Positions 1 to 64,000 of a stretch of 64,000 bases of DNA are shown here, one piece after another. Each line of letters begins with the position of its first letter. Position 1 is the first letter of the stretch. Both the position numbers and the translations under genes were made by a program. The stretch covers positions 2,358,501 through 2,422,500 of the forward strand of contig OX359192.1 of NCBI GenBank assembly GCA_947172415.1. The letters are read 5' to 3'. Source of the DNA: Chondrosia reniformis. Its lineage: Eukaryota; Porifera; Demospongiae; Chondrillida; Chondrillidae. The notes beneath the pieces are model-generated. The model was not told the origin of the DNA. It worked only from the letters and a program-made list of their open reading frames with translations, and did no database searches.

Positions 1-954
1 GTATATGTATAATACAGAGGAATTAGTGTATGTGAAGCAACCACCACTAGTTTGACACTCTTAATTCAATTTAATCATTACAAACAGCAAAGTGGAATTA
101 CAAAGAAGAACTGAGTTATTTCAAATTTATATATCATGTCTCTAAATTTTATATGGCTTTGACATCGGGTGCATACGACTCCCACATATTCAAAACCTAA
201 CGGAGTAAGAAGAGACACAGCTTAGCAACTTAGCCAATGTTACAAAGTATCTGATGTCCAGGTTCCTCAACCAAATGGTGTGGTAGCTACGTACATAAAC
301 TGGAATCTGTACCCATACATAACAAGGAATTCATGCAGCATTGACATCATACAACTGCTGCATGGCCTACCATTTTCTCAAGCTTTGCTTAACAATTTGG
401 CACTTCTTTACAAATAAATTGTACAAAAAGTAACAAATAGCAAGATGATAGGGATTTCTTTGAACTGTGCTGAACTTACCTGTGAGATGGTTCATCTTTA
501 GTCTTTTGAGTGTCTAGAGACATTTGCTGAAGAAGACCCCAGGGTCAAAATGTCCAATTCTAAAAGAACAAACTGCATCTCTAGACACTCAAAAGACTGA
601 AGACGAACCATCTCAAAGATAACAAATAGTACTTGTGAAAGCTGAGTTCACTCTGTTGTGTCAGTGAATACGTACATAAAGCACTGAACAGAGTGGACAT
701 GATTGGTGCCATCTCTACTTAGAGAGCACTACTACTGGACACTCTTTGATATAAACTGTATTGGGCTGTTGACCAAATTCAGGTAACTTCAGGCCACTTG
801 ATCCAGTCCCACGAGCAACCTCAGAGGATGAGGGTCTACTGTACATACGTATACTTCCCTGAGTATTAGGTCACTGCTCGCTGTGCAGTACCCAATTATC
901 ATTTTAATTGTGGACAATAAAGTGTAAACTAGTACGTGTACATCACTGCAATAC
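1..954. other. Last visible intron of the sorting nexin gene
   Basis: No coding exon recognised on either strand. Mostly AT-rich unique sequence plus the hammerhead-like foldback at 480-630, listed separately. The missing terminal SNX exon was looked for here and not found. Confidence 0.5.
480..630 (+). repeat. Foldback repeat with hammerhead-like core (Penelope-type relic)
   Basis: The 18-base arm CTTTTGAGTGTCTAGAGA near 503-520 recurs inverted at about 580-598. Between the arms lies CTGAAGAAGACCCCAGGG (527-544) followed by TCAAAATGTCC, which resembles a decayed hammerhead core: CTGANGA, a GACC/GGTC stem II, then AAAA in place of GAAA. Related arm sequence (GTTCATCTTTAGTCCTTTGAG and CATCTCAAAGATAAC) recurs at 1788-1870 in another intron of the same gene. 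Probably a short non-autonomous retroelement remnant. Confidence 0.45.
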
Positions 955-3900
955 CTCCTCCTGTTGCTTGAGTAGCTTTTCAAGGTACTGTGTCATCATT
1001 TCCTTCAACTCCTTGGCCCTTCTCAACTAAACATACATTCAAGAATAACTTGGTAATTACAGTATGAACAAAAGAAAGTACATAAAATTGACAAACTAAC
1101 CTCAAATAGTTTAATTTCACTTTTTACTTTTTGTGAAATATCACTGTAATTCTTCTGCCCGTCTTCACTTTTCTTTTCCCACTACATCAAGGATAAAGAT
1201 TGTTGAATCACAAAATATCACATCAAACTTTACATACTACCTATCTAGTGACCTTCACCTCAGTAATTTCAGCTTGAGCCTGGGCCAACTTATCGGTCTT
1301 CCCGGAAGCTTTAAACTTCAGTTCTGCTTCTTTCTTTTTCACTACAGTACTTTGAGCATTTTGCCAAGTCTGGTAAGCCTTGTCTCTCATTTGAAACAGT
1401 TGCTATGGAAACATAATAATTGTACCATTTCAAGCACTTCACAAGGAATTGCAGTTAATATTGCCACAATAAACAATTATGCATAAGGCAAATCACAATT
1501 GAATAACCAATTTACCCTAACTGCCCCCAATAGACCAATATAATCTTTGATTCTTTCAGAGAATGAGAAAAGGTCCTCCTTGTGCTGTTCACTGTGCAGT
1601 TGTCCCAACTTGTCTTCTACCTCTGCTAATCTAGCTAGAGCATGTGCAACTCCCTTCTCTTCCTCAACATTGCCCAGAACAGCAATACTTTTTGCTGCAG
1701 CGCCATTACTAGTAACAAGGTCTAACGGAAGAAAAAATATGTAACCCTTAGTAGGCAAGTGAAACAAGCTCAAGTATCTTTGAAATGGTTCATCTTTAGT
1801 CCTTTGAGTGCCTAGAGATGCAGTTTGTTTTCTTGAGAGTTGAGTACTATGAATCATCTCAAAGATAACTTGGGTACAGTTACTATCATCTAAGCTAAAG
1901 TACGTATGTTATGTGTATACCACATTAGAGTCATTAATAGCACGTTTTCTAATACTGGTGAATAACTGCAAGATATTCAGTCAAAGCGTAAGTTCAATTT
2001 CGCAACATGCTGTACATGCTGTAGCGAGGTGCTTCACCTCGACCTGGAGTATATGAGTATGGTACCAACGTACGTATAGTGCCCACCTTTCCTATAAGAT
2101 GACAGATCTTCTGTAGCTTGATGGAGGTACTTGAGGTGGGTATCTAGCATGTCGTACTCCTCAATCTTCTTCTCAAACCACTTAGAGGGAGAGAGACAGA
2201 GAGAAAGTGTAGACATTAAGAATAAATCCACCATTCAAATGGTCTGCAAGTGTGCAAATAAGCTTCTATAAATACGTACATGAATAATTAAAAATACTGA
2301 TTTCCTCCGTTTAAGTGATAAGATATAGCAGATAATATAACAAAAAATTACAAGGTACGCAGCATGGCCATAATAGTGTATATTTGTACGTTTTATATTC
2401 CTTCTCTACGTTACATTACAAATAAAAAGTAAGGGACCAAACTGACCTGGTCAGCTTCCGTTTTCTTTGAGGCTGCAGACTTGACAGCATCTCCCAACCC
2501 TTTGACCAACCGCATGAAGCCAGCTCCACTCATAGCCGAAGTATCCTTAGATTTAGGCAGCTAAAATACAACACCATATCATCATACAGGGGCGTAGCCA
2601 TGAAACCCCCTCCCTACACCCCTGCCATATCATCATACAGGGGCGTAGCCATGAAACCCCCTCCCTACACCCCTGCCATATCATCATACAGGGGCGTAGC
2701 CATGAAACCCCCTCCCTACACCCCTGCCATATCATCATACAGGGGCGTAGCCATGAAACCCCCTCCCCACACCCCTGCCATATCATCATACAGGGGCGTA
2801 GCCATGAAACCCCCTCCCCACACCCCTGCCATATCATCATACAGGAGCGTAGCCAGGAAACCCCCTCCCCACACCCCTGCCATATCATCATACAGGGGCG
2901 TAGCCAGGAAACCCCCTACCCACACCCCTGCCATATCATCATACAGGGGCGTAGCCATGAAACCCCCTCCCCACACCCCTGCCATATCAGCATATTAGTT
3001 CCCAGTCCATGACCCACTGAAAATAATACTAAAGAAATAAATTTTGCACAAAAGAGCCAGCCCCTATACACAAATATGCAATATAGGATTTCAGCAGAGA
3101 TACAACTTCCAATACTTGTACATACCAACTAAGAGGACCTTATACTCCTACAGTTACTAAAACAGTTTCCATTTGTGCCTTCATTATTATTAGTGACTCA
3201 CTTCTTGGGAATTTTCTAGAAAATCTATGAAATCTGGATCCTTCCTTAGCTCTGGCTGAAGGGCAATTCTGTTAAGAAACCTGTGCACACGTGCATACGA
3301 CATAGAGTGACATAGGAATGGTAATACCTTGGGTATGCGTACTTATGTTGGCTACACATTGAGTCAGTCCCTAATGTACAGTATATACGTACCTCAACTA
3401 TACATGTAAGTGCTGCCAGCAGAAATAGCAGAAAATGGCCTCAGGTAGTATAAAAAATGGCTGTCATATACAGTTACATGTAGACTACCATAAAAAATCT
3501 AATTGACCATATTTCCTTCATAAAGAATAAGCTAAATGTAACTAAATACCTTTCCTAGCTAACGTCTATAAGCTGTTAGAGAACGTGTGTGTCAAGTTTG
3601 AGCTAAAGTTTGCATGTACGCACACACCTCTCAAGGGAAATCCTTCTTCTTTCAATAAATTCTGATTCGGACTGGTTCTCCTTGCTAAACTTTACTTTGG
3701 TCATGCCGAGGACACTCTTCTCCGGAGGAGTGGGGACTAGAATACCTTTAGAAGCATGCTTACCCACCAACTTGGCATAGAGACCCAAAAAGTCACTAAA
3801 CCTTCTCCTAACAGTTGCTTCTGGGCTCTTGAACATTGATAAGGTAGTCTAAATCCACACAGAATGGAAAGGATTTGATTGAGTGCTTTCAAGTCAATAA

Positions 3901-4873
3901 AATTAAAAATAATTTGACTTATTGTTTAATAATTTTTATTTATTTTTATTTTCACTACTGATGTTCTACAATTGAGAAGAGATGGATTGTAAAGGAAGAG
4001 ATTGCGAACCTTGGTCACAATAGTGTAGGCTACATAGGCACCCATTCCATCTCCGACCTTCTCCGGATCAGACACTGTCACAGTCAACTCCCCATCAAGC
4101 CCTCCAGTGATGAAACTGTCTGGATCATCATAATCCTACAAAACAAATAAAGGATTAACAAGCCCCATTGGCACAGTGCATGCAGAAAACAGATGTGAAT
4201 ACTGACTCAACACTACAGCAGAGAAAATGTTACCAAATGACCTGTCCTTATACAGAGAGATAAGTATAAAGCACAGAGGAGAGCTATTTATAGAACCAGC
4301 AATACAATAAACACGGCCTGAAGGTCATCAGTAATGGGTTGGCAGTTTGTTCTGATACACATTGTTATCAAAACATTGTGCTAAAATTTTCAAATTTTAT
4401 TGCGCATTAATTTCCTTTCGAGGTTCAAATGCCACTTCAGTAACTCACTGAATATAACTCTCGAGAAACTTCTAAATTCGCTTGGGAAGAAGTCATAATG
4501 ATGTGGTTAATGCGAAACGTAAACGGGAGATCGGTCAATTAAGGCTTACCGAGTGAGTTGCCGTTGAAAGAAACTCGGGCGGTTTCGCCTTCACTTCATC
4601 AGACTCAATGGAAAGCTTATCTTCATCAGCCTTTGGCGGTAGCGGTGGCGGTGTTGTGTCCGGCTGCATGACTGATATTGGATCAGTGTACGGCTTAGGT
4701 TCCGCTTTTGGTTGCACCTCTGCAACCGGGGTATCCTCCTCCTTCCTATCTTCCTTTAAAGATTCAAATTCATCTAAAGGATCAATAGTAGCCTCTGGCT
4801 CCCGAAACAACTCTTGATCTTCATCTTCTTCTGGCTCTTGATCCACAGGAAGGGGCGGCGGTCCGTCAGACAT
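955..4873 (-). CDS. snx2: Sorting nexin 1/2-like retromer subunit (PX-BAR), 3' end beyond window
   Basis: Membrane-bending SNX-BAR subunit of retromer, acting on early endosomes in endosome-to-Golgi retrieval. Ten exons seen: 4550-4873, 4010-4135, 3628-3848, 3202-3280, 2447-2560, 2087-2180, 1516-1721, 1259-1402, 1101-1181, 955-1026; all junction phases agree. Exon 1 gives an acidic, proline-rich N-terminus typical of SNX1/2, starting MSDGPPPLP (ATG at 4873). The PX domain starts with VSDPEKVGDGM and contains RRRFSDFLGL and PPEKSVLGMTKVK, the phosphoinositide-binding region. Exons 5-10 form the BAR coiled coil (ARLAEVEDKLGQLHSEQHK, AVRQLFQMRDKAYQTWQ). The last exon, expected to carry the family's YWE.FLPE ending, is not found in bases 1-954 and probably lies left of the window. 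SNX1 and SNX2 are not separated outside vertebrates, so the symbol is generic. Confidence 0.93.
2580..2993. repeat. 51-bp minisatellite in a sorting nexin intron, about 8 copies
   Basis: Tandem unit of 51 bp containing GGGGCGTAGCCATGAAACCC and CATATCATCATACA, about eight copies with few substitutions, between exons 3202-3280 and 2447-2560. The unit length is a multiple of three and lacks stops, so it is open in several frames on both strands. This is a by-product of the repeat and not a gene. Confidence 0.9.
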
Positions 4874-5053
4874 TTTACCCAATTTTTACGGATATCTATG
4901 CGTTATATAAATATCAGTTTCTGTAGCTACGTATTATTATGATGTGTATAAAATGGAGGTTTATCAATTTAACAAGTTTAAGTACATAATTAAAATAACT
5001 ACTCAATATATGAATTGTACTCTACAAATGATCAACTGTGTATTTCTTAGAAT

Positions 5054-5263
5054 CTATTTTGATCCGGATTCTTTCCATTCTTGTTCACCGTTTTCCTCAG
5101 CAGGATTTAAGTAGGTATTAAATTCTCCACCGTCTATTCTTTGTAAGAATGACTCTAAAAGCTTCTTATTTAAATGATCAGTTAAAGTCCTCTCTTCTTC
5201 CTTCTTTTCTGGTTCATTACTCTCTTTGGTTGAGCAGTCCATAGGTTTTGACTCCTCGTCCAT
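5054..5263 (-). CDS. Small conserved-looking hypothetical protein, 69 aa
   Basis: Single-exon frame of 69 codons plus stop, starting MDEESKPMDC. Very hydrophilic: a Glu/Lys-rich N-terminus, then an amphipathic predicted helix around residues 26-44 (LTDHLNKKLLESFLQRI), then an acidic tail. No signal peptide or membrane segment. I do not recognise the family. Reasons to believe it: an intact start close to a divergent homeobox gene start (234 bp away), a dense gene neighbourhood, and a helix core unlike random translation. It ends about 180 bp upstream of the sorting nexin start on the same strand, leaving little room for separate promoters. Confidence 0.55.
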   Translation of the reverse strand: MDEESKPMDCSTKESNEPEKKEEERTLTDHLNKKLLESFLQRIDGGEFNTYLNPAEENGEQEWKESGSK

Positions 5264-5496
5264 GTTGGCTTCTAAGTTATGTATTGCGTAATTTTGAATG
5301 ACGAGTGGTTAACTGTCCGGCAGTTTGCACATATCGCGCTAACCTGCTGCCATACTTAGGACGGCCTTAAATGAGCTCCGCTTTGCAGGTACCGCTAGAG
5401 TTAACTGTTTCCAAGCCTATGAATGTTGCCTTGCATCCGAGCACTATTTTCACGACAGCTATCTAGATATTTTAAAAAACTGCCTTGCAGTTGGTG
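5264..5496. promoter_or_regulatory. Putative bidirectional promoter, small ORF / homeobox gene
   Basis: The 233-bp gap between two divergent start codons, the 69-aa protein (minus) and the homeobox protein (plus). No TATA box or other core element stands out. The call rests on geometry only. Confidence 0.4.
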
Positions 5497-6248
<752 letters not shown>

Positions 6249-6503
6249 AATAAGCACTTCTTTAAACTTCATTTATGATTTTTCAGACAATATTTCCTAT
6301 TTATTTATTTATGACTTTCACTTGTGACTATAAATGAAAAGTTACAAAAATGACAGCAAACAAACAAATTAGAAATGACTGAGGTTTGAATTAATTTGCT
6401 ATATATAAAGCATGCAAGGAATTTTGATTCAGAAATTAAAAATGGCCCAAGATTGTATTACATCACACATATAGCTAATCATTCATACATGCACAAAATA
6501 TAA

Positions 6504-9500
6504 TTATGTTTCCATAATATTAGCCCCACTATTTTGATGGGAACAAGGTATGAGTCCAGCGCTATAGTGACCAGAACTGTGACTGGATGCTGAAGAGAGG
6601 GATATGTCTGAAGGATAACGCTTCATCATCCTCATATGCTCCAAAGTATGGATAACCCAACTCCCTACTATCTCCTCTACATTATCTTCATTCATCAAGA
6701 TAAAGTGGTGTCTCTAAGATATACATATTAAATGCATTCAACCATAAAAACGCAATCCTATATATGTTAATAAAATGTACACGTAGGTATTAACTGGAAT
6801 GGAATGTAATATCACTCTAACCTATCCAGGATGTTGGTCAAGCCACTAAAGATAAATTACTAAAAAGCATTCCTAGCTCTCTTGGCTCTGGTATGTATGT
6901 ACCAAATAAAAGTGCTAAAGTGTAAATGATTTTCTCATGGGTTTAATGAGTTAGTTAGTATGGTCACTTAAATGTTATTATCGCTCTTTAGAGCTGATTG
7001 CTCAAGAATTTATAAATTTAGAATCATAGTCCATTCAACAAAACACAGTGCCATGAGTCAAAGCTACTGTATGTACATGCAACCAATACATACAGGAATA
7101 ATTGTATAGAGGCTCTGCAGGCATAGTAAAGCATAACAACAATTACACTACTAACCAGTAGTTCATCAATGCCCGGCCTTGATTTAGGTAGCTTCTGCAT
7201 ACTGCAACATTCATAGATGATGAAAATGGATAGCATATTTAGACTAAAATATTTTATATGATATGTTTTATATGCATGCACAAAAAGAAATTATAGATAT
7301 ACTTCAATCGAGCCATATTTAAAGTAATTTGAGAACATACACTTGCAATATTAATCAGCTATATATATAGACTTAGATACACTGCATTATTAAAGTTTGG
7401 CCCTACTAACCACTGGGAAATAAAGTCCACAAAAGGGGGTGAAAAGTTGTGTGACGGTAAAATTGGTGGTTTCTACAGGACAAAGAGACCAAGCCAAATC
7501 ATTGATGCTGGTACATACATATAATACAAGTGCATATCACTTAACCAGTTTGTTTACATATATACACTTAAGAGGGTGGAGCAGGTATAAGGGAAGGGGA
7601 CTTGACCACACTTATCACCTATCCCCCATTCTAGACCAGCTAACAACTTTACATACTCATGTACATGCAATATAAATCTTTGCACTGTTTACCTCGTTAA
7701 CTATGCACTGCAGAAGTTCAATTGGCTGTGTGAGAAAGAAAAGTGGTTAATAAGCCTTAATGATGGTTACTGTGGTAATAGGATCAACGCCATTCACTAT
7801 TTAATGGCTGCAAACAACTAAGTCCATACTGAGAGGCCCTTAAATGTTAATAGGTGCATAATTACTGTGACATACCAGCATCGAACTAGCCCTAGCACCA
7901 TCCTATATAAAACAAACAGATTATAAGTCATGAAAAGTAAAAATATTGATGGACATCATACACATCAACCTACAGCCAGGTAAGGAAATCTTCCAATAGC
8001 TACTTCAAAGAGGGTAATCCCCAGGCTCCAGACGTCTGAATGTAAGCCATATTCTTCTCCAACTATTCTCTCAGGCTAATCAGATGCAAATAAACACATC
8101 TCAATAACTCATGTATCCATTGGGTGTAAATGCATATCAACTTACAGCCATATATGCATTTGACCCAATAAAAGTTTTAGCCATTGATGTCAGTAACTAC
8201 ATGCAAGGAATGGGAGACACCGTTAAAAGTGAATCACAGTTAGAAAGCGAATATACAATATTAACGGCTTACCTGTACACTGACACCAAAGTCACATAAT
8301 TTGACAGCTCCATGTGTATTAATCAAAATATTTGATGGCTTGATATCTACATATGTATTATATGGTAATTCATAAAACTAGTTTGTTTAAGATATGTCAA
8401 TCAGAAACAACAATCAACACAATCAGTATCAGACACTGGACTCAAGTGCAGTCTATACACAATCAGTATCAGACACTGGACTCAAGTGCAGTCTATACAC
8501 AATCAGTATCAGACACTAGACTCAAGTTTACAATATACAAGCTATAATTGAGCTGGCCCAATTGCCAAAATAAAACAGGTCATTTGATTGATTGAACAAC
8601 TTAATAAATTCCCTAAAAAGTTTTTAAAGGAACCAAATAACAAGACATTGTGGTTGATCAGGTGTCAGAGGGTAACCTTCATTGGAAGTGGCCAATGGCA
8701 GTGGCCAATGGCAGTGGCCAATGGCTGCCTGCTAACTTTCCACTGTTAATGGTATATTGACAGATACAGTATGTAAAGAGACTGTACCTCTGTGCATGAT
8801 CTTCAAGTTTGATAGATAGCTGAGTCCCCTTACAACACCAACTGCCATTCTACCCAACACCTGCTCTGGAATACAATTATACTGGTCCAGGGATCCACCT
8901 GTTATAAATGAACGACATATTATAACTGAATCCATGTATGTATTCAATTTCAATCAAATCTATAAATAGTAACATTCTAAATTTAGTAACATCTAGGCAT
9001 ACCATCCATATATTCTGTACATATGAATATCCTTTCTTCGTGAAAAAAGGCACCAAAGAATCCAATGATATATTTAGAATCACACTATATCCAAAAAACA
9101 AACTATTAAACATATCTGCAGTCATAGAAAATGAAATACATTTTTATTGTCACTAATGAAAGAGTGGCTCATCTAGTGGAATATTTTAAATCTGAGTTAA
9201 TTACATACTACTTATACATATTCATATGAAGGACACTAGAGGCCATATTTGATACATACCTTATGTAAAATATCCAACTCTGTCATAATTTTTTTCTGCT
9301 CATCTAAAGTCGCATCTAGTGGGATAATCTTCACCGCCATAATGGTTTTTGAGGGCGTGTGTAGTGATCTATACACAGTTCCACTTGTACCATGTCCTAG
9401 CATTTCCAAGTAATGCAACTCTTGTGGAACAACCTTACGTGAAACACACACAAGACTATACAATATACATACATATATACACCCCATGTAAGTATGTAGA

Positions 9501-10544
9501 CACTATGCAAGTAAGGAAGAATATTACACTAAGCCTGAGATTATGTATGACAATTGGAATATTTTATGTAGTATCTTCAGAAGGTATACATATGCATGTA
9601 CACATGAATGTATGTATGCATGTTTGTAGCTTTTAATATGGTTATAGAACAGTGAAGACAAAGCACATCAAGTCAGTAAATCAAAAATTCATTTTCACCT
9701 TTCCACTTGAAAGTAGGTTAAGCAGAGCATCAGATGAGGCATCTGCTGACGACTTCTTCTGCAGAGCTGCACTGGTCTGGTGCATGCTATCGTTGCTACC
9801 ACTGCTAGACTTTGCACTGTTACCAGCTTGCATCTTTGTGTTAACTTGAAGGTTAAACTTGTTTCTCTTATTTGGAGGTTTGGTTGCTATAGTAACCAAT
9901 AATATACATATATATATAGTATGCAAATAAGTCCTAGTATTCAGATATAAAATTACTTTGCGGGAATATTACCACTGGCTCCTTCAGTCCATTCAGTAGT
10001 CTCCACTGACACTGCGATTGAGCAGAGTTACAAAAGTGTTAACTTTGTAAACATATAATAACATTACATAAACCACCAATAGTTGTATATAGATCCAATT
10101 AACAAATTCTAACAAATTAATTCTAACTATCCCTTAGTCAATTATACTTACGTATTGTAGCATTGCTATCAGTTCCTCGTCATTTCGAACGGTTATACTG
10201 TCTCCATCTTCGTCCTCATCTAACCAAAGTAGACCACCCGGATTTCCTTCAAGTTACAAGAATTATATATCAGCGCTGGCACTTACATTCAAATGCTGTA
10301 GGAGTTCCGTGGTGAATAATCTCCCTTGATAACGCATCCTAACATCATTGAGGTACAATTTGGACAGTGGTTTATATATACGTACAACTTGAGCTTAGCG
10401 TAACCATAGACCCTACGCCTATTCCGTATAACCTACGAGTATCTCTCGAAAGCTACAGCCCTGTGGAATGTTCCAATCGGCTTGCAGCTCTCCACTAGGC
10501 ATTTTAACCCTAATAACGATGCAAGATGCGCCTTGGGCTGCCAT
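6504..10544 (-). CDS. map2k5: MAP kinase kinase 5 (MEK5), complete
   Basis: Dual-specificity kinase that phosphorylates ERK5. Sixteen exons: 10437-10544, 10287-10338, 10152-10219, 9957-10011, 9699-9886, 9260-9433, 9003-9084, 8788-8898, 8273-8346, 8146-8196, 7974-8075, 7876-7902, 7693-7725, 7411-7472, 7156-7201, 6504-6713. All phases agree and give 480 aa. Exons 1-4 encode the PB1 domain ([15 protein letters not shown], then [17 protein letters not shown]), the hallmark separating MEK5 from other MEKs. Kinase features: glycine loop GHGTSGTVY, Lys192 in AVKII, HRDIKPSN at 278-285, DFGVS at 298-302. The activation-loop Ser308 and Thr312 match the two MEK5 phosphosites. The C-terminal tail after about residue 440 is serine-rich. 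The first three exons were copied elsewhere in this window (12.6-13.1 kb and 20.9-21.5 kb). Confidence 0.95.
8414..8530. repeat. 40-bp tandem repeat, about 3 copies, in a MEK5 intron
   Basis: Three copies of a 40-bp unit starting AATCAGTATCAGACACTG in the intron between the exons at 8788-8898 and 8273-8346. The same intron holds three copies of AGTGGCCAATGGC at 8687-8725. Confidence 0.85.
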
Positions 10545-11106
10545 TGATCATTACTATACTTCCACCTATAAGGTATACACACCAATTGACTACTTTTATA
10601 AGGCCGCCATATTTAAAATCGCAAAGCTATTCTGTTCTGATGAATGTACAGTATGTAGACTATAAAATCAGGCTATTAATGAATAGGATAATTGAAATAT
10701 TCTGGAGCTTATCACACGACTTGGATTGTAGCTACATAGGCTATAATGCTCATACAGGTGTGTTCAGTGAACAGATAGAATCAATATATAAATCTACTGA
10801 TTATCTACAATCTCATTCTTCATGTTAAATAGAAGAATTTCAAACACAAATAAATGTGTCCAGAAAAATAATACACTGAAACATATTGTATATGAGTAGA
10901 AGTAAAAGTTACATACGCACATGTAATCACATTGGTGATAAATTTGGACTTGTTCTTATTATTATTAATAATAATTTATCTTTACATTACATATGAAATC
11001 ATAAAGTGACTATAATCCATCAAATAATAGATGGGGTAATTAAAACCTCTAATCGTCCTGATGAAATGAAATTGATGTCTTGTAACTGTTACAGGCCTTG
11101 CATGGA
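10545..11106. other. Intergenic region between MEK5 and cenH3
   Basis: No gene seen. The first part (10545-10830) recurs, rearranged, at 13105-13320, 14460-14590 and 39400-39480. The second part (10830-11106) recurs as the 3' flank of the cenH3 exon copies at 14590-14866 and 39690-39954. It therefore holds the ancestral MEK5 upstream flank and the cenH3 3' flank. Confidence 0.6.
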
Positions 11107-12440
11107 TTACCACTGACTTCTGTGTGCAGTGTCATCAACACCTCGAAGCATCCTAATGAATCTGACGTCTTGAATCATAATTGTTACACGCTTTGCATGG
11201 ATTGCAGCCAAGTTACTGTCCGATAGAAAGTGTACAAGGTACGCTTCTGTGGCTTCTTGAAGGCATGCCAGAGCATCACTTTGCCATCTGAACTCGCTGG
11301 CACGCGGATGTCTTTCCTGCAGGATTTGTTTTACCAATCTCCCAAATGGAGCTTTGCGAATTAGAAGGTGTGTCGTCCTTTGGAAGTGCCTGCAATAACA
11401 AATTAAGGACATGTTTCACTGATATCATTAGGCCACAGACTCCAAATTACACTTTATAGTTTCCCGTCCACCGCCTGCATGCATTACAGAAAGCCACCTT
11501 CTGATGTAACATTTATAAACAATACTGTAATTACTTTGCTTTTTTCGCAACTACTCTAGCCGAATACACTGAAAAATTCCAATCAAACGTTTCGACCCCA
11601 ATCCAGAGGTCCTCATCATTGATAATAATTACAACCAAATGGCAAGGTGGCTTATATATTACAGTATGGGGCAAAATCAATAAAAATGTGTGAGGGCGTA
11701 TCCATAACAACAGGTGATGCAATAGTATAGTAAAATTAAAGCAATTGTCATAATTGTCTATTCACTTTTTGTCCCCGGTGAATAAGAGGGTTATACACCG
11801 AGGGCAAAGGGGGCGCATCTTCATTGTTTTTGCCCCACTCTGTAATATATAAGCCACCTTGCCATTTGGTTGTAATTATTATCAATGATGAGGACTTCTG
11901 GATTGAGATCGAAACGTTTGATTGGAATTTTTCAGTGTATTCGGCCAGAGTAGTTACGAAAAAGCGAAGTCATTATGACACCTAGCCACTCGAGTGTTTT
12001 CAAGTTAGTACTGTAATTGTTTAATAATAATTTTCTTATTTTTAACAGTTGTAATTTTCTCTTATTTGTTTCGTATCATATAAAGTCCCCATTAATACCA
12101 GCACTTGCAGTCTTTAATAAGAAATATGAAATATTTAACAATCACTACGAACAAGACAGTAACTAAGGAAATGACGCTGTCGTTATATCCTTCGCAAAAC
12201 TAATCTAATCTCCGTTACACTCCGCTAGTATGCAGGGCTATACAAAAATCCTAACTTTCTTCAACAGCTAGCCTACATTCACATTTAGTGTACAGCATAA
12301 ACAAACCTGATTTCCTTCAACGCGACTGTACCCATGACCCGCCTGACTGTCTGTTCAGACCTCTTCTGTGGAGTACGACTTTTTCTCCTCGAAGATTTAT
12401 TGCTTGTAGATCTAGACACCGATTCCTGAATTCTAGGCAT
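11107..12440 (-). CDS. cenpa: Centromeric histone H3 variant (CENP-A/cenH3-like)
   Basis: Histone H3 variant expected to replace H3 in centromeric nucleosomes and seed the kinetochore. Two exons, 12307-12440 and 11107-11389, joined in phase 2, giving 138 aa. The N-tail ([20 protein letters not shown]) is short, basic and unlike the canonical H3 tail. GTVALKEIR then matches the alpha-N start of H3, followed by [25 protein letters not shown] and [14 protein letters not shown] signs: a loop 1 longer than in H3 ([17 protein letters not shown]), the F.WQ motif, LVHFL in alpha 2 as in CENP-A, and no canonical AARKSAP-type tail. The intron also distinguishes it from clustered replication histones. 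The C-terminus is extended (about 10 residues past RGV). The intron contains a foldback element. Exon 2 was copied to 14.9 kb and 40 kb without exon 1. Confidence 0.88.
11531..11973. mobile_element. Long inverted-repeat (foldback) element in the cenH3 intron
   Basis: Two arms of about 150 bp face each other: about 11531-11690 and 11815-11973 (for example AATTCCAATCAAACGTTTCG and its complement). Each arm, read outward from the loop, contains ATGATGAGGAC, then GATCGAAACG or GGTCGAAACG, then TTTG, which resembles a hammerhead core with the first C replaced by A. No coding capacity. Probably a non-autonomous Penelope-derived or foldback element inserted as an inverted pair. Confidence 0.6.
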
Positions 12441-12610
12441 TCTGCTACTTCTCTATAGAAACCCCGCCTTTTCGTATTACGCAAAAACTTCACGTGACAT
12501 TCAACGATGTGTGCTTTTACACAAATCCAGAATATTTTATTCCAAAAATAGGCAATGTATCGACTTTCCACAAATGAAAAAGTTTATTAATTACTAGTTT
12601 TTGCAACTGT
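12441..12610 (-). promoter_or_regulatory. cenH3 5' flank, E-box containing, also present downstream of both PAM copies
   Basis: Sequence upstream of the cenH3 ATG contains TTCACGTGACATTC around 12489-12502 (E-box CACGTG). The same block, in the same orientation, lies at 16365-16555 and 41485-41676, immediately 3' of each PAM stop codon; there the motif is the palindrome GTCACGTGAC. So the ancestral order was PAM followed directly by cenH3 on the minus strand. At 12611 the block is joined to MEK5-derived sequence. Confidence 0.55.
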
Positions 12611-13320
12611 GCATTATCTCGTCCTCATCTAACCAAAGTAGATCACCCGGATTTCCTCCAAGTTACAAGAATTATATATCAGCGCTGGCACTTACATTCA
12701 AATGCTGTAGGAATTCCGTGGTGAATAATCGTTATTAGGGTTAAAATGCCCAGTGGAGAGCTGCAAGCCGATTGGAACATTCCACAGGGCTGTAGCTTTC
12801 GAGAGATACTCGTAGGTTATACAGAATAGGTGTAGGGTCTATGGTTACGCTAAGCTCAAGTTGTACGTGTATCTAAACCACTGTCCAAATTGTACCTCAA
12901 TGATGTTAGGATGCGTTATCAAGGGAGATTATTCACCACGGAGCTTGAGCTTAGCGTAACCATTGACCCTACACCTACGTATTCCGTATAACCTACGAGT
13001 ATCTCTCGAAAGCTACAGCCCTGTGGAATGTTCCAATCGGCTTGCAGCTCTCCACTAGGCATTTTAACCCTAATAACGATGCAAGATGCGCCTTGGGCTG
13101 CCATTGATCATTACTATACTTCCACCTATAAGGTATACACACCAATTGACTATTTTTATAAGGCCGACATAGTAAAATCGCAAAGCTATTCTGTTCTGAT
13201 GAAGGTACAGTATGTAGACATAGGTTCCTAACACAATAGTGAATAGTTGGAAAATTATCCAATTTTTTATACAATCAGGCTATTAATGAATAGGATAATT
13301 GAAATAGTCTGGTCTGTCTG
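12611..13320 (-). pseudogene. map2k5: Zig-zag rearranged copy of the MEK5 5' end
   Basis: Three consecutive pieces of the MEK5 exon 1-3 region, alternating in orientation. 12611-12730 matches 10209-10320 directly (part of exons 3 and 2). About 12731-12940 matches 10312-10525 inverted (exons 1 and 2 on the plus strand). About 12941-13215 matches 10389-10665 directly and includes an intact exon 1 copy at 12997-13104 with its ATG and donor. No kinase exons follow, so it cannot encode MEK5. The pattern looks like template switching at short homologies. Confidence 0.8.
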
Positions 13321-13327
13321 TATATCT

Positions 13328-13706
13328 ACAAGTTAAATAAAAACATTCAAAAATGAAGTTAAAAGTAGGGATGGCACTATAACAGTGATTGGCACATCTA
13401 GAAAAAGTAACGAAACAAGAAAGTGATCATATGGTAAGGCTAACATTGCAGAAGTGGCATACTGAAACTTAACTATACACATCACTTCTATGTTTGGGCG
13501 CATCATGGATATACTAGAAGTAGGGATCGATGCGCCCAAACATAGAAGTGATGTGTATAGTTAAGTTTCAGTATGCCACTTCTGCAATGTTAGCCTTACC
13601 ATATGATCACTTTCTTGTTTCGTTACTTTTTCTAGATGTGCCAATCACTGTTATAGTGCCATCCCTACTTTTAACTTCATTTTTGAATGTTTTTATTTAA
13701 CTTGTA
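13328..13706. repeat. Near-perfect palindrome, arms about 175 bp
   Basis: The left arm (13328-13504) reads ACAAGTTAAATAAAAACATT onward. The right arm (13526-13706) is its complement, with a loop of about 20 bases around ATGGATATACTAGAAGTAGG. The right arm is the start of the segmental duplication shared with 37986 onward, and the left arm is an inverted copy of it. A third copy of the left-arm orientation is at 21490-21660. An open frame at 13333-13539 is a by-product. Confidence 0.85.
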
Positions 13707-14866
13707 TTGCTCCTTTTTTCTTGTTAATATTTGTTTTAAAAGTTTTATTGGCGAAAACTCGAAATAAAGTAGCAGAATAGACGATATAATAGAGAGCTCT
13801 AAATTAAAAAATGGCGTCCGAAAAGATCCCAAATTTGATAAGATGTTTTCTACCGTTCTTTAACATTCAGTTTAGGATATTAAAGGGTCCATAATCGTTA
13901 AGAATACGACTGTATATAGGCCCTGCAAAGCGACTAAGAAATTCGATCGCGGGTAACGGCAGTACCACAAATATTACTCATTCGGGTTACTTATTTTATA
14001 TACAGAGAATTTGAAACTTAATTAAAAAATGGCGTTCAAAGAGGCCCTAAATTTGGCACTTTCAAAAGTAACACGCTTCGGTTGGAGCGCGTTGAAATCT
14101 AGGGTAGCCTATTCCCTAGTTCGGAAACATTCATGACGATTTAGTATTTGTATGTACCTGCGTAAGTTCGCATGTTAGCGCTAGCTCATTTGAAAAAAGA
14201 AGAAGAAGAAGAAGAAGAAGAAGAAGAAGAAGAAAAAATGAGGAATTGCAGAATTTGGCCTATTTCGGTTTAACCACTTTGCGAAGGTTGTAGAGCATCG
14301 TAACATGTTTTGGCGTTTAGAAAAGCATGCAAAAACGACTGCAAACACACAAATGCAACCGAAAATCTGAACGTTGTTGATTTATGAGGTGTTAATTGAT
14401 AATACATTGAATAGGGCGGCCATGTTTTTTTTCGGCCATCCCTACTTATAGAGTACTACCGTACTCTATGATAGAGCTTATCACATGACTTGGATTGTAG
14501 CTCTACATAGGCTATAATGCTCATGCAGGTGTGTTCAGTGAACAGATAGAATCAATATTGAAATCTAATTATCTACAATCTTGTTCTTCATATTAAACAG
14601 AAATTTCAAACAAATAAATATGTTCAGAAAAATAATTCACCGAAACATACTATGTATATGAATAACTATAAGTAAAAGTTGCGTACATGTAATCACATTG
14701 GTGATGACTTGTTAATAATTTACCTTTACATTACATATGAAATCAAAACGTGACCATGATCCATCAAATAATAGATGGGGTAATTAAAACCTCTAATCTT
14801 CCTGATGAAATGACTCATGAATTGATGTCTTGTAACTGTTACAGGCCTTGCATGACTTCTGTGTGT
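13707..14866. other. Non-coding part of duplication copy 1
   Basis: No gene recognised. It contains two diverged versions of a motif with AAAAAATGGCGT followed by CCAAATTTG or CTAAATTTGG (about 13805 and 14025), a GAA microsatellite at about 14199-14236, and cenH3 3' flank from about 14590. The partner region is 38190-39950. Confidence 0.5.
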
Positions 14867-14869
14867 GTG

Positions 14870-15127
14870 TGTGCAGGGTCATCAACACCTCGAAGCATCT
14901 TAAGGAATCTGATATCTTAAATCATGACTGTTACACGTTTTGCATGGCTAGCAGCTAAGTTACTGTCAAATAGAAAGTGTACAAGGTACGCTTCTGTGGC
15001 TTCTTGAAGGCATAGCAGAGCATCAATTTGCCATCTGAACTTGCTGGCACGTGGATGTCTTTCTTGCAGGATCTGTCTTACCAATCTCCCTTTTCAAATT
15101 GGAAGGTGTGTCGTCTTTTGGAAGTGC
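14870..15127 (-). pseudogene. cenpa: Degenerate cenH3 exon 2 copy
   Basis: The minus strand reads HFQKTTHLPI then a TGA stop after a small deletion, then [49 protein letters not shown] and another stop. Exon 1 is absent: upstream similarity to the intact gene lasts only about 110 bp (to about 15238), then unrelated sequence follows. Clearly a pseudogene of the gene at 11.1-12.4 kb. Confidence 0.85.
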
Positions 15128-15239
15128 CTGCAATAACAAATTAAGGACATGTTTCACTGATATCATTAGGCCACTCCAAATTACACTTTATAGTTTCCAG
15201 TCCACCGCCTGCATGCATTACAGAAAGCCACCTTCTTTT

Positions 15240-16555
15240 TTATTATTGTCTTTTATTATATTATACACTACTATAATACGCTAAAAATATTACAGTGTGA
15301 AGCCACATCTATAGTGTGCATGTTCGTCGTTTCCACCTCGTGGTGTTCTAACGGCTAGTCCAACTAGTCCTATGTGAAGTCTTAGATTTTGCCAGTCAAC
15401 ACTAACATAGTTAGTTTTGTGCCATGTTCTGCATACTTTCTAACATTATGGTTTGCATATAGCCACAAACTGGAAAACCTATACAGTCAGTTTTGGGTAG
15501 TTTGGTAGTAAAATAATGAATAATAAAAATGCCCTCCCTCCTGCATGCTCTTTGGCACCTGGGGGAGTGGCAGGAAACTAAGTGTAAAATTTGGAGTGGC
15601 CTTACATATTCACTGTAAGTATGTACAGCCTTTTGCACTATCTGGTATTAAATATTCTAGTTCACCATGTGACATGATTAAGTAAAAATAGAGAAGTAGT
15701 GGTCTCGGTTATGCTAGGCTAGCCATGTACGTACGTACATGGAGATTAATAGATTATATGAAGAATGGGATCAAGACAAACAGTGAAGCTGGACCACATA
15801 GTGTTTAGAAGATCCAGGGATATCATTTATGCATACTACTACTTCTTATTTATATATAGGACAGCAAAGCACTACATCTTGGCAAGTATTTACAAGGACA
15901 CAGGCTCAGAACTTAAAGAAATGTTTTTTTAATAATATGTACTTATCTTTTTAATATTTTTTGTAATATCAGTTTAGTGCATGTATTTATTATACCTTGT
16001 TTTTTAGGATAATCAGTGAAAAAAGATCTCACCTCCCTTTGGTTTAGGAGGGATACAGCCTATTGATTTTTCTTTGTCTGGCTTGGATAATATGTCAATG
16101 ACTACTTATTTCACTAGAGGATTTTGACAGACCCTAAACGCCATGCTATCCGTATTTTGGCGCCTAATTCGACTATATTCCACCCTTTTCATTGTCAAAA
16201 GTATTCACTTAAATGTAGAATATCAATTTGAATGTTAATTACTTAATTATAACTTATCAATTTACCGTATATCGATACATAATAATTATTATCTTACGAA
16301 ATCGCTAACGTTTTGTAACGCACCACGTGCTGCGACCGTTCCGTTCCGTTCCGCATTTTAGTAACACCCAGAAACCCCGCCTTTTCGTATTACGCAAAAA
16401 CGTCACGTGACACTCAACGATGCGTGGTTTTACACAAATCCAGAATCAATGATCTGTTTTATTCCAAAAATAGGCAATGTATCGACTTTCCACAAATGAA
16501 AAACAGTTTATTAATTACTAGTTTTTGCAACTGTGCATTATGCCTGTTAAAACGT
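15240..16555. other. Gene-free interval between cenH3 pseudo-exon and PAM copy A
   Basis: No gene supported. 15640-16365 is nearly identical to 40790-41485 and replaces the stretch that holds cenH3 exon 1 in the intact locus, so the loss predates the duplication. It includes the palindrome CATGTACGTACGTACATG near 15725. 16365-16555 is the cenH3-promoter-like block, with GTCACGTGAC at about 16402. Open frames at 15411-15638 and 40409-40759 resemble each other but have no recognised domain. Confidence 0.5.
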
Positions 16556-19500
16556 TTAAAGATGTTCAAAAATAACATCTTCTGCTTCACTCTCAGAATC
16601 GAAGGTCCTCACCCTCACAAAGCCTTGGTGTGAGGGTCCAAGCAATGAGTGCAAGTTTTCTTTTGCTTTTTGAGCTTTCTTGGAGATGTTTAGATTCTTC
16701 CTCTTGCAAGAAGAACAGCGATTGCAACACTGTAGCTTCCAACATACATACACAAATGATAAGCAGAGGACAAGAATGATAGCTACAAGGATAGCTACCC
16801 CTAAAGCTATGCCTCCGTAGTGCATCAGAGGGCTCTTATGAATACATTCTGCGTCATAAGAAAATACAGTACAATTATCATTCTCCTCATCCAAAATAAC
16901 TTTGTGGTGCTTGTTCCCAAATCCATTCTCATCTGGTAGTAACCCACTGTCTGGAGTTGCTTTGTGGCAGTTCTCTGGAGGAACTGATTGGGGGCAGTCC
17001 TCGTGTATCTCTGTATCATTCACCTTATCGTGATGAAGGTCATCCTCCCAATCTGCTTTTGGCATATTTGTCTCATCTTGCACCTTAACATTTTCAGAAT
17101 TGTTATTAGAAGCTTCAGTTGAGTTGGGTGGACGTATACCAATAGTACGGTTTCTTACTTTACCAGCATGATTGTCTAACAGAAGACACAGGCATATAAT
17201 ATCGTTTACTTTATTCTTTCTGTCTCTCTTACACTGTGTAGATGGATACTTACAAGATTCTGGAACAAACTTCCAAATTCGGTTTGGCCCGATTTCTGCT
17301 ACATAAACAGCACTTCCATCACCACTAGCTGACACATCGTGGGCTTTAGCAAAGCCACCCTAAAAGTACAAAGCAGGCTGAGAAGTACACACAACGTAGT
17401 TAGAAGAAATCCTTATTCTATTGCATATGAATATATAAAATCACGACACACTCCCACTCTACACCTCATATCCACACCTCCGCACCAATCATCTTGGATT
17501 CTAATGTGACCTATTGCTAGGTTGCTAGGCAACTATCCATATTCACTATCATATACTAGTGCCATGGGCATTATAATCACACATGAATCTACAAACGTGT
17601 GTGCTTGTGATATGAGAGTTGGTAAGAGGGTATGTGATGCTCAACAGACCTGAGGCCCCCACTCTTCCTCAGTTCCATTGAAATAGATGGTGGATCCATT
17701 AACACCTCTACTTTGAGTGGCTTCAAATACAGCATACATAAGTGGTGTATCTCCTATTCAGACAACGCAAGAATGAACAGTATATGCTCCAAAATACATT
17801 AGAGATTTAAAGTAGGCCTAAAAGATTACTGCTGAATAAAATCAAGCATGTACATACATATGTATTGCCATCAATAGGTGGAAAACATGTTACAACTACC
17901 TTGCCCTGTATACGTAAATGTTGCACTCACTCGTATCCTTGGGTGCAGCCACTGCATAGACTGGGTGGGAGAGGTAGCGAACTGATAAAACACTCATATT
18001 AGATGTTGCTAGAGTGATGATGCGACTGTTTTCCCTGTCAGCCACCAGTAAGGCACTGTCACTGTTGATTAGAGCAAGGCTGTGTGGAACAAACATTTCT
18101 GAGGAAGGAATATCACAGTCAGATGAGTACATTAACTAAGGATATAGGAGAGCCATTTACACATAAGCTTACGTTTTCCATCCACAGCACTTTTAAAAAC
18201 TTGCAAAATGCCACCAAACTTGGAAAACTTTATGACACGTCTATTGCAATACCTTAACCAATACACAGTGATAGTAAAATAGAAGTATGTAAGCAACATG
18301 GCCCAAAGTCAACACACACTATCAAGCTGTTACACCACACAATGTTTTAGCAGCTAATACTAACCCATCTGCTACATAAAAATTTCCACTGGTTTCCACA
18401 GCAACGGCAGCAGGCTTACAGAAATGTGACGGGTCATTTCCGGGCTCAAAGGCCACACCCAGTGTCAGTTCAGGTTTGCCATCCAACAACCTCTGGGCAC
18501 CAAACTTGAACACCTGATGCATAGCTACATCTGTGAGCCAGATGTTTCCCTCAGAGTCCACTGTAAGCCCGTGAGGCAAGTAAAACCTTTACAGCAAGGC
18601 AGGATTACAGGGAAATAATATATATAGTGTTTAGTTTACAAGTGAGCACTCTATGGATGCTCCTACTTGTTTGCTCCATATTTTCCTAACAGTCCTCCAG
18701 TGCTGGAGAGGTGCAGTATAGTAGGAATCGCAATGGGACCGTCATCCTTCTGAAGAAATCTGTCATTCATGTCAAAGGAACTGCATAGAACAAAACATAT
18801 ACTAGAATTAACAGTCATACTAAACTGCTGTTCAACAGAGAAAGCTACACTATAGTCATACAGAAAGAAGAACTACCATATAGACGGAAATATTGGGGGG
18901 AATATATTTTGGTGAATTGGCATTTTTCACACAAATCACCAAATTATGATCCACTAATAATTATTGCATCATAGTGATATTATCCATTGTAACGTGAGTA
19001 ACCACCAAAATTAAAACCACCAATATCTAAAACCACCAATATCTAAAATCGCCAAATATTCTCCCACCAATATTTCTGGCTATACGGTATGAAATAAAAT
19101 AAGTGTGAGTCTAAAGGAACTAAGTTAATCCAAATTAGTTGGGGAAGATAATGCACTGAATGAAGTATACAGGTGATTGTGGGTATGTACATATACGTAC
19201 AGGTTAATAGAATCATGTTGAACCTACCTTTCATCCCATATTCTATTCCCTCTGTGGAACACATACAGGTCACCTTCCCTGCACACATCAACAGCTGTCA
19301 CCTGGCCCAATGGGACGGATAGGAGGGGCTTAGCCTCCTTTCCAGCCTTGCCATTGAGTGCCCAATCATGGGCCAACTGAAGGTTTTTCAGTGTGTGTAC
19401 CGTGATGGAGGAGGTGTCTCCATCAGTGGAGTTCTCTGTTTGTTGTGGGTGGGGAGCAGGGCTGTGGGTGGGGTCATCTGGGAGTGGCAGAGAAACCTCT

Positions 19501-20437
19501 GAGATGGCAGGCAACTGAACTCCATAAAAGTTATTGGAATACCCAATTCCACAAATATCATTTGCAATAGTCTTGCCATCATTAGTGGTGTAATACATGA
19601 TGTAAAAGTTGCACATTTCATCCGTAGTATCAGACCTAGGATGTAGATATGCAGTGACAGCAAGTCAATTTCGGTTCCACCCTTTTGCTCATTTGTGCTC
19701 CTCAGGAGACATGAGTGGGTGAGGTAAAATCCAGAATCAAATGATGAGATATTTATATCTATCTTAGACATTCAGTTCCAGATACATATATGGTAGATAT
19801 TAATGATATTCATTAGACAGAGGGAAAGGGATGGATTTAGCAAAGTATTAAGGAAGAGATCAAATTACTTTGTGCATAAGTGGTGATGGCTGTCACTATC
19901 TATTGCAGAAGAAGATGAAAGAAGAAGAAGAAAGGAAAAGAAGAAAGAAAAGACTCATGTATCTTCGTCCAAAGGTCTCTCCGGGTTTAGTTCCCCTATA
20001 GGCTTTTTTAGAGAATAGGCATAGCATGTAGGTAAATGGTATATTAGATTTTTCATGTCATACAGTGTACTTTGTTGACCCTTCACTAAACTGATCTCTT
20101 TATTTTGGTCAGACAATATCTAGAGGTTTGACAGTACCAAGGCATTATCACTAATGAACTACTAACCCAATTTTAACAACATGTTCATCTTCAGATGTAT
20201 TATAGATACACCTAGCTGCTACATAGTCCTCCTTGTGGATGGTTGTATTACTGATGACAGGATAAAAAGCCTGTGGATCCTGGGGACTTCTGTTGCCAAT
20301 AACCTCCCAAGTCCTCTCATCATGCTGTCTGGAGAACCCAGTGATCTGAGTGCAGCGACTGTGGGCGTGGACACGGTATGCAAAGGGCGTGATGGCCTGG
20401 GTGTTATCATAGTGACACGCACTTGATATATCAAATG
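16556..20437 (-). pseudogene. pam: 5'-truncated copy of PAM (exons 6-14 only)
   Basis: Copy of the bifunctional peptidylglycine alpha-amidating monooxygenase gene lacking exons 1-4 and all but a scrap of exon 5. Retained exons: 20167-20437, 19228-19635, 18667-18780, 18365-18586, 18173-18252, 17931-18098, 17650-17753, 17254-17359, 16556-17175, with frames and splice sites intact. Remaining: second half of the hydroxylating domain (CuM ligands in RVHAHS and [11 protein letters not shown]), the whole lyase propeller ([19 protein letters not shown]), membrane segment and tail. Lost: signal peptide and the CuH site (HH and LHFG). It cannot make a bifunctional enzyme or enter the ER by its own signal. 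Few changes from copy B (for example GNDPSHF versus GNDLSHF). Without the 5' exons I call it a pseudogene, but a new start is not excluded. Confidence 0.85.
19905..20025 (+). mobile_element. Remnant of the Penelope-like element pseudo-LTR in a PAM copy A intron
   Basis: AAGAAAAGACTCATGTATCT, then GTTTAGTTCCCCTATAGGC, then CATAGCATGTAGG and TTAGATTTTTCATG match the end of the pseudo-LTRs at 27175-27580 and 29236-29653. More diverged, hence older. The hammerhead-like part is absent. Orthologous remnant at 44990-45122 in copy B. Confidence 0.7.
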
Positions 20438-20590
20438 CTAAACAATAGAAATTTACACAAATTACATAGAACCAATGAACCAACGAATCTACGTACTACG
20501 TATATATAGTATACCTACAAATTCTATGTATATATTGAAGAATCTGAGTACAGAAGTACTGCATTTGAAAATGACTGGACCATAATCACA

Positions 20591-20896
20591 GCTCACACAG
20601 TGGAAGAGATAAAGGCTTAAGAAGGTGTGCATGGTACACAGCTCACACAGTGGAAGAGATAAAGGCTAAAGATGGTGTGCATGGTACACAGCTCACACAG
20701 TGGAAGAGATAAAGGCTAAAGATGGTGTGCATGGTACACAGCTCACACAGTGGAAGAGATAAAGGCTAAAGATGGTGTGCATGGTACACAGCTCACACAG
20801 TGGAAGAGATAAAGGCTAAAGATGGTGTGCATGGTACACAGCTCACACAGTGGAAGAGATAAAGGCTAAAGAAGGTGTGCATGGTACACAGCTCAC
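20591..20896. repeat. pam: 50-bp minisatellite derived from the PAM exon 5 splice-donor region
   Basis: About six copies of a 50-bp unit containing GCTCACACAGTGGAAGAGAT, AAAGGCTAAAGATGG and TGTGCATGGTACACA. The unit matches the single-copy exon 5/intron 5 boundary of the intact PAM gene (45630-45690), so the array grew from a splice-donor fragment at the truncation point of copy A. Confidence 0.88.
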
Positions 20897-20945
20897 TACT
20901 CTCTCCCTGCCTAATGCTGCAGCATTAGGCAGGGAGAGTTACAAA
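20897..20945. repeat. Palindromic breakpoint joining PAM exon 5 scrap to MEK5 intron sequence
   Basis: CTCTCCCTGCCTAATGCTGC (from PAM exon 5) is followed at once by its inverted complement GCAGCATTAGGCAGGGAGAG, then by TTACAAAAGTGTTAACTTTG, which matches MEK5 intron 3 at 10027 onward. A 20-bp-arm hairpin sits exactly on the junction. Confidence 0.85.
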
Positions 20946-21475
20946 AGTGTTAACTTTGTAAACATATAATAGCATTTCATAAACCGCCAATAGTTGTATA
21001 TAGATCCAATTAACAAATCCTAAAAAATTAATTCTAACTATCCCTTAGTCAATTATACTTACATATTGTAGCATTGCTATCAGTTCCTCGTCATTTCGAA
21101 CGGTTATACTGTCTCCATCTTCGTCCTCATCTAACCAAAGTAGACCACCCGGATTTCCTTCAAGTTACAAGAATTATATATCAGCGCTGGCACTTACATT
21201 CAAATGCTGTAGGAGTTCCATGGTGAATAATCTCCCTTGATAACGCATCCTAACATCATTGAGGTACAATTTGGACAGCGGTTTAGATACACGTACAGCT
21301 TGAGTTTAGCGTAACCATAGACCCTACGCCTATTCCGTATAACCTACGAGTATCTCTCGAAAGCTACAGCCCTGTGGAATGTTCCAATCGGCTTGCAGCT
21401 CTCCACTAGGCATTTTAACCCTAATAACGATGCAAGATGCGCCTTGGGCTGCCATTGATCATTACCATACTTACT
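20939..21475 (-). pseudogene. map2k5: Second copy of the MEK5 5' end (exons 1-3)
   Basis: Collinear copy of 10021-10560 with few substitutions. Exon equivalents are at about 21072-21139, 21207-21258 and 21357-21464, and the exon 1 ATG and donor are kept. No downstream kinase exons follow; PAM-derived sequence lies next to it. It continues into the same flank found left of the palindrome (21490-21660 resembles 13328-13504). Could be transcribed from a copied promoter, but cannot encode a kinase. Confidence 0.85.
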
Positions 21476-22272
21476 CTGTCTATATCTAAAGTTAAATAAA
21501 AACATTCAAAATGAAGTTAAAAGTAGGGATGGCACTATAACAGTGATCTAGAAAAAGTAACGAAACAAGACAGTGATCGCTAACATTGCAGAAGTGGCAT
21601 ACTGAAACTTAACTATACACATCACTTCTATGTTTGGGCGGATCGATCCCTACTTCTAGTATATCCATGATTCATGGAAAATTTCACGGGGGAGGGGGGG
21701 GCAAACCAATATTTTGAGAAAAAAGGGGGCGTGGGTTGGACATAATAAGTACTTATACAATTATGATTGTCTCAAGCTGTTCTTTGACCTTTGACCTTTA
21801 AACTATGCATATATATATACACTGTTAACAATTGCAATGCATATCAAACCTTCGAAATCTTCTAAAACAGCAAGTTTTATAATTATGTACATATGCTATG
21901 TATATCACTCACGATCGATTACATTCAATACCATCTACTTTACAGTATATGCAAGCAGCATGTATATACAATTTCCTCCTCCTCCTCCTCCTGCAGAATG
22001 AGGTCCAATGCTTCTCTGGTTGATATGTATCATTACAATCGTTATGGAAGGTCAAAGGACAAATATAAGAAGTGTGGAGATGTGTGCAGACATAACAAGC
22101 TCTGTGAAATAAACAATGTCATCTCTGACAGGATGTACAGTGCTACTTGTAGTGATATTATCACACAGTACTAGTGTATTATATTGTTATTATATCTAGT
22201 GTTGTGTACAAATATATACAAAACCATTATAATATACAGTACATTAGTTGTTTATCTTAAATTTGCTAATGT
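21476..22272. other. Intergenic, 3' of the NLR gene
   Basis: 21490-21660 is a copy of the palindrome arm. The rest is AT-rich, with a G-run near 21693-21706 and a CCT microsatellite near 21975. The 93-codon plus frame at 21893-22174 has no recognisable features and is not called. Confidence 0.4.
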
Positions 22273-25200
22273 TTAAAGAGAAACAAGCTCCTTCCCTTCA
22301 ACTGTAATGTTTGCATGTTTATGATTTGAGCTCTGTACTGGACACTTCTCAAGAGACTTTACAGTTTGAACATGTTCATTCCTTGAGATACCAGCACTGA
22401 TTGCTTTTGCCACTTTCTTTGATCTATCAGTAACTTGTGATATCCCAACACCAAGTGTTCTGACTTTAGCTGCTGAGCATGCTACTTCCATCTCATTCGG
22501 GTCAATAGTTGCAACCTACATCAGCAAATGTAATATACATAAGTCATAAAAATAGGCTAAAGGACTCATTTGATGTAACTACACATATTACTGTCAGATG
22601 AATAATGTAAATACAAACATGACTCCTCTAACACAGAATGTCAATGGAATGGTAGGTATTACAGAACTTGATATTCCTTTACAATGTCCTAGCTTTAATC
22701 ACAGTTACAGTATATACATAATATACTGACACTTACAGAAATATTTAGCAATTAAAAAAATAATTCTAAACAATGTCAGGTCAACAGCTAAAGATAGCAA
22801 ATACACTTGAAACTGACCCCTGATTCAAAATTCAGATCGATAAAAAGTATTAATTCTTCTAATACATCTCTTCTGTTCTTTAATGAGTGTAGTAGAGGTA
22901 CTGGATCTGTGTCCCACACTGTGAGTCTCCTCAACTGAACCATTTCCAGCACAGGAACCAGATCATGTCCATCGGCTGTGGAAGGAACAATGAAATATAT
23001 CAGCACTGTTCATTTTATAGAATACATTCACTATACAGTCATGTAGCTGGTATCACATACATAAAGAGAACAAATGTGTAAAAAGACTAACAATAAGTCA
23101 CTGAAGAAGACCCTCAGGGTCAAAACGTTTGACAAGAAAGAAGAATCAAGAAAAACTGCATCTTTAGACGCTCTAAAAGTCGAAAGATGACCCTTTCCAA
23201 AGATAAGTTCGACGCAGTTAGAAGGAATCCTTACTCTATTAACAATAAGTGTGTCAAACAAATGTATACAGTACATATGATTAATACAATAAAATGTACA
23301 AAATTTCAATGCACAACATAGACTTGATAATAAGGAACTTACTTGATTCAACATGCAAGTAATTAATTGATCTGTTCTGAGATATACATTCAATACACTT
23401 TAAAGGGGACAGTCCATCCAGCTGATTACAATGAAATGCTAACTTGTTCAAGTGACTGTTTTTGGCGATAGCTGATTTTAAGGATTCAAATTCTTTTTCA
23501 CATCCCTACATTTAAAATTTATAAGTGTATTCACATTAATATGTTCAATAGCTAAACTATCCATTAATTATATATTACTAAAATGGTAGGAGTCTTCTAT
23601 ATACTACTGATATATACATAAGAATAACAGACAATTTGAGTTGAAAATGGTGGAACTGGTGGCGCTTTATGGGATTCGTAAACTTAATGATTCTGGATGC
23701 CTAAGTATATACCCTCAATATTTTTTATTAAGAATGCCCATAGTTAGCAAATGTGTTACCATTTACAAATACTGTACATTTAAATATTTTTTATTATTTT
23801 TATTTTTTATAATAATAATAATAATGTAATGATTTTACATGTATAAGAAAAAACAATGCAGATGATGATAATAAGAGACACTGTTAATATATATAGTCAG
23901 TCCATATTCTAAAGAGAAAACTATTATAGAAACGGTTCAACCCCGGAGAGGGATGCGCCCCACACAGACGACAACATCCAAGGGAGCGCCTGCGTTGGGC
24001 ACATTGTTGCACCTTGATTGGGCTCCCCTTAGGCACATCACTGAAGATCTGAGCAAGGAGAAGTAAAGGCGGCATCTGAGCCAGCCCATTACGATACAAT
24101 ATGGTTGCTCTCGCTTCGTGGAGAGGAACGATGCTAGTCTCTTGTATGCAATGGTGGCAGCTTGGCACATCCCTCCTGATGTCGAGAAGACAAGGGGAGT
24201 GAAAGAGCCCTGCTCTATCTCACAAACTCGTTGCTCATACTCTCTGCGCTTCTCCCTTTCGTGGCGTCTGTAGCATGCAGCCATCTGGGTACTCCGGTAC
24301 GATGGTGCACAAGGGTTAAAAACCCGTACATCAAAAAATGCATGCTGCTGTCGTAGTCCCCAAAACCATGTGCTCTCACATCTAGGAGAGCGGATTCCTC
24401 CCTGTTGGCAGTGGCATATGACAGTTGCTTGCCGGAGAGGGGTTGCAGGGCTGGTTCCACACATACATCATGACACACCTCTGACATGAGATCCGCCGTG
24501 AGATCTCGTATCTCATTGTGGCAGACGATTGGAAAACCACCAGTTGGACAGTTCAATGTGTGGTCTATGGTAAAGGGTTTACCGCAGACGCATGTAGTGG
24601 GCAGTAGGGGTGGCTGCCAGCCGTACATTTAAATATTGAACCTGTATATACATACTACACTCAATCCTCCCTTATCCGGGCACCTTGGGACCAGGCACTG
24701 TCCATAACTCAGATATGCCCAGAACATGCTCCCCGTATCTGTGGTGCGTCCGGATAAGGGAGGATTGAGTGTAAATAGAGTATAACAACCTGAAGTAAGA
24801 AATTACTATAGGTCTTATTTCTTATATATATTCTTATATATATATGTCAGTGATATATTTCTTAACTCACTTAAATGTACAAAAATTTACTGTCTATAGA
24901 AACTATTTAAGTTTGTTATCTAAGGACTCATAACTCAGTCAAAAATGACAATTAGAAAATGATGCATAGTGACTCACTGTAAATGTACAGACACTGTCAT
25001 AGCTACCAAGTGTCAATCTCAGTGTCTCCAATCCCTTCCATGAAAACACTCTCATTAGGGCAAATACTGAAGTGGACTCGGTAATCCTCAGTCCCAGCTC
25101 CTTCGCTGAACATGTTCTTGTGAACATAGTCACTGCATCTAATACAAACACAAACACACACTTTATCATTATTAACATAGTCAACACTTATCAATAACAA

Positions 25201-28200
25201 ACACTATCAACTACATACATTATAATCTCATTCAAAATCACATATAATAGCATACCTCCATCTGATAATTCTGACAGTTCAACAATACATTTCTCAAGAC
25301 TTGAAAGATTAGTAACAATGGAGAGCCAATCAAAGAATTTTCTGTGTGACAGTATCTTGGCACATGAACAATCCAAACTGAAATCCTTCAGAGAGAGATT
25401 ACTAGGAACAAGTTCCTCTAATGAGCTACCTTCAGATTCCTGCATGCATAAATAAATACAGTAAAATATAACACAGAATGACTTACATTAAATGACAAAC
25501 GAGTTATCCAGCATTGCATGGTACATTTAATTGAGTCAACTTATAATTTGTTTGCATATATATTAGCCTGTAAGTACACTTAAGCTATCACAAACACTCT
25601 AGTGCAGTAGTGACTTAGATTGGAGAAAAGGGGTAATTTATATATAAGAAAGGCATTGGATGAATTAGTTACAATTTGAGCATCAGCAACACTTATTATT
25701 ATTAGGACGTTTCGACCGGTAGGTTCAGCAGTGAAGCAAGAAATGGATGCGAACCAACCAAGAGAAATTATTGTGTAACTATTAACTATTTGGAAATATA
25801 CATGAGGTTACAACTAATATATATACAGTTGCCTGCTTCATAATAATGACATAGACATTAGAAAATGATGCATAGTGACTCACTGTAAATGTACAGACAC
25901 TGTCATAGCTACCAAGTGTCAATCTCAGTGTCTCCAATCCCTTCCATGAAAACACTCTCATTAGGGCAAATACTGAAGTGGACTCGGTAATCCTCAGTCC
26001 CAGCTCCTTCGCTGAACATGTTCTTGTGAACATAGTCACTGCATCTAATACAAACACAAACATACACTTTATCATTATTAACATAGTCAACACTATCAAC
26101 TACATACATTCTGATCTCATTCAAAATCACATATAATAGCATACCTCCATCTGATAATTCTGACAGTTCAATATTACATTTCTCAAGACTTAAAAGATTA
26201 GTAACAATGGAGAGCCAATTAAAGAATTTTCTGTATGACAGTATCTTGGCACATGAACAATTCAAACTGAAATCCTTCAAAGAGAGATTACTAGGAACAA
26301 GTTCCTCTAATGAGCTACCTTCAGATTCCTGCATACATAAATAAAATACAGTAGAATCTCGTTAACACGAAATCGGTTAACGTGAAAAATCGCTTAAAAC
26401 GAAAGTTTTAATTGGTGCCTATATTTGTGCTATACTTCCCCATACATTATTATCCTTTTAACACAAAATTTGATAACACGAAAAATCGGTTAACGTGAAA
26501 GAAATGTGGCACACACGAAGTGTTAAAATCATTTAATACGAAATTTAATTATGGCAGCTAAGCAGAAATCGTTAACTATTAAAAAAGGTGCAAATATTGA
26601 AGGCTATCAAACAAAGCAGTGGTCAGCATGGCGCAAAAGGTAGAATTGCAAAGGAATTCGGCATTGCCAATTCAACTTTATCTGGGACAAGACCCGTATC
26701 TTTAACACTTTTGAAACGTCAACATTCGAGCTAAAAAGGAAGTGTCTACAGATGGCAAAATTTGAAGAGGTAGAGGACGCTTTGTTGCTTTGGTTTAAGG
26801 CTCCCGTGAGGCAAGCGAATTGGCAGGATTATAATTAGCCTCTTATAAATTTTAATACTACATTTCTATGTACCCTCTACTTCTCTTTAAGCATTATACT
26901 GTTAACACAAAATACTTTTAACACGAAATTTGTAAGCAGTCCCTTGGATTTCGTGTTAACGAGATTCTACTGTACAGTAAAATATAACACAGAATGACTT
27001 ACATTAAATGACAAACGAGTTATCCAGCATAGCATGGTACATTTAATTGAGTTAACTTATAATTTGTTTGCATATATATTAGCCTGTAAGTACACTTAAG
27101 CTATCACAAACACTCTAGTGCAGTAGTTACTTAGATTGGAGAAAAGGGGTAATTTATATATAAGAAATGCATTGCTGAGTCTGTTTTACCTGTACAAGCA
27201 AGTTTACTAATAGATTTATAATTAATTCATAAAAGTTAATTGGACCTACATTCCTTTCATAAAATTAAATTTCATCATGTGTCTTAGTTAACACCTTATT
27301 TAACTTTTGGCGCCAAAATAGTGTATATAAGGCCCCTAGATTTAGCATAGTGAGCCAAGGATTCACAGAAGATCAAGATAAAGAAACAGACAAAGACTGA
27401 TGAAGGGTGGAATTCTCAGAAACGGCTGTCTGACCCATGGAGAAGAAGATGAAAGAAGGGAAAAGAAGGAAGAAAAGACTCCTTATCTTCATCTAAAGCT
27501 CTCTTTAGGTTTAGTTCCCCTATGGGCTCTTTTTACAGAATAGGCATATAGCATGTAGGAAAATGGTATCTTAGATTTTTCATGTGTTTACTTAGCCTCA
27601 TGTTAGTCCCTGGTGGCTGTTGAGCCATTGTTGCCTTTAAATAGCCCCGGCTACATGTAATAGGTTAAGTCTTTGTGGACTAGCTTGTCTAGTCCTTGAC
27701 CCATTTCCAATCATGACAAGTACAAAGTATAGAGATAGGATACCGGCTGGGAGGTTGCCCGGGTTAACAAGCTCCCCGTCATTAGGTAAAGGTAGGGTGC
27801 CTGGTGATGAAAAGTTAGCTAACTCTCCCCCATCTGTAGGTAGAGGGGTGCCTACTGGTGGGCAAGCTAGCCCCTCACTAGTTAAGAAGTGTAGCAATAA
27901 GCGGTGTAAAACATGTCCCTCTTTAGTTACTGGCCCTACTTTTAAGAGTTCAGTTACTGGCAGGACCTATCAAGTCCGTAGCCCTTGTGGTCCCCTAGGA
28001 TGCCAGAGTAGGAATGTTGTGTATCTTATTACTTGTAAACAATGTGATGTACAGTATGTAGGAGAAACCTCTCAGATGCTTAGGAGTAGAATGAACAACC
28101 ATAGGACTAGTACCAAAGGTTTTAAGCCACTGTATCTTTACAATCACTTTAATTCTGATAACCATAGTTTTGATGATGCCTTGATTATGCCCATAGAACA

Positions 28201-31200
28201 GATACCTGAGACACCTAATTCTACTAGCCTCAGACTACTGAGAGAAGCGTTCTGGTACAAGGAACTCTGCTCTATTTACCCATATGGACTTAACGATAAC
28301 ATTAAAGGCGTTGGCAATATTTCGAAACTTAAAAAAGAAATCATCGTATGGAACCTTTTTAATCGCTTATCTCATAAAAGACGGCATCGGCGCTCCAATC
28401 TAAAATCGACAGGCAGTAGTAATAACGCTACCTTCGACCCTGAATGGCTCAAAGAACGACTACCACTTACAAGAACGTGGGCTTTCTAGCCAAACTTAAA
28501 CACGATACTTTTGCATTACAAGCTCGACACCTTCATCGTTTGTTAAACTCGGTACAATGTCTCATCGATACCCCAGAAACACCTTTTCCACTTAGACTTA
28601 TGCTAATGATTAAAGATGTTATTAAAGCACGCACTTCAGCCAGCCTTCCCAAACACCCAACGAAAACGACAAGTCCAAAAGGGTTTCTTAAAATCGTGTT
28701 TCATAATAAAGGTGTAGAAAAAATAGGCCTCTCAGGTATCTTAAACCAAAAGTTAATGTTAGAAACTGTCCTACCCTTTATACAAAACAAAGAGCCCCCA
28801 TGTGTAGTATTTAAGTATACCCAACCAATAGGACCTCAAATCTTTAACTTTTCACAAGTACCTTATTGACAACATTTATGTATGTGTAGACGGTTCTGTA
28901 TTTAAGCAATGTGTAGGTATCCCTATGGGTACTGACTGTGCCCCTGTAGTTGCTAATCTTTTTCTGTTTGCCTATGAGTATGAGTTTATGAAAGGACTAC
29001 TTAAGGATAACATCACTCTAGCTATTAAATTTTCCAATACTTATAGGTATATTGATAACCTTTTATGTATTAACAACAAGGATTTTGAACTGTCAATTAG
29101 TGATATTTACCCCAAAGAACTTATTCTTAAAAAGACAAATACCAGCCCTAAAAAATCCCCTTTTTAGACTTAGATATAACCATTACTAACAATCAATTTA
29201 TCACTAAAGTATATGATACTTTTGTCTATAGTTATGCTGAGTCTGTTTTACCTGTACAAGCAAGTTTACTAATAGATTTATAATTAATTCATAAAAGTTA
29301 ATTGGACCTACATTCCTTTCATAAAATTAAATTTCATCATGTGTCTTAGTTAACACCTTATTTAACTTTTGGCGCCAAAATAGTGTATATAAGGCCCCTA
29401 GATTTAGCATAGTGAGCCAAGGATTCACAGAAGATCAAGATAAAGAAAAAGACAAAGACTCCCAGGATCACTGATGAAGGGTGGAATTCCCAGAAACGGC
29501 TGTCTGACCCATGGAGAAGAAGATGAAAGAAGGGAAAAGAAGGAAGAAAAGACTCCTGTATCTTCATCTAAAGCTCTCTTTAGGTTTAGTTCCCCTATAG
29601 GCACTTTTTACAGAATAGGCATATAGCATGTAGGAAAATGGTATCTTAGATTTTTCATTGGATGAATTAGTTACAATTTGAGCATCAGCAACACTTATTA
29701 TTATTAGGACGTTTCGACCGGTAGGTTCAGCAATGAAGCAAGAAATGGATGCGAACCAACCAAGAGAAATTATTGTGTAACTATTAACTATTTGGAAATA
29801 TACATGAGGTTACAACTAATATATATACAGTTGCCTGCTTCATAATAATGACATAGACATTAGAAAATGATGCATAGTGACTCACTGTAAATGTACAGAC
29901 ACTGTCATAGCTACCAAGTGTCAATCTCAGTGTCTCCAATCCCTTCCATGAAAACACTCTCATTAGGGCAAATACTGAAGTGGACTCGGTAATCCTCAGT
30001 CCCAGCTCCTTCGCTGAACATGTTCTTGTGAACATAGTCACTGCATCTAATACAAACACAAACACACACTTTATCATTATTAACATAGTCAACACTTATC
30101 AATAACAAACACTATCAACTACATACATTATAATCTCATTCAAAATCACATATAATAGCATACCTCCTTCTGATAATTCTGACAGTTCAACAATACATTT
30201 CTCAAGACTTGAAAGATTAGTAACAATGGAGAGCCAATCAAAGAATTTTCTGTGTGACAGTATCTTGGCACATGAACAATCCAAACTGAAATCCTTCAGA
30301 GAGAGATTACTAGGAACAAGTTCCTCTAATGAGCTACCTTCAGATTCCTGCATGCATAAATAAATACAGTAAAATATAACACAGAATGACTTACATTAAA
30401 TGACAAACGAGTTATCCAGCATAGCATGGTACATTTAATTGAGTCAACTTATAATTTGTTTGCATATATATTAGCCTGTAAGTACACTTAAGCTATCACA
30501 AACACTCTAGTGCAGTAGTGACTTAGATTGGAGAAAAGGGGTAATTTATATATAAGAAAGGCATTGGATGAATTAGTTACAATTTGAGCATCAGCAACAC
30601 TTATTATTATTAGGACATTTCGACCGGTAGGTTCAGCAGTGAAGCAAGAAATGGATGTGAACCAACCAAGAGAAATTATTGTGCAACTCTTAACTTTTTG
30701 GAAATATGCATGAGGTTACAGCTAATACACAGTTGCCTGCTTCATAATAATGACATTGACATTAGAAAATAATGCATAGTGACTCACGGTTATTGTACAG
30801 ACACAAAGGTCCAATCTCAGTGTCTCCAATCCCTTCCATGAAAGCACTCTCATTAGGGCAAATACTGAAGTGGACTCAGTAATCCTCAGTCCCAGCTCCT
30901 TCATTGAACATGTTCTTGTGAACATAGTCACTGCATCTAATACAAACACAAACACACACTTTATCATTATTAACATAGTCAACACTAATTAATTGATAAC
31001 AAAATTAATGCTTAACTATGAATTAAAGAAATCAACATCTAACACTTATCACTTAGTTTTGTGGTCATATAGACAGAAATATCCAGTTATGTGTTACAAT
31101 AGCTTTATAGGTTTATATGAAAACAGTGTTATAATATAAAGTAATATCTTACCATTTGCAGTCAAGTGATCAAGGACAATATATCCCAACTTTTGCAAGT

Positions 31201-34200
31201 TTTGGTTGCTGTGTAGTAAATGCTTAACACTCTCAACAGGAAATGGATTTCTGGTTCTATCCATTTCCAACTCAATCAAATGAGTACAGTGTGCTAAACA
31301 ATTTAGTACAACCATCGCATCAAATGAACCTAGATAATAAAACCTAAGTGAACTATTCAAGTGCTTCAATGTTTCACACATAATAGTCTCATTTTGAGAC
31401 TCATGAAGCGCATGCAACAGGAAGAGGAGCCGAGGATTCCATCGATTAGATTTAGCTGGCAGCTGCAAAGTAGCACCAGCTACATTGGGTGGAGCAGCTG
31501 TTGTGGGAGTGGCAGGAGGCATGACAAAACATGATGGGATGAAATTTTTGCATGATAATTTTGTCAGCCCAGCATAAAATCGCAAGACCACAGCAAAGGA
31601 TGGATTGGAAATGTGGTCCTTCCAAAATATCACCTGATCCTTTTCGGAGAGCTGACTCAGGTGAAGGGCAGAAAAGAACTCTTGGAGAGTTGCATGGGAG
31701 AAATTGCCAGAAAATGTTGGCCTATATGCATGTTTTCCAATGTGTAGGTGAAGGAGTCCTTTGAACAGGGAGTCGTGGGGGTTTCCCTTAATTTCATGGA
31801 AGACATTCCGAATGGCTTTCTCAGTGAAAATGTATTTGGATGGTTTAGCTGTCAAACCTTTAAAGGCAAGTTCTCCTAGACGCCAAAGGAGGTCCTGTAG
31901 GTCTTCTGGGAGCTCAGAAAGAGTTGGGTCAATGTAGATATCTCTTCCCTCTTTTTCACATTCCCTAGAACACAGGTCACTAACATGACCTTGGTAACAT
32001 TCTGTGATGGTGGCAGGAAGTGAATATTGATTGGCTTTGAAAGTGGAACAGAAAATAAACAGATTCATTGGAATGTAGACTCCACCATTCAAATCAGGAC
32101 GATCTCTGATGGTCTGCAACATTCTCTCAGCAGAACGTGGATCATCTTTGAAGAACTCCTTCACGTAAGCCTTAACAGCCTTCTCATCAAAACCCTGCAC
32201 TTCATAGAACTGATTGGCATTTTCCTGTAGTTCAGGACAAACACCAGGTCGACTAGAAAGTATGATTGAGGCTTCCGGTAGCAACTTCCCTTTTAACAGC
32301 TTCAAAAGGACAGAATTGGATCCCTTCTGTAGAAGCTCTCTAGCTTCATCAGCACCATCAAATATCAGCAATGTGTCTCGGCCCTTTCCTTCCTCTAGCA
32401 TTTTGGTTGCCATGGTGATGTCTACAGAGGACCCCTCCCCATAATATCCAAGTAGACTGGGTAGGTCGGTACAGCAAGAAACACTCTCCTCTCTCAAGGG
32501 AAAGAAGAGAATGAACGCAAAATCACTCTTGATCTGAGAGAGAGCTATTTGTAGACAGATGTGCTTCATGGCAGTTGTCTTTCCTGCTCCCGCTTGACCA
32601 TATACGATTCGTATCCTATCTTTACATTGCTTAGCTAAATCTTTAACATCTATGTAGCCCTCAATTTCACTTTTAGGACCACACTCCCTTAATCGTTTTA
32701 ATGTTTCTAATTGATCTCCCTTTGTCACTAAGACTGATGGCTTGTCCTTCACTATGGCTAGTCTGACAAACCTTACTTCACTGTCTCCTTCAGCCAGCTT
32801 ATATGACTTGTATTCACCAAATGCATTTTCTTGTAGCTTTAATAGAGGGCCCTACAGAATGAAACATATAGCATATTTATATGAGAATTACCACAAGGAG
32901 ATATTAATATTTCATAATTATATATCTAATAAATATTATACAGTATACAAATGTAGAGATCTTTGTTCATCTAACTGAATTTTGTTAGCATGCATAACTG
33001 GGCAAACATACGACATTTCATAGATTTGTATAGTACACTCTACGCAGGCGTCTGCAAATAGCATGCAGCGTGGTTGACAACGGATCTTCTGTACAAATCC
33101 GCACATATGCATACGGAAAATGGTGAAAGACAGACGCCTGCGTAGAGTGTACTATACAGGTCTATAAAATGTCATATATTATACGTATAAGGTAAAGTAG
33201 AGGGTTTTCGAATACAACACTGCCTTTCCCTAATTCGAGAAATACGATAAAGAGACGCTCCTTGTTCCCTTAACTCCTGCGCTAACTGGGAAGAAAGTAA
33301 GAAGTTCTATTGCATACAGGCGAAAGGTGGCGCTGTGTTCGGAAACCCCCTGCTACACGTCTGTCATTAAAATAAATGGAGCTCCTTCTGGGCATTAAAC
33401 TTCTTAGATGGTAGGCAGATTGCTTGAGTCTTGTATTTTTCAATTATCACTGTATGACCTTTGAACTGTCTATTTAATTTGTGCTTACTTAAACAAATAT
33501 TGCATGATTAAACAAACAATGCACTTGCTTATAATAAACATTGAGGTTAACCTCAATGATTGAAGAGTGTGACTAAAATGGCAGAGCGAGCAATCGAGCC
33601 TCCAAACAGTTTTTCGTTTCCGAACGTGACTGCGAGGATACTGCTTCAGCAGCTGATACTCGCCTTCAATCGTGAGATTGGAGATATATTGCGTACGTGT
33701 GCGCGTTCATCTGAGGAAATCTTCGGCATTTTATAGACCCTCAGACAATCCGCGCATTGCCCCGAGGGCGCCCGTGTATTAGCGTATGGCTACCTGAGGA
33801 AAACCTACGCGGAGTGTGCCTGGAAGAATATAAGTTATCTGTGTCACATACCGTATATATATATATGTAGCTACTGAATGTACATATACTTACTGGTAGA
33901 TCTAGAGCGGACTGGTTAAGATCAACCTGATGTACATTCTGAGGAGGTACATTCTGAGGATGTACATTCTGAGTAGGTACATTCTGAGTAGGTACGTTCT
34001 GATGAGGTACATTCTGATAAGGTACATTCTGAGGAGGTACGTTCTGAGGAGGTACGTTCTGATAAGGTACGTTCTGAGGAGGTACGTTCTGATAAGGTAC
34101 ATTCTGAGGAAGTACGCTCTGATAAGGTACGTTCTGAGGAGGTACGATCTGATAAGGTACGTTCTGAGGAGGTACGTTCTGATAAGGTACATTCTGAGGA

Positions 34201-35634
34201 AGTACGCTCTGATAAGGTACGTTCTGAGGAGGTACGATCTGATAAGGTACGTTCTGAGGAGGTACGTTCTGATAAGGTACGTTCTGAGGAGGTACGTTCT
34301 GATAAGGTACGTTCTGAGGAGGTACGTTCTGATAAGGTACATTCTGAGGAGGTACATTCTGAGGAGGTACGCTCTGAGGAGGTACATTCTGATAAGGTAC
34401 GTTCTGAGGAGGTACGTTCTGATAAGGTACGTTCTGAGGAGGTACGTTCTGATAAGGTACGTTCTGAGGAGGTACATTCTGAGGAGGTACATTCTGAGGA
34501 GGTATGTTCTGAGGAGGTACATTCTGATAAGGTACGTTCTGAGGAGGTACGTTTTGAGGAGGTACATTCTGAGGAGGTACGTTCTGAGGAGGTACGTTCT
34601 GAGGAGGTACGTTCTGAGGAGGTACGTTCTGATAAGGTATATTCTGATGAGGTACATTCTGAGGAGGTAGATTTTGATAAGGTATATTCTGAGGAGGTAC
34701 ATTCTGAGGAGGTACGTTCTGATGAGGTACGTTCTGATGAGGTACGTTCTGAGGAAGTACATTCTGAGGAGGTACGTTCTGATAAGGTACGTTCTGAGGA
34801 GGTACATTCTGAGGAGGAACATTCTGAGGAGGTACGTTTTGAGGAGGTACGTTCTGAGGAGGTACGTTCTGAGGAGGTACATTCTGAGGAGGTACGTTCT
34901 GAGGAGGTACGTTCTGAGGAGGTACATTCTGAGGAGGTACGTTCTGATAAGGTACGTTCTGAGGAGGTACGTTCTGATAAGGTACGTTCTGAGGAGGTAT
35001 GTTCTGATAAGGTACGTTCTGAGGAGGTACATTCTGATAAGGTACGTTCTGATAAGGTACGTTTTCTCCATTAGAGTGCCGAGAAACTAAGAAAATATGT
35101 TTATATAAGTGGTGTGGTTGCATACATATATACTCTATGTAATCTGATGAGTAACATTCAAATGATCATTCTTTTGTCCATAATCTTATAGCTAACATTT
35201 AAGTATATATAATGTTATAATTACTTTAAAGTAGACGTTACTTATAAGGTAAGCCAAAGCTATGAATATGTTTGCAAGAATGTTACACTCATAGTTACAC
35301 ATGAATACCCACCTGATGAGGTAGCATCAAGAGATAAAAAATCCTCAATAACCTTTGCAAAACTCTTATTCATGTTTGTAGTATTAGGAGCTTCCTTTAG
35401 TACTTTAGCAGCTGCTTTAAGTGTCTTTGGAGCTGGGTCATTGTGAAGGAACTGGTAGAACAGGTCATTTGCATCAGCTACACTTGAAGTAGAGTCCAAC
35501 TGTTGTCTCCGTCCTTGCGATATGACATGCTCATGCACAAGATCAAAACGTACTACGTAAGCATTACAGTGCTTTATATGACTCTCCTTGTGTTGGTCCA
35601 GAAATGCAATGACCTCATTTGGTCGCTTTTCCAT
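22273..35634 (-). CDS. CARD-NACHT-LRR (NLR) innate immune receptor with pentapeptide-repeat linker
   Basis: Cytosolic NOD-like receptor, about 1650 aa. Exons inferred: 35313-35634, 33894-35086, 31153-32851, 30788-30936, 30164-30347, 29886-30046, 26145-26328, 25884-26044, 25256-25439, 24978-25138, 23343-23505, about 22818-22975, 22273-22515; phases fit throughout. Exon 1 (107 aa) resembles a CARD (FYQFLHNDPAPKTLKAAAKV). Exon 2 is almost wholly V-P-[PY]-Q-N repeats (about 75). The NACHT exon has Walker A GQAGAGKTT, Walker B LLIFDGADE and SSRPGVCPEL. Downstream exons alternate between two LRR types of 161 and 184 bp. Introns carry several mobile elements. Less certain: that the CARD exon is the true start, and the final donor. 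The NLR expansion known from demosponges is the closest precedent I can name. Confidence 0.85.
23937..24628 (-). mobile_element. Frameshifted retroelement C-terminal fragment in an NLR intron
   Basis: Two overlapping minus-strand frames. 24215-24628 gives CVCGKPFTIDHTLNCPTGGF and HNEIRDLTADLMSEVCHDVC. 23937-24464 continues in another frame with FFDVRVFNPCAPSYRST, HEREKRREYEQRV and FTPLVFSTSGGM. This is the C-terminal part of a reverse-transcriptase-type polyprotein common in marine invertebrate genomes. A frameshift near 24370-24460 and the missing RT core show it is dead. The exact clade is not resolved. Confidence 0.65.
24658..24771. mobile_element. Short TA-flanked MITE, 114 bp
   Basis: Terminal inverted repeats CACTCAATCCTCCCTTATCC and the complement GGATAAGGGAGGATTGAGTG, bounded by TA on each side. 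The size and TA duplication suggest a Tc1/mariner/pogo-type non-autonomous element. Confidence 0.8.
26349..26972 (+). mobile_element. Internally deleted pogo/Tigger-like DNA transposon
   Basis: 624 bp with terminal inverted repeats CAGTAGAATCTCGTTAACAC and GTGTTAACGAGATTCTACTG, flanked by TA. Inside are broken pieces of a transposase N-terminus: AAKQKSLTIKK, then after a frameshift VQILKAIKQSSG and GRIAKEFGIANSTLSG (HTH psq), then KRKCLQMAKFEEVEDALL (CENP-B-type HTH). The DDE domain is missing. It sits only in LRR unit B, so it inserted after the unit duplicated. Confidence 0.85.
27175..27580 (+). repeat. 5' pseudo-LTR of the Penelope-like element
   Basis: Begins GCTGAGTCTGTTTTACCTG and ends TTAGATTTTTCAT. 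Nearly identical to 29236-29653 but lacks 12 bases (CTCCCAGGATCA) just before CTGATGA, which removes the 5' strand of the candidate hammerhead stem I. Confidence 0.85.
27713..28489 (+). CDS. GIY-YIG endonuclease domain of the Penelope-like element
   Basis: 258 codons from ATG 27713. Low-complexity N-terminus, then a Cys-rich linker (KKCSNKRCKTCPSL) and the GIY-YIG-type module: VVYLITCKQCDVQYVGET, RSRMNNHR and later FWYKELCSIYPYGLN. The cysteines and histidine around CKQC and NNHR match the metal-binding arrangement reported for Naiad endonucleases. The role would be target nicking for retrotransposition. The frame overlaps the following RT frame by 46 bases in a different phase; this could be a mutation or an original overlap. 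Confidence 0.8.
   Translation: MTSTKYRDRIPAGRLPGLTSSPSLGKGRVPGDEKLANSPPSVGRGVPTGGQASPSLVKKCSNKRCKTCPSLVTGPTFKSSVTGRTYQVRSPCGPLGCQSRNVVYLITCKQCDVQYVGETSQMLRSRMNNHRTSTKGFKPLYLYNHFNSDNHSFDDALIMPIEQIPETPNSTSLRLLREAFWYKELCSIYPYGLNDNIKGVGNISKLKKEIIVWNLFNRLSHKRRHRRSNLKSTGSSNNATFDPEWLKERLPLTRTWAF
28444..29280 (+). pseudogene. Broken reverse transcriptase of the Penelope-like element
   Basis: The first frame (28444-28869) contains KLKHDTFALQARHLHRLLNS and ends PQIFNFSQVPY. A one-base shift near 28855 continues as YLIDNIYVCVDGSVF and KQCVGIPMGTDCAPVVANLF, typical Penelope RT motifs. The catalytic motif, normally YIDD, reads YIDN. After FLDLDITITNNQF the frame runs into pseudo-LTR sequence and stops at 29281-29283, so the thumb region is missing. 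Not functional. Confidence 0.82.
29236..29653 (+). repeat. 3' pseudo-LTR of the Penelope-like element
   Basis: Direct copy of 27175-27580 with the 12-base CTCCCAGGATCA segment intact. Contains the candidate hammerhead at 29459-29516. A third, solo copy lies on the minus strand at 62939-63180, and older remnants occur at 19905-20025 and 44990-45122. Confidence 0.88.
29459..29516 (+). ncRNA. Candidate minimal type I hammerhead ribozyme in the 3' pseudo-LTR
   Basis: Core pieces in order: CTGATGA (29471-29477), stem II GGG...CCC, GAAAC (29493-29497), four-base loop GGCT, GTC (29502-29504; cleavage would follow the C). Stem I can form from CTCC...TCA before the core and TGA...GGAG after the GTC, with an internal loop. 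Stem III is only two pairs (A-U, C-G), as in the minimal hammerheads reported from Penelope-like elements. Weak point: an A-A apposition at the base of stem II. Activity is unproven. Confidence 0.5.
33012..33173. mobile_element. Foldback MITE in an NLR intron
   Basis: Arms of about 43 bp: GTATAGTACACTCTACGCAG at the left and CTGCGTAGAGTGTACTATAC at the right, with further pairing to GACATTT and AAATGTC at the ends. Internal sequence non-coding. Confidence 0.8.
33578..33691 (+). other. Possible plus-strand first exon inside the NLR intron
   Basis: ATG in good context (TAAAATGGCAGAG) opens 38 codons, MAERAIEPPNSFSFPNVTAR onward, then a splice-donor-like GTACGTGTG. The peptide looks protein-like (ILLQQLILAFNREIGDIL helix), but no second exon was identified and the family is not recognised. 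It may be a gene fragment or chance. Confidence 0.25.
33935..35070 (-). repeat. 15-bp coding minisatellite, about 75 copies (V-P-[PY]-Q-N)
   Basis: On the minus strand the unit is GTACCTCCTCAGAAC or GTACCTTATCAGAAC. It is an uninterrupted in-frame array inside NLR exon 2 (33894-35086), with rare H, T, L or S variants. Exon phases on both sides (1 and 0) match the CARD and NACHT exons, so the array is translated as a linker of about 380 residues. Long open frames on the plus strand and in other phases are by-products. Confidence 0.9.
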
Positions 35635-35639
35635 TGCTA

Positions 35640-37985
35640 AAAGACAAATATATGTATTAGTTATACCACAGCGCTGAGGTGTATATGTGTTTTATACATA
35701 CGAGTCACGAGGGCACGTAGCGCCCGAGGGCGAGTACGTATATAAACCCATATACACCGAAGCGCCGTGGTATAAGTGATATATACTCCTTCGCTTCTTA
35801 TCGTTATTTTGGCGGGACTTTCAGGATGGCTCATCTGGCGTCTGGTTAGTTTTGCTTAAACGCTGACGACTTTATAGAATGCTCTTGCCCTGACTACTCC
35901 AACTGTCCTAAATGTAAGGAGAATTGTCCACCCTCCAAGTAGAAACATCTTAGTTTACCATATTTGGGCAGGGGTATAACAGAATTTAAGAATCCGATGG
36001 CAGTATATAGCTTCTTAAATCCTGTTATACCCCGGTTACAAAATATATACACAGGTGGTTGCCCCGGCAACGGGGTATATAACATGTAAAGCCTTGCTCG
36101 TATATAGAGTGGTAGGAGACATGTCCCAAATTTGATGCTGCACCCTATGTATTATTTTCAGATTCATTGACTATCAGAGAGCACGGTAGTACTCTCTATG
36201 TAGGGATGGTACCGGCTGTTTCGTTTTCCCTATATACATTTGTATATCAATCAATCAATCAATCAGTCAATCAATATTATTAAAGTGCACTGTGCCCAAT
36301 GGCACTAGGGCACGGATTGGCCCCATGCAGCACTTACAACAAGACAAAATAAATAATATGAACATGCAAAATAGAGTTAACTAAACCTATATAGGAGCGA
36401 AAATCCGAAATAGGCTGAAAACCGCCAAAAAAATCTATGTATAGTTAAAAATAGACCAGCCATGCTATAAACTGGCCTTTAAGGCAAGCGACCGTGTTCC
36501 CCTGGCAAATGAACGAACTTTGAAATATCCCACTTTAGTTTTCTTCTTCATCTTCATCTTCTTCTCCCGCTGTAACTAAAAAAGGAAATAAGCTTTCGGA
36601 CTACTTCTTAATCGAAATTTTCCACGCTGTATTCTTTTGTAGAAGCGAGAGCGATAATGTTATTATTGAGCATGCCGGTTTTCGTTGCAACATATCCCTA
36701 CATCTGGCAGCATTTTGCATGGTGTGCTTCCCACTAGAAAATGCATGATGTCTACTCTTATTCTTCCCATGTACATAGGTATATACCACCATGCAGGAAG
36801 TCTTTGTCTATGTCCTACTTCCTATACTTATTTGCAACCTTTACACTTATTTCACTGCATGTCATTGTGTGGAGTATACGTACATGTTAGGGGGACTGCA
36901 GCTTCATCTGCCCCAGTTCCTATGCCAATGTTGCCAGATGTAGGGATATGTTGCAACACCCTTGGTTGTATGATTCATGCACAGCTAATGCTTCACCGTG
37001 TAACATGCCTTTCTTGTTTCTGTACTTTTTGTACCATCCCTACATCTTCACTATTTTTGTAGAAATTCTTTAATATTTATATAATATTCTTGATTGAATG
37101 ATATGCCAAATAATACGTATACCACTTCAATCCACACAGTGCAATAGCGTACGCGCGTGGGTGTGTGTACAGTGGAGTTACATGGATGTGTTAGCAAATA
37201 ACGAATTAGAAATCCACTTTAGCGATGAATTTAAAATAATTTACATTCAAACTCACGTCTCGGGTATCTATCCGCCATCCGCAGAGATTTCTCTCCTATT
37301 GACCACTAGCGAGAGCAGAGCGCTTCTGCAACTTGTATGGCTTCTATTTTAAAAGGGCTAAAGAGTTACTCTTTCGTAAGATCTACCGATTTCTTCTCTA
37401 TTCTAAATATGGCAATTATCACGTGCCCAAACGTAAAACCTATTGGTATATATATGGCAATGTAATAACTAGATAGCTATATATAGTCTATGCAGGTATT
37501 ACTATATTACTACAGAACTGATTAAATTTTATCGAAAATATTCGTGACTACTGTAATTTTATATATTACAAATTTGTATAAGATTTATAAGATTTAAAAA
37601 TACAGATTGAAAATATAATGACCCCAGAGCGCCTAATCAAAACAAACCTTCCTCTGTCATCTAAAAACGGTTGAATCTGAATCTTCTCCTGATAGTAGCC
37701 CTTGAGTATATCTATCATTAGAGCAACTAAAAGTCGGCGACTGTGCTTGCTTAAAAGTTTACGAGCTACTGTCCGAAAATACATGACTTTCGTCCGAAAA
37801 TATATTTTTTCGGTCACTTTGAACTTTGGTCGATAACTTCTAGTCGGGACGCTATTTCTGCGCCAAACTTGGTACACCATCTAGGGTCAGTCTACTTATT
37901 ATGTGAGCAAAAAAGGAAGAAGATTGAATACTTTGCCACTGAGAACAGGCGTCCGAAATTACATGGTGTCCGAATATAGAAGCCA
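35640..37985. other. Gene-poor repeat region upstream of the NLR gene
   Basis: No convincing gene. Visible structures: inverted repeat at about 35665-35775 (ACCACAGCGC with GCGCCGTGGT); hairpin at about 35970-36035 (GGGGTATAACAG with CTGTTATACCCC); AATC microsatellite at 36243-36275; TIR element at 36684-36957. The 104-codon minus frame at 37566-37880 is basic and has no recognised domain. Confidence 0.5.
36684..36957. mobile_element. TIR element, about 274 bp
   Basis: Terminal inverted repeats GTTGCAACATATCCCTACAT and ATGTAGGGATATGTTGCAAC (about 26 bp in all). No transposase inside. Probable MITE; target duplication not clear. Confidence 0.65.
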
Positions 37986-38532
37986 CGCCCTACTAGAAGT
38001 AGGGATCGATGCGCCCAAACATAGAAGTGATGTGTATAGTTAAGTTTCAATATGCCACTTCTGCAATGTTAGCCTTACCATATGATCACTGTCTTGTTTC
38101 GTTACTTTTTCTAGATGTGCCAATCACTGTTATAGTGCCATCCCTACTTTTAACTTCGTTTTTGAATGTTTTTATTTAACTTGTATTGCCCCTTTTTTCT
38201 TGTTAACATTTGTTTTGAAAGTTTTCTTGGCGAAAACTTGAAATAAAGTAGCAGAATAGACGATATACTCGAGAGCTCTAAATTAAAAAAATGGTGTCCG
38301 AAAAGATCCCAAATTTGTCAACTAAGTTTTCTACTGTTCTTTAACATTCATTTTAGGATATTAAAGGGTCCATAATCGTTAAAATTATGACTATATATAA
38401 GCCCTGTAAAGCGACTAAATAATTCGATCGCGGGAGGTGGCAGTACCACCAATTTTTCTAACTCGAGTTATTTATATACAGAGAATTTGAAACTTAATTA
38501 AAAAAAATGGCGTTCGAAGTGGCCTGTATTTG

Positions 38533-39010
38533 ACTAGTCTCGTGCCCAGCCCCACTTCCGCAATAATGGCTGCCGCCTTCGTAAGGTGGGTCTGGCACAT
38601 TTCGCCGCATTTCTTGGTCTTGCTGACTCAGCATACCAGGATTCTGGCGGGCCAATCAGATTGCTCGAAAATATTATATTATAATAGTATAATAAATACA
38701 GTAGGAAATAATTGTATGAGTTTCGACACCGCGTCGGCGCGAAGTGGACAGCTGTGTTTCAGTTCCTCGCCTTGGTATCACGCTAGAAGCGTCCATCATC
38801 GAGGAGGTAATTTTCAAGCGCACATTTCAATTTTTATTATTATAGTAGTGTTATTTACAATATAATATTTTCGAGCAATCTGATTGGCCCGGGCCGCCAG
38901 AATCCTGGTATGCTGAGTCAGTAAGACCAAGAAATGCGGCGAAATGTGCCAGAACCACTTTACGCAGGCGGCAGCCATTATTGCGGAAGTGGGGCTGGGC
39001 ACGAGACTAG
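38533..39010. mobile_element. Foldback/MITE insertion specific to duplication copy 2
   Basis: Long terminal inverted repeats of about 145 bp starting ACTAGTCTCGTGCCCAGCCC and ending GGGCTGGGCACGAGACTAG, flanked by a 5-6 bp duplication (TATTTG). Absent from the corresponding point of copy 1 (near 14055), so it inserted after the duplication or was lost from copy 1. Confidence 0.85.
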
Positions 39011-39954
39011 TATTTGGCACCTTCAAAAGTAACACACTTCGGATAGAGCGCATTGAAATCCAGGGTAGCCTATTCCCTAGTTCGGAAGCATTCATGACGA
39101 TTTAGTATTTGTATGTACCTGCGTAAGTTTGCATATTAGCGCTAGCTCATTTGAAAAAGAAGAAGAAAAAATGAGGAATTTCAGAATTTGGCCTATTTCG
39201 GTTTAACCAGTTTGCGAAGGTTGTAAAGCATCGAAACATGTTTAGGCATTTAGAAAAGCATGCAAAAACGACTGCAAACACTCGAATGCAACCGAAAATC
39301 CTATCGTTGTTGATTTATGAGGTGTTAATTGATAATACATTGGATAGGGCGGCCATGTTTTTTCGGCCCATCCCTACTTAGAGTACTGCCGTACTCTCTG
39401 ATAGAGCTTATCACATGACTTAATATAGGTACATCGGCTATAACGCTCATAGGTGTGTTCAGTGAACAGATAGTCTATTATATTGATTCCATTGTTACAA
39501 TCTGAAGATATGAGGGTATTCTATAACTAAAACTTAAATAGTCTAACAAGTATTTTTCTAAAATAGTGTCCATTGATATATATTCTCTCTTAGTACAACT
39601 AGATACAGCTTAGACCCACAAACAAACTGTAAGTAATAAATAAAACATGCCAGCTTTATAAAAGAAATCTAATTATCTATATCAATCTTGTTCTTCATAT
39701 TAAACAGAAGAATTTCAAACACAAATAAATATGTCCAGAAAAATAATACACCGAAACATATATGCAAAAGTTAAATACATGTAATCACATGGGTGATAAA
39801 TCTTGACTTGTTCTTAATTTACATTACATTTACTACGTATAATATGAAATCAAAAAGTGACCAAATGACAAATAATAGATGGGGTAATTAAAACCTCGAA
39901 TCATCCTAATGAAATAAAATTGATGTCTTGTAACTGTTACAGGCCTTGCATGGA

Positions 39955-40237
39955 TTACCACTGACTTCCGTAGGTAGGGTCACCAACACCTCGAAGCATC
40001 CTAATGAATCTGACATCTTGAATCATAACTGTTACACGCTTTACATGGATTGCAGCCAAGTTACTGTCCGATAGGAAGTGTACAAGGTACGCTTCTGTGG
40101 CTTCTTGAAGGCATGCCAGAGCATCCATTTTCCATCTGAACTCGCTGGCATGCGGATGTCTTTCCTGCAGGATCTGTCTTACCAATCTCCCAAATGGAGC
40201 CTTGCGCATTAGAAGGTGTGTCGTCTTTTGGAAGTGC
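39955..40237 (-). pseudogene. cenpa: cenH3 exon 2 copy with intact reading frame but no exon 1
   Basis: Same length as exon 2 of the intact gene (283 bp) with acceptor and stop kept: [77 protein letters not shown]. Several substitutions (H for R, KM for QS, V for A) relative to the 11.1-kb gene. No exon 1 is found up to PAM; as in copy 1 the region is replaced by unrelated sequence. Most likely a fragment. The open frame may reflect youth, gene conversion, or use from an unknown start. Confidence 0.75.
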
Positions 40238-40389
40238 CTGCAATAACAAATTATGGTTATATGTAACATGCTTCACTGATATCATTAGGCCACTCCAAAT
40301 TACACTTTATAGTTTCCCGTCCACCGCCTGCATGCATTACAGAAAGCCACCTTCTTTTTATTATTGTCTTTTATTATATTATAGTCTAC

Positions 40390-41676
40390 TATAATACGCT
40401 AATAAATTTTACAGTGTGAAGTCACATCTATAGTGTGCGCGCTCATTGTTTCCACCTCGTGGTCTTCTAACGGCTAGTCCAACTAGTCCTATGTGAAGTC
40501 TTAGATTTTCCCTGTCAACACTAACATAGTTAGTTTTTTGTGCCATGTTCTGCATACTTTCTAACATTATGGTTTGCATGTAGCCACAAACTGGAAAACC
40601 TATACAGTCAGTTTTGGGTAGTTTGGTAGTAAAATAATGAATAACAAAAATGCCCTCCCTCCTGCATGCTTTTTGGCACCTGGGGGAGTGGTAGGAAACT
40701 AAGTGTAAAATTTGAAGTGGCCTTATATATTTACTGTAAGTAAGTACAGCCTTTTGCACTATCTGGTATTAAATATTCTAGTTCACCATGTGACATGATT
40801 AAGTAAAAATAGAGAAGTAGTGGTCTCGGTTATGCTAGGCTAGCCATGTACGTACGTACATGGAGATTAATAGATTATATGAAGAATGGGATCAAGACAA
40901 ACAGTGAAGCTGGACCACATAGTGTTTAGAAGATCCAGGGATATCATTTATGCATACTACTACTTCTTATTTATATATAGGACAGCAAAGCACTACATCT
41001 TGGCAAGTATTTACAAGGACACAGGCTCAGAACTTAAAGAAATGTTTTTTTAATAATATGTACTTATCTTTTTAATATTTTTTGTAATATCAGTTTAGTG
41101 CATGTATTTATTATACCTTGTTTTTTAGGATAATCAGTGAAAAAAGATCTCACCTCCCTTTGGTTTAGGAGGGATACAGCCTATTGATTTTTCTTTGTCT
41201 GGCTTGGATAATATGTCAATGACTACTTATTTCACTAGAGGATTTTGACAGACCCTAAACGCCATGCTATCCGTATTTTGGCGCCTAATTCGACTATATT
41301 CCACCCTTTTCATTGTCAAAAGTATTCACTTAAATGTAGAATATCAATTTGAATGTTAATTACTTAATTATAACTTATCAATTTACCGTATATCGATACA
41401 TAATAATTATTATCTTACGAAATCGCTAACGTTTTGTAACGCACCACGTGCTGCGACCGTTCCGTTCCGTTCCGCATTTTAGTAACACCCAGAAACCCCG
41501 CCTTTTCGTATTACGCAAAAACGTCACGTGACACTCAACGATGCGTGGTTTTACACAAATCCAGAATCAATGATCTGTTTTATTCCAAAAATAGGCAATG
41601 TATCGACTTTCCACAAATGAAAAACAGTTTATTAATTACTAGTTTTTGCAACTGTGCATTATGCCTGTTAAAACGT
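40390..41676. other. Gene-free interval between the cenH3 fragment and PAM
   Basis: Counterpart of 15270-16555. Nearly identical from about 40790. Contains the CATGTACGTACGTACATG palindrome and the E-box block with GTCACGTGAC near 41523. No gene supported. Confidence 0.5.
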
Positions 41677-44600
41677 TTAAAGATGTTCAAAAATAACATC
41701 TTCTGCTTCACTCTCAGAATCGAAGGTCCTCACCCTCACAAAGCCTTGGTGTGAGGGTCCAAGCAATGAGTGCAAGTTTTCTTTTGCTTTTTGAGCTTTC
41801 TTGGAGATGTTTAGATTCTTCCTCTTGCAAGAAGAACAGCGATTGCAACACTGTAGCTTCCAACATACATACACAAATGATAAGCAGAGGACAAGAATGA
41901 TAGCTACAAGGATAGCTACCCCTAAAGCTATGCCTCCGTAGTGCATCAGAGGGCTCTTATGAATACATTCTGCGTCATAAGAAAATACAGTACAATTATC
42001 ATTCTCCTCATCCAAAATAACTTTGTGGTGCTTGTTCCCAAATCCATTCTCATCTGGTAGTAACCCACTGTCTGGAGTTGCTTTGTGGCAGTTCTCTGGA
42101 GGAACTGATTGGGGGCAGTCCTCGTGTATCTCTGTATCATTCACCTTATCGTGATGAAGGTCATCCTCCCAATCTGCTTTTGGCATATTTGTCTCATCTT
42201 GCACCTTAACATTTTCAGAATTGTTATTAGAAGCTTCAGTTGAGTTGGGTGGACGTATACCAATAGTACGGTTTCTTACTTTACCAGCATGATTGTCTAA
42301 CAGAAGACACAGGCATATAATATCGTTTACTTTATTCTTTCTGTCTCTCTTACACTGTGTAGATGGATACTTACAAGATTCTGGAACAAACTTCCAAATT
42401 CGGTTTGGCCCGATTTCTGCTACATAAACAGCACTTCCATCACCACTAGCTGACACATCGTGGGCTTTAGCAAAGCCACCCTAAAAGTACAAAGCAGGCT
42501 GAGAAGTACACACAACGTAGTTAGAAGAAATCCTTATTCTATTGCATATGAATATATAAAATCACGACACACTCCCACTCTACACCTCATATCCACACCT
42601 CCGCACCAATCATCTTGGATTCTAATGTGACCTATTGCTAGGTTGCTAGGCAACTATCCATATTCACTATCATATACTAGTGCCATGGGCATTATAATCA
42701 CACATGAATCTACAAACGTGTGTGCTTGTGATGTGAGAGTTGGTAAGAGGGTATGTGATGCTCAACAGACCTGAGGCCCCCACTCTTCCTCAGTTCCATT
42801 GAAATAGATGGTGGATCCATTAACACCTCTACTTTGAGTGGCTTCAAATACAGCATACATAAGTGGTGTATCTCCTATTCAGACAACGCAAGAATGAACA
42901 GTATATGCTCCAAAATACATTAGAGATTTAAAGTAGGCCTAAAAGATTACTGCTGAATAAAATCAAGCATGTACATACATATGTATTGCCATCAATAGGT
43001 GGAAAACATGTTACAACTACCTTGCCCTGTATACGTAAATGTTGCACTCACTCGTATCCTTGGGTGCAGCCACTGCATAGACTGGGTGGGAGAGGTAGCG
43101 AACTGATAAAACACTCATATTAGATGTTGCTAGAGTGATGATGCGACTGTTTTCCCTGTCAGCCACCAGTAAGGCACTGTCACTGTTGATTAGAGCAAGG
43201 CTGTGTGGAACAAACATTTCTGAGGAAGGAATATCACAGTCAGATGAGTACATTAACTAAGGATATAGGAGAGCCATTTACACATAAGCTTACGTTTTCC
43301 ATCCACAGCACTTTTAAAAACTTGCAAAATGCCACCAAACTTGGAAAACTTTATGACACGTCTATTGCAATACCTTAACCAATACACAGTGATAGTAAAA
43401 TAGAAGTATGTAAGCAACATGGCCCAAAGTCAACACACACTATCAAGCTGTTACACCACACAATGTTTTAGCAGCTAATACTAACCCATCTGCTACATAA
43501 AAATTTCCACTGGTTTCCACAGCAACGGCAGCAGGCTTACAGAAATGTGACAGGTCATTTCCGGGCTCAAAGGCCACACCCAGTGTCAGTTCAGGTTTGC
43601 CATCCAACAACCTCTGGGCACCAAACTTGAACACCTGATGCATAGCTACATCTGTGAGCCAGATGTTTCCCTCAGAGTCCACTGTAAGCCCATGAGGCAA
43701 GTAAAACCTTTACAGCAAGGCAGGATTACAGGGAAATAATATATATAGTGTTTAGTTTACAAGTGAGCACTCTATGGATGCTCCTACTTGTTTGCTCCAT
43801 ATTTTCCTAACAGTCCTCCAGTGCTGGAGAGGTGCAGTATAGTAGGAATCGCAATGGGACCATCATCCTTCTGAAGAAATCTGTCATTCATGTCAAAGGA
43901 ACTGCATAGAACAAAACATATACTAGAATTAACAGTCATACTAAACTGCTGTTCAACAGAGAAAGCTACACTATAGTCATACAGAAAGAAGAACTACCAT
44001 ATAGATGGAAATATTGGGGGGAATATATTTTGGTGAATTGGCATTTTTCACACAAATCACCAAATTATGATCCACTAATAATTATTGCATCATAGTGACA
44101 TTATCCATTGTAATGTGAGTAACCACCAAAATTAAAACCACCAATATCTAAAATCGCCAAATATTCTCCCACCAATATTTCTGGCTATATGGTATGAAAT
44201 AAAATAAGTGTGAGTCTAAAGGAACTAAGTTAATCCAAATTAGTTGGGGAAGATAATGCACTGAATGAAGTATACAGGTGATTGTGGGTATGTACATATA
44301 CGTACAGGTTAATAGAATCATGTTGAACCTACCTTTCATCCCATATTCTATTCCCTCTGTGGAACACATACAGGTCACCTTCCCTGCACACATCAACAGC
44401 TGTCACCTGGCCCAATGGGACGGAGAGGAGGGGCTTAGCCTCCTTTCCAGCCTTGCCATTGAGTGCCCAATCATGGGCCAGCTGAAGGTTTTTCAGTGTG
44501 TGTACCGTGATGGAGGAGGTGTCTCCATCAGTGGAGTTCTCTGTTTGTGGTGGGTGGGGAGCAGGGCTGTGGGTGGGGTCATCTGGGAGTGGCAGAGCAA

Positions 44601-47600
44601 CCTCTGATATGGCAGGCAACTGAACTCCATAAAAGTTATTGGAATACCCAATTCCACAAATATCATTTGCAATAGTCTTGCCATCATTAGTGGTGTAATA
44701 CATGATGTAAAAGTTGCACATTTCATCTGTAGTATCAGACCTAGGATGTACGTAGATATGCAGTGACAGCAAGTCAATTTCGGTTCCGCCCTTTTGCTCA
44801 TTTGTGCTCCTCAGGAGACATGAGTGGGTGAGGTAAAATCCAGAATCAAATGATGAGATATTTATATCTATCTTAGACATTCAGTTCCAGATACATATAT
44901 GGTAGATATTAATGATATTCATTAGACAGAGGGAAAGGGATGGATTTAGCAAAGTATTAAGGAAGAGATCAAATTACTTTGTGCATAAGAAGAAGAAAGG
45001 AAAAGAAGAAAGAAAAGACTCATGTATCTTTGTCCAAAGCTCTCTCCAGGTTTAGTTCCCCTATAGGCTTTTTTAGAGAATAGGCATAGCATGTAGGTAA
45101 ATGGTATATTAGATTTTTCATGTCATACAGTGTACTTTGTTGACCCTTCACTAAACTGATCTCTTCCTTTGGTCAGACAATATATAGAGGTTTGACAATA
45201 CCAAAGCATTATCACTAATGAACTACTAACCCAATGTTAACAACATGTTTATCTTCAGATGTATTATAGATACACCTAGCTGCTACATAGTCCTCCTTGT
45301 GGATGGTTGTATTACTGATGACAGGATAAAAAGCCTGTGGATCCTGGGGACTTCTGTTGCCAATAACCTCCCAAGTGCTCTCATCATGCTGTCTGGAGAA
45401 CCCAGTGATCTGAGTGCAGCGACTGTGGGCGTGGACACGGTATGCAAAGGGCGTGATGGCCTGGGTGTTATCATAGCGACACGCACCTGATATATCAAAT
45501 GCTAAACAATAGAAATGTACACAAATTACGTAGAACCAACGAATCTATGTGCTACGTATATATAGTACACATACATATTCTATGTATATATTGAAGAATA
45601 TGAGTACAGAAGTACTGCATTTGAATGCAGATTTGTGAAAGAGGTAAAGGCTAAGGATGGTGTGCATGGTACACAGCTCACTACTCTCTCCCTGCCTAAT
45701 GCTGCTACTGCCAATAATGAGATACACTCCAGCACTATACTGAGGTCTGCAATAAAGTTAAAAAGCAAAAGATTAGTTAATCATAGTTGTGGATATAGAC
45801 CTACGTACGTAACAGAGTAACAGTTGTGGTTGTGATTAATTAGACCTAGCAGAGTAACAGTAGCTGTAGCAGAGTAACAGTTGTGGTTGTGATTATCTAG
45901 ACCTAGCAGAGTAACAGTTGTGGTTGCGATTATCTAGACCTAACAGAGTAACAGTTGTGGTTGTGATTATCTAGGCCTAGCAGAGTAACAGTTGTGGTTG
46001 CGATTATCTAGGGTGACAAGCGTGGTTATGTACATTGTCAGCCTAACACACACTGCAGTACCTTGTCTTTGTCAAAGAGACTGTCAGTCCGGAGGTGTCA
46101 CTAGAACGGTTAGGATTTCCAAAGTGCAGCTGAACAACAAGATGGCGGATACCTGCATCTTGTCCCACCCTGTACCCAACACCTGGGTGTGTAAGTGTAC
46201 AGGTGTGTGTTGTACGTATGTGCATATGTGTAGGTGGGGTGAGAAAGAAACACAAACTATTAACAGAAAGACACTTGAGGATAATGCTCTATAGTAAAGG
46301 ATAGACTAAAAAGGTTTAACTTGATGGACCTACCTACATATGTAAATGATTTCATTCAAATGAGTTGTGGACATACGTATTACCCTCTTAAAGTACGCAT
46401 AAGTAAGTCAGAACTAAATATGGAGACCGACCTTCTGGAAGTTGCAAGCCTTCAGCATTGTTGGCCCATGCGTAGAGTATTTTTCCCGATTCTGCTTTAC
46501 AGGTACCTCCCATGTTCTTGCAGTCCCAGGCCGTTCTGTCACTATAGGGCTCAGCACATCCATAAAGCAACATGTGGTGCACCATTCCGGGTGTCACAGA
46601 AGGCTCATAGCCAACTATACATAATAGCAGGTGATGTGGGGTGTGACATGTGGAGGAGAGGTGATGTGGGGTGTGACATGTGGAGGAGAGGTGATGTGGG
46701 GTGTGACATGTGGAGGAGAGGTGATGTGGGGTGTGACATGTGGAGGAGAGGTGATGTGGGGTGTGACACATGGAGGAGAGGTGATGTGGGGTGTGACATG
46801 TGGAGGAGAGGTGATGTGGGGTGTGATACATGGAGGAGAGGTGATGTGGGGTGTGACATGTGGAGGAGAGGTGATGTGGGGTGTGACATGTGGAGGAGAG
46901 GTGATGTGGGGTGTGACATGTGGAGGAGAGGTGATGTGGGGTGTGACATGTGGAGGAGAGGTGATGTGGGTGTGACATGTGGAGGAGAGGTGATGTGGGG
47001 TGTGATACATGTAGGCTGTGTCACTGAACCATTCAACAACTATTTATAAATATCAATATTATGGTGGAAATACTGTACATTTGAGAAAACCACAATTGTT
47101 ACATAAACTGCACTTAAAAGTTGGTGGAGGAAAGGACTAGAATGAGGCAGCAAAAATAGAAGAGAAAGATGTGATTTTACTTGTAAATATGCAGTAGGCA
47201 ACTTGGCATACTGTACAATTCACACAAAAGTACTTCTACACCGTATACATACAATTGAGTATCAAGATAGTAATGTATACAAAGTTGACAAGTAGGTGTC
47301 GGGATCTTTCTTATAGTAGTCTATTCAACTGACACATTTTACTTACTTCACAAAATGTGTCTCTGGACAATCAGAGCACATTTGTAACTTATGATACGAA
47401 GGCCACCACAAGTTGCCATTTTGAAATTGAAATACGTAGTACAATATAATATTACAAATTGAAATAGTACTATACAGATTCAATGTTTACATAGAGCTGC
47501 ATACATCTGTAGTACTGAGCATACGGGTGACTTCCTAACCACATTACATTGATCATAAATACAAGGGTTCTAAATGGTGTAATTAGATTGGTTGAATTCA

Positions 47601-48614
47601 TACAGGAAAACACTAAATAAACATGTTAAACAAGGAAACAGACAATTAGGAAACAACATTTACTGTAGCCGAGTTCAAAATGCATGACAGTGTCACTAAA
47701 GGAAAACATTACTCAAGTGCAGTCATAAGTTAGTCTATGATTCAACCATGCAGAGCATTACAAAGTTCCATTTAAGTCAAGTCTGGATTAATGTTGTAAC
47801 TTGTTGTTAGTGGGAGATACCAGTTTGTACAGATATTTGGGTTAAAGAGAGAAGAACTGAAAACAAGAGGAAGAATGTTGTGAGGATCACCATCGGGATT
47901 AAAAACAAAATGGCTTCTGGGGCTTGTGATACCAAAATCGGACTACCAAAAAAGGACCCCTGCCAAAAGTGGGTCAAAGGGTGTGTTTAGATCAGAGGGG
48001 TCTGTTTTTGGGTGCAAATTTTGTGTTACAGGCTCCCAAGTTCCCATGTGGAAAAGGGGGTGTAGTTGGTTAAATACGTAGTAATAAAAATAAAATTGTG
48101 ATTGTTAATGTAGTGAATTACTTTAGTTGGACATTACAAATAAGAGATTGGCCCATGTCTCCCTGGTCTTACACCGTAAACTAAGTCTACGTATGTACAG
48201 ATGGCAGTAAGTTTGCAGGGTAAAGTAGTTGCTACTGTAAACAGGCAAGGACAACCCTGTCCGCTACTTCTACGCGTCATCTTAAGCTAGCACATAATAT
48301 AGGTACTCAATTACCTTTCCAACACGGTCCAACTATTCGCATTACATTAACTTAGTGTACTTACAAAGACAAAATAGATACAAATCCCTACTTACCAACA
48401 TACTGCTCTGTTTCTGGAAGGAGTACTGACGTACAAAGGTAATCATTAGCCTGTAGAAGAACAATAAGGAGTTAATCTCTAGTTAGGTGGACTTTTCTCC
48501 GTGTCTTACTTTTGGATGGTTACTGGTCAACATTACAGGCAACTTTGAAGCCTCATCTTCCACCGAAAGAGTTAATTTAAAGGCTAACAGTAATATTACT
48601 AACTTATTGATCAT
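41677..48614 (-). CDS. pam: Peptidylglycine alpha-amidating monooxygenase (PAM), complete
   Basis: Bifunctional copper/zinc enzyme of the secretory pathway that converts glycine-extended peptides to amides. Fourteen exons: 48510-48614, 48396-48450, 46432-46614, 46062-46182, 45673-45746, 45231-45501, 44333-44740, 43788-43901, 43486-43707, 43294-43373, 43052-43219, 42771-42874, 42375-42480, 41677-42296; phases agree, 876 aa. Signal peptide [17 protein letters not shown]. Hydroxylase copper ligands: His66-His67 (MVHHM), His134 (QLHFG), His203/His205 (RVHAHS), Met277 (DEMCN). The lyase is a beta-propeller with [17 protein letters not shown] and FVPHSLAL. One membrane segment ([19 protein letters not shown]) and a cytosolic tail ending [14 protein letters not shown]. 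The last intron (42297-42374, 78 bp) is stop-free and in frame, so retention is possible. Confidence 0.95.
44990..45122 (+). mobile_element. Pseudo-LTR remnant in PAM intron 6
   Basis: Counterpart of 19905-20025: AAGAAAAGACTCATGTATCT and GTTTAGTTCCCCTATAGGC as in the Penelope-like pseudo-LTR. It predates the segmental duplication because both copies have it at the same place. Confidence 0.7.
45795..46015. repeat. 37-bp minisatellite in PAM intron 4, about 5 copies
   Basis: Imperfect tandem copies of a unit containing CAGAGTAACAGTTGTGGTTG followed by TGATTATCTAGACCTAG, between exons 4 and 5. Confidence 0.8.
46628..47012. repeat. 30-bp minisatellite in PAM intron 2, about 13 copies
   Basis: Unit GGTGATGTGGGGTGTGACAT followed by GTGGAGGAGA, very homogeneous. 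It ends about 14 bp upstream (minus-strand sense) of exon 3, so it abuts the acceptor region. All six frames stay open through it; the resulting long frames are not genes. The rest of intron 2 (47013-48395) shows no feature. Confidence 0.88.
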
Positions 48615-48743
48615 AAGTATCATTTGTCTGAGTTGAACGCGAGAAAACAAATTTACTTGATATTATTCCCTATATTTCAAGGCGTCATCGTGTCACGTGC
48701 TAAATGTATACATTACGTAAGTCCCATTAACAAAAGAAAAAAG

Positions 48744-48814
48744 TGCACTGCCCGGGAGTCGAACCCGGCTCGCAAGAATGGGAATCTTGCATGCTACCGC
48801 TACACCAGCAGTGC
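48744..48814 (-). tRNA. tRNA-Gly (anticodon CCC)
   Basis: 71 nt on the minus strand starting GCACTGCTGGTGTAGCGGT. Acceptor stem GCACTGC/GCAGTGC, D-arm with GGTGTAGCGGTA (A box), anticodon stem CAAGA/TCTTG around loop TTCCCAT, giving anticodon CCC, T-arm with GGTTCGACTCC (B box), discriminator A at 48744. No intron. It lies 130 bp upstream of the PAM start and 180 bp from the CSPG4 stop. Confidence 0.97.
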
Positions 48815-48996
48815 AACATTGTTCTGCAGATGCCATTGAAAAACTTATAAACCATAGAAGTCTTATGCAACTCAGCTATCATTATTGACAAAGAATAATT
48901 TTACAAAATGTACAAAAGAATTTCAATAAAACAGGGTTTGTGTGTAAGTATGCATTAAGAGACAGGGTAGATAATACCGAATGCCGGAATACCTCA

Positions 48997-51900
48997 TTAT
49001 ACCCAATATTCAACATGCTTCAGTTCAGGATAATCAGAACGAAATAGTTTCTTCATGGATGGATCAACTTTAGATGCATTATATTTGAGATTGGTCTTCA
49101 TATTTTTAGCTTTAACCATATATTCTGTACTGCTTTGAGGAAAAACTTTCAAGGGGACATCAAAAGGCTGTTGAAACGTTTCATGGGGACGAGTCGGCAA
49201 AGGCACTGGAACGGGCTCACGTTTATTTTGCCAAGAGGATGCTGAGACACTTTGCATTTCAGTTACGGACATGACACTATTGGTATGCTGACCTCTAGGG
49301 GGTGAGTTTGATTGGCTTACTTCTTTCTCCTGGATGTCTCCATTAGTGATGGACCCCTCAGAGCTAGAGTCACTTTCATGGGAGGATTCGTCGTTTCCTT
49401 TTGGAGACAGGTTGCTCCCATCTCCAGATTCTCTTAACCTCATTTTGGTTCCTTTTTTTAGCTGTCTCCTTTTCAGTTCACGTTGTTTTAGTCTGTAGTA
49501 TCTCACGACTAGGGAGCCACAAACTATACTAACAACAACAAGTACTATAAGAGCGGCCCCAAGAATAGGAATTAGCATATATACAGAAAAATCAACATTA
49601 CTATCTGTGTTAGTAAAGCTGCCAGTAGGCTTCTGAGTCGTTGGACTATGTGGAACAGCTGGAACAGATATCCTAAAAGTGACGGTCAATAAACCTGGCT
49701 GTCCTCCATACTTCAAAGTAACCACAACATCAAAACGTTCAGTTATTGATTGGGCTGTAGATTTCTGATAGCTTGGATCAAGTAAGTACACAATATTGCC
49801 TCTAGCCAGATCATTACCCGAGAATGTAACAAATTCGTTAGTACTGCGTTTAGAGGTTTTAACTAATTTAGTTATAGTACCAAACAATGGCTGGCTAATT
49901 ACTTTAATGTTAATGTTCTCCAAAACATCTCTGTAATTTTCCAGCCCAAAGACTCTAAGGGGAAGCAGTAGGGTAAGATTGCTTTCACTAACAGGAAGAG
50001 CTCCAATTTCTGGAATTGCGAGAGCAGATTCTATTGTAACATTTACTAGCACTGAACTACTCTGGTTCCTGTTGATAATTTTAAGTTCAAAACTATCAGT
50101 GTGGGTTAGAACTGTGTCCTTTGGCTCATAAAGAATACCCATTCCATTCTGATCATCTATCTCGCATTGATAGAATCTTGTTACCTCTTTCATAGTGGTA
50201 TTTCGTTTTATGACACCATTAAGTGGTGCTCTTATAACTTCAAACTCTGTTTCACACCTTACACCATTGGTTTCAGTGTTAAGGACCACTCTGCCCAGAT
50301 GCACTGATCCTAAATCTTGCTTGTACCTTAATGCACCTGATCCTGTGAATGTTAGCACATGAGATTCTACTGAAATAGATACCACAAGAATCTTATAAAA
50401 TTTGCCATCGGTGAAATTGACTTGAAAGGAATCAGCATCTAAAGGAGATGAGTAAAGAAACAGATACGGTAAACCATGTAGTTAAGGTTAGAGAAAACAT
50501 ATAAACTGTAATGTTTGACAAGTTATTATAAGAAGTAAAACATGAAAATGAAGCATCACTGAGGTATTCAATTAGTTAATTAGTAGCATAAAAATGGCAT
50601 CAAATTATAGACTTATTTTCAGTGACAACTTCTTCCATGTTCCCCCCTCAAATATCTTACTGAAATAGTTGTGGTTAGAGTATCATACTAAGTGGCTATT
50701 CATGTACCTAGAGTAGATACTTCATGTATATATGACAATTTGCCCTCATTTATATCCTGTTGAGAAAACTTTATTAGGTTCAGTTGTCCATTCTCTGGGG
50801 GGTGAATAACTGTGAAGGATATTTCACTGGAGCTGTTATCAGCGTCAGTAACTGAAAGGACATCAGGTGCAATATTTACACTGAATCCTTCCACAACTGT
50901 CACATTCAATGTTGATTTAGCATGTACTTCAGGCTGACGATCATTGACAGGAATAATTTGAATATGAAACTGTTCCGCTACACTATACAATATCCTCTTG
51001 TCGTTGCCACTTAGTTTATAGATGTGAACTTGTATCCACAAGCTGTCCGCAAGAGTTTCAGATCCATTATGACGATAGCATGTTTTAAATGGAAATACAG
51101 TAGGTGGCGGATTTTGATGGTAAAAGTATGGGGTCACTGGGAACGACTGATTATCAGGTGATATAAACCTAAATTCTCCTGAGGATAGTGAACTGGAATT
51201 TTTATACCCAATACGTAACTCTTCCAGAGAATAGCTATTGTTCTGTTGCCAAGCTGTATATCGAATGTTACGGGCATCCAGGTTCTTTTCTGTCAGGCAA
51301 ACTGATTGGTTTTCTACAACTACCAGTGGAACGTTAACTGAAAGGTTACTGTTAGGCGTCCGTCTCAAATTGATACCTATCACTAGTGTTTTGATGACTG
51401 CCATTTCTGCATATTGACACCATGCCTGAAATTCCATACTATCATATTCCTCCCATCGATCCATGTCAGTATGATGATAAATGATGCTGCCAGAATTGAT
51501 GTCTTCCTGAGTAAAATTGCCTCCTGTCTGAAGTCTAGATCCATCTTTTAAGAAATGCCCATATTGGAAAGCTGAAACAACAGTATAAACAAAATGTCTA
51601 TCTCTACCATCAGTAGTATATGATAATAGGTTCCGAGTTCCTACAATGCCGAAATCCTCCATGTTAACATGTAGAATATCAGACCTGTTAGAGACAACAA
51701 TATAAAATGGCTTCCCAACAATATTGAGAGTTCCTTCCACAATGTTAGCTCCATCACTAACAATAAAAGGCAAAGTTACATTAAACCAACCTCTATGCAT
51801 ATAATAAACAGTTTTCTGGGAAATATTATACTGAGAAAATGTATATATCGGCAAGTTAGGGTATCCAACCCACGCAAAATGTCCTTTACTCAAATTTTCA

Positions 51901-54900
51901 TTATCCAAATGTGCAAATATGTACATGATCTCTGTACTGAGCGTATCCTTATCCTCTACCACAAACTGCTCAGGATCTAACTGAACTGAGTCTCCATTCC
52001 AAAGTTCCAATGTCAAATTTTGATTCCTTAAAACAGGCCTTTCATCATTCACTGGAATTATAAATATATTCAAAGTTTTCAAATTGCTGGTCGAACCATT
52101 TGAGGTTACTTGAAAGTGTATACTGTCTTCTACAGTATCACTGCCATCGTGTACATACACAATACCAGGATTATTGCTACTTTGGAGATCAGAAAGGCTG
52201 AAAGAGGATCCAACTGCAGTACCCGTCCCCACGTAAACCAGCCTCCCATGATGAGGCCCCTCCCTTATAGCCACAGTAGCCGGCAGACCAAGATAAGCTG
52301 GATGGCTGACAGTAATGTGGTCTTCTTCAATGCGAGCCAAAAGATTCTCCTCGACAATAATGGGACGAACCACGATAGGAAGTGAAACCGGTAAGATTAA
52401 AATGTACAGCACTATTGCAGGGGCTTGATTTACACCATCGCTTGGCAAAAGCGTTATGTTATCCTTCCAACTGGCATCTACTTCTTCATTCAGATAAAAT
52501 ATCACATTTTCATTAACCTCCTCCTGAGAAAAACTGTTCTTCTCCCTAAAAAAGAGAAAACTTAAAAATCTTATACATTAAGCACAAATGCTATTACTTA
52601 TGCCACATATTAGCCCACAGGCTGTTACTTATGCCACAAATTAGCCCATAGGCTGTTAATAATACACTTATTAATGACTAATCACCTGGTTTACAAAAGT
52701 ATTAAAAAAGCTGAAGTGGAAACATGAGGTATGCAATCCTATGAAAATCATAAACAACTCAGTAGCAGTATTAATGGCTAAAGCCACCAGTGCAGGGAGA
52801 GATTCTCAGGAGTTGTTGTTTGCTTTAAAGTCTCTCTTGAGAATATATACAGCCAGAAACTACCATCAGTAGTGGCAAAACATTACTGAATTCTGAAGTG
52901 ATCAGCTTTGTGGAGAACTTCCAAATAAAATGTATGGGTGTCAGTATGGCCAAAGAACTAAACTGACTATTTAATTGAATAAAATAAAGAATTTAAATTA
53001 CACACTGTAAGAAAGCACCTTATATAGAGTTCCTATTTTACACGAAGAAACCGAATAAATCTCAAAATAGTGGAGTTTGAAGCAACTTTCGGTACCAGAC
53101 TTAGAATACAGCTAGTGGTCATCATTGTGAGAAATTAGGGTACACATACATATATTAAATTCATACTGATAATAAAATTGTAATTGAGAATAGCCAAGAG
53201 GTCAAATTTGCAATCAAATAAAATAAACATCCTTAACAAGAAACCAGGTGCCTACCTGTCTTGGGAACGTCTATCTCTAATGGACCCAAAATATGGTCCA
53301 TTAACCACACTAAACTCAACATCCTGGGGGCTTTGTTCTGAGTCTACAGCATGTAGAGTGCTCCGTCTGAGGTATACTCTGCCATACAGCATAACTTGAG
53401 CTTCAGAAATGGTATCTACGAGAGGTGGAGTGTCATCTACTGGCTGCACATGTATTTCATAGGTTAGATTTAGCTGTGAAAAGCTTCGAACAGTCACAGA
53501 AAACTGAAATTCATCCATCAGCGTGTCTGATCCATCATGATAGTAAGCTACTTGATGATTAGCAATGTCAGCCATGGTGAAACTGTCTGAATGGTTTCCT
53601 CTTACTTGAAGGACGCCATGTATCGGATTCCTATTCACTTGAAAGACATGCTCACTGATATTTACATCTTCATTTCCTTGTACAGTTGAAGACAATCTTG
53701 CCTGAGTAATGATGGCACTACCTCCTTCCTCAACGTTTAATCCACTCTCATATAACACCTTTATGATGAATCGGTTAATGGTGATGGTCAAAATTCCAGA
53801 GATTTTCCAAACACCATCAGAAATCTATGAATCAAACACACACAATGACACACACATAGGCAAATTAACCAACTACAAGAGTAGTTGGATAAAATAGGGC
53901 AACTTTAAGATCTAAAGTCGATTTTAAAGCATTGATATCATCATCATTAAACTTCCATCATATGCCTGACTTATGAGTCCTAATAAGGACGAAACAGCTG
54001 TCTATGGCTCGACCATCTTTTTGAGTGTCTAGAGGGAGACTTTGGTTCCCATCAAGTGAACTTTGGTTCCACCCATTTGCTCATTGCGCTCCTTAGGGGA
54101 CATGAGTGGGCGGGGTAATATCCAGAGTTTAATGATGATAATAAAAGAGTAGTTGCTAACGTATAACACAAAAACTAGATAATAGAACAGGAAACTTATA
54201 AAACATATTAGTGTACAACATATACGCTATCACATGATATATTTGCCCTCTGCTCTTTGGCTTAGTAAAACAATTAAGTTATCTCATCTCGTTTGTTTTG
54301 ATTAAGTATCAAAAATTATGTGATTATATATTTACAAAGCCTGATACTCCAGTAAGCCATCTAATGCAGCCAAGCAAATAGCATAGGTCATATAGGTGGC
54401 TACATCAGGCAGGCTACCCTGTAAATAATATTCTCCTACATATAGTTTGGGATAGACTATATAACTTACATCAAATAAAAAGTGCTCAACGATGTACCCA
54501 GTGGAGTAATAAGGGCAAGAACTGCTTCTATTATGATGGTACCACAGCCTACCAGAAAAAATGTCTGCCTGTAAGAAAGTAGAAACGGGTACACCTGGCT
54601 TCTCCTTGAAGAACAGATAGCCACAGCGTGTAAATTCGAGTTGTGAATTAAGGGTGTAATTCAAAAGTTCATCTGGGTCATCTAAGTCTTCATCGTGATA
54701 AGCCAAAACCTCGCCATTGATCACTACTTCTTCTCCTTCCCATATATTTAAATCAATCTTCCTCCATTGAACTGGACGATTATCATTTCTTAGAATAATG
54801 GTGATATTGACCACACCTGATGACCACTCCCATTCTGAAATGTTAGGATACATGTTCAAAGTGATCGGATCAGTGACATTTGAGCAGACTTCAAATTCAA

Positions 54901-57900
54901 ATGAATCGTACCTATGTTCACTATCATCATGCTGGTACACCAGCAGCCCCGCAGTGATGTCACTCGGAGTTATAAAGAGAGATCTCGTATCTAACCTCTT
55001 ACTGTCAAACAGAAGCTGGCCCTTCAATGGTAGTTCTGTGATCGTGATAAATGCGCTAAAGCCTGGTGGAGTGTAAACCTGAAAATGGTCTGGCATAATG
55101 ACATGGGATTCACCCTCAGGTACAGAGAAACCGGTATTTACTATCTTAACAGATGTGAGAAAATTTTCAATCTCAACTCGTACAGGAGGGAGCGTGAAGT
55201 AGAGATTCTTCAATTTAAATGTGAAAAAGTCTCTTCTGGTGGGATTCTCTGCCTGGTGTATGTAGGCAATGTGATTGTTGTTTACATCCAGTTGTGTAAA
55301 TGAAGTAACAGGATGGTTTCCCATAGTCCGATTCACAACCTGGCCATACTGTGGCCCTATAGTAATAACATATTCCAAATCCTCCAAATAAAGCCCTCCT
55401 CGAGTGTCAGTAGCTTCCAAAAGACCACTGGAGATGTGCACAGTTCCATTAACAGGTACTCGTAGTGTGTTTACAGGCTTGGTGAGCAAAGGCTTTGGTA
55501 CTGGATCTATACATATAGGCACATCCACCAGTGCTGTGGTTGAGCCTAACTCAAAGTTAAGTGTGAAGCCATCTCTAAATATCTGAGCAGTGCGATTTGT
55601 AGACTTGTAGTAAAAGGCCCCCTCGTCAACTAAACGCATCTCAAATCTGTCACCATTTCTCAATTCCCTTGCATCTACTAGGAGGCTGCCATAACTGGGA
55701 AGTTCAGTTACCGTTATTAATATATCGGGCTTTCGTTCTGGATCATTTGTTTTTATCACAAAGGAATCTTCTTGAAATCGATAACCAACCTGCTTAACAG
55801 CGTCAATAAAGTAAGGACAACTTATGCCCCCACTGGCAGACAAGGACACATTAAGTGTCGGAGGGATTGCCTTCACCTTGATCTCCTACACACACATAAA
55901 TCAACATGTAATAACCTAGAAATCAACATGTAATCTTTATAACTATTCATAGAGATCAGTCTCTGTATTTGCAGGCTCAGCATGTGTACAAATGTGGGGA
56001 TTAGGGTCATAATTCTATATTTGAAAAGTAAAAACTCAAATACAACTGATTCACAGGACAGAAAAAATGTGATCAGTATGATGTCAGGACAGCAAGGCTG
56101 ACTTGATAGTGGTATATGTATAAATGTTTATGTGTGTATGGACACCACAAGACAGGGTTGGTAAGCATTTGTATTCTCACTTTTTTAAACAAGTGTACGC
56201 CATCACTGATAGTTAAAATGTACACACGTTCCAATACATCTCCAAACTTGTGCAAAAAGATCACACTTCCATTCAAAACCTGAGCCATGGTAAACGTAGT
56301 TATCACTTGAGTAGTATTGTATGTCAGTGCAAAATACCCGTTGTCGAATCTTGTTCTTTCCACCTGAATATTAATGTCATCACCTGGTCTATCCTCATCA
56401 GTTATATTGAGGACACTGGTATCAATAATCTGGAATTTACCTTCCAAAGGTGATATGTCATTCACTGCATTCACCACTGGCTCATGATTATTCACAGGAG
56501 ATATAGAAATGGATAGTGTACCTCCTATCATATTAGGTGGATGAATTCTTAATTCAGTTCTCTCAACCGTGGTTGCTTCAACATGAAAATGGATGACGTC
56601 ACTATGTTCCTCGCTTCCATCATGTTGGTAGAGAAGGCTGTTGGATTGAAGGTCTTTTAAAGTAAAAGTGCCACTTAAGAGAGACTGGCTATTTAGCATC
56701 AAAACACCATAGGCTGGTGGGACTGTTATAGTGAAGTTAATACCCAATGAATGTAAGCCATCACGTTCTTGAAGCCACTGCATCAGTGAGTACGGCAGGA
56801 GGGAAAGCTACATCAAGAAGAAGAAGAATAAACAGGTAATAAACATGCTAGAAAACATTTGCAGTTGAAGTGTGGTCAGACAGATGGGATCCACAAAGTA
56901 AACAATGGTGGTTACTTCATGACCACAAGATGGCTGTAAACCACAAGTGTTTTAAAATAAATTACACAGTAACATTTAACAAGCCACAACTACATCTCAC
57001 AAACCACAGTACGCACATTGGTGAGTACACATAAACCCATATTTACAAAATGGTTATAATTAGGTCTATTAATTAGAAGAAAGACTTCTAAAAATAGTAA
57101 CTTTAATAGACTTAAATGTAAATTCTTCAGTATAAAGTACCTCAGACAAATGTGTACTTACATTGAGATTATGCTCGGTAATGAAAGAAGAATCTCCTTC
57201 TTGCACATTAATGGTTGCGATGCTCAAGTCAAATTGGGTGTCCTTTAAAGAATCAAGAGGAATGGATTTGACACAAAATAATATATCTGACCCTTGAACC
57301 TCATAACTGTGAACACTTAGGTTGAAATAGTCAAATGATGTAGAGTTTCCAAGAGTTTCTTCATGAATATACCTAACTCTTCTCATTCTGGTATCATGAC
57401 GAGTAAATGAGTCTCCAACAGAAAGACCCATCCAGTTGTATTCCACTCCATCGGCACTTGTGAACAGCTGGAGGGAGCCATACAATGGTTCAGAAGTGAG
57501 AGTAATAACCACAAGCGGCTTCTGGTCTTCAAAGGTTGTTGTTATATTAAAATTATTTGGCTCTATAAAGCCAAACGATTGCTCTATTACACTTAGGCAA
57601 TTTGCAGTAGTACTGTGTATAGCTCCTTCATAGGGACTTACATAAAAGCGATGATAGCGAAATATGAAGTTATCAGTAAAGCTCATTAGAAAGAAAAACT
57701 CTTCATTTTGTTCCCGTTTAAAATGTTGAAATGATACATTGCCATCAAATAACTGGCTTTGCCTAAACATTGTGATTGATTTACCAGGAACTTCCGTCAA
57801 CTCAAACTGGCCCTGACCAATAGCTCCAGCTAACTCAAATCTGAGAGATATTGGGTCGCTATCTGGGTCATCCACACTAATAATACTCGGGAGAATAACC

Positions 57901-60068
57901 CTTCGAGTCCCTGCAGCGAGAAAGAGTTTACTTTTTTCTACTATAAAGGGAGCATCATTTTGTGGACTTATAACTATTGGTATTGTAAAGTTTCTTCTAA
58001 CAATGGTGACATTGCTGCAAGTTACACTGAAAGACAATTTCATGGAATCCATGGTTGTTTCTGAACCATCATGGATATAGTCAACTGACTGCTCTGTTAG
58101 ATCACGATAGCTGAATGTCGTAATGGTGTTCCCATCCACCTCCATATGGCCATGCTGAGGAGGTAAAATTATGGTAACTTGGCCATTTTCATGTAAAAGA
58201 GGTTCCAATTTGGCCCAAGTTTCATAGTCTTCATTGATGATATATAGAACAAATATATTTGGTTGCATCACAACTGGACTTCCTTCTGAAACTTGTAGAA
58301 TCTTTGGAATCACTTGTATATATCTCCACGTTACATTAAACTGACGGAATGTACAGTTTGGAGGCATAAAAGGTTCTCTGTTACCAAAAAAAGAACACGT
58401 GACATTACTCTCTTCCACACAACAGCCCCTCCTTACATCACTTATACTGAGCATGGATGAACGCCCTGGTGTTAAGTCTATTTCATTTCCAAACATTCTA
58501 AAGTGCAAAATGCACCCAAAGAAACCAGTTGTGGTTGGTAAATCATGATAATAGCCGAGGATATCGTCTGAAAGCCCACCAATGTATATCTGGTCAAATA
58601 CCTCAGGGGAAAACCCTCGTCCAAGTGAAGTTAATGAGCTGGTACTAGTTGTGTTTGTTAGTGTTGTGTAATTCGTGGCTGCTAGTTCCAGAGTTGAACT
58701 GTTAAGTGAAACAGAGAGTCCAGATCGCATTGAAACAGCAGTCTGCAATCTTTGGTGAACATAAAATAGTGTTTTGCCATTGAATCTTATTTCAGAGATA
58801 ATGTCACCGTCTTTGAAGAACACGGCAAAGTATCTCGAGATGTCGGATGAATGTGACAACATGTAGAGCAGGTTACTCTGTATCCCTGGTGCTCTGTTAA
58901 ACACCAGTTCCAACTGCAGCATAGACTCATTGACAGAGAAAGGAAGGTGTATAAAGGATCTCCCAGTAAAGGTTACTGCAAAATATGAAAAAAAGGCATT
59001 TACAAGTGACCACAAGTAATCAGATCCAGGACATCATGAATACTATTATGTGTTGTTAGCAAGTAAAAACTGTTGTAGACTACATAACCAGAACTGTATG
59101 TGAATACCACACTAACATACAACACTAACATACAACACTGTAAAGCTCCCATTTACCTGTCATATGATATACAAAAATTCATGCAGCAGACATTTTGTGC
59201 ATATATGAACATTACGTAGATTAAGTGAATTACACAACTAAATTAGATTTACCCTAGAGATACTTGAACTATGTCTACACACGTCTGTACAAACTTGTAA
59301 TCTTTATGTGATTCTCCCAAAGGCAATCAATTTTACATTTGATATGTACGTACATGTACGTACATTGTGCTGTTCAAGGGTTCAAACGTCTTATAAAACT
59401 AGTTATTTTAAGAACATTATCCACCCTACTCCTACACAATTCAAATGGCCCTATAGACTACAGAGAACATACACAATAGGTAGTCACTTGAAAAGTCAAA
59501 CAAGTACGTAGGTTTTACATAAGCTACCAAAGTACAATAAGTCACTTATAGGACATATGGTCATATGTCCGTGTACTTATAGGGAAGGAGGTCACTATCG
59601 TGACAGTTTAGCCCAAGATGGACGATGGACTTGAGGTTGAAAAGTATGAATGATAAAATCCATATTACGGTAGTTCAGTGTCTCTTTCTATGTACTAAGA
59701 CCACACACAGTACAAACGTGTATTATAGCTTATATACAGTTGCCTTTCTACCAAATGCTATGAAACTTGTCCAATAGTACAAGTAACTTTGCACCAGCTA
59801 AAAATTTAAATACATGTAGTTGCTAAGCAGAAAGTAGGGGACTCTAGTAGGGCCTGAAGGTGACTTTAAAGATTAATTGTGATCATTTGACACTGTACTA
59901 GGGGATTACTATTACAGTCTACGGTAAAACATAGATTAGGCTTATAGTTTCCACTGAAAGGTTAACTCGATAATGGTACGCCCTAACTTCAAACTCACCT
60001 CCTTCATATGTAGCTTCGGAGCAATACAAAACCAAACTAAACAGCCACAGAAAGATACTAATGGTCAT
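48997..60068 (-). CDS. cspg4: Chondroitin sulfate proteoglycan 4 / NG2-like transmembrane protein
   Basis: Large single-pass cell-surface protein, 2591 aa deduced. Seven exons: 59999-60068, 57162-58975, 56181-56807, 54470-55885, 53256-53824, 50708-52545, 48997-50438; all phases agree. Signal peptide MTISIFLWLFSLVLYCSEA (ATG 60068 chosen; an in-frame ATG at 60116 is possible). A laminin-G domain follows (GRSFIHLPFSVNES, IYIGGLSDDI, GFFGCILHFRMFG). The ectodomain is a series of CSPG repeats, marked by YIHDGSETTMDS, YQHDGSEEHSDV, YYHDGSDTLMDEF, YVHDGSDTVEDS and YRHNGSETLADS, with many N-glycosylation sites. Membrane segment near residues 2397-2422 (YMLIPILGAALIVLVVVSI), then a cytosolic tail of about 170 residues. 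The extreme C-terminus EYWV closely matches the QYWV PDZ ligand of vertebrate NG2. No coding disruptions. Confidence 0.93.
53957..54130 (+). repeat. Retroelement relic with hammerhead-like core in a CSPG4 intron
   Basis: CTTATGAGTCCTAATAAGG then ACGAAACAGCTGTC (53980-54002): compared with CTGATGAG, stem II GTCC/GGAC, GAAAC, loop AGCT, GTC, only one core base (G5 to T) is off, and GCC/GGC can pair as part of stem I. Followed by TTTTTGAGTGTCTAGAG, as in the relic at 480-630, and by TTTGCTCATTGCGCTCC with GACATGAGTGGGC, a sequence also seen at 19678-19735 and 44786-44840 next to PAM exon 7. Confidence 0.5.
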
Positions 60069-60350
60069 TACTTTCTGCCTTTTCTTAGACTGGAATGATA
60101 ACAATCGATTGTACACTAAATAGATTGTATCTGGTAGAGAGAAAACTTTATGGTACCGGCTGGACCATGGAAATAGACGACATTCAGGACGTCAAACCCT
60201 CTTTATACAACGCGGATCACCACGAAGGAGGGAGTCATAGCTTCTTACGCAATTACGTACATTCCACGGTAAAAGTTAATTGTACGTGCTTTACAATGAC
60301 GTAATAAATCAACACAATAATAACCCTATAAGATATTCAATAATTTCCAG

Positions 60351-61996
60351 CTATGCTTTCTTTAACTTCAAATTTTCATATTTGGAGTGACTCTGGTACC
60401 ATACGAAGAAGGGTATAGCAATACTTGGGGCAATCATCACTGAAAATATCAACCAATCAAACTACATAATGGAATTAGAATGTGTCCATCATAACAATAT
60501 ATTGCAAACAATGTGAATACATCTAAGACTACAAAGGGATAGTCATGGGGTATGAAGTAGTGTAAATGATTGGTAGAATGAGACCATCTAGGATTACTTG
60601 TACTCTACTTAGCGCAGAGGACAGTAGGCATATAGGATCAGACTATAGAGCATGTCCATCTAATACCAGACTGATGTGATAAACATGTAATACAAGTGTC
60701 ATTGCCCTTTAATCAGTAGCAATAATGTCAGAACACTCACCACATGGGACTCATGTTTTCTAGCATATTCCGGATAAGAGGATATTACCGAGTAACCAGG
60801 AGCACTGGAATAGGACTCCTAAAAACAGACAGGGTTGGAGGTAACACAGGGAGGAATGATAGCTTCAAACAGACAGGGTTGGAGGTAACACAGGGAGGAA
60901 TGATAGCTTCAACCAGACAGGGTTGGAGGTAACACAGGGAGGAATGATAGCTTCAAACAGACAGGGTTGGAGGTAACACAGGGAGGAATGATAGCTTCAA
61001 ACAGACAGGGTTGGAGGTAACACAGGGAGGAATGATAGCTTCAAACAGACAAGGAGAGTGATTGAGGAAAGGCCATGCCTGTATGCAGGGTTTCGAACCC
61101 CCCCATTCACCTAGTCTGATGAAATCCAATCCTAAACTTATGCAATACTTACTCCAGTAAGTATTGCATAAGTTTAGGGTTTGATTTCATCAGACTACCG
61201 TTTGCCTAGGAGTCCTGAGTAGCAACTTATCATTAAACTGATAGCCTTAGCTGCTAGCTTCTCTTGCACAAGCCAGAAATTGGGGGGCGGCGTGCAAAAC
61301 ACTTCATGCATGGCGAATGAGAAAACATCACATGCTACATGTTAATCTATATGATGAGTTCCACTTTGAGAACAGAACCCCCCCCTCCAGTCTTGGAGCT
61401 GCATACGGGCTTGAAAGGCATTCATATGTACATAGACTCACAACTTTAGTGCCTTCTGAGTCAGCAATATAGCTAATCCTGGCATAAGATATGTTGTAAA
61501 CTCCGTGGATAATGGGCCTCAGCACAACGGCATGGGTGACATTACTTTGGGCAGGAATTCTATCCCACCTCACGTAGTAGCGACCAGACACGTGATCAAA
61601 GTGCTCGGCGGGAAAAGAGGCATCAGACAGCTCAACTGATGTCGCAGCTCTAAGGTGAAAATAGAAGAAAAGGTTACAAATCGCTAAAACCTCTAGTATT
61701 CATCGCTACGGATGACAAGTGACATGAATATTTGTCGCTACAAGGGATCGATAAAGACTCACACATCACCAATGTTATGTAGGGTGTACAAAAAAGTCAT
61801 GTCTTTTCCTTGGGCAAGTTGCTCATTCAGAATGGCCTTTGAGACAAGTAATCTAGCTCTTTCATCTCCAGCGACAACAGAAAACACAATAAATAGGCAT
61901 AATCCATAGAATAAATTCTACATATAATGAAATTCATAAAGAGTATTTATTCAAAAGGCTCTCTTTCGCTGATGCGCTTACTTTTGACGACGCCAT
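60351..61996 (-). CDS. ssr2: Translocon-associated protein subunit beta (TRAP-beta)
   Basis: ER-membrane subunit of the TRAP complex next to the Sec61 channel, assisting secretory protein translocation. Five exons: 61982-61996, 61763-61917, 61442-61649, 60741-60818, 60351-60461; phases agree, 188 aa (human about 183). Signal peptide from MASSK plus NLFYGLCLFIVFSVVAG. The lumenal domain includes ARLLVSKAILNEQL, HNIGD, SFPAEHFDHVSGRYYVRWDR and NVTHAVVLRP (N-glycosylation site). Membrane segment in FSVMIAPSIAIPFFVWY and a short basic tail (YENLKLKKA). The first coding exon is only 15 bp. Stop 283 bp from the CSPG4 start. Confidence 0.94.
60822..61052. repeat. 44-bp minisatellite in SSR2 intron 3, about 5 copies
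   Basis: Unit ACAGACAGGGTTGGAGGTAA followed by CACAGGGAGGAATGATAGC and TTCAA, very homogeneous, starting 4 bp from the acceptor of the 60741-60818 exon. Confidence 0.88.
61113..61196. repeat. Hairpin repeat in SSR2 intron 3
   Basis: Arms of about 40 bp: AGTCTGATGAAATCCAATCC at the left and TTGATTTCATCAGACT at the right, with TAAGTATTGCATAAGTTTAG mirrored across a loop of a few bases. Just left is GGTTTCGAACCCCC, a possible tRNA-type B-box remnant. Confidence 0.7.
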
Positions 61997-62252
61997 TTTC
62001 GACAACCAAAAACACGTGGGGCAAAAAGTTTATATTTCCGCTTCCGATTACAGGTTAGGAAGCATATGTTAGTTCGTCCTGTAGCAACACTGCCACCTAC
62101 ACAGATGGTATTACGAGTTCATCATACATTTTGCATTCATACTACACGATGTCCATCCTGAAAATCAGTTACACTCATCAATCTGCGTAGAATTTTGAAA
62201 TCATTAATTGAATTGATCTTTATAATAATTATACTATGTACAATAAAAAATG

Positions 62253-63556
62253 CTAAGCATTAATTTGTTTTTGAATTCGTTTCAATGCTCGCTTCTCGTG
62301 AGACCTCTGTCTCATTTTAGCAATTGATTGGCCCAATAACAAACCAGCAAGAGCAAAGGCCTGCAGATAGGAATGAGAAACTGTTCAATCTTTATCTATC
62401 CTCAGAGCTCTTTACTGTTAATCTTACCTGAAATACCCAAAATTTTATTGTTTCTTGTTTTTCACTGTTGGCATCAGGATCACAGGGCATAAACATTTTC
62501 ACTCCAGAAGACTGACATTTTACTCTTCGCTTAAAATGCGTACTTACACATTCTTGAGTCTACACAAACAGTAGAAGATAGAGGATCATTAAATACTACA
62601 TGTTTGGCAACATTAGACTAAGCAGCCACTGAAGTAGGCTGAGTAGAGAGTGCAGAATGTAGACACAAACAGGCTATAAGTAGCAAAGACAGTTTGCGTT
62701 CAATGTCTTACTTTTTCAATCTCTAGACACCTCTTACAGTGAGTAAGGTGTTGGCACCCGCCACAATCATCTTCACGACATAAGTTTACTGATTGAACAA
62801 AAAAAAACATGTCAATACAAGAAAACACAGACTATACGATGATTAGTTTTCTCATCTCACTTACGTATTTATTTATTGTACAATATTGTTTCTATATTTA
62901 TTCAACAAAATAATAAAAACACCACCACCTCTTACACATGAAAAATCTAAGATACCATTTTCCTACATGCTATATGCCTATTCTGTAAAAGAGCCTATAG
63001 GGGAACTAAACCTGAAGAGAGCTTTGGATGAGGATACAGGAGTCTTTTCTTCCTTCTTTTCCCTTCATTCATCTTCTTCGCCACTGGGTCAGACAGCCGT
63101 TTCTGGGAATTCCACCCTTCATCAGTGATCCTGGGAGTCTTTGTCTTTTCTTTATCTTGATCTTCTGTGAATCCTTGGCCTACATACTTACTATAAACAA
63201 CTATCCTGCTCTATACTTACTTTTTAGACTACTAGATGAACTGTCGCTAGTGACTTGTTCAGTATCTTCAGAGGGATTGGTACCCGAATCTCCTTGCGCT
63301 GAACTACTTGTCGACGAATCTTTTTTAACAGATATACGTCGAGTCGCTTTGGTTAAACTGATAGGTATTAATCTAAAGAAAGAAGAAGGTCTGACATTCT
63401 AATAGGTAAGACAAAGTCTAAAACATAGGATGAGTACAATTAGGCTGAACACAAGTACAAAGTGGAACGCAAAAGAAATATGAATTAGGAATACTTCACT
63501 TACGACGATAAAAGAATTAAGATTAAAAACATGAGGAAGACTTTATTATTTTTCAT
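62253..63556 (-). CDS. jtb: JTB-like membrane protein (jumping translocation breakpoint)
   Basis: Small type I membrane protein; human JTB is reported in cytokinesis and mitochondrial function, and the role here is inferred by homology. Five exons: 63504-63556, 63221-63372, 62712-62788, 62428-62559, 62253-62360; phases agree, 173 aa (human 146). Signal peptide MKNNKVFLMFLILILLS, an added Ser/Thr-rich stretch (DSSTSSSAQGDSGTNPSED), then the Cys-rich JTB region (CREDDCGGCQHLTHCKRC, KRRVKCQSSG, MPCDPD), a membrane segment (FQAFALAGLLLG) and a basic tail (KRALKRIQKQINA) like the human one. Intron 2 holds a solo pseudo-LTR. Confidence 0.88.
62939..63180 (-). mobile_element. Solo pseudo-LTR of the Penelope-like family with hammerhead-like motif
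   Basis: Minus-strand copy of the 29236-29653 repeat, truncated at CCAAGGATTCAC. The core reads CTGATGAAGGGTGGAATTCC then CAGAAACGGCTGTCTGACCC (about 63085-63125), with the upstream CTCCCAGGATCA present. The two motif-bearing copies agree through the core despite different surroundings. No associated coding sequence. Confidence 0.8.
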
Positions 63557-63726
63557 GATTCCAACTACTGAATATCCACGATTATTCTTGGCAAAACTCT
63601 CTTTTCTTGAACAAAACAGTAAACCGAAAACCATAAGAGAGTCCTAGTCGCCATTTAATTATAACGTCATTCCTTTATTTAGTAGTAACCATAAATGGTT
63701 AACACCAGGAACTAATTAGAAAAAAT
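63557..63726. promoter_or_regulatory. Bidirectional promoter, JTB / plus-strand gene
   Basis: 170 bp between divergent start codons (JTB minus at 63556, plus gene at 63727). No TATA-like element is clear. The call rests on spacing. Confidence 0.45.
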
Positions 63727-63826
63727 ATGGCCGATGTCAACGGCAAGCTTCCTCTTCTTCTTGAAGAAGCTCGAAAGTTAAAGGAATCTCTCAGACTAGA
63801 CAAGGCAAAATTATCAGACACGCGAC
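63727..63826 (+). CDS. First exon of a plus-strand gene, possibly G-protein beta-5-like
   Basis: ATG 63727 opens 33 codons, MADVNGKLPLLLEEARKLKE then SLRLDKAKLSDTR, ending at a strong donor GTAAGTATAG. The helical N-terminus resembles that of G-beta-5 (SLK-EAE-LK-KLEEERAKL pattern), but WD repeats would lie beyond the right edge. Other coiled-coil proteins could fit. Confidence 0.5.
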
Positions 63827-64000
63827 GTAAGTATAGCTCGTTGCAACTTGCTATCTGAAATATTTGCTGATTATTGTTGTGCTGTGACAAACTGCTTATT
63901 TCAATTAGATACATCACTTTGTCTGAAATTTGATAAGTAAAGTAGCTCTTAGCGACCTCTTAAATCACTTAAAAAATTAATAATGCAATATCTTAATATA

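Follow-up and report, generated by a model that had tools for sequence, protein, structure and literature searches.

We consider it probable that a tandem array of the pentapeptide VPxQN in the sponge Chondrosia reniformis is encoded by a genuine protein-coding exon in a receptor gene of the NLR type, and that its product is a long disordered tether, variable in length, which connects interchangeable N-terminal heads to the NACHT module. At the level of sequence, the array joins the exons on either side of it in an in-frame chain, and the gene and its close paralogues carry anything from 0 to 75 units. The window, by which we mean the whole 64,000-nucleotide stretch that was analysed, corresponds to C4:2358501–2422500, and the genome that was searched comprised 117,379,552 bases in 15 contigs.

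The receptor gene of the window and its linker exon

The exons of the receptor gene are predicted as follows.

35313..35634, minus strand: N1 exon from ATG to donor, an open frame ending at a GTGGGT donor in phase 1; helical domain of about 107 residues
33894..35086, minus strand: linker exon of 1193 bp, entered in phase 1 and left in phase 0; encodes the head VSRHSNGEN, 75 VPxQN units and the tail VHQVDLNQSALDLP
31153..32851, minus strand: NACHT exon with NTPase, winged-helix and HD2-like regions and the start of an LRR-like part; phase 0 in, presumably phase 1 out, GTAAGA donor
30806..30937, minus strand: LRR-like exon type A, copy 1; presumably phase 1 in, 0 out
30165..30347, minus strand: LRR-like exon type B, copy 1; presumably phase 0 in, 1 out
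29913..30047, minus strand: LRR-like exon type A, copy 2
26146..26328, minus strand: LRR-like exon type B, copy 2, past an apparent retroelement
25911..26045, minus strand: LRR-like exon type A, copy 3
25257..25439, minus strand: LRR-like exon type B, copy 3
25005..25139, minus strand: LRR-like exon type A, copy 4

On the minus strand the linker exon is preceded by TTTCTTAG before 35086 and followed by GTAAGTAT after 33894, giving AG and GT at its borders, and Tandem Repeats Finder reports a tandem array with a 30-bp unit at 33932–35063 (score 1592). The array proper accounts for 375 residues of the window gene. A first-pass annotation of this DNA had described about 75 in-frame V-P-[PY]-Q-N pentapeptides; the number stands, whereas the motif as written is exact in 55 of the 75 and each of the remaining 20 departs from it by one residue. 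Translation of the exon gives 38 VPPQN, 17 VPYQN, 4 VPHQN and 3 VLPQN units together with 13 others (two each of IPPQN, IPYQN, VPYQI, VPYQS and VPTQN, and one each of LPPQN, VPPQS and VHPQN). The exon as a whole encodes 30% Pro, 19% Gln, 18% Asn and 18% Val, with a charge close to nil.

The same annotation had proposed that the array forms one coding exon, entered in phase 1 and left in phase 0, which joins the N-terminal module to the NACHT exon, and this is supported by the splice sites and by the stop-free translation of the chain of upstream, linker and NACHT exons. When the linker exon is left out of the window gene, a stop appears 12 codons into the NACHT exon, at codon 120, and its omission in three other members of the family described below brought an early stop in all three. 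The open frame itself is a poor guide. Frames of 474, 394 and 382 residues on the minus strand and of 360 residues on the plus strand run across the array, and because a stop-free 15-bp unit holds several frames open, openness alone proves little; the coding case rests instead on the splice phases and the paralogues. The possibility that the frame is trivially open is countered by those phases and by the paralogous exons that lack the repeat.

The NACHT exon matches PF05729 with an E value of 1e-26 (94.2 bits, the cut-off being 26.7), with Pfam matches below their cut-offs to NLRC4_HD2 (E 0.0013) and NOD2_WH (E 0.15), and it matches 25 sequences of solved structure, the best of them NLRP3 (E 9.4e-12). 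The seven repeated exons downstream were judged LRR-like by eye; the two frames tried gave no match to Pfam LRR models. Amid this region, on the plus strand at 27641–29167, one frame encodes a GIY-YIG domain according to Pfam (E 5.2e-05) and a neighbouring one weakly resembles reverse transcriptase (E 0.0079, short of the cut-off); together they look like an inserted retroelement, possibly Penelope-like.

The nine-gene subfamily and its heads

A search of the genome with the NACHT exon (76 of 116 candidates scored) revealed nine loci that stand apart: the window gene itself at 100%, and eight others at 86–89% identity to its NACHT exon. The next match after these nine is at 50%. All nine NACHT exons are open across the 538 codons that they share, and the 36 pairwise comparisons over these codons gave a median dS of 0.084 and a median dN/dS of 0.70 (maximum 1.12). 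The high identity, low dS and dN/dS of 0.70 indicate that the nine members are young duplicates under mild constraint. They belong to a large repertoire, since at least 101 NACHT loci are present in the genome (101 of 139 candidates scored). Five members are clustered at C6:207–278 kb (loci L009, L010, L068 and L069), and L009, L010 and L068 have the same pair of upstream frame types in common, which suggests tandem duplication of a larger block.

The members are given below with the kind of head, the number of units in the array, the number of matches to a degenerate VPxQN DNA pattern and, where head, linker and NACHT exons join in frame, the length of NACHT sequence joined in the chain.

Window (C4), minus strand: N1 head; 75 units; 36 pattern matches; 1721 bp joined
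C6 at 210 kb (C6:210k): CARD-like head; zero units; 74 bp joined
C6 at 222 kb (C6:222k): caspase-like head; 19 and 17 units in two exons; 24 pattern matches
C6 at 239 kb (C6:239k): N1 head; 4 units; 1 pattern match; 756 bp joined
C6 at 253 kb (C6:253k): caspase-like head; 63 units; 38 pattern matches; 601 bp joined
C6 at 277 kb (C6:277k): CARD-like head; zero units; 128 bp joined
C7: caspase-like head, assigned from position alone; 3 units
C8: N1 head; 10 units; 8 pattern matches
C9: N1 head; 44 units; 39 pattern matches; 1728 bp joined

The first-pass annotation had asked whether other receptors of the species carry VPxQN linkers, and arrays are indeed present in seven of the nine members. 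The degenerate pattern has 146 matches in the genome, all of them inside linker arrays of the subfamily, against none for a reversed-pattern control; recounting of the loci recovered the full tally (36 reverse and 110 forward, the latter made up of 24+1+38+8+39), and the repeat counts are lower bounds. The array on C7 is too short and varied for this pattern and was detected by a different one. A dispersed minisatellite was thereby ruled out, and within the reach of the genome searches the repeat is confined, as far as its sequence can be recognized, to the nine-gene subfamily. One exact 39-base degenerate pattern had no match among viral sequences and a single match among prokaryotes, where a mycobacterial frame rich in Pro contains three VPPQN; we judge this match to be chance.

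The linker exon is also recognizable where the repeat is missing. C6:210k and C6:277k possess this exon with its phases unchanged (1 in, 0 out), yet it holds no units there. In C6:239k there are two such exons, of which the first is unit-free (phase 1 to 0) and the second contains the four units (phase 0 to 0). GTAAGT donors and the phase-1/phase-0 linker exon are conserved in the paralogues, these repeat-free exons included. Head, linker and NACHT exons form an in-frame, stop-free chain in six of the nine members, and no simple in-frame path was found in the gene models of the other three. In C6:222k the caspase-like head and the first array do join in frame, and entry into the second array breaks the frame; in C8 the NACHT exon starts later than in its sisters and no simple junction into it was found; in C7 the sole acceptor spotted sits within the array. 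These three may be pseudogenes or genes with overlooked exons.

Three kinds of head precede the linker, namely N1 in four members, a caspase-like head in three (one of them with an added weak CARD match) and a CARD-like head in two. Judged by splice phases, the linker is entered in phase 1 below all three, N1 and the CARD-like heads directly and the caspase-like heads through one extra exon. The caspase-like heads match the Pfam C14 family (PF00656) above its cut-off in all three cases, with E values of 4.5e-09 for C6:222k, 6e-05 for C6:253k and 2.1e-05 for C7, and that of C6:222k matches caspase-3 structures (E 0.00031) and, more weakly, legumain. Two of the heads contain GHG and INACRE and one contains GHA and FDGCRD; GHG/GHA and NACRE/DGCRD presumably mark the positions of the caspase catalytic pair. 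The gene model of C6:253k can be read without a stop from its caspase-like exon, by way of one intervening exon and the linker of 63 units, into NACHT, the junctions being in phases 1, 1 and 0; it is the only one of the three caspase-like heads for which an in-frame run through to NACHT was obtained. The CARD-like heads of C6:210k and C6:277k have Pfam E values of 0.0014 to 0.0065, below the cut-offs, and the head of C6:277k matches the Apaf-1 CARD (E 0.0034). C7 adds a weak Pfam CARD_2 match (E 0.0049) and an 11-residue stretch resembling the start of N1 (E 0.34), perhaps a remnant.

The head of the window gene had been labelled a CARD by the first-pass annotation, a label that the searches do not confirm. 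Pfam gave no CARD or Death match for the window N1, four close relatives or seven distant relatives, a 19-sequence N1 profile run against solved structures returned only four unrelated chains (E 0.24 to 6.1), and comparison with the profile of the CARD-like sister heads gave a probability of 1.1%. Among the frames of the nine loci, the best match of the N1 profile outside its own family is the weakly CARD-matching exon of C7 (E 0.031, short of the inclusion threshold), a single weak hint in the sequence toward a CARD. A single-sequence structure model has five helices at low confidence (pLDDT 58.7). At E <= 0.01, with 150 of the 299 candidates scored, the family has at least 150 matches in the genome. 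Of its best 27 matches, 16 have a same-strand NACHT within 6 kb downstream, four of these being subfamily members, and the other 11 have no NACHT within 6 kb downstream among the 101 NACHT loci listed. We regard N1 as an NLR head.

A 33-bp tandem repeat, which one plus-strand frame would translate into units of QTEPQVSQTAD, lies about 350–660 bp upstream of N1 exons in loci L047, L049, L052 and L053 and upstream of NACHT in L016 and L034; possibly other NLRs are accompanied by this second kind of repeat.

Possible functions of the linker

The 235 units of the eight arrays contain no stop. Gln4 is present in all 235, Asn5 in 230, Pro2 in 226 and Val1 in 218, and position 3 is Pro in 174, Tyr in 38, Leu in 10, His in 9, Thr in 3 and Ser in 1. 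Copies within an array are not independent, and in a test for selection each change was counted once per array, giving 45 events. In the coding frame, synonymous changes numbered 14 where 8.8 were expected (P 0.026), and there were no stops where 3.6 were expected (P 0.02); frame 2 showed 18 synonymous changes against 12.5 expected (P 0.0445) with P 0.0525 for stops, and the corresponding P values for frame 1 were 0.98 and 0.096. The signal of frame-specific selection on the units is weak, and frame 2 shows a similar one. Nucleotide positions 4, 6, 9, 10, 11 and 13 of the unit are invariant throughout; positions 6 and 9 are synonymous sites and are invariant to the same degree as the first two bases of the Gln codon, so the invariance may come from homogenisation of the arrays and not from selection. 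The evidence of selective constraint on the VPxQN units is thus weak.

Our current view of the linker is built on its composition and its place in the gene. A chain rich in Pro, Gln, Asn and Val and nearly uncharged should be disordered and extended, and a scaling law puts its estimated rms span at about 14 nm for 397 residues against 3 nm for 22. We infer that the linker exon serves as a standard joint for different heads; the unit being 15 bp, its gain or loss keeps the frame, so that slippage or unequal exchange could freely alter the length of the tether. When NACHT engines assemble, such a tether would let the heads reach and meet one another, and its length would set their reach and local concentration. 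Repeat number may tune signalling, and the subfamily tolerates every length, zero included. The interpretation in the first-pass annotation thus finds partial support in the unit number, which varies widely among paralogues, in the manner of a length-variable spacer; that length tunes signalling is something we hypothesize, a neutral length being nearly as likely. The invariant synonymous sites slightly lower our confidence in the tether.

The strongest competing account is that of a neutral coding minisatellite, in which a tolerated 15-bp repeat grew by slippage within a short, little-constrained linker and has no function beyond an intact frame, and we put its chances at somewhat under even. 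The absence of units from two sister genes and, in a third, from one linker exon out of two is what it would lead one to expect, as are the wide spread of lengths at so low a dS (with the dN/dS noted above) and a constraint test that is weak, not unique to the coding frame and accompanied by two invariant synonymous sites. It is less easily reconciled with the keeping of one frame within all eight arrays, without a stop in 235 units (the second array of C6:222k being entered out of frame), or with a unit found nowhere else in the genome searches, although these points leave room for neutrality. A different reading denies the exon its place in the receptor altogether: head and repeat would form a gene ending at position 33741, with NACHT belonging to another gene, or the array would be intronic. 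A stop is indeed present at 33741, as had been noted, when the donor is read through, and a retained intron would give a protein of 555 residues; three of nine members, moreover, fail to close in frame. Against this stand the conserved phase-1/phase-0 exons with their GTAAGT donors and the fit of the frame in six of nine, and the phases are conserved even in repeat-free exons, which would not stay open automatically. With this neither separate genes nor a non-coding array agrees well, and we consider both very unlikely.

Two further proposals would give the units themselves a biochemical role. The YQN-V/I units read like the pYxN motifs to which Grb2-like SH2 domains bind, and phosphorylated units might recruit many adaptors to a multivalent docking scaffold. 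The window has 23 units with Tyr, 19 of them YQN, and there are 34 YQN among all 235 units; Tyr is, however, missing from five of the eight arrays, so that Grb2-type docking is not a family-wide function, and the Tyr codons possibly arose from the Pro codon by two-step drift through His, the His units already counted above. A conserved binding role is partly contradicted by the two unit-free members and by the variable residue being Tyr in three of eight arrays only, and a docking scaffold strikes us as very unlikely. Alternatively, the linker could act as a tripwire for a protease or kinase, its cutting or modification freeing or exposing a module, in the manner of the disordered stretches of NLRP1 and CARD8 in humans. 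It would be a disordered segment near an N-terminal module, as in the layout of human NLRP1. Tripwire cleavage and linker phosphorylation are described in one source (PMC12945228). The core unit, VPPQN or VPYQN, offers no Ser, Thr or Lys, however, and two members have no array; a tripwire role would fit by position only, and we think it very unlikely.

Returning to the disordered tether, we also entertain, as a doubtful extension, the idea of one receptor chassis with many heads. Across the nine NLR genes of the subfamily a freely variable, repeat-coded tether would then be the standard joint, the head would be swapped (N1, CARD-like or a directly joined caspase) and reach or threshold would be tuned by a repeat number that possibly differs between individuals. 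Should the tether prove real and its length prove important, the nine near-identical receptors would constitute a natural series, with 0 to 75 units per exon and three heads, allowing a direct test of linker length in NLR assembly. An early-branching animal would then have exchanged receptor heads at one exon joint, and a NACHT receptor would have a caspase attached to it directly, in place of one recruited by way of a CARD.

Related systems and other features of the window

We found no description in the open-access literature searched of a tandem-repeat linker between an NLR head and NACHT, and no mention there of VPPQN, VPYQN or PPQNVPPQN. NLRP1-like tripwire receptors have an autoproteolytic FIIND/UPA-CARD C-terminus, and the disordered regions of NLRP1 and CARD8 are not known to be tandem repeats. 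The N-terminal regions of these two human proteins resemble the probably disordered sponge linker in being disordered stretches, functional in an inflammasome sensor (PMC12945228); theirs are regulated by cleavage or phosphorylation.

The sponge genes are like animal NLRs in general in having a NACHT that matches NLRP3 and NLRP1 structures, LRR-like exons and a large expanded family. In the sponge Dysidea avara, 126 NACHT+LRR genes are reported, 20 with CARD and 25 with DEATH, and the words linker, disordered and low complexity are absent from the main text of that paper (PMC12909245). What sets the subfamily apart from animal NLRs, the NLRC, NLRD and NLRX sets of sponges among them, is the array of VPxQN units, as many as 75, that separates the head from NACHT. 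Fungal NACHT-WD proteins (HET-D/E/R) and ANK/TPR NLRs, whose repeats are nearly identical, likewise comprise paralogues with differing N-terminal domains and show repeat-number polymorphism by repeat exchange (PMC4986451); their repeats are folded C-terminal WD, ANK or TPR repeats, whereas that of the sponge is probably a disordered linker before NACHT. Bacterial Periscope proteins, in which repeat number sets the projection of an N-terminal functional domain (PMC8201768), are folded rods on bacterial surfaces, and the resemblance is one of principle only.

The remainder of the window contains several other features. Two long copies of a segment, at 14560–19880 and 39664–44989 on the plus strand, are 96.6% identical over 5368 aligned bp, with extra pieces around them, and both contain a 267-residue frame on the minus strand (16556–17359 and 41677–42480) whose DNA is identical in the two copies. 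A large gene on the minus strand at 48997–59033 encodes many Cadherin_3 repeats, of the CSPG type, with a weak Laminin_G_2 match at its start. A homeodomain exon lies at 5766–6248 on the plus strand (Pfam E 1.1e-22) and a tRNA gene at 48744–48814 on the minus strand (Rfam, 55.6 bits), and further tandem arrays are found at 2574–2994 (51-bp unit), 20587–20896 (50 bp), 46629–47005 (30 bp) and 60823–61051 (44 bp).
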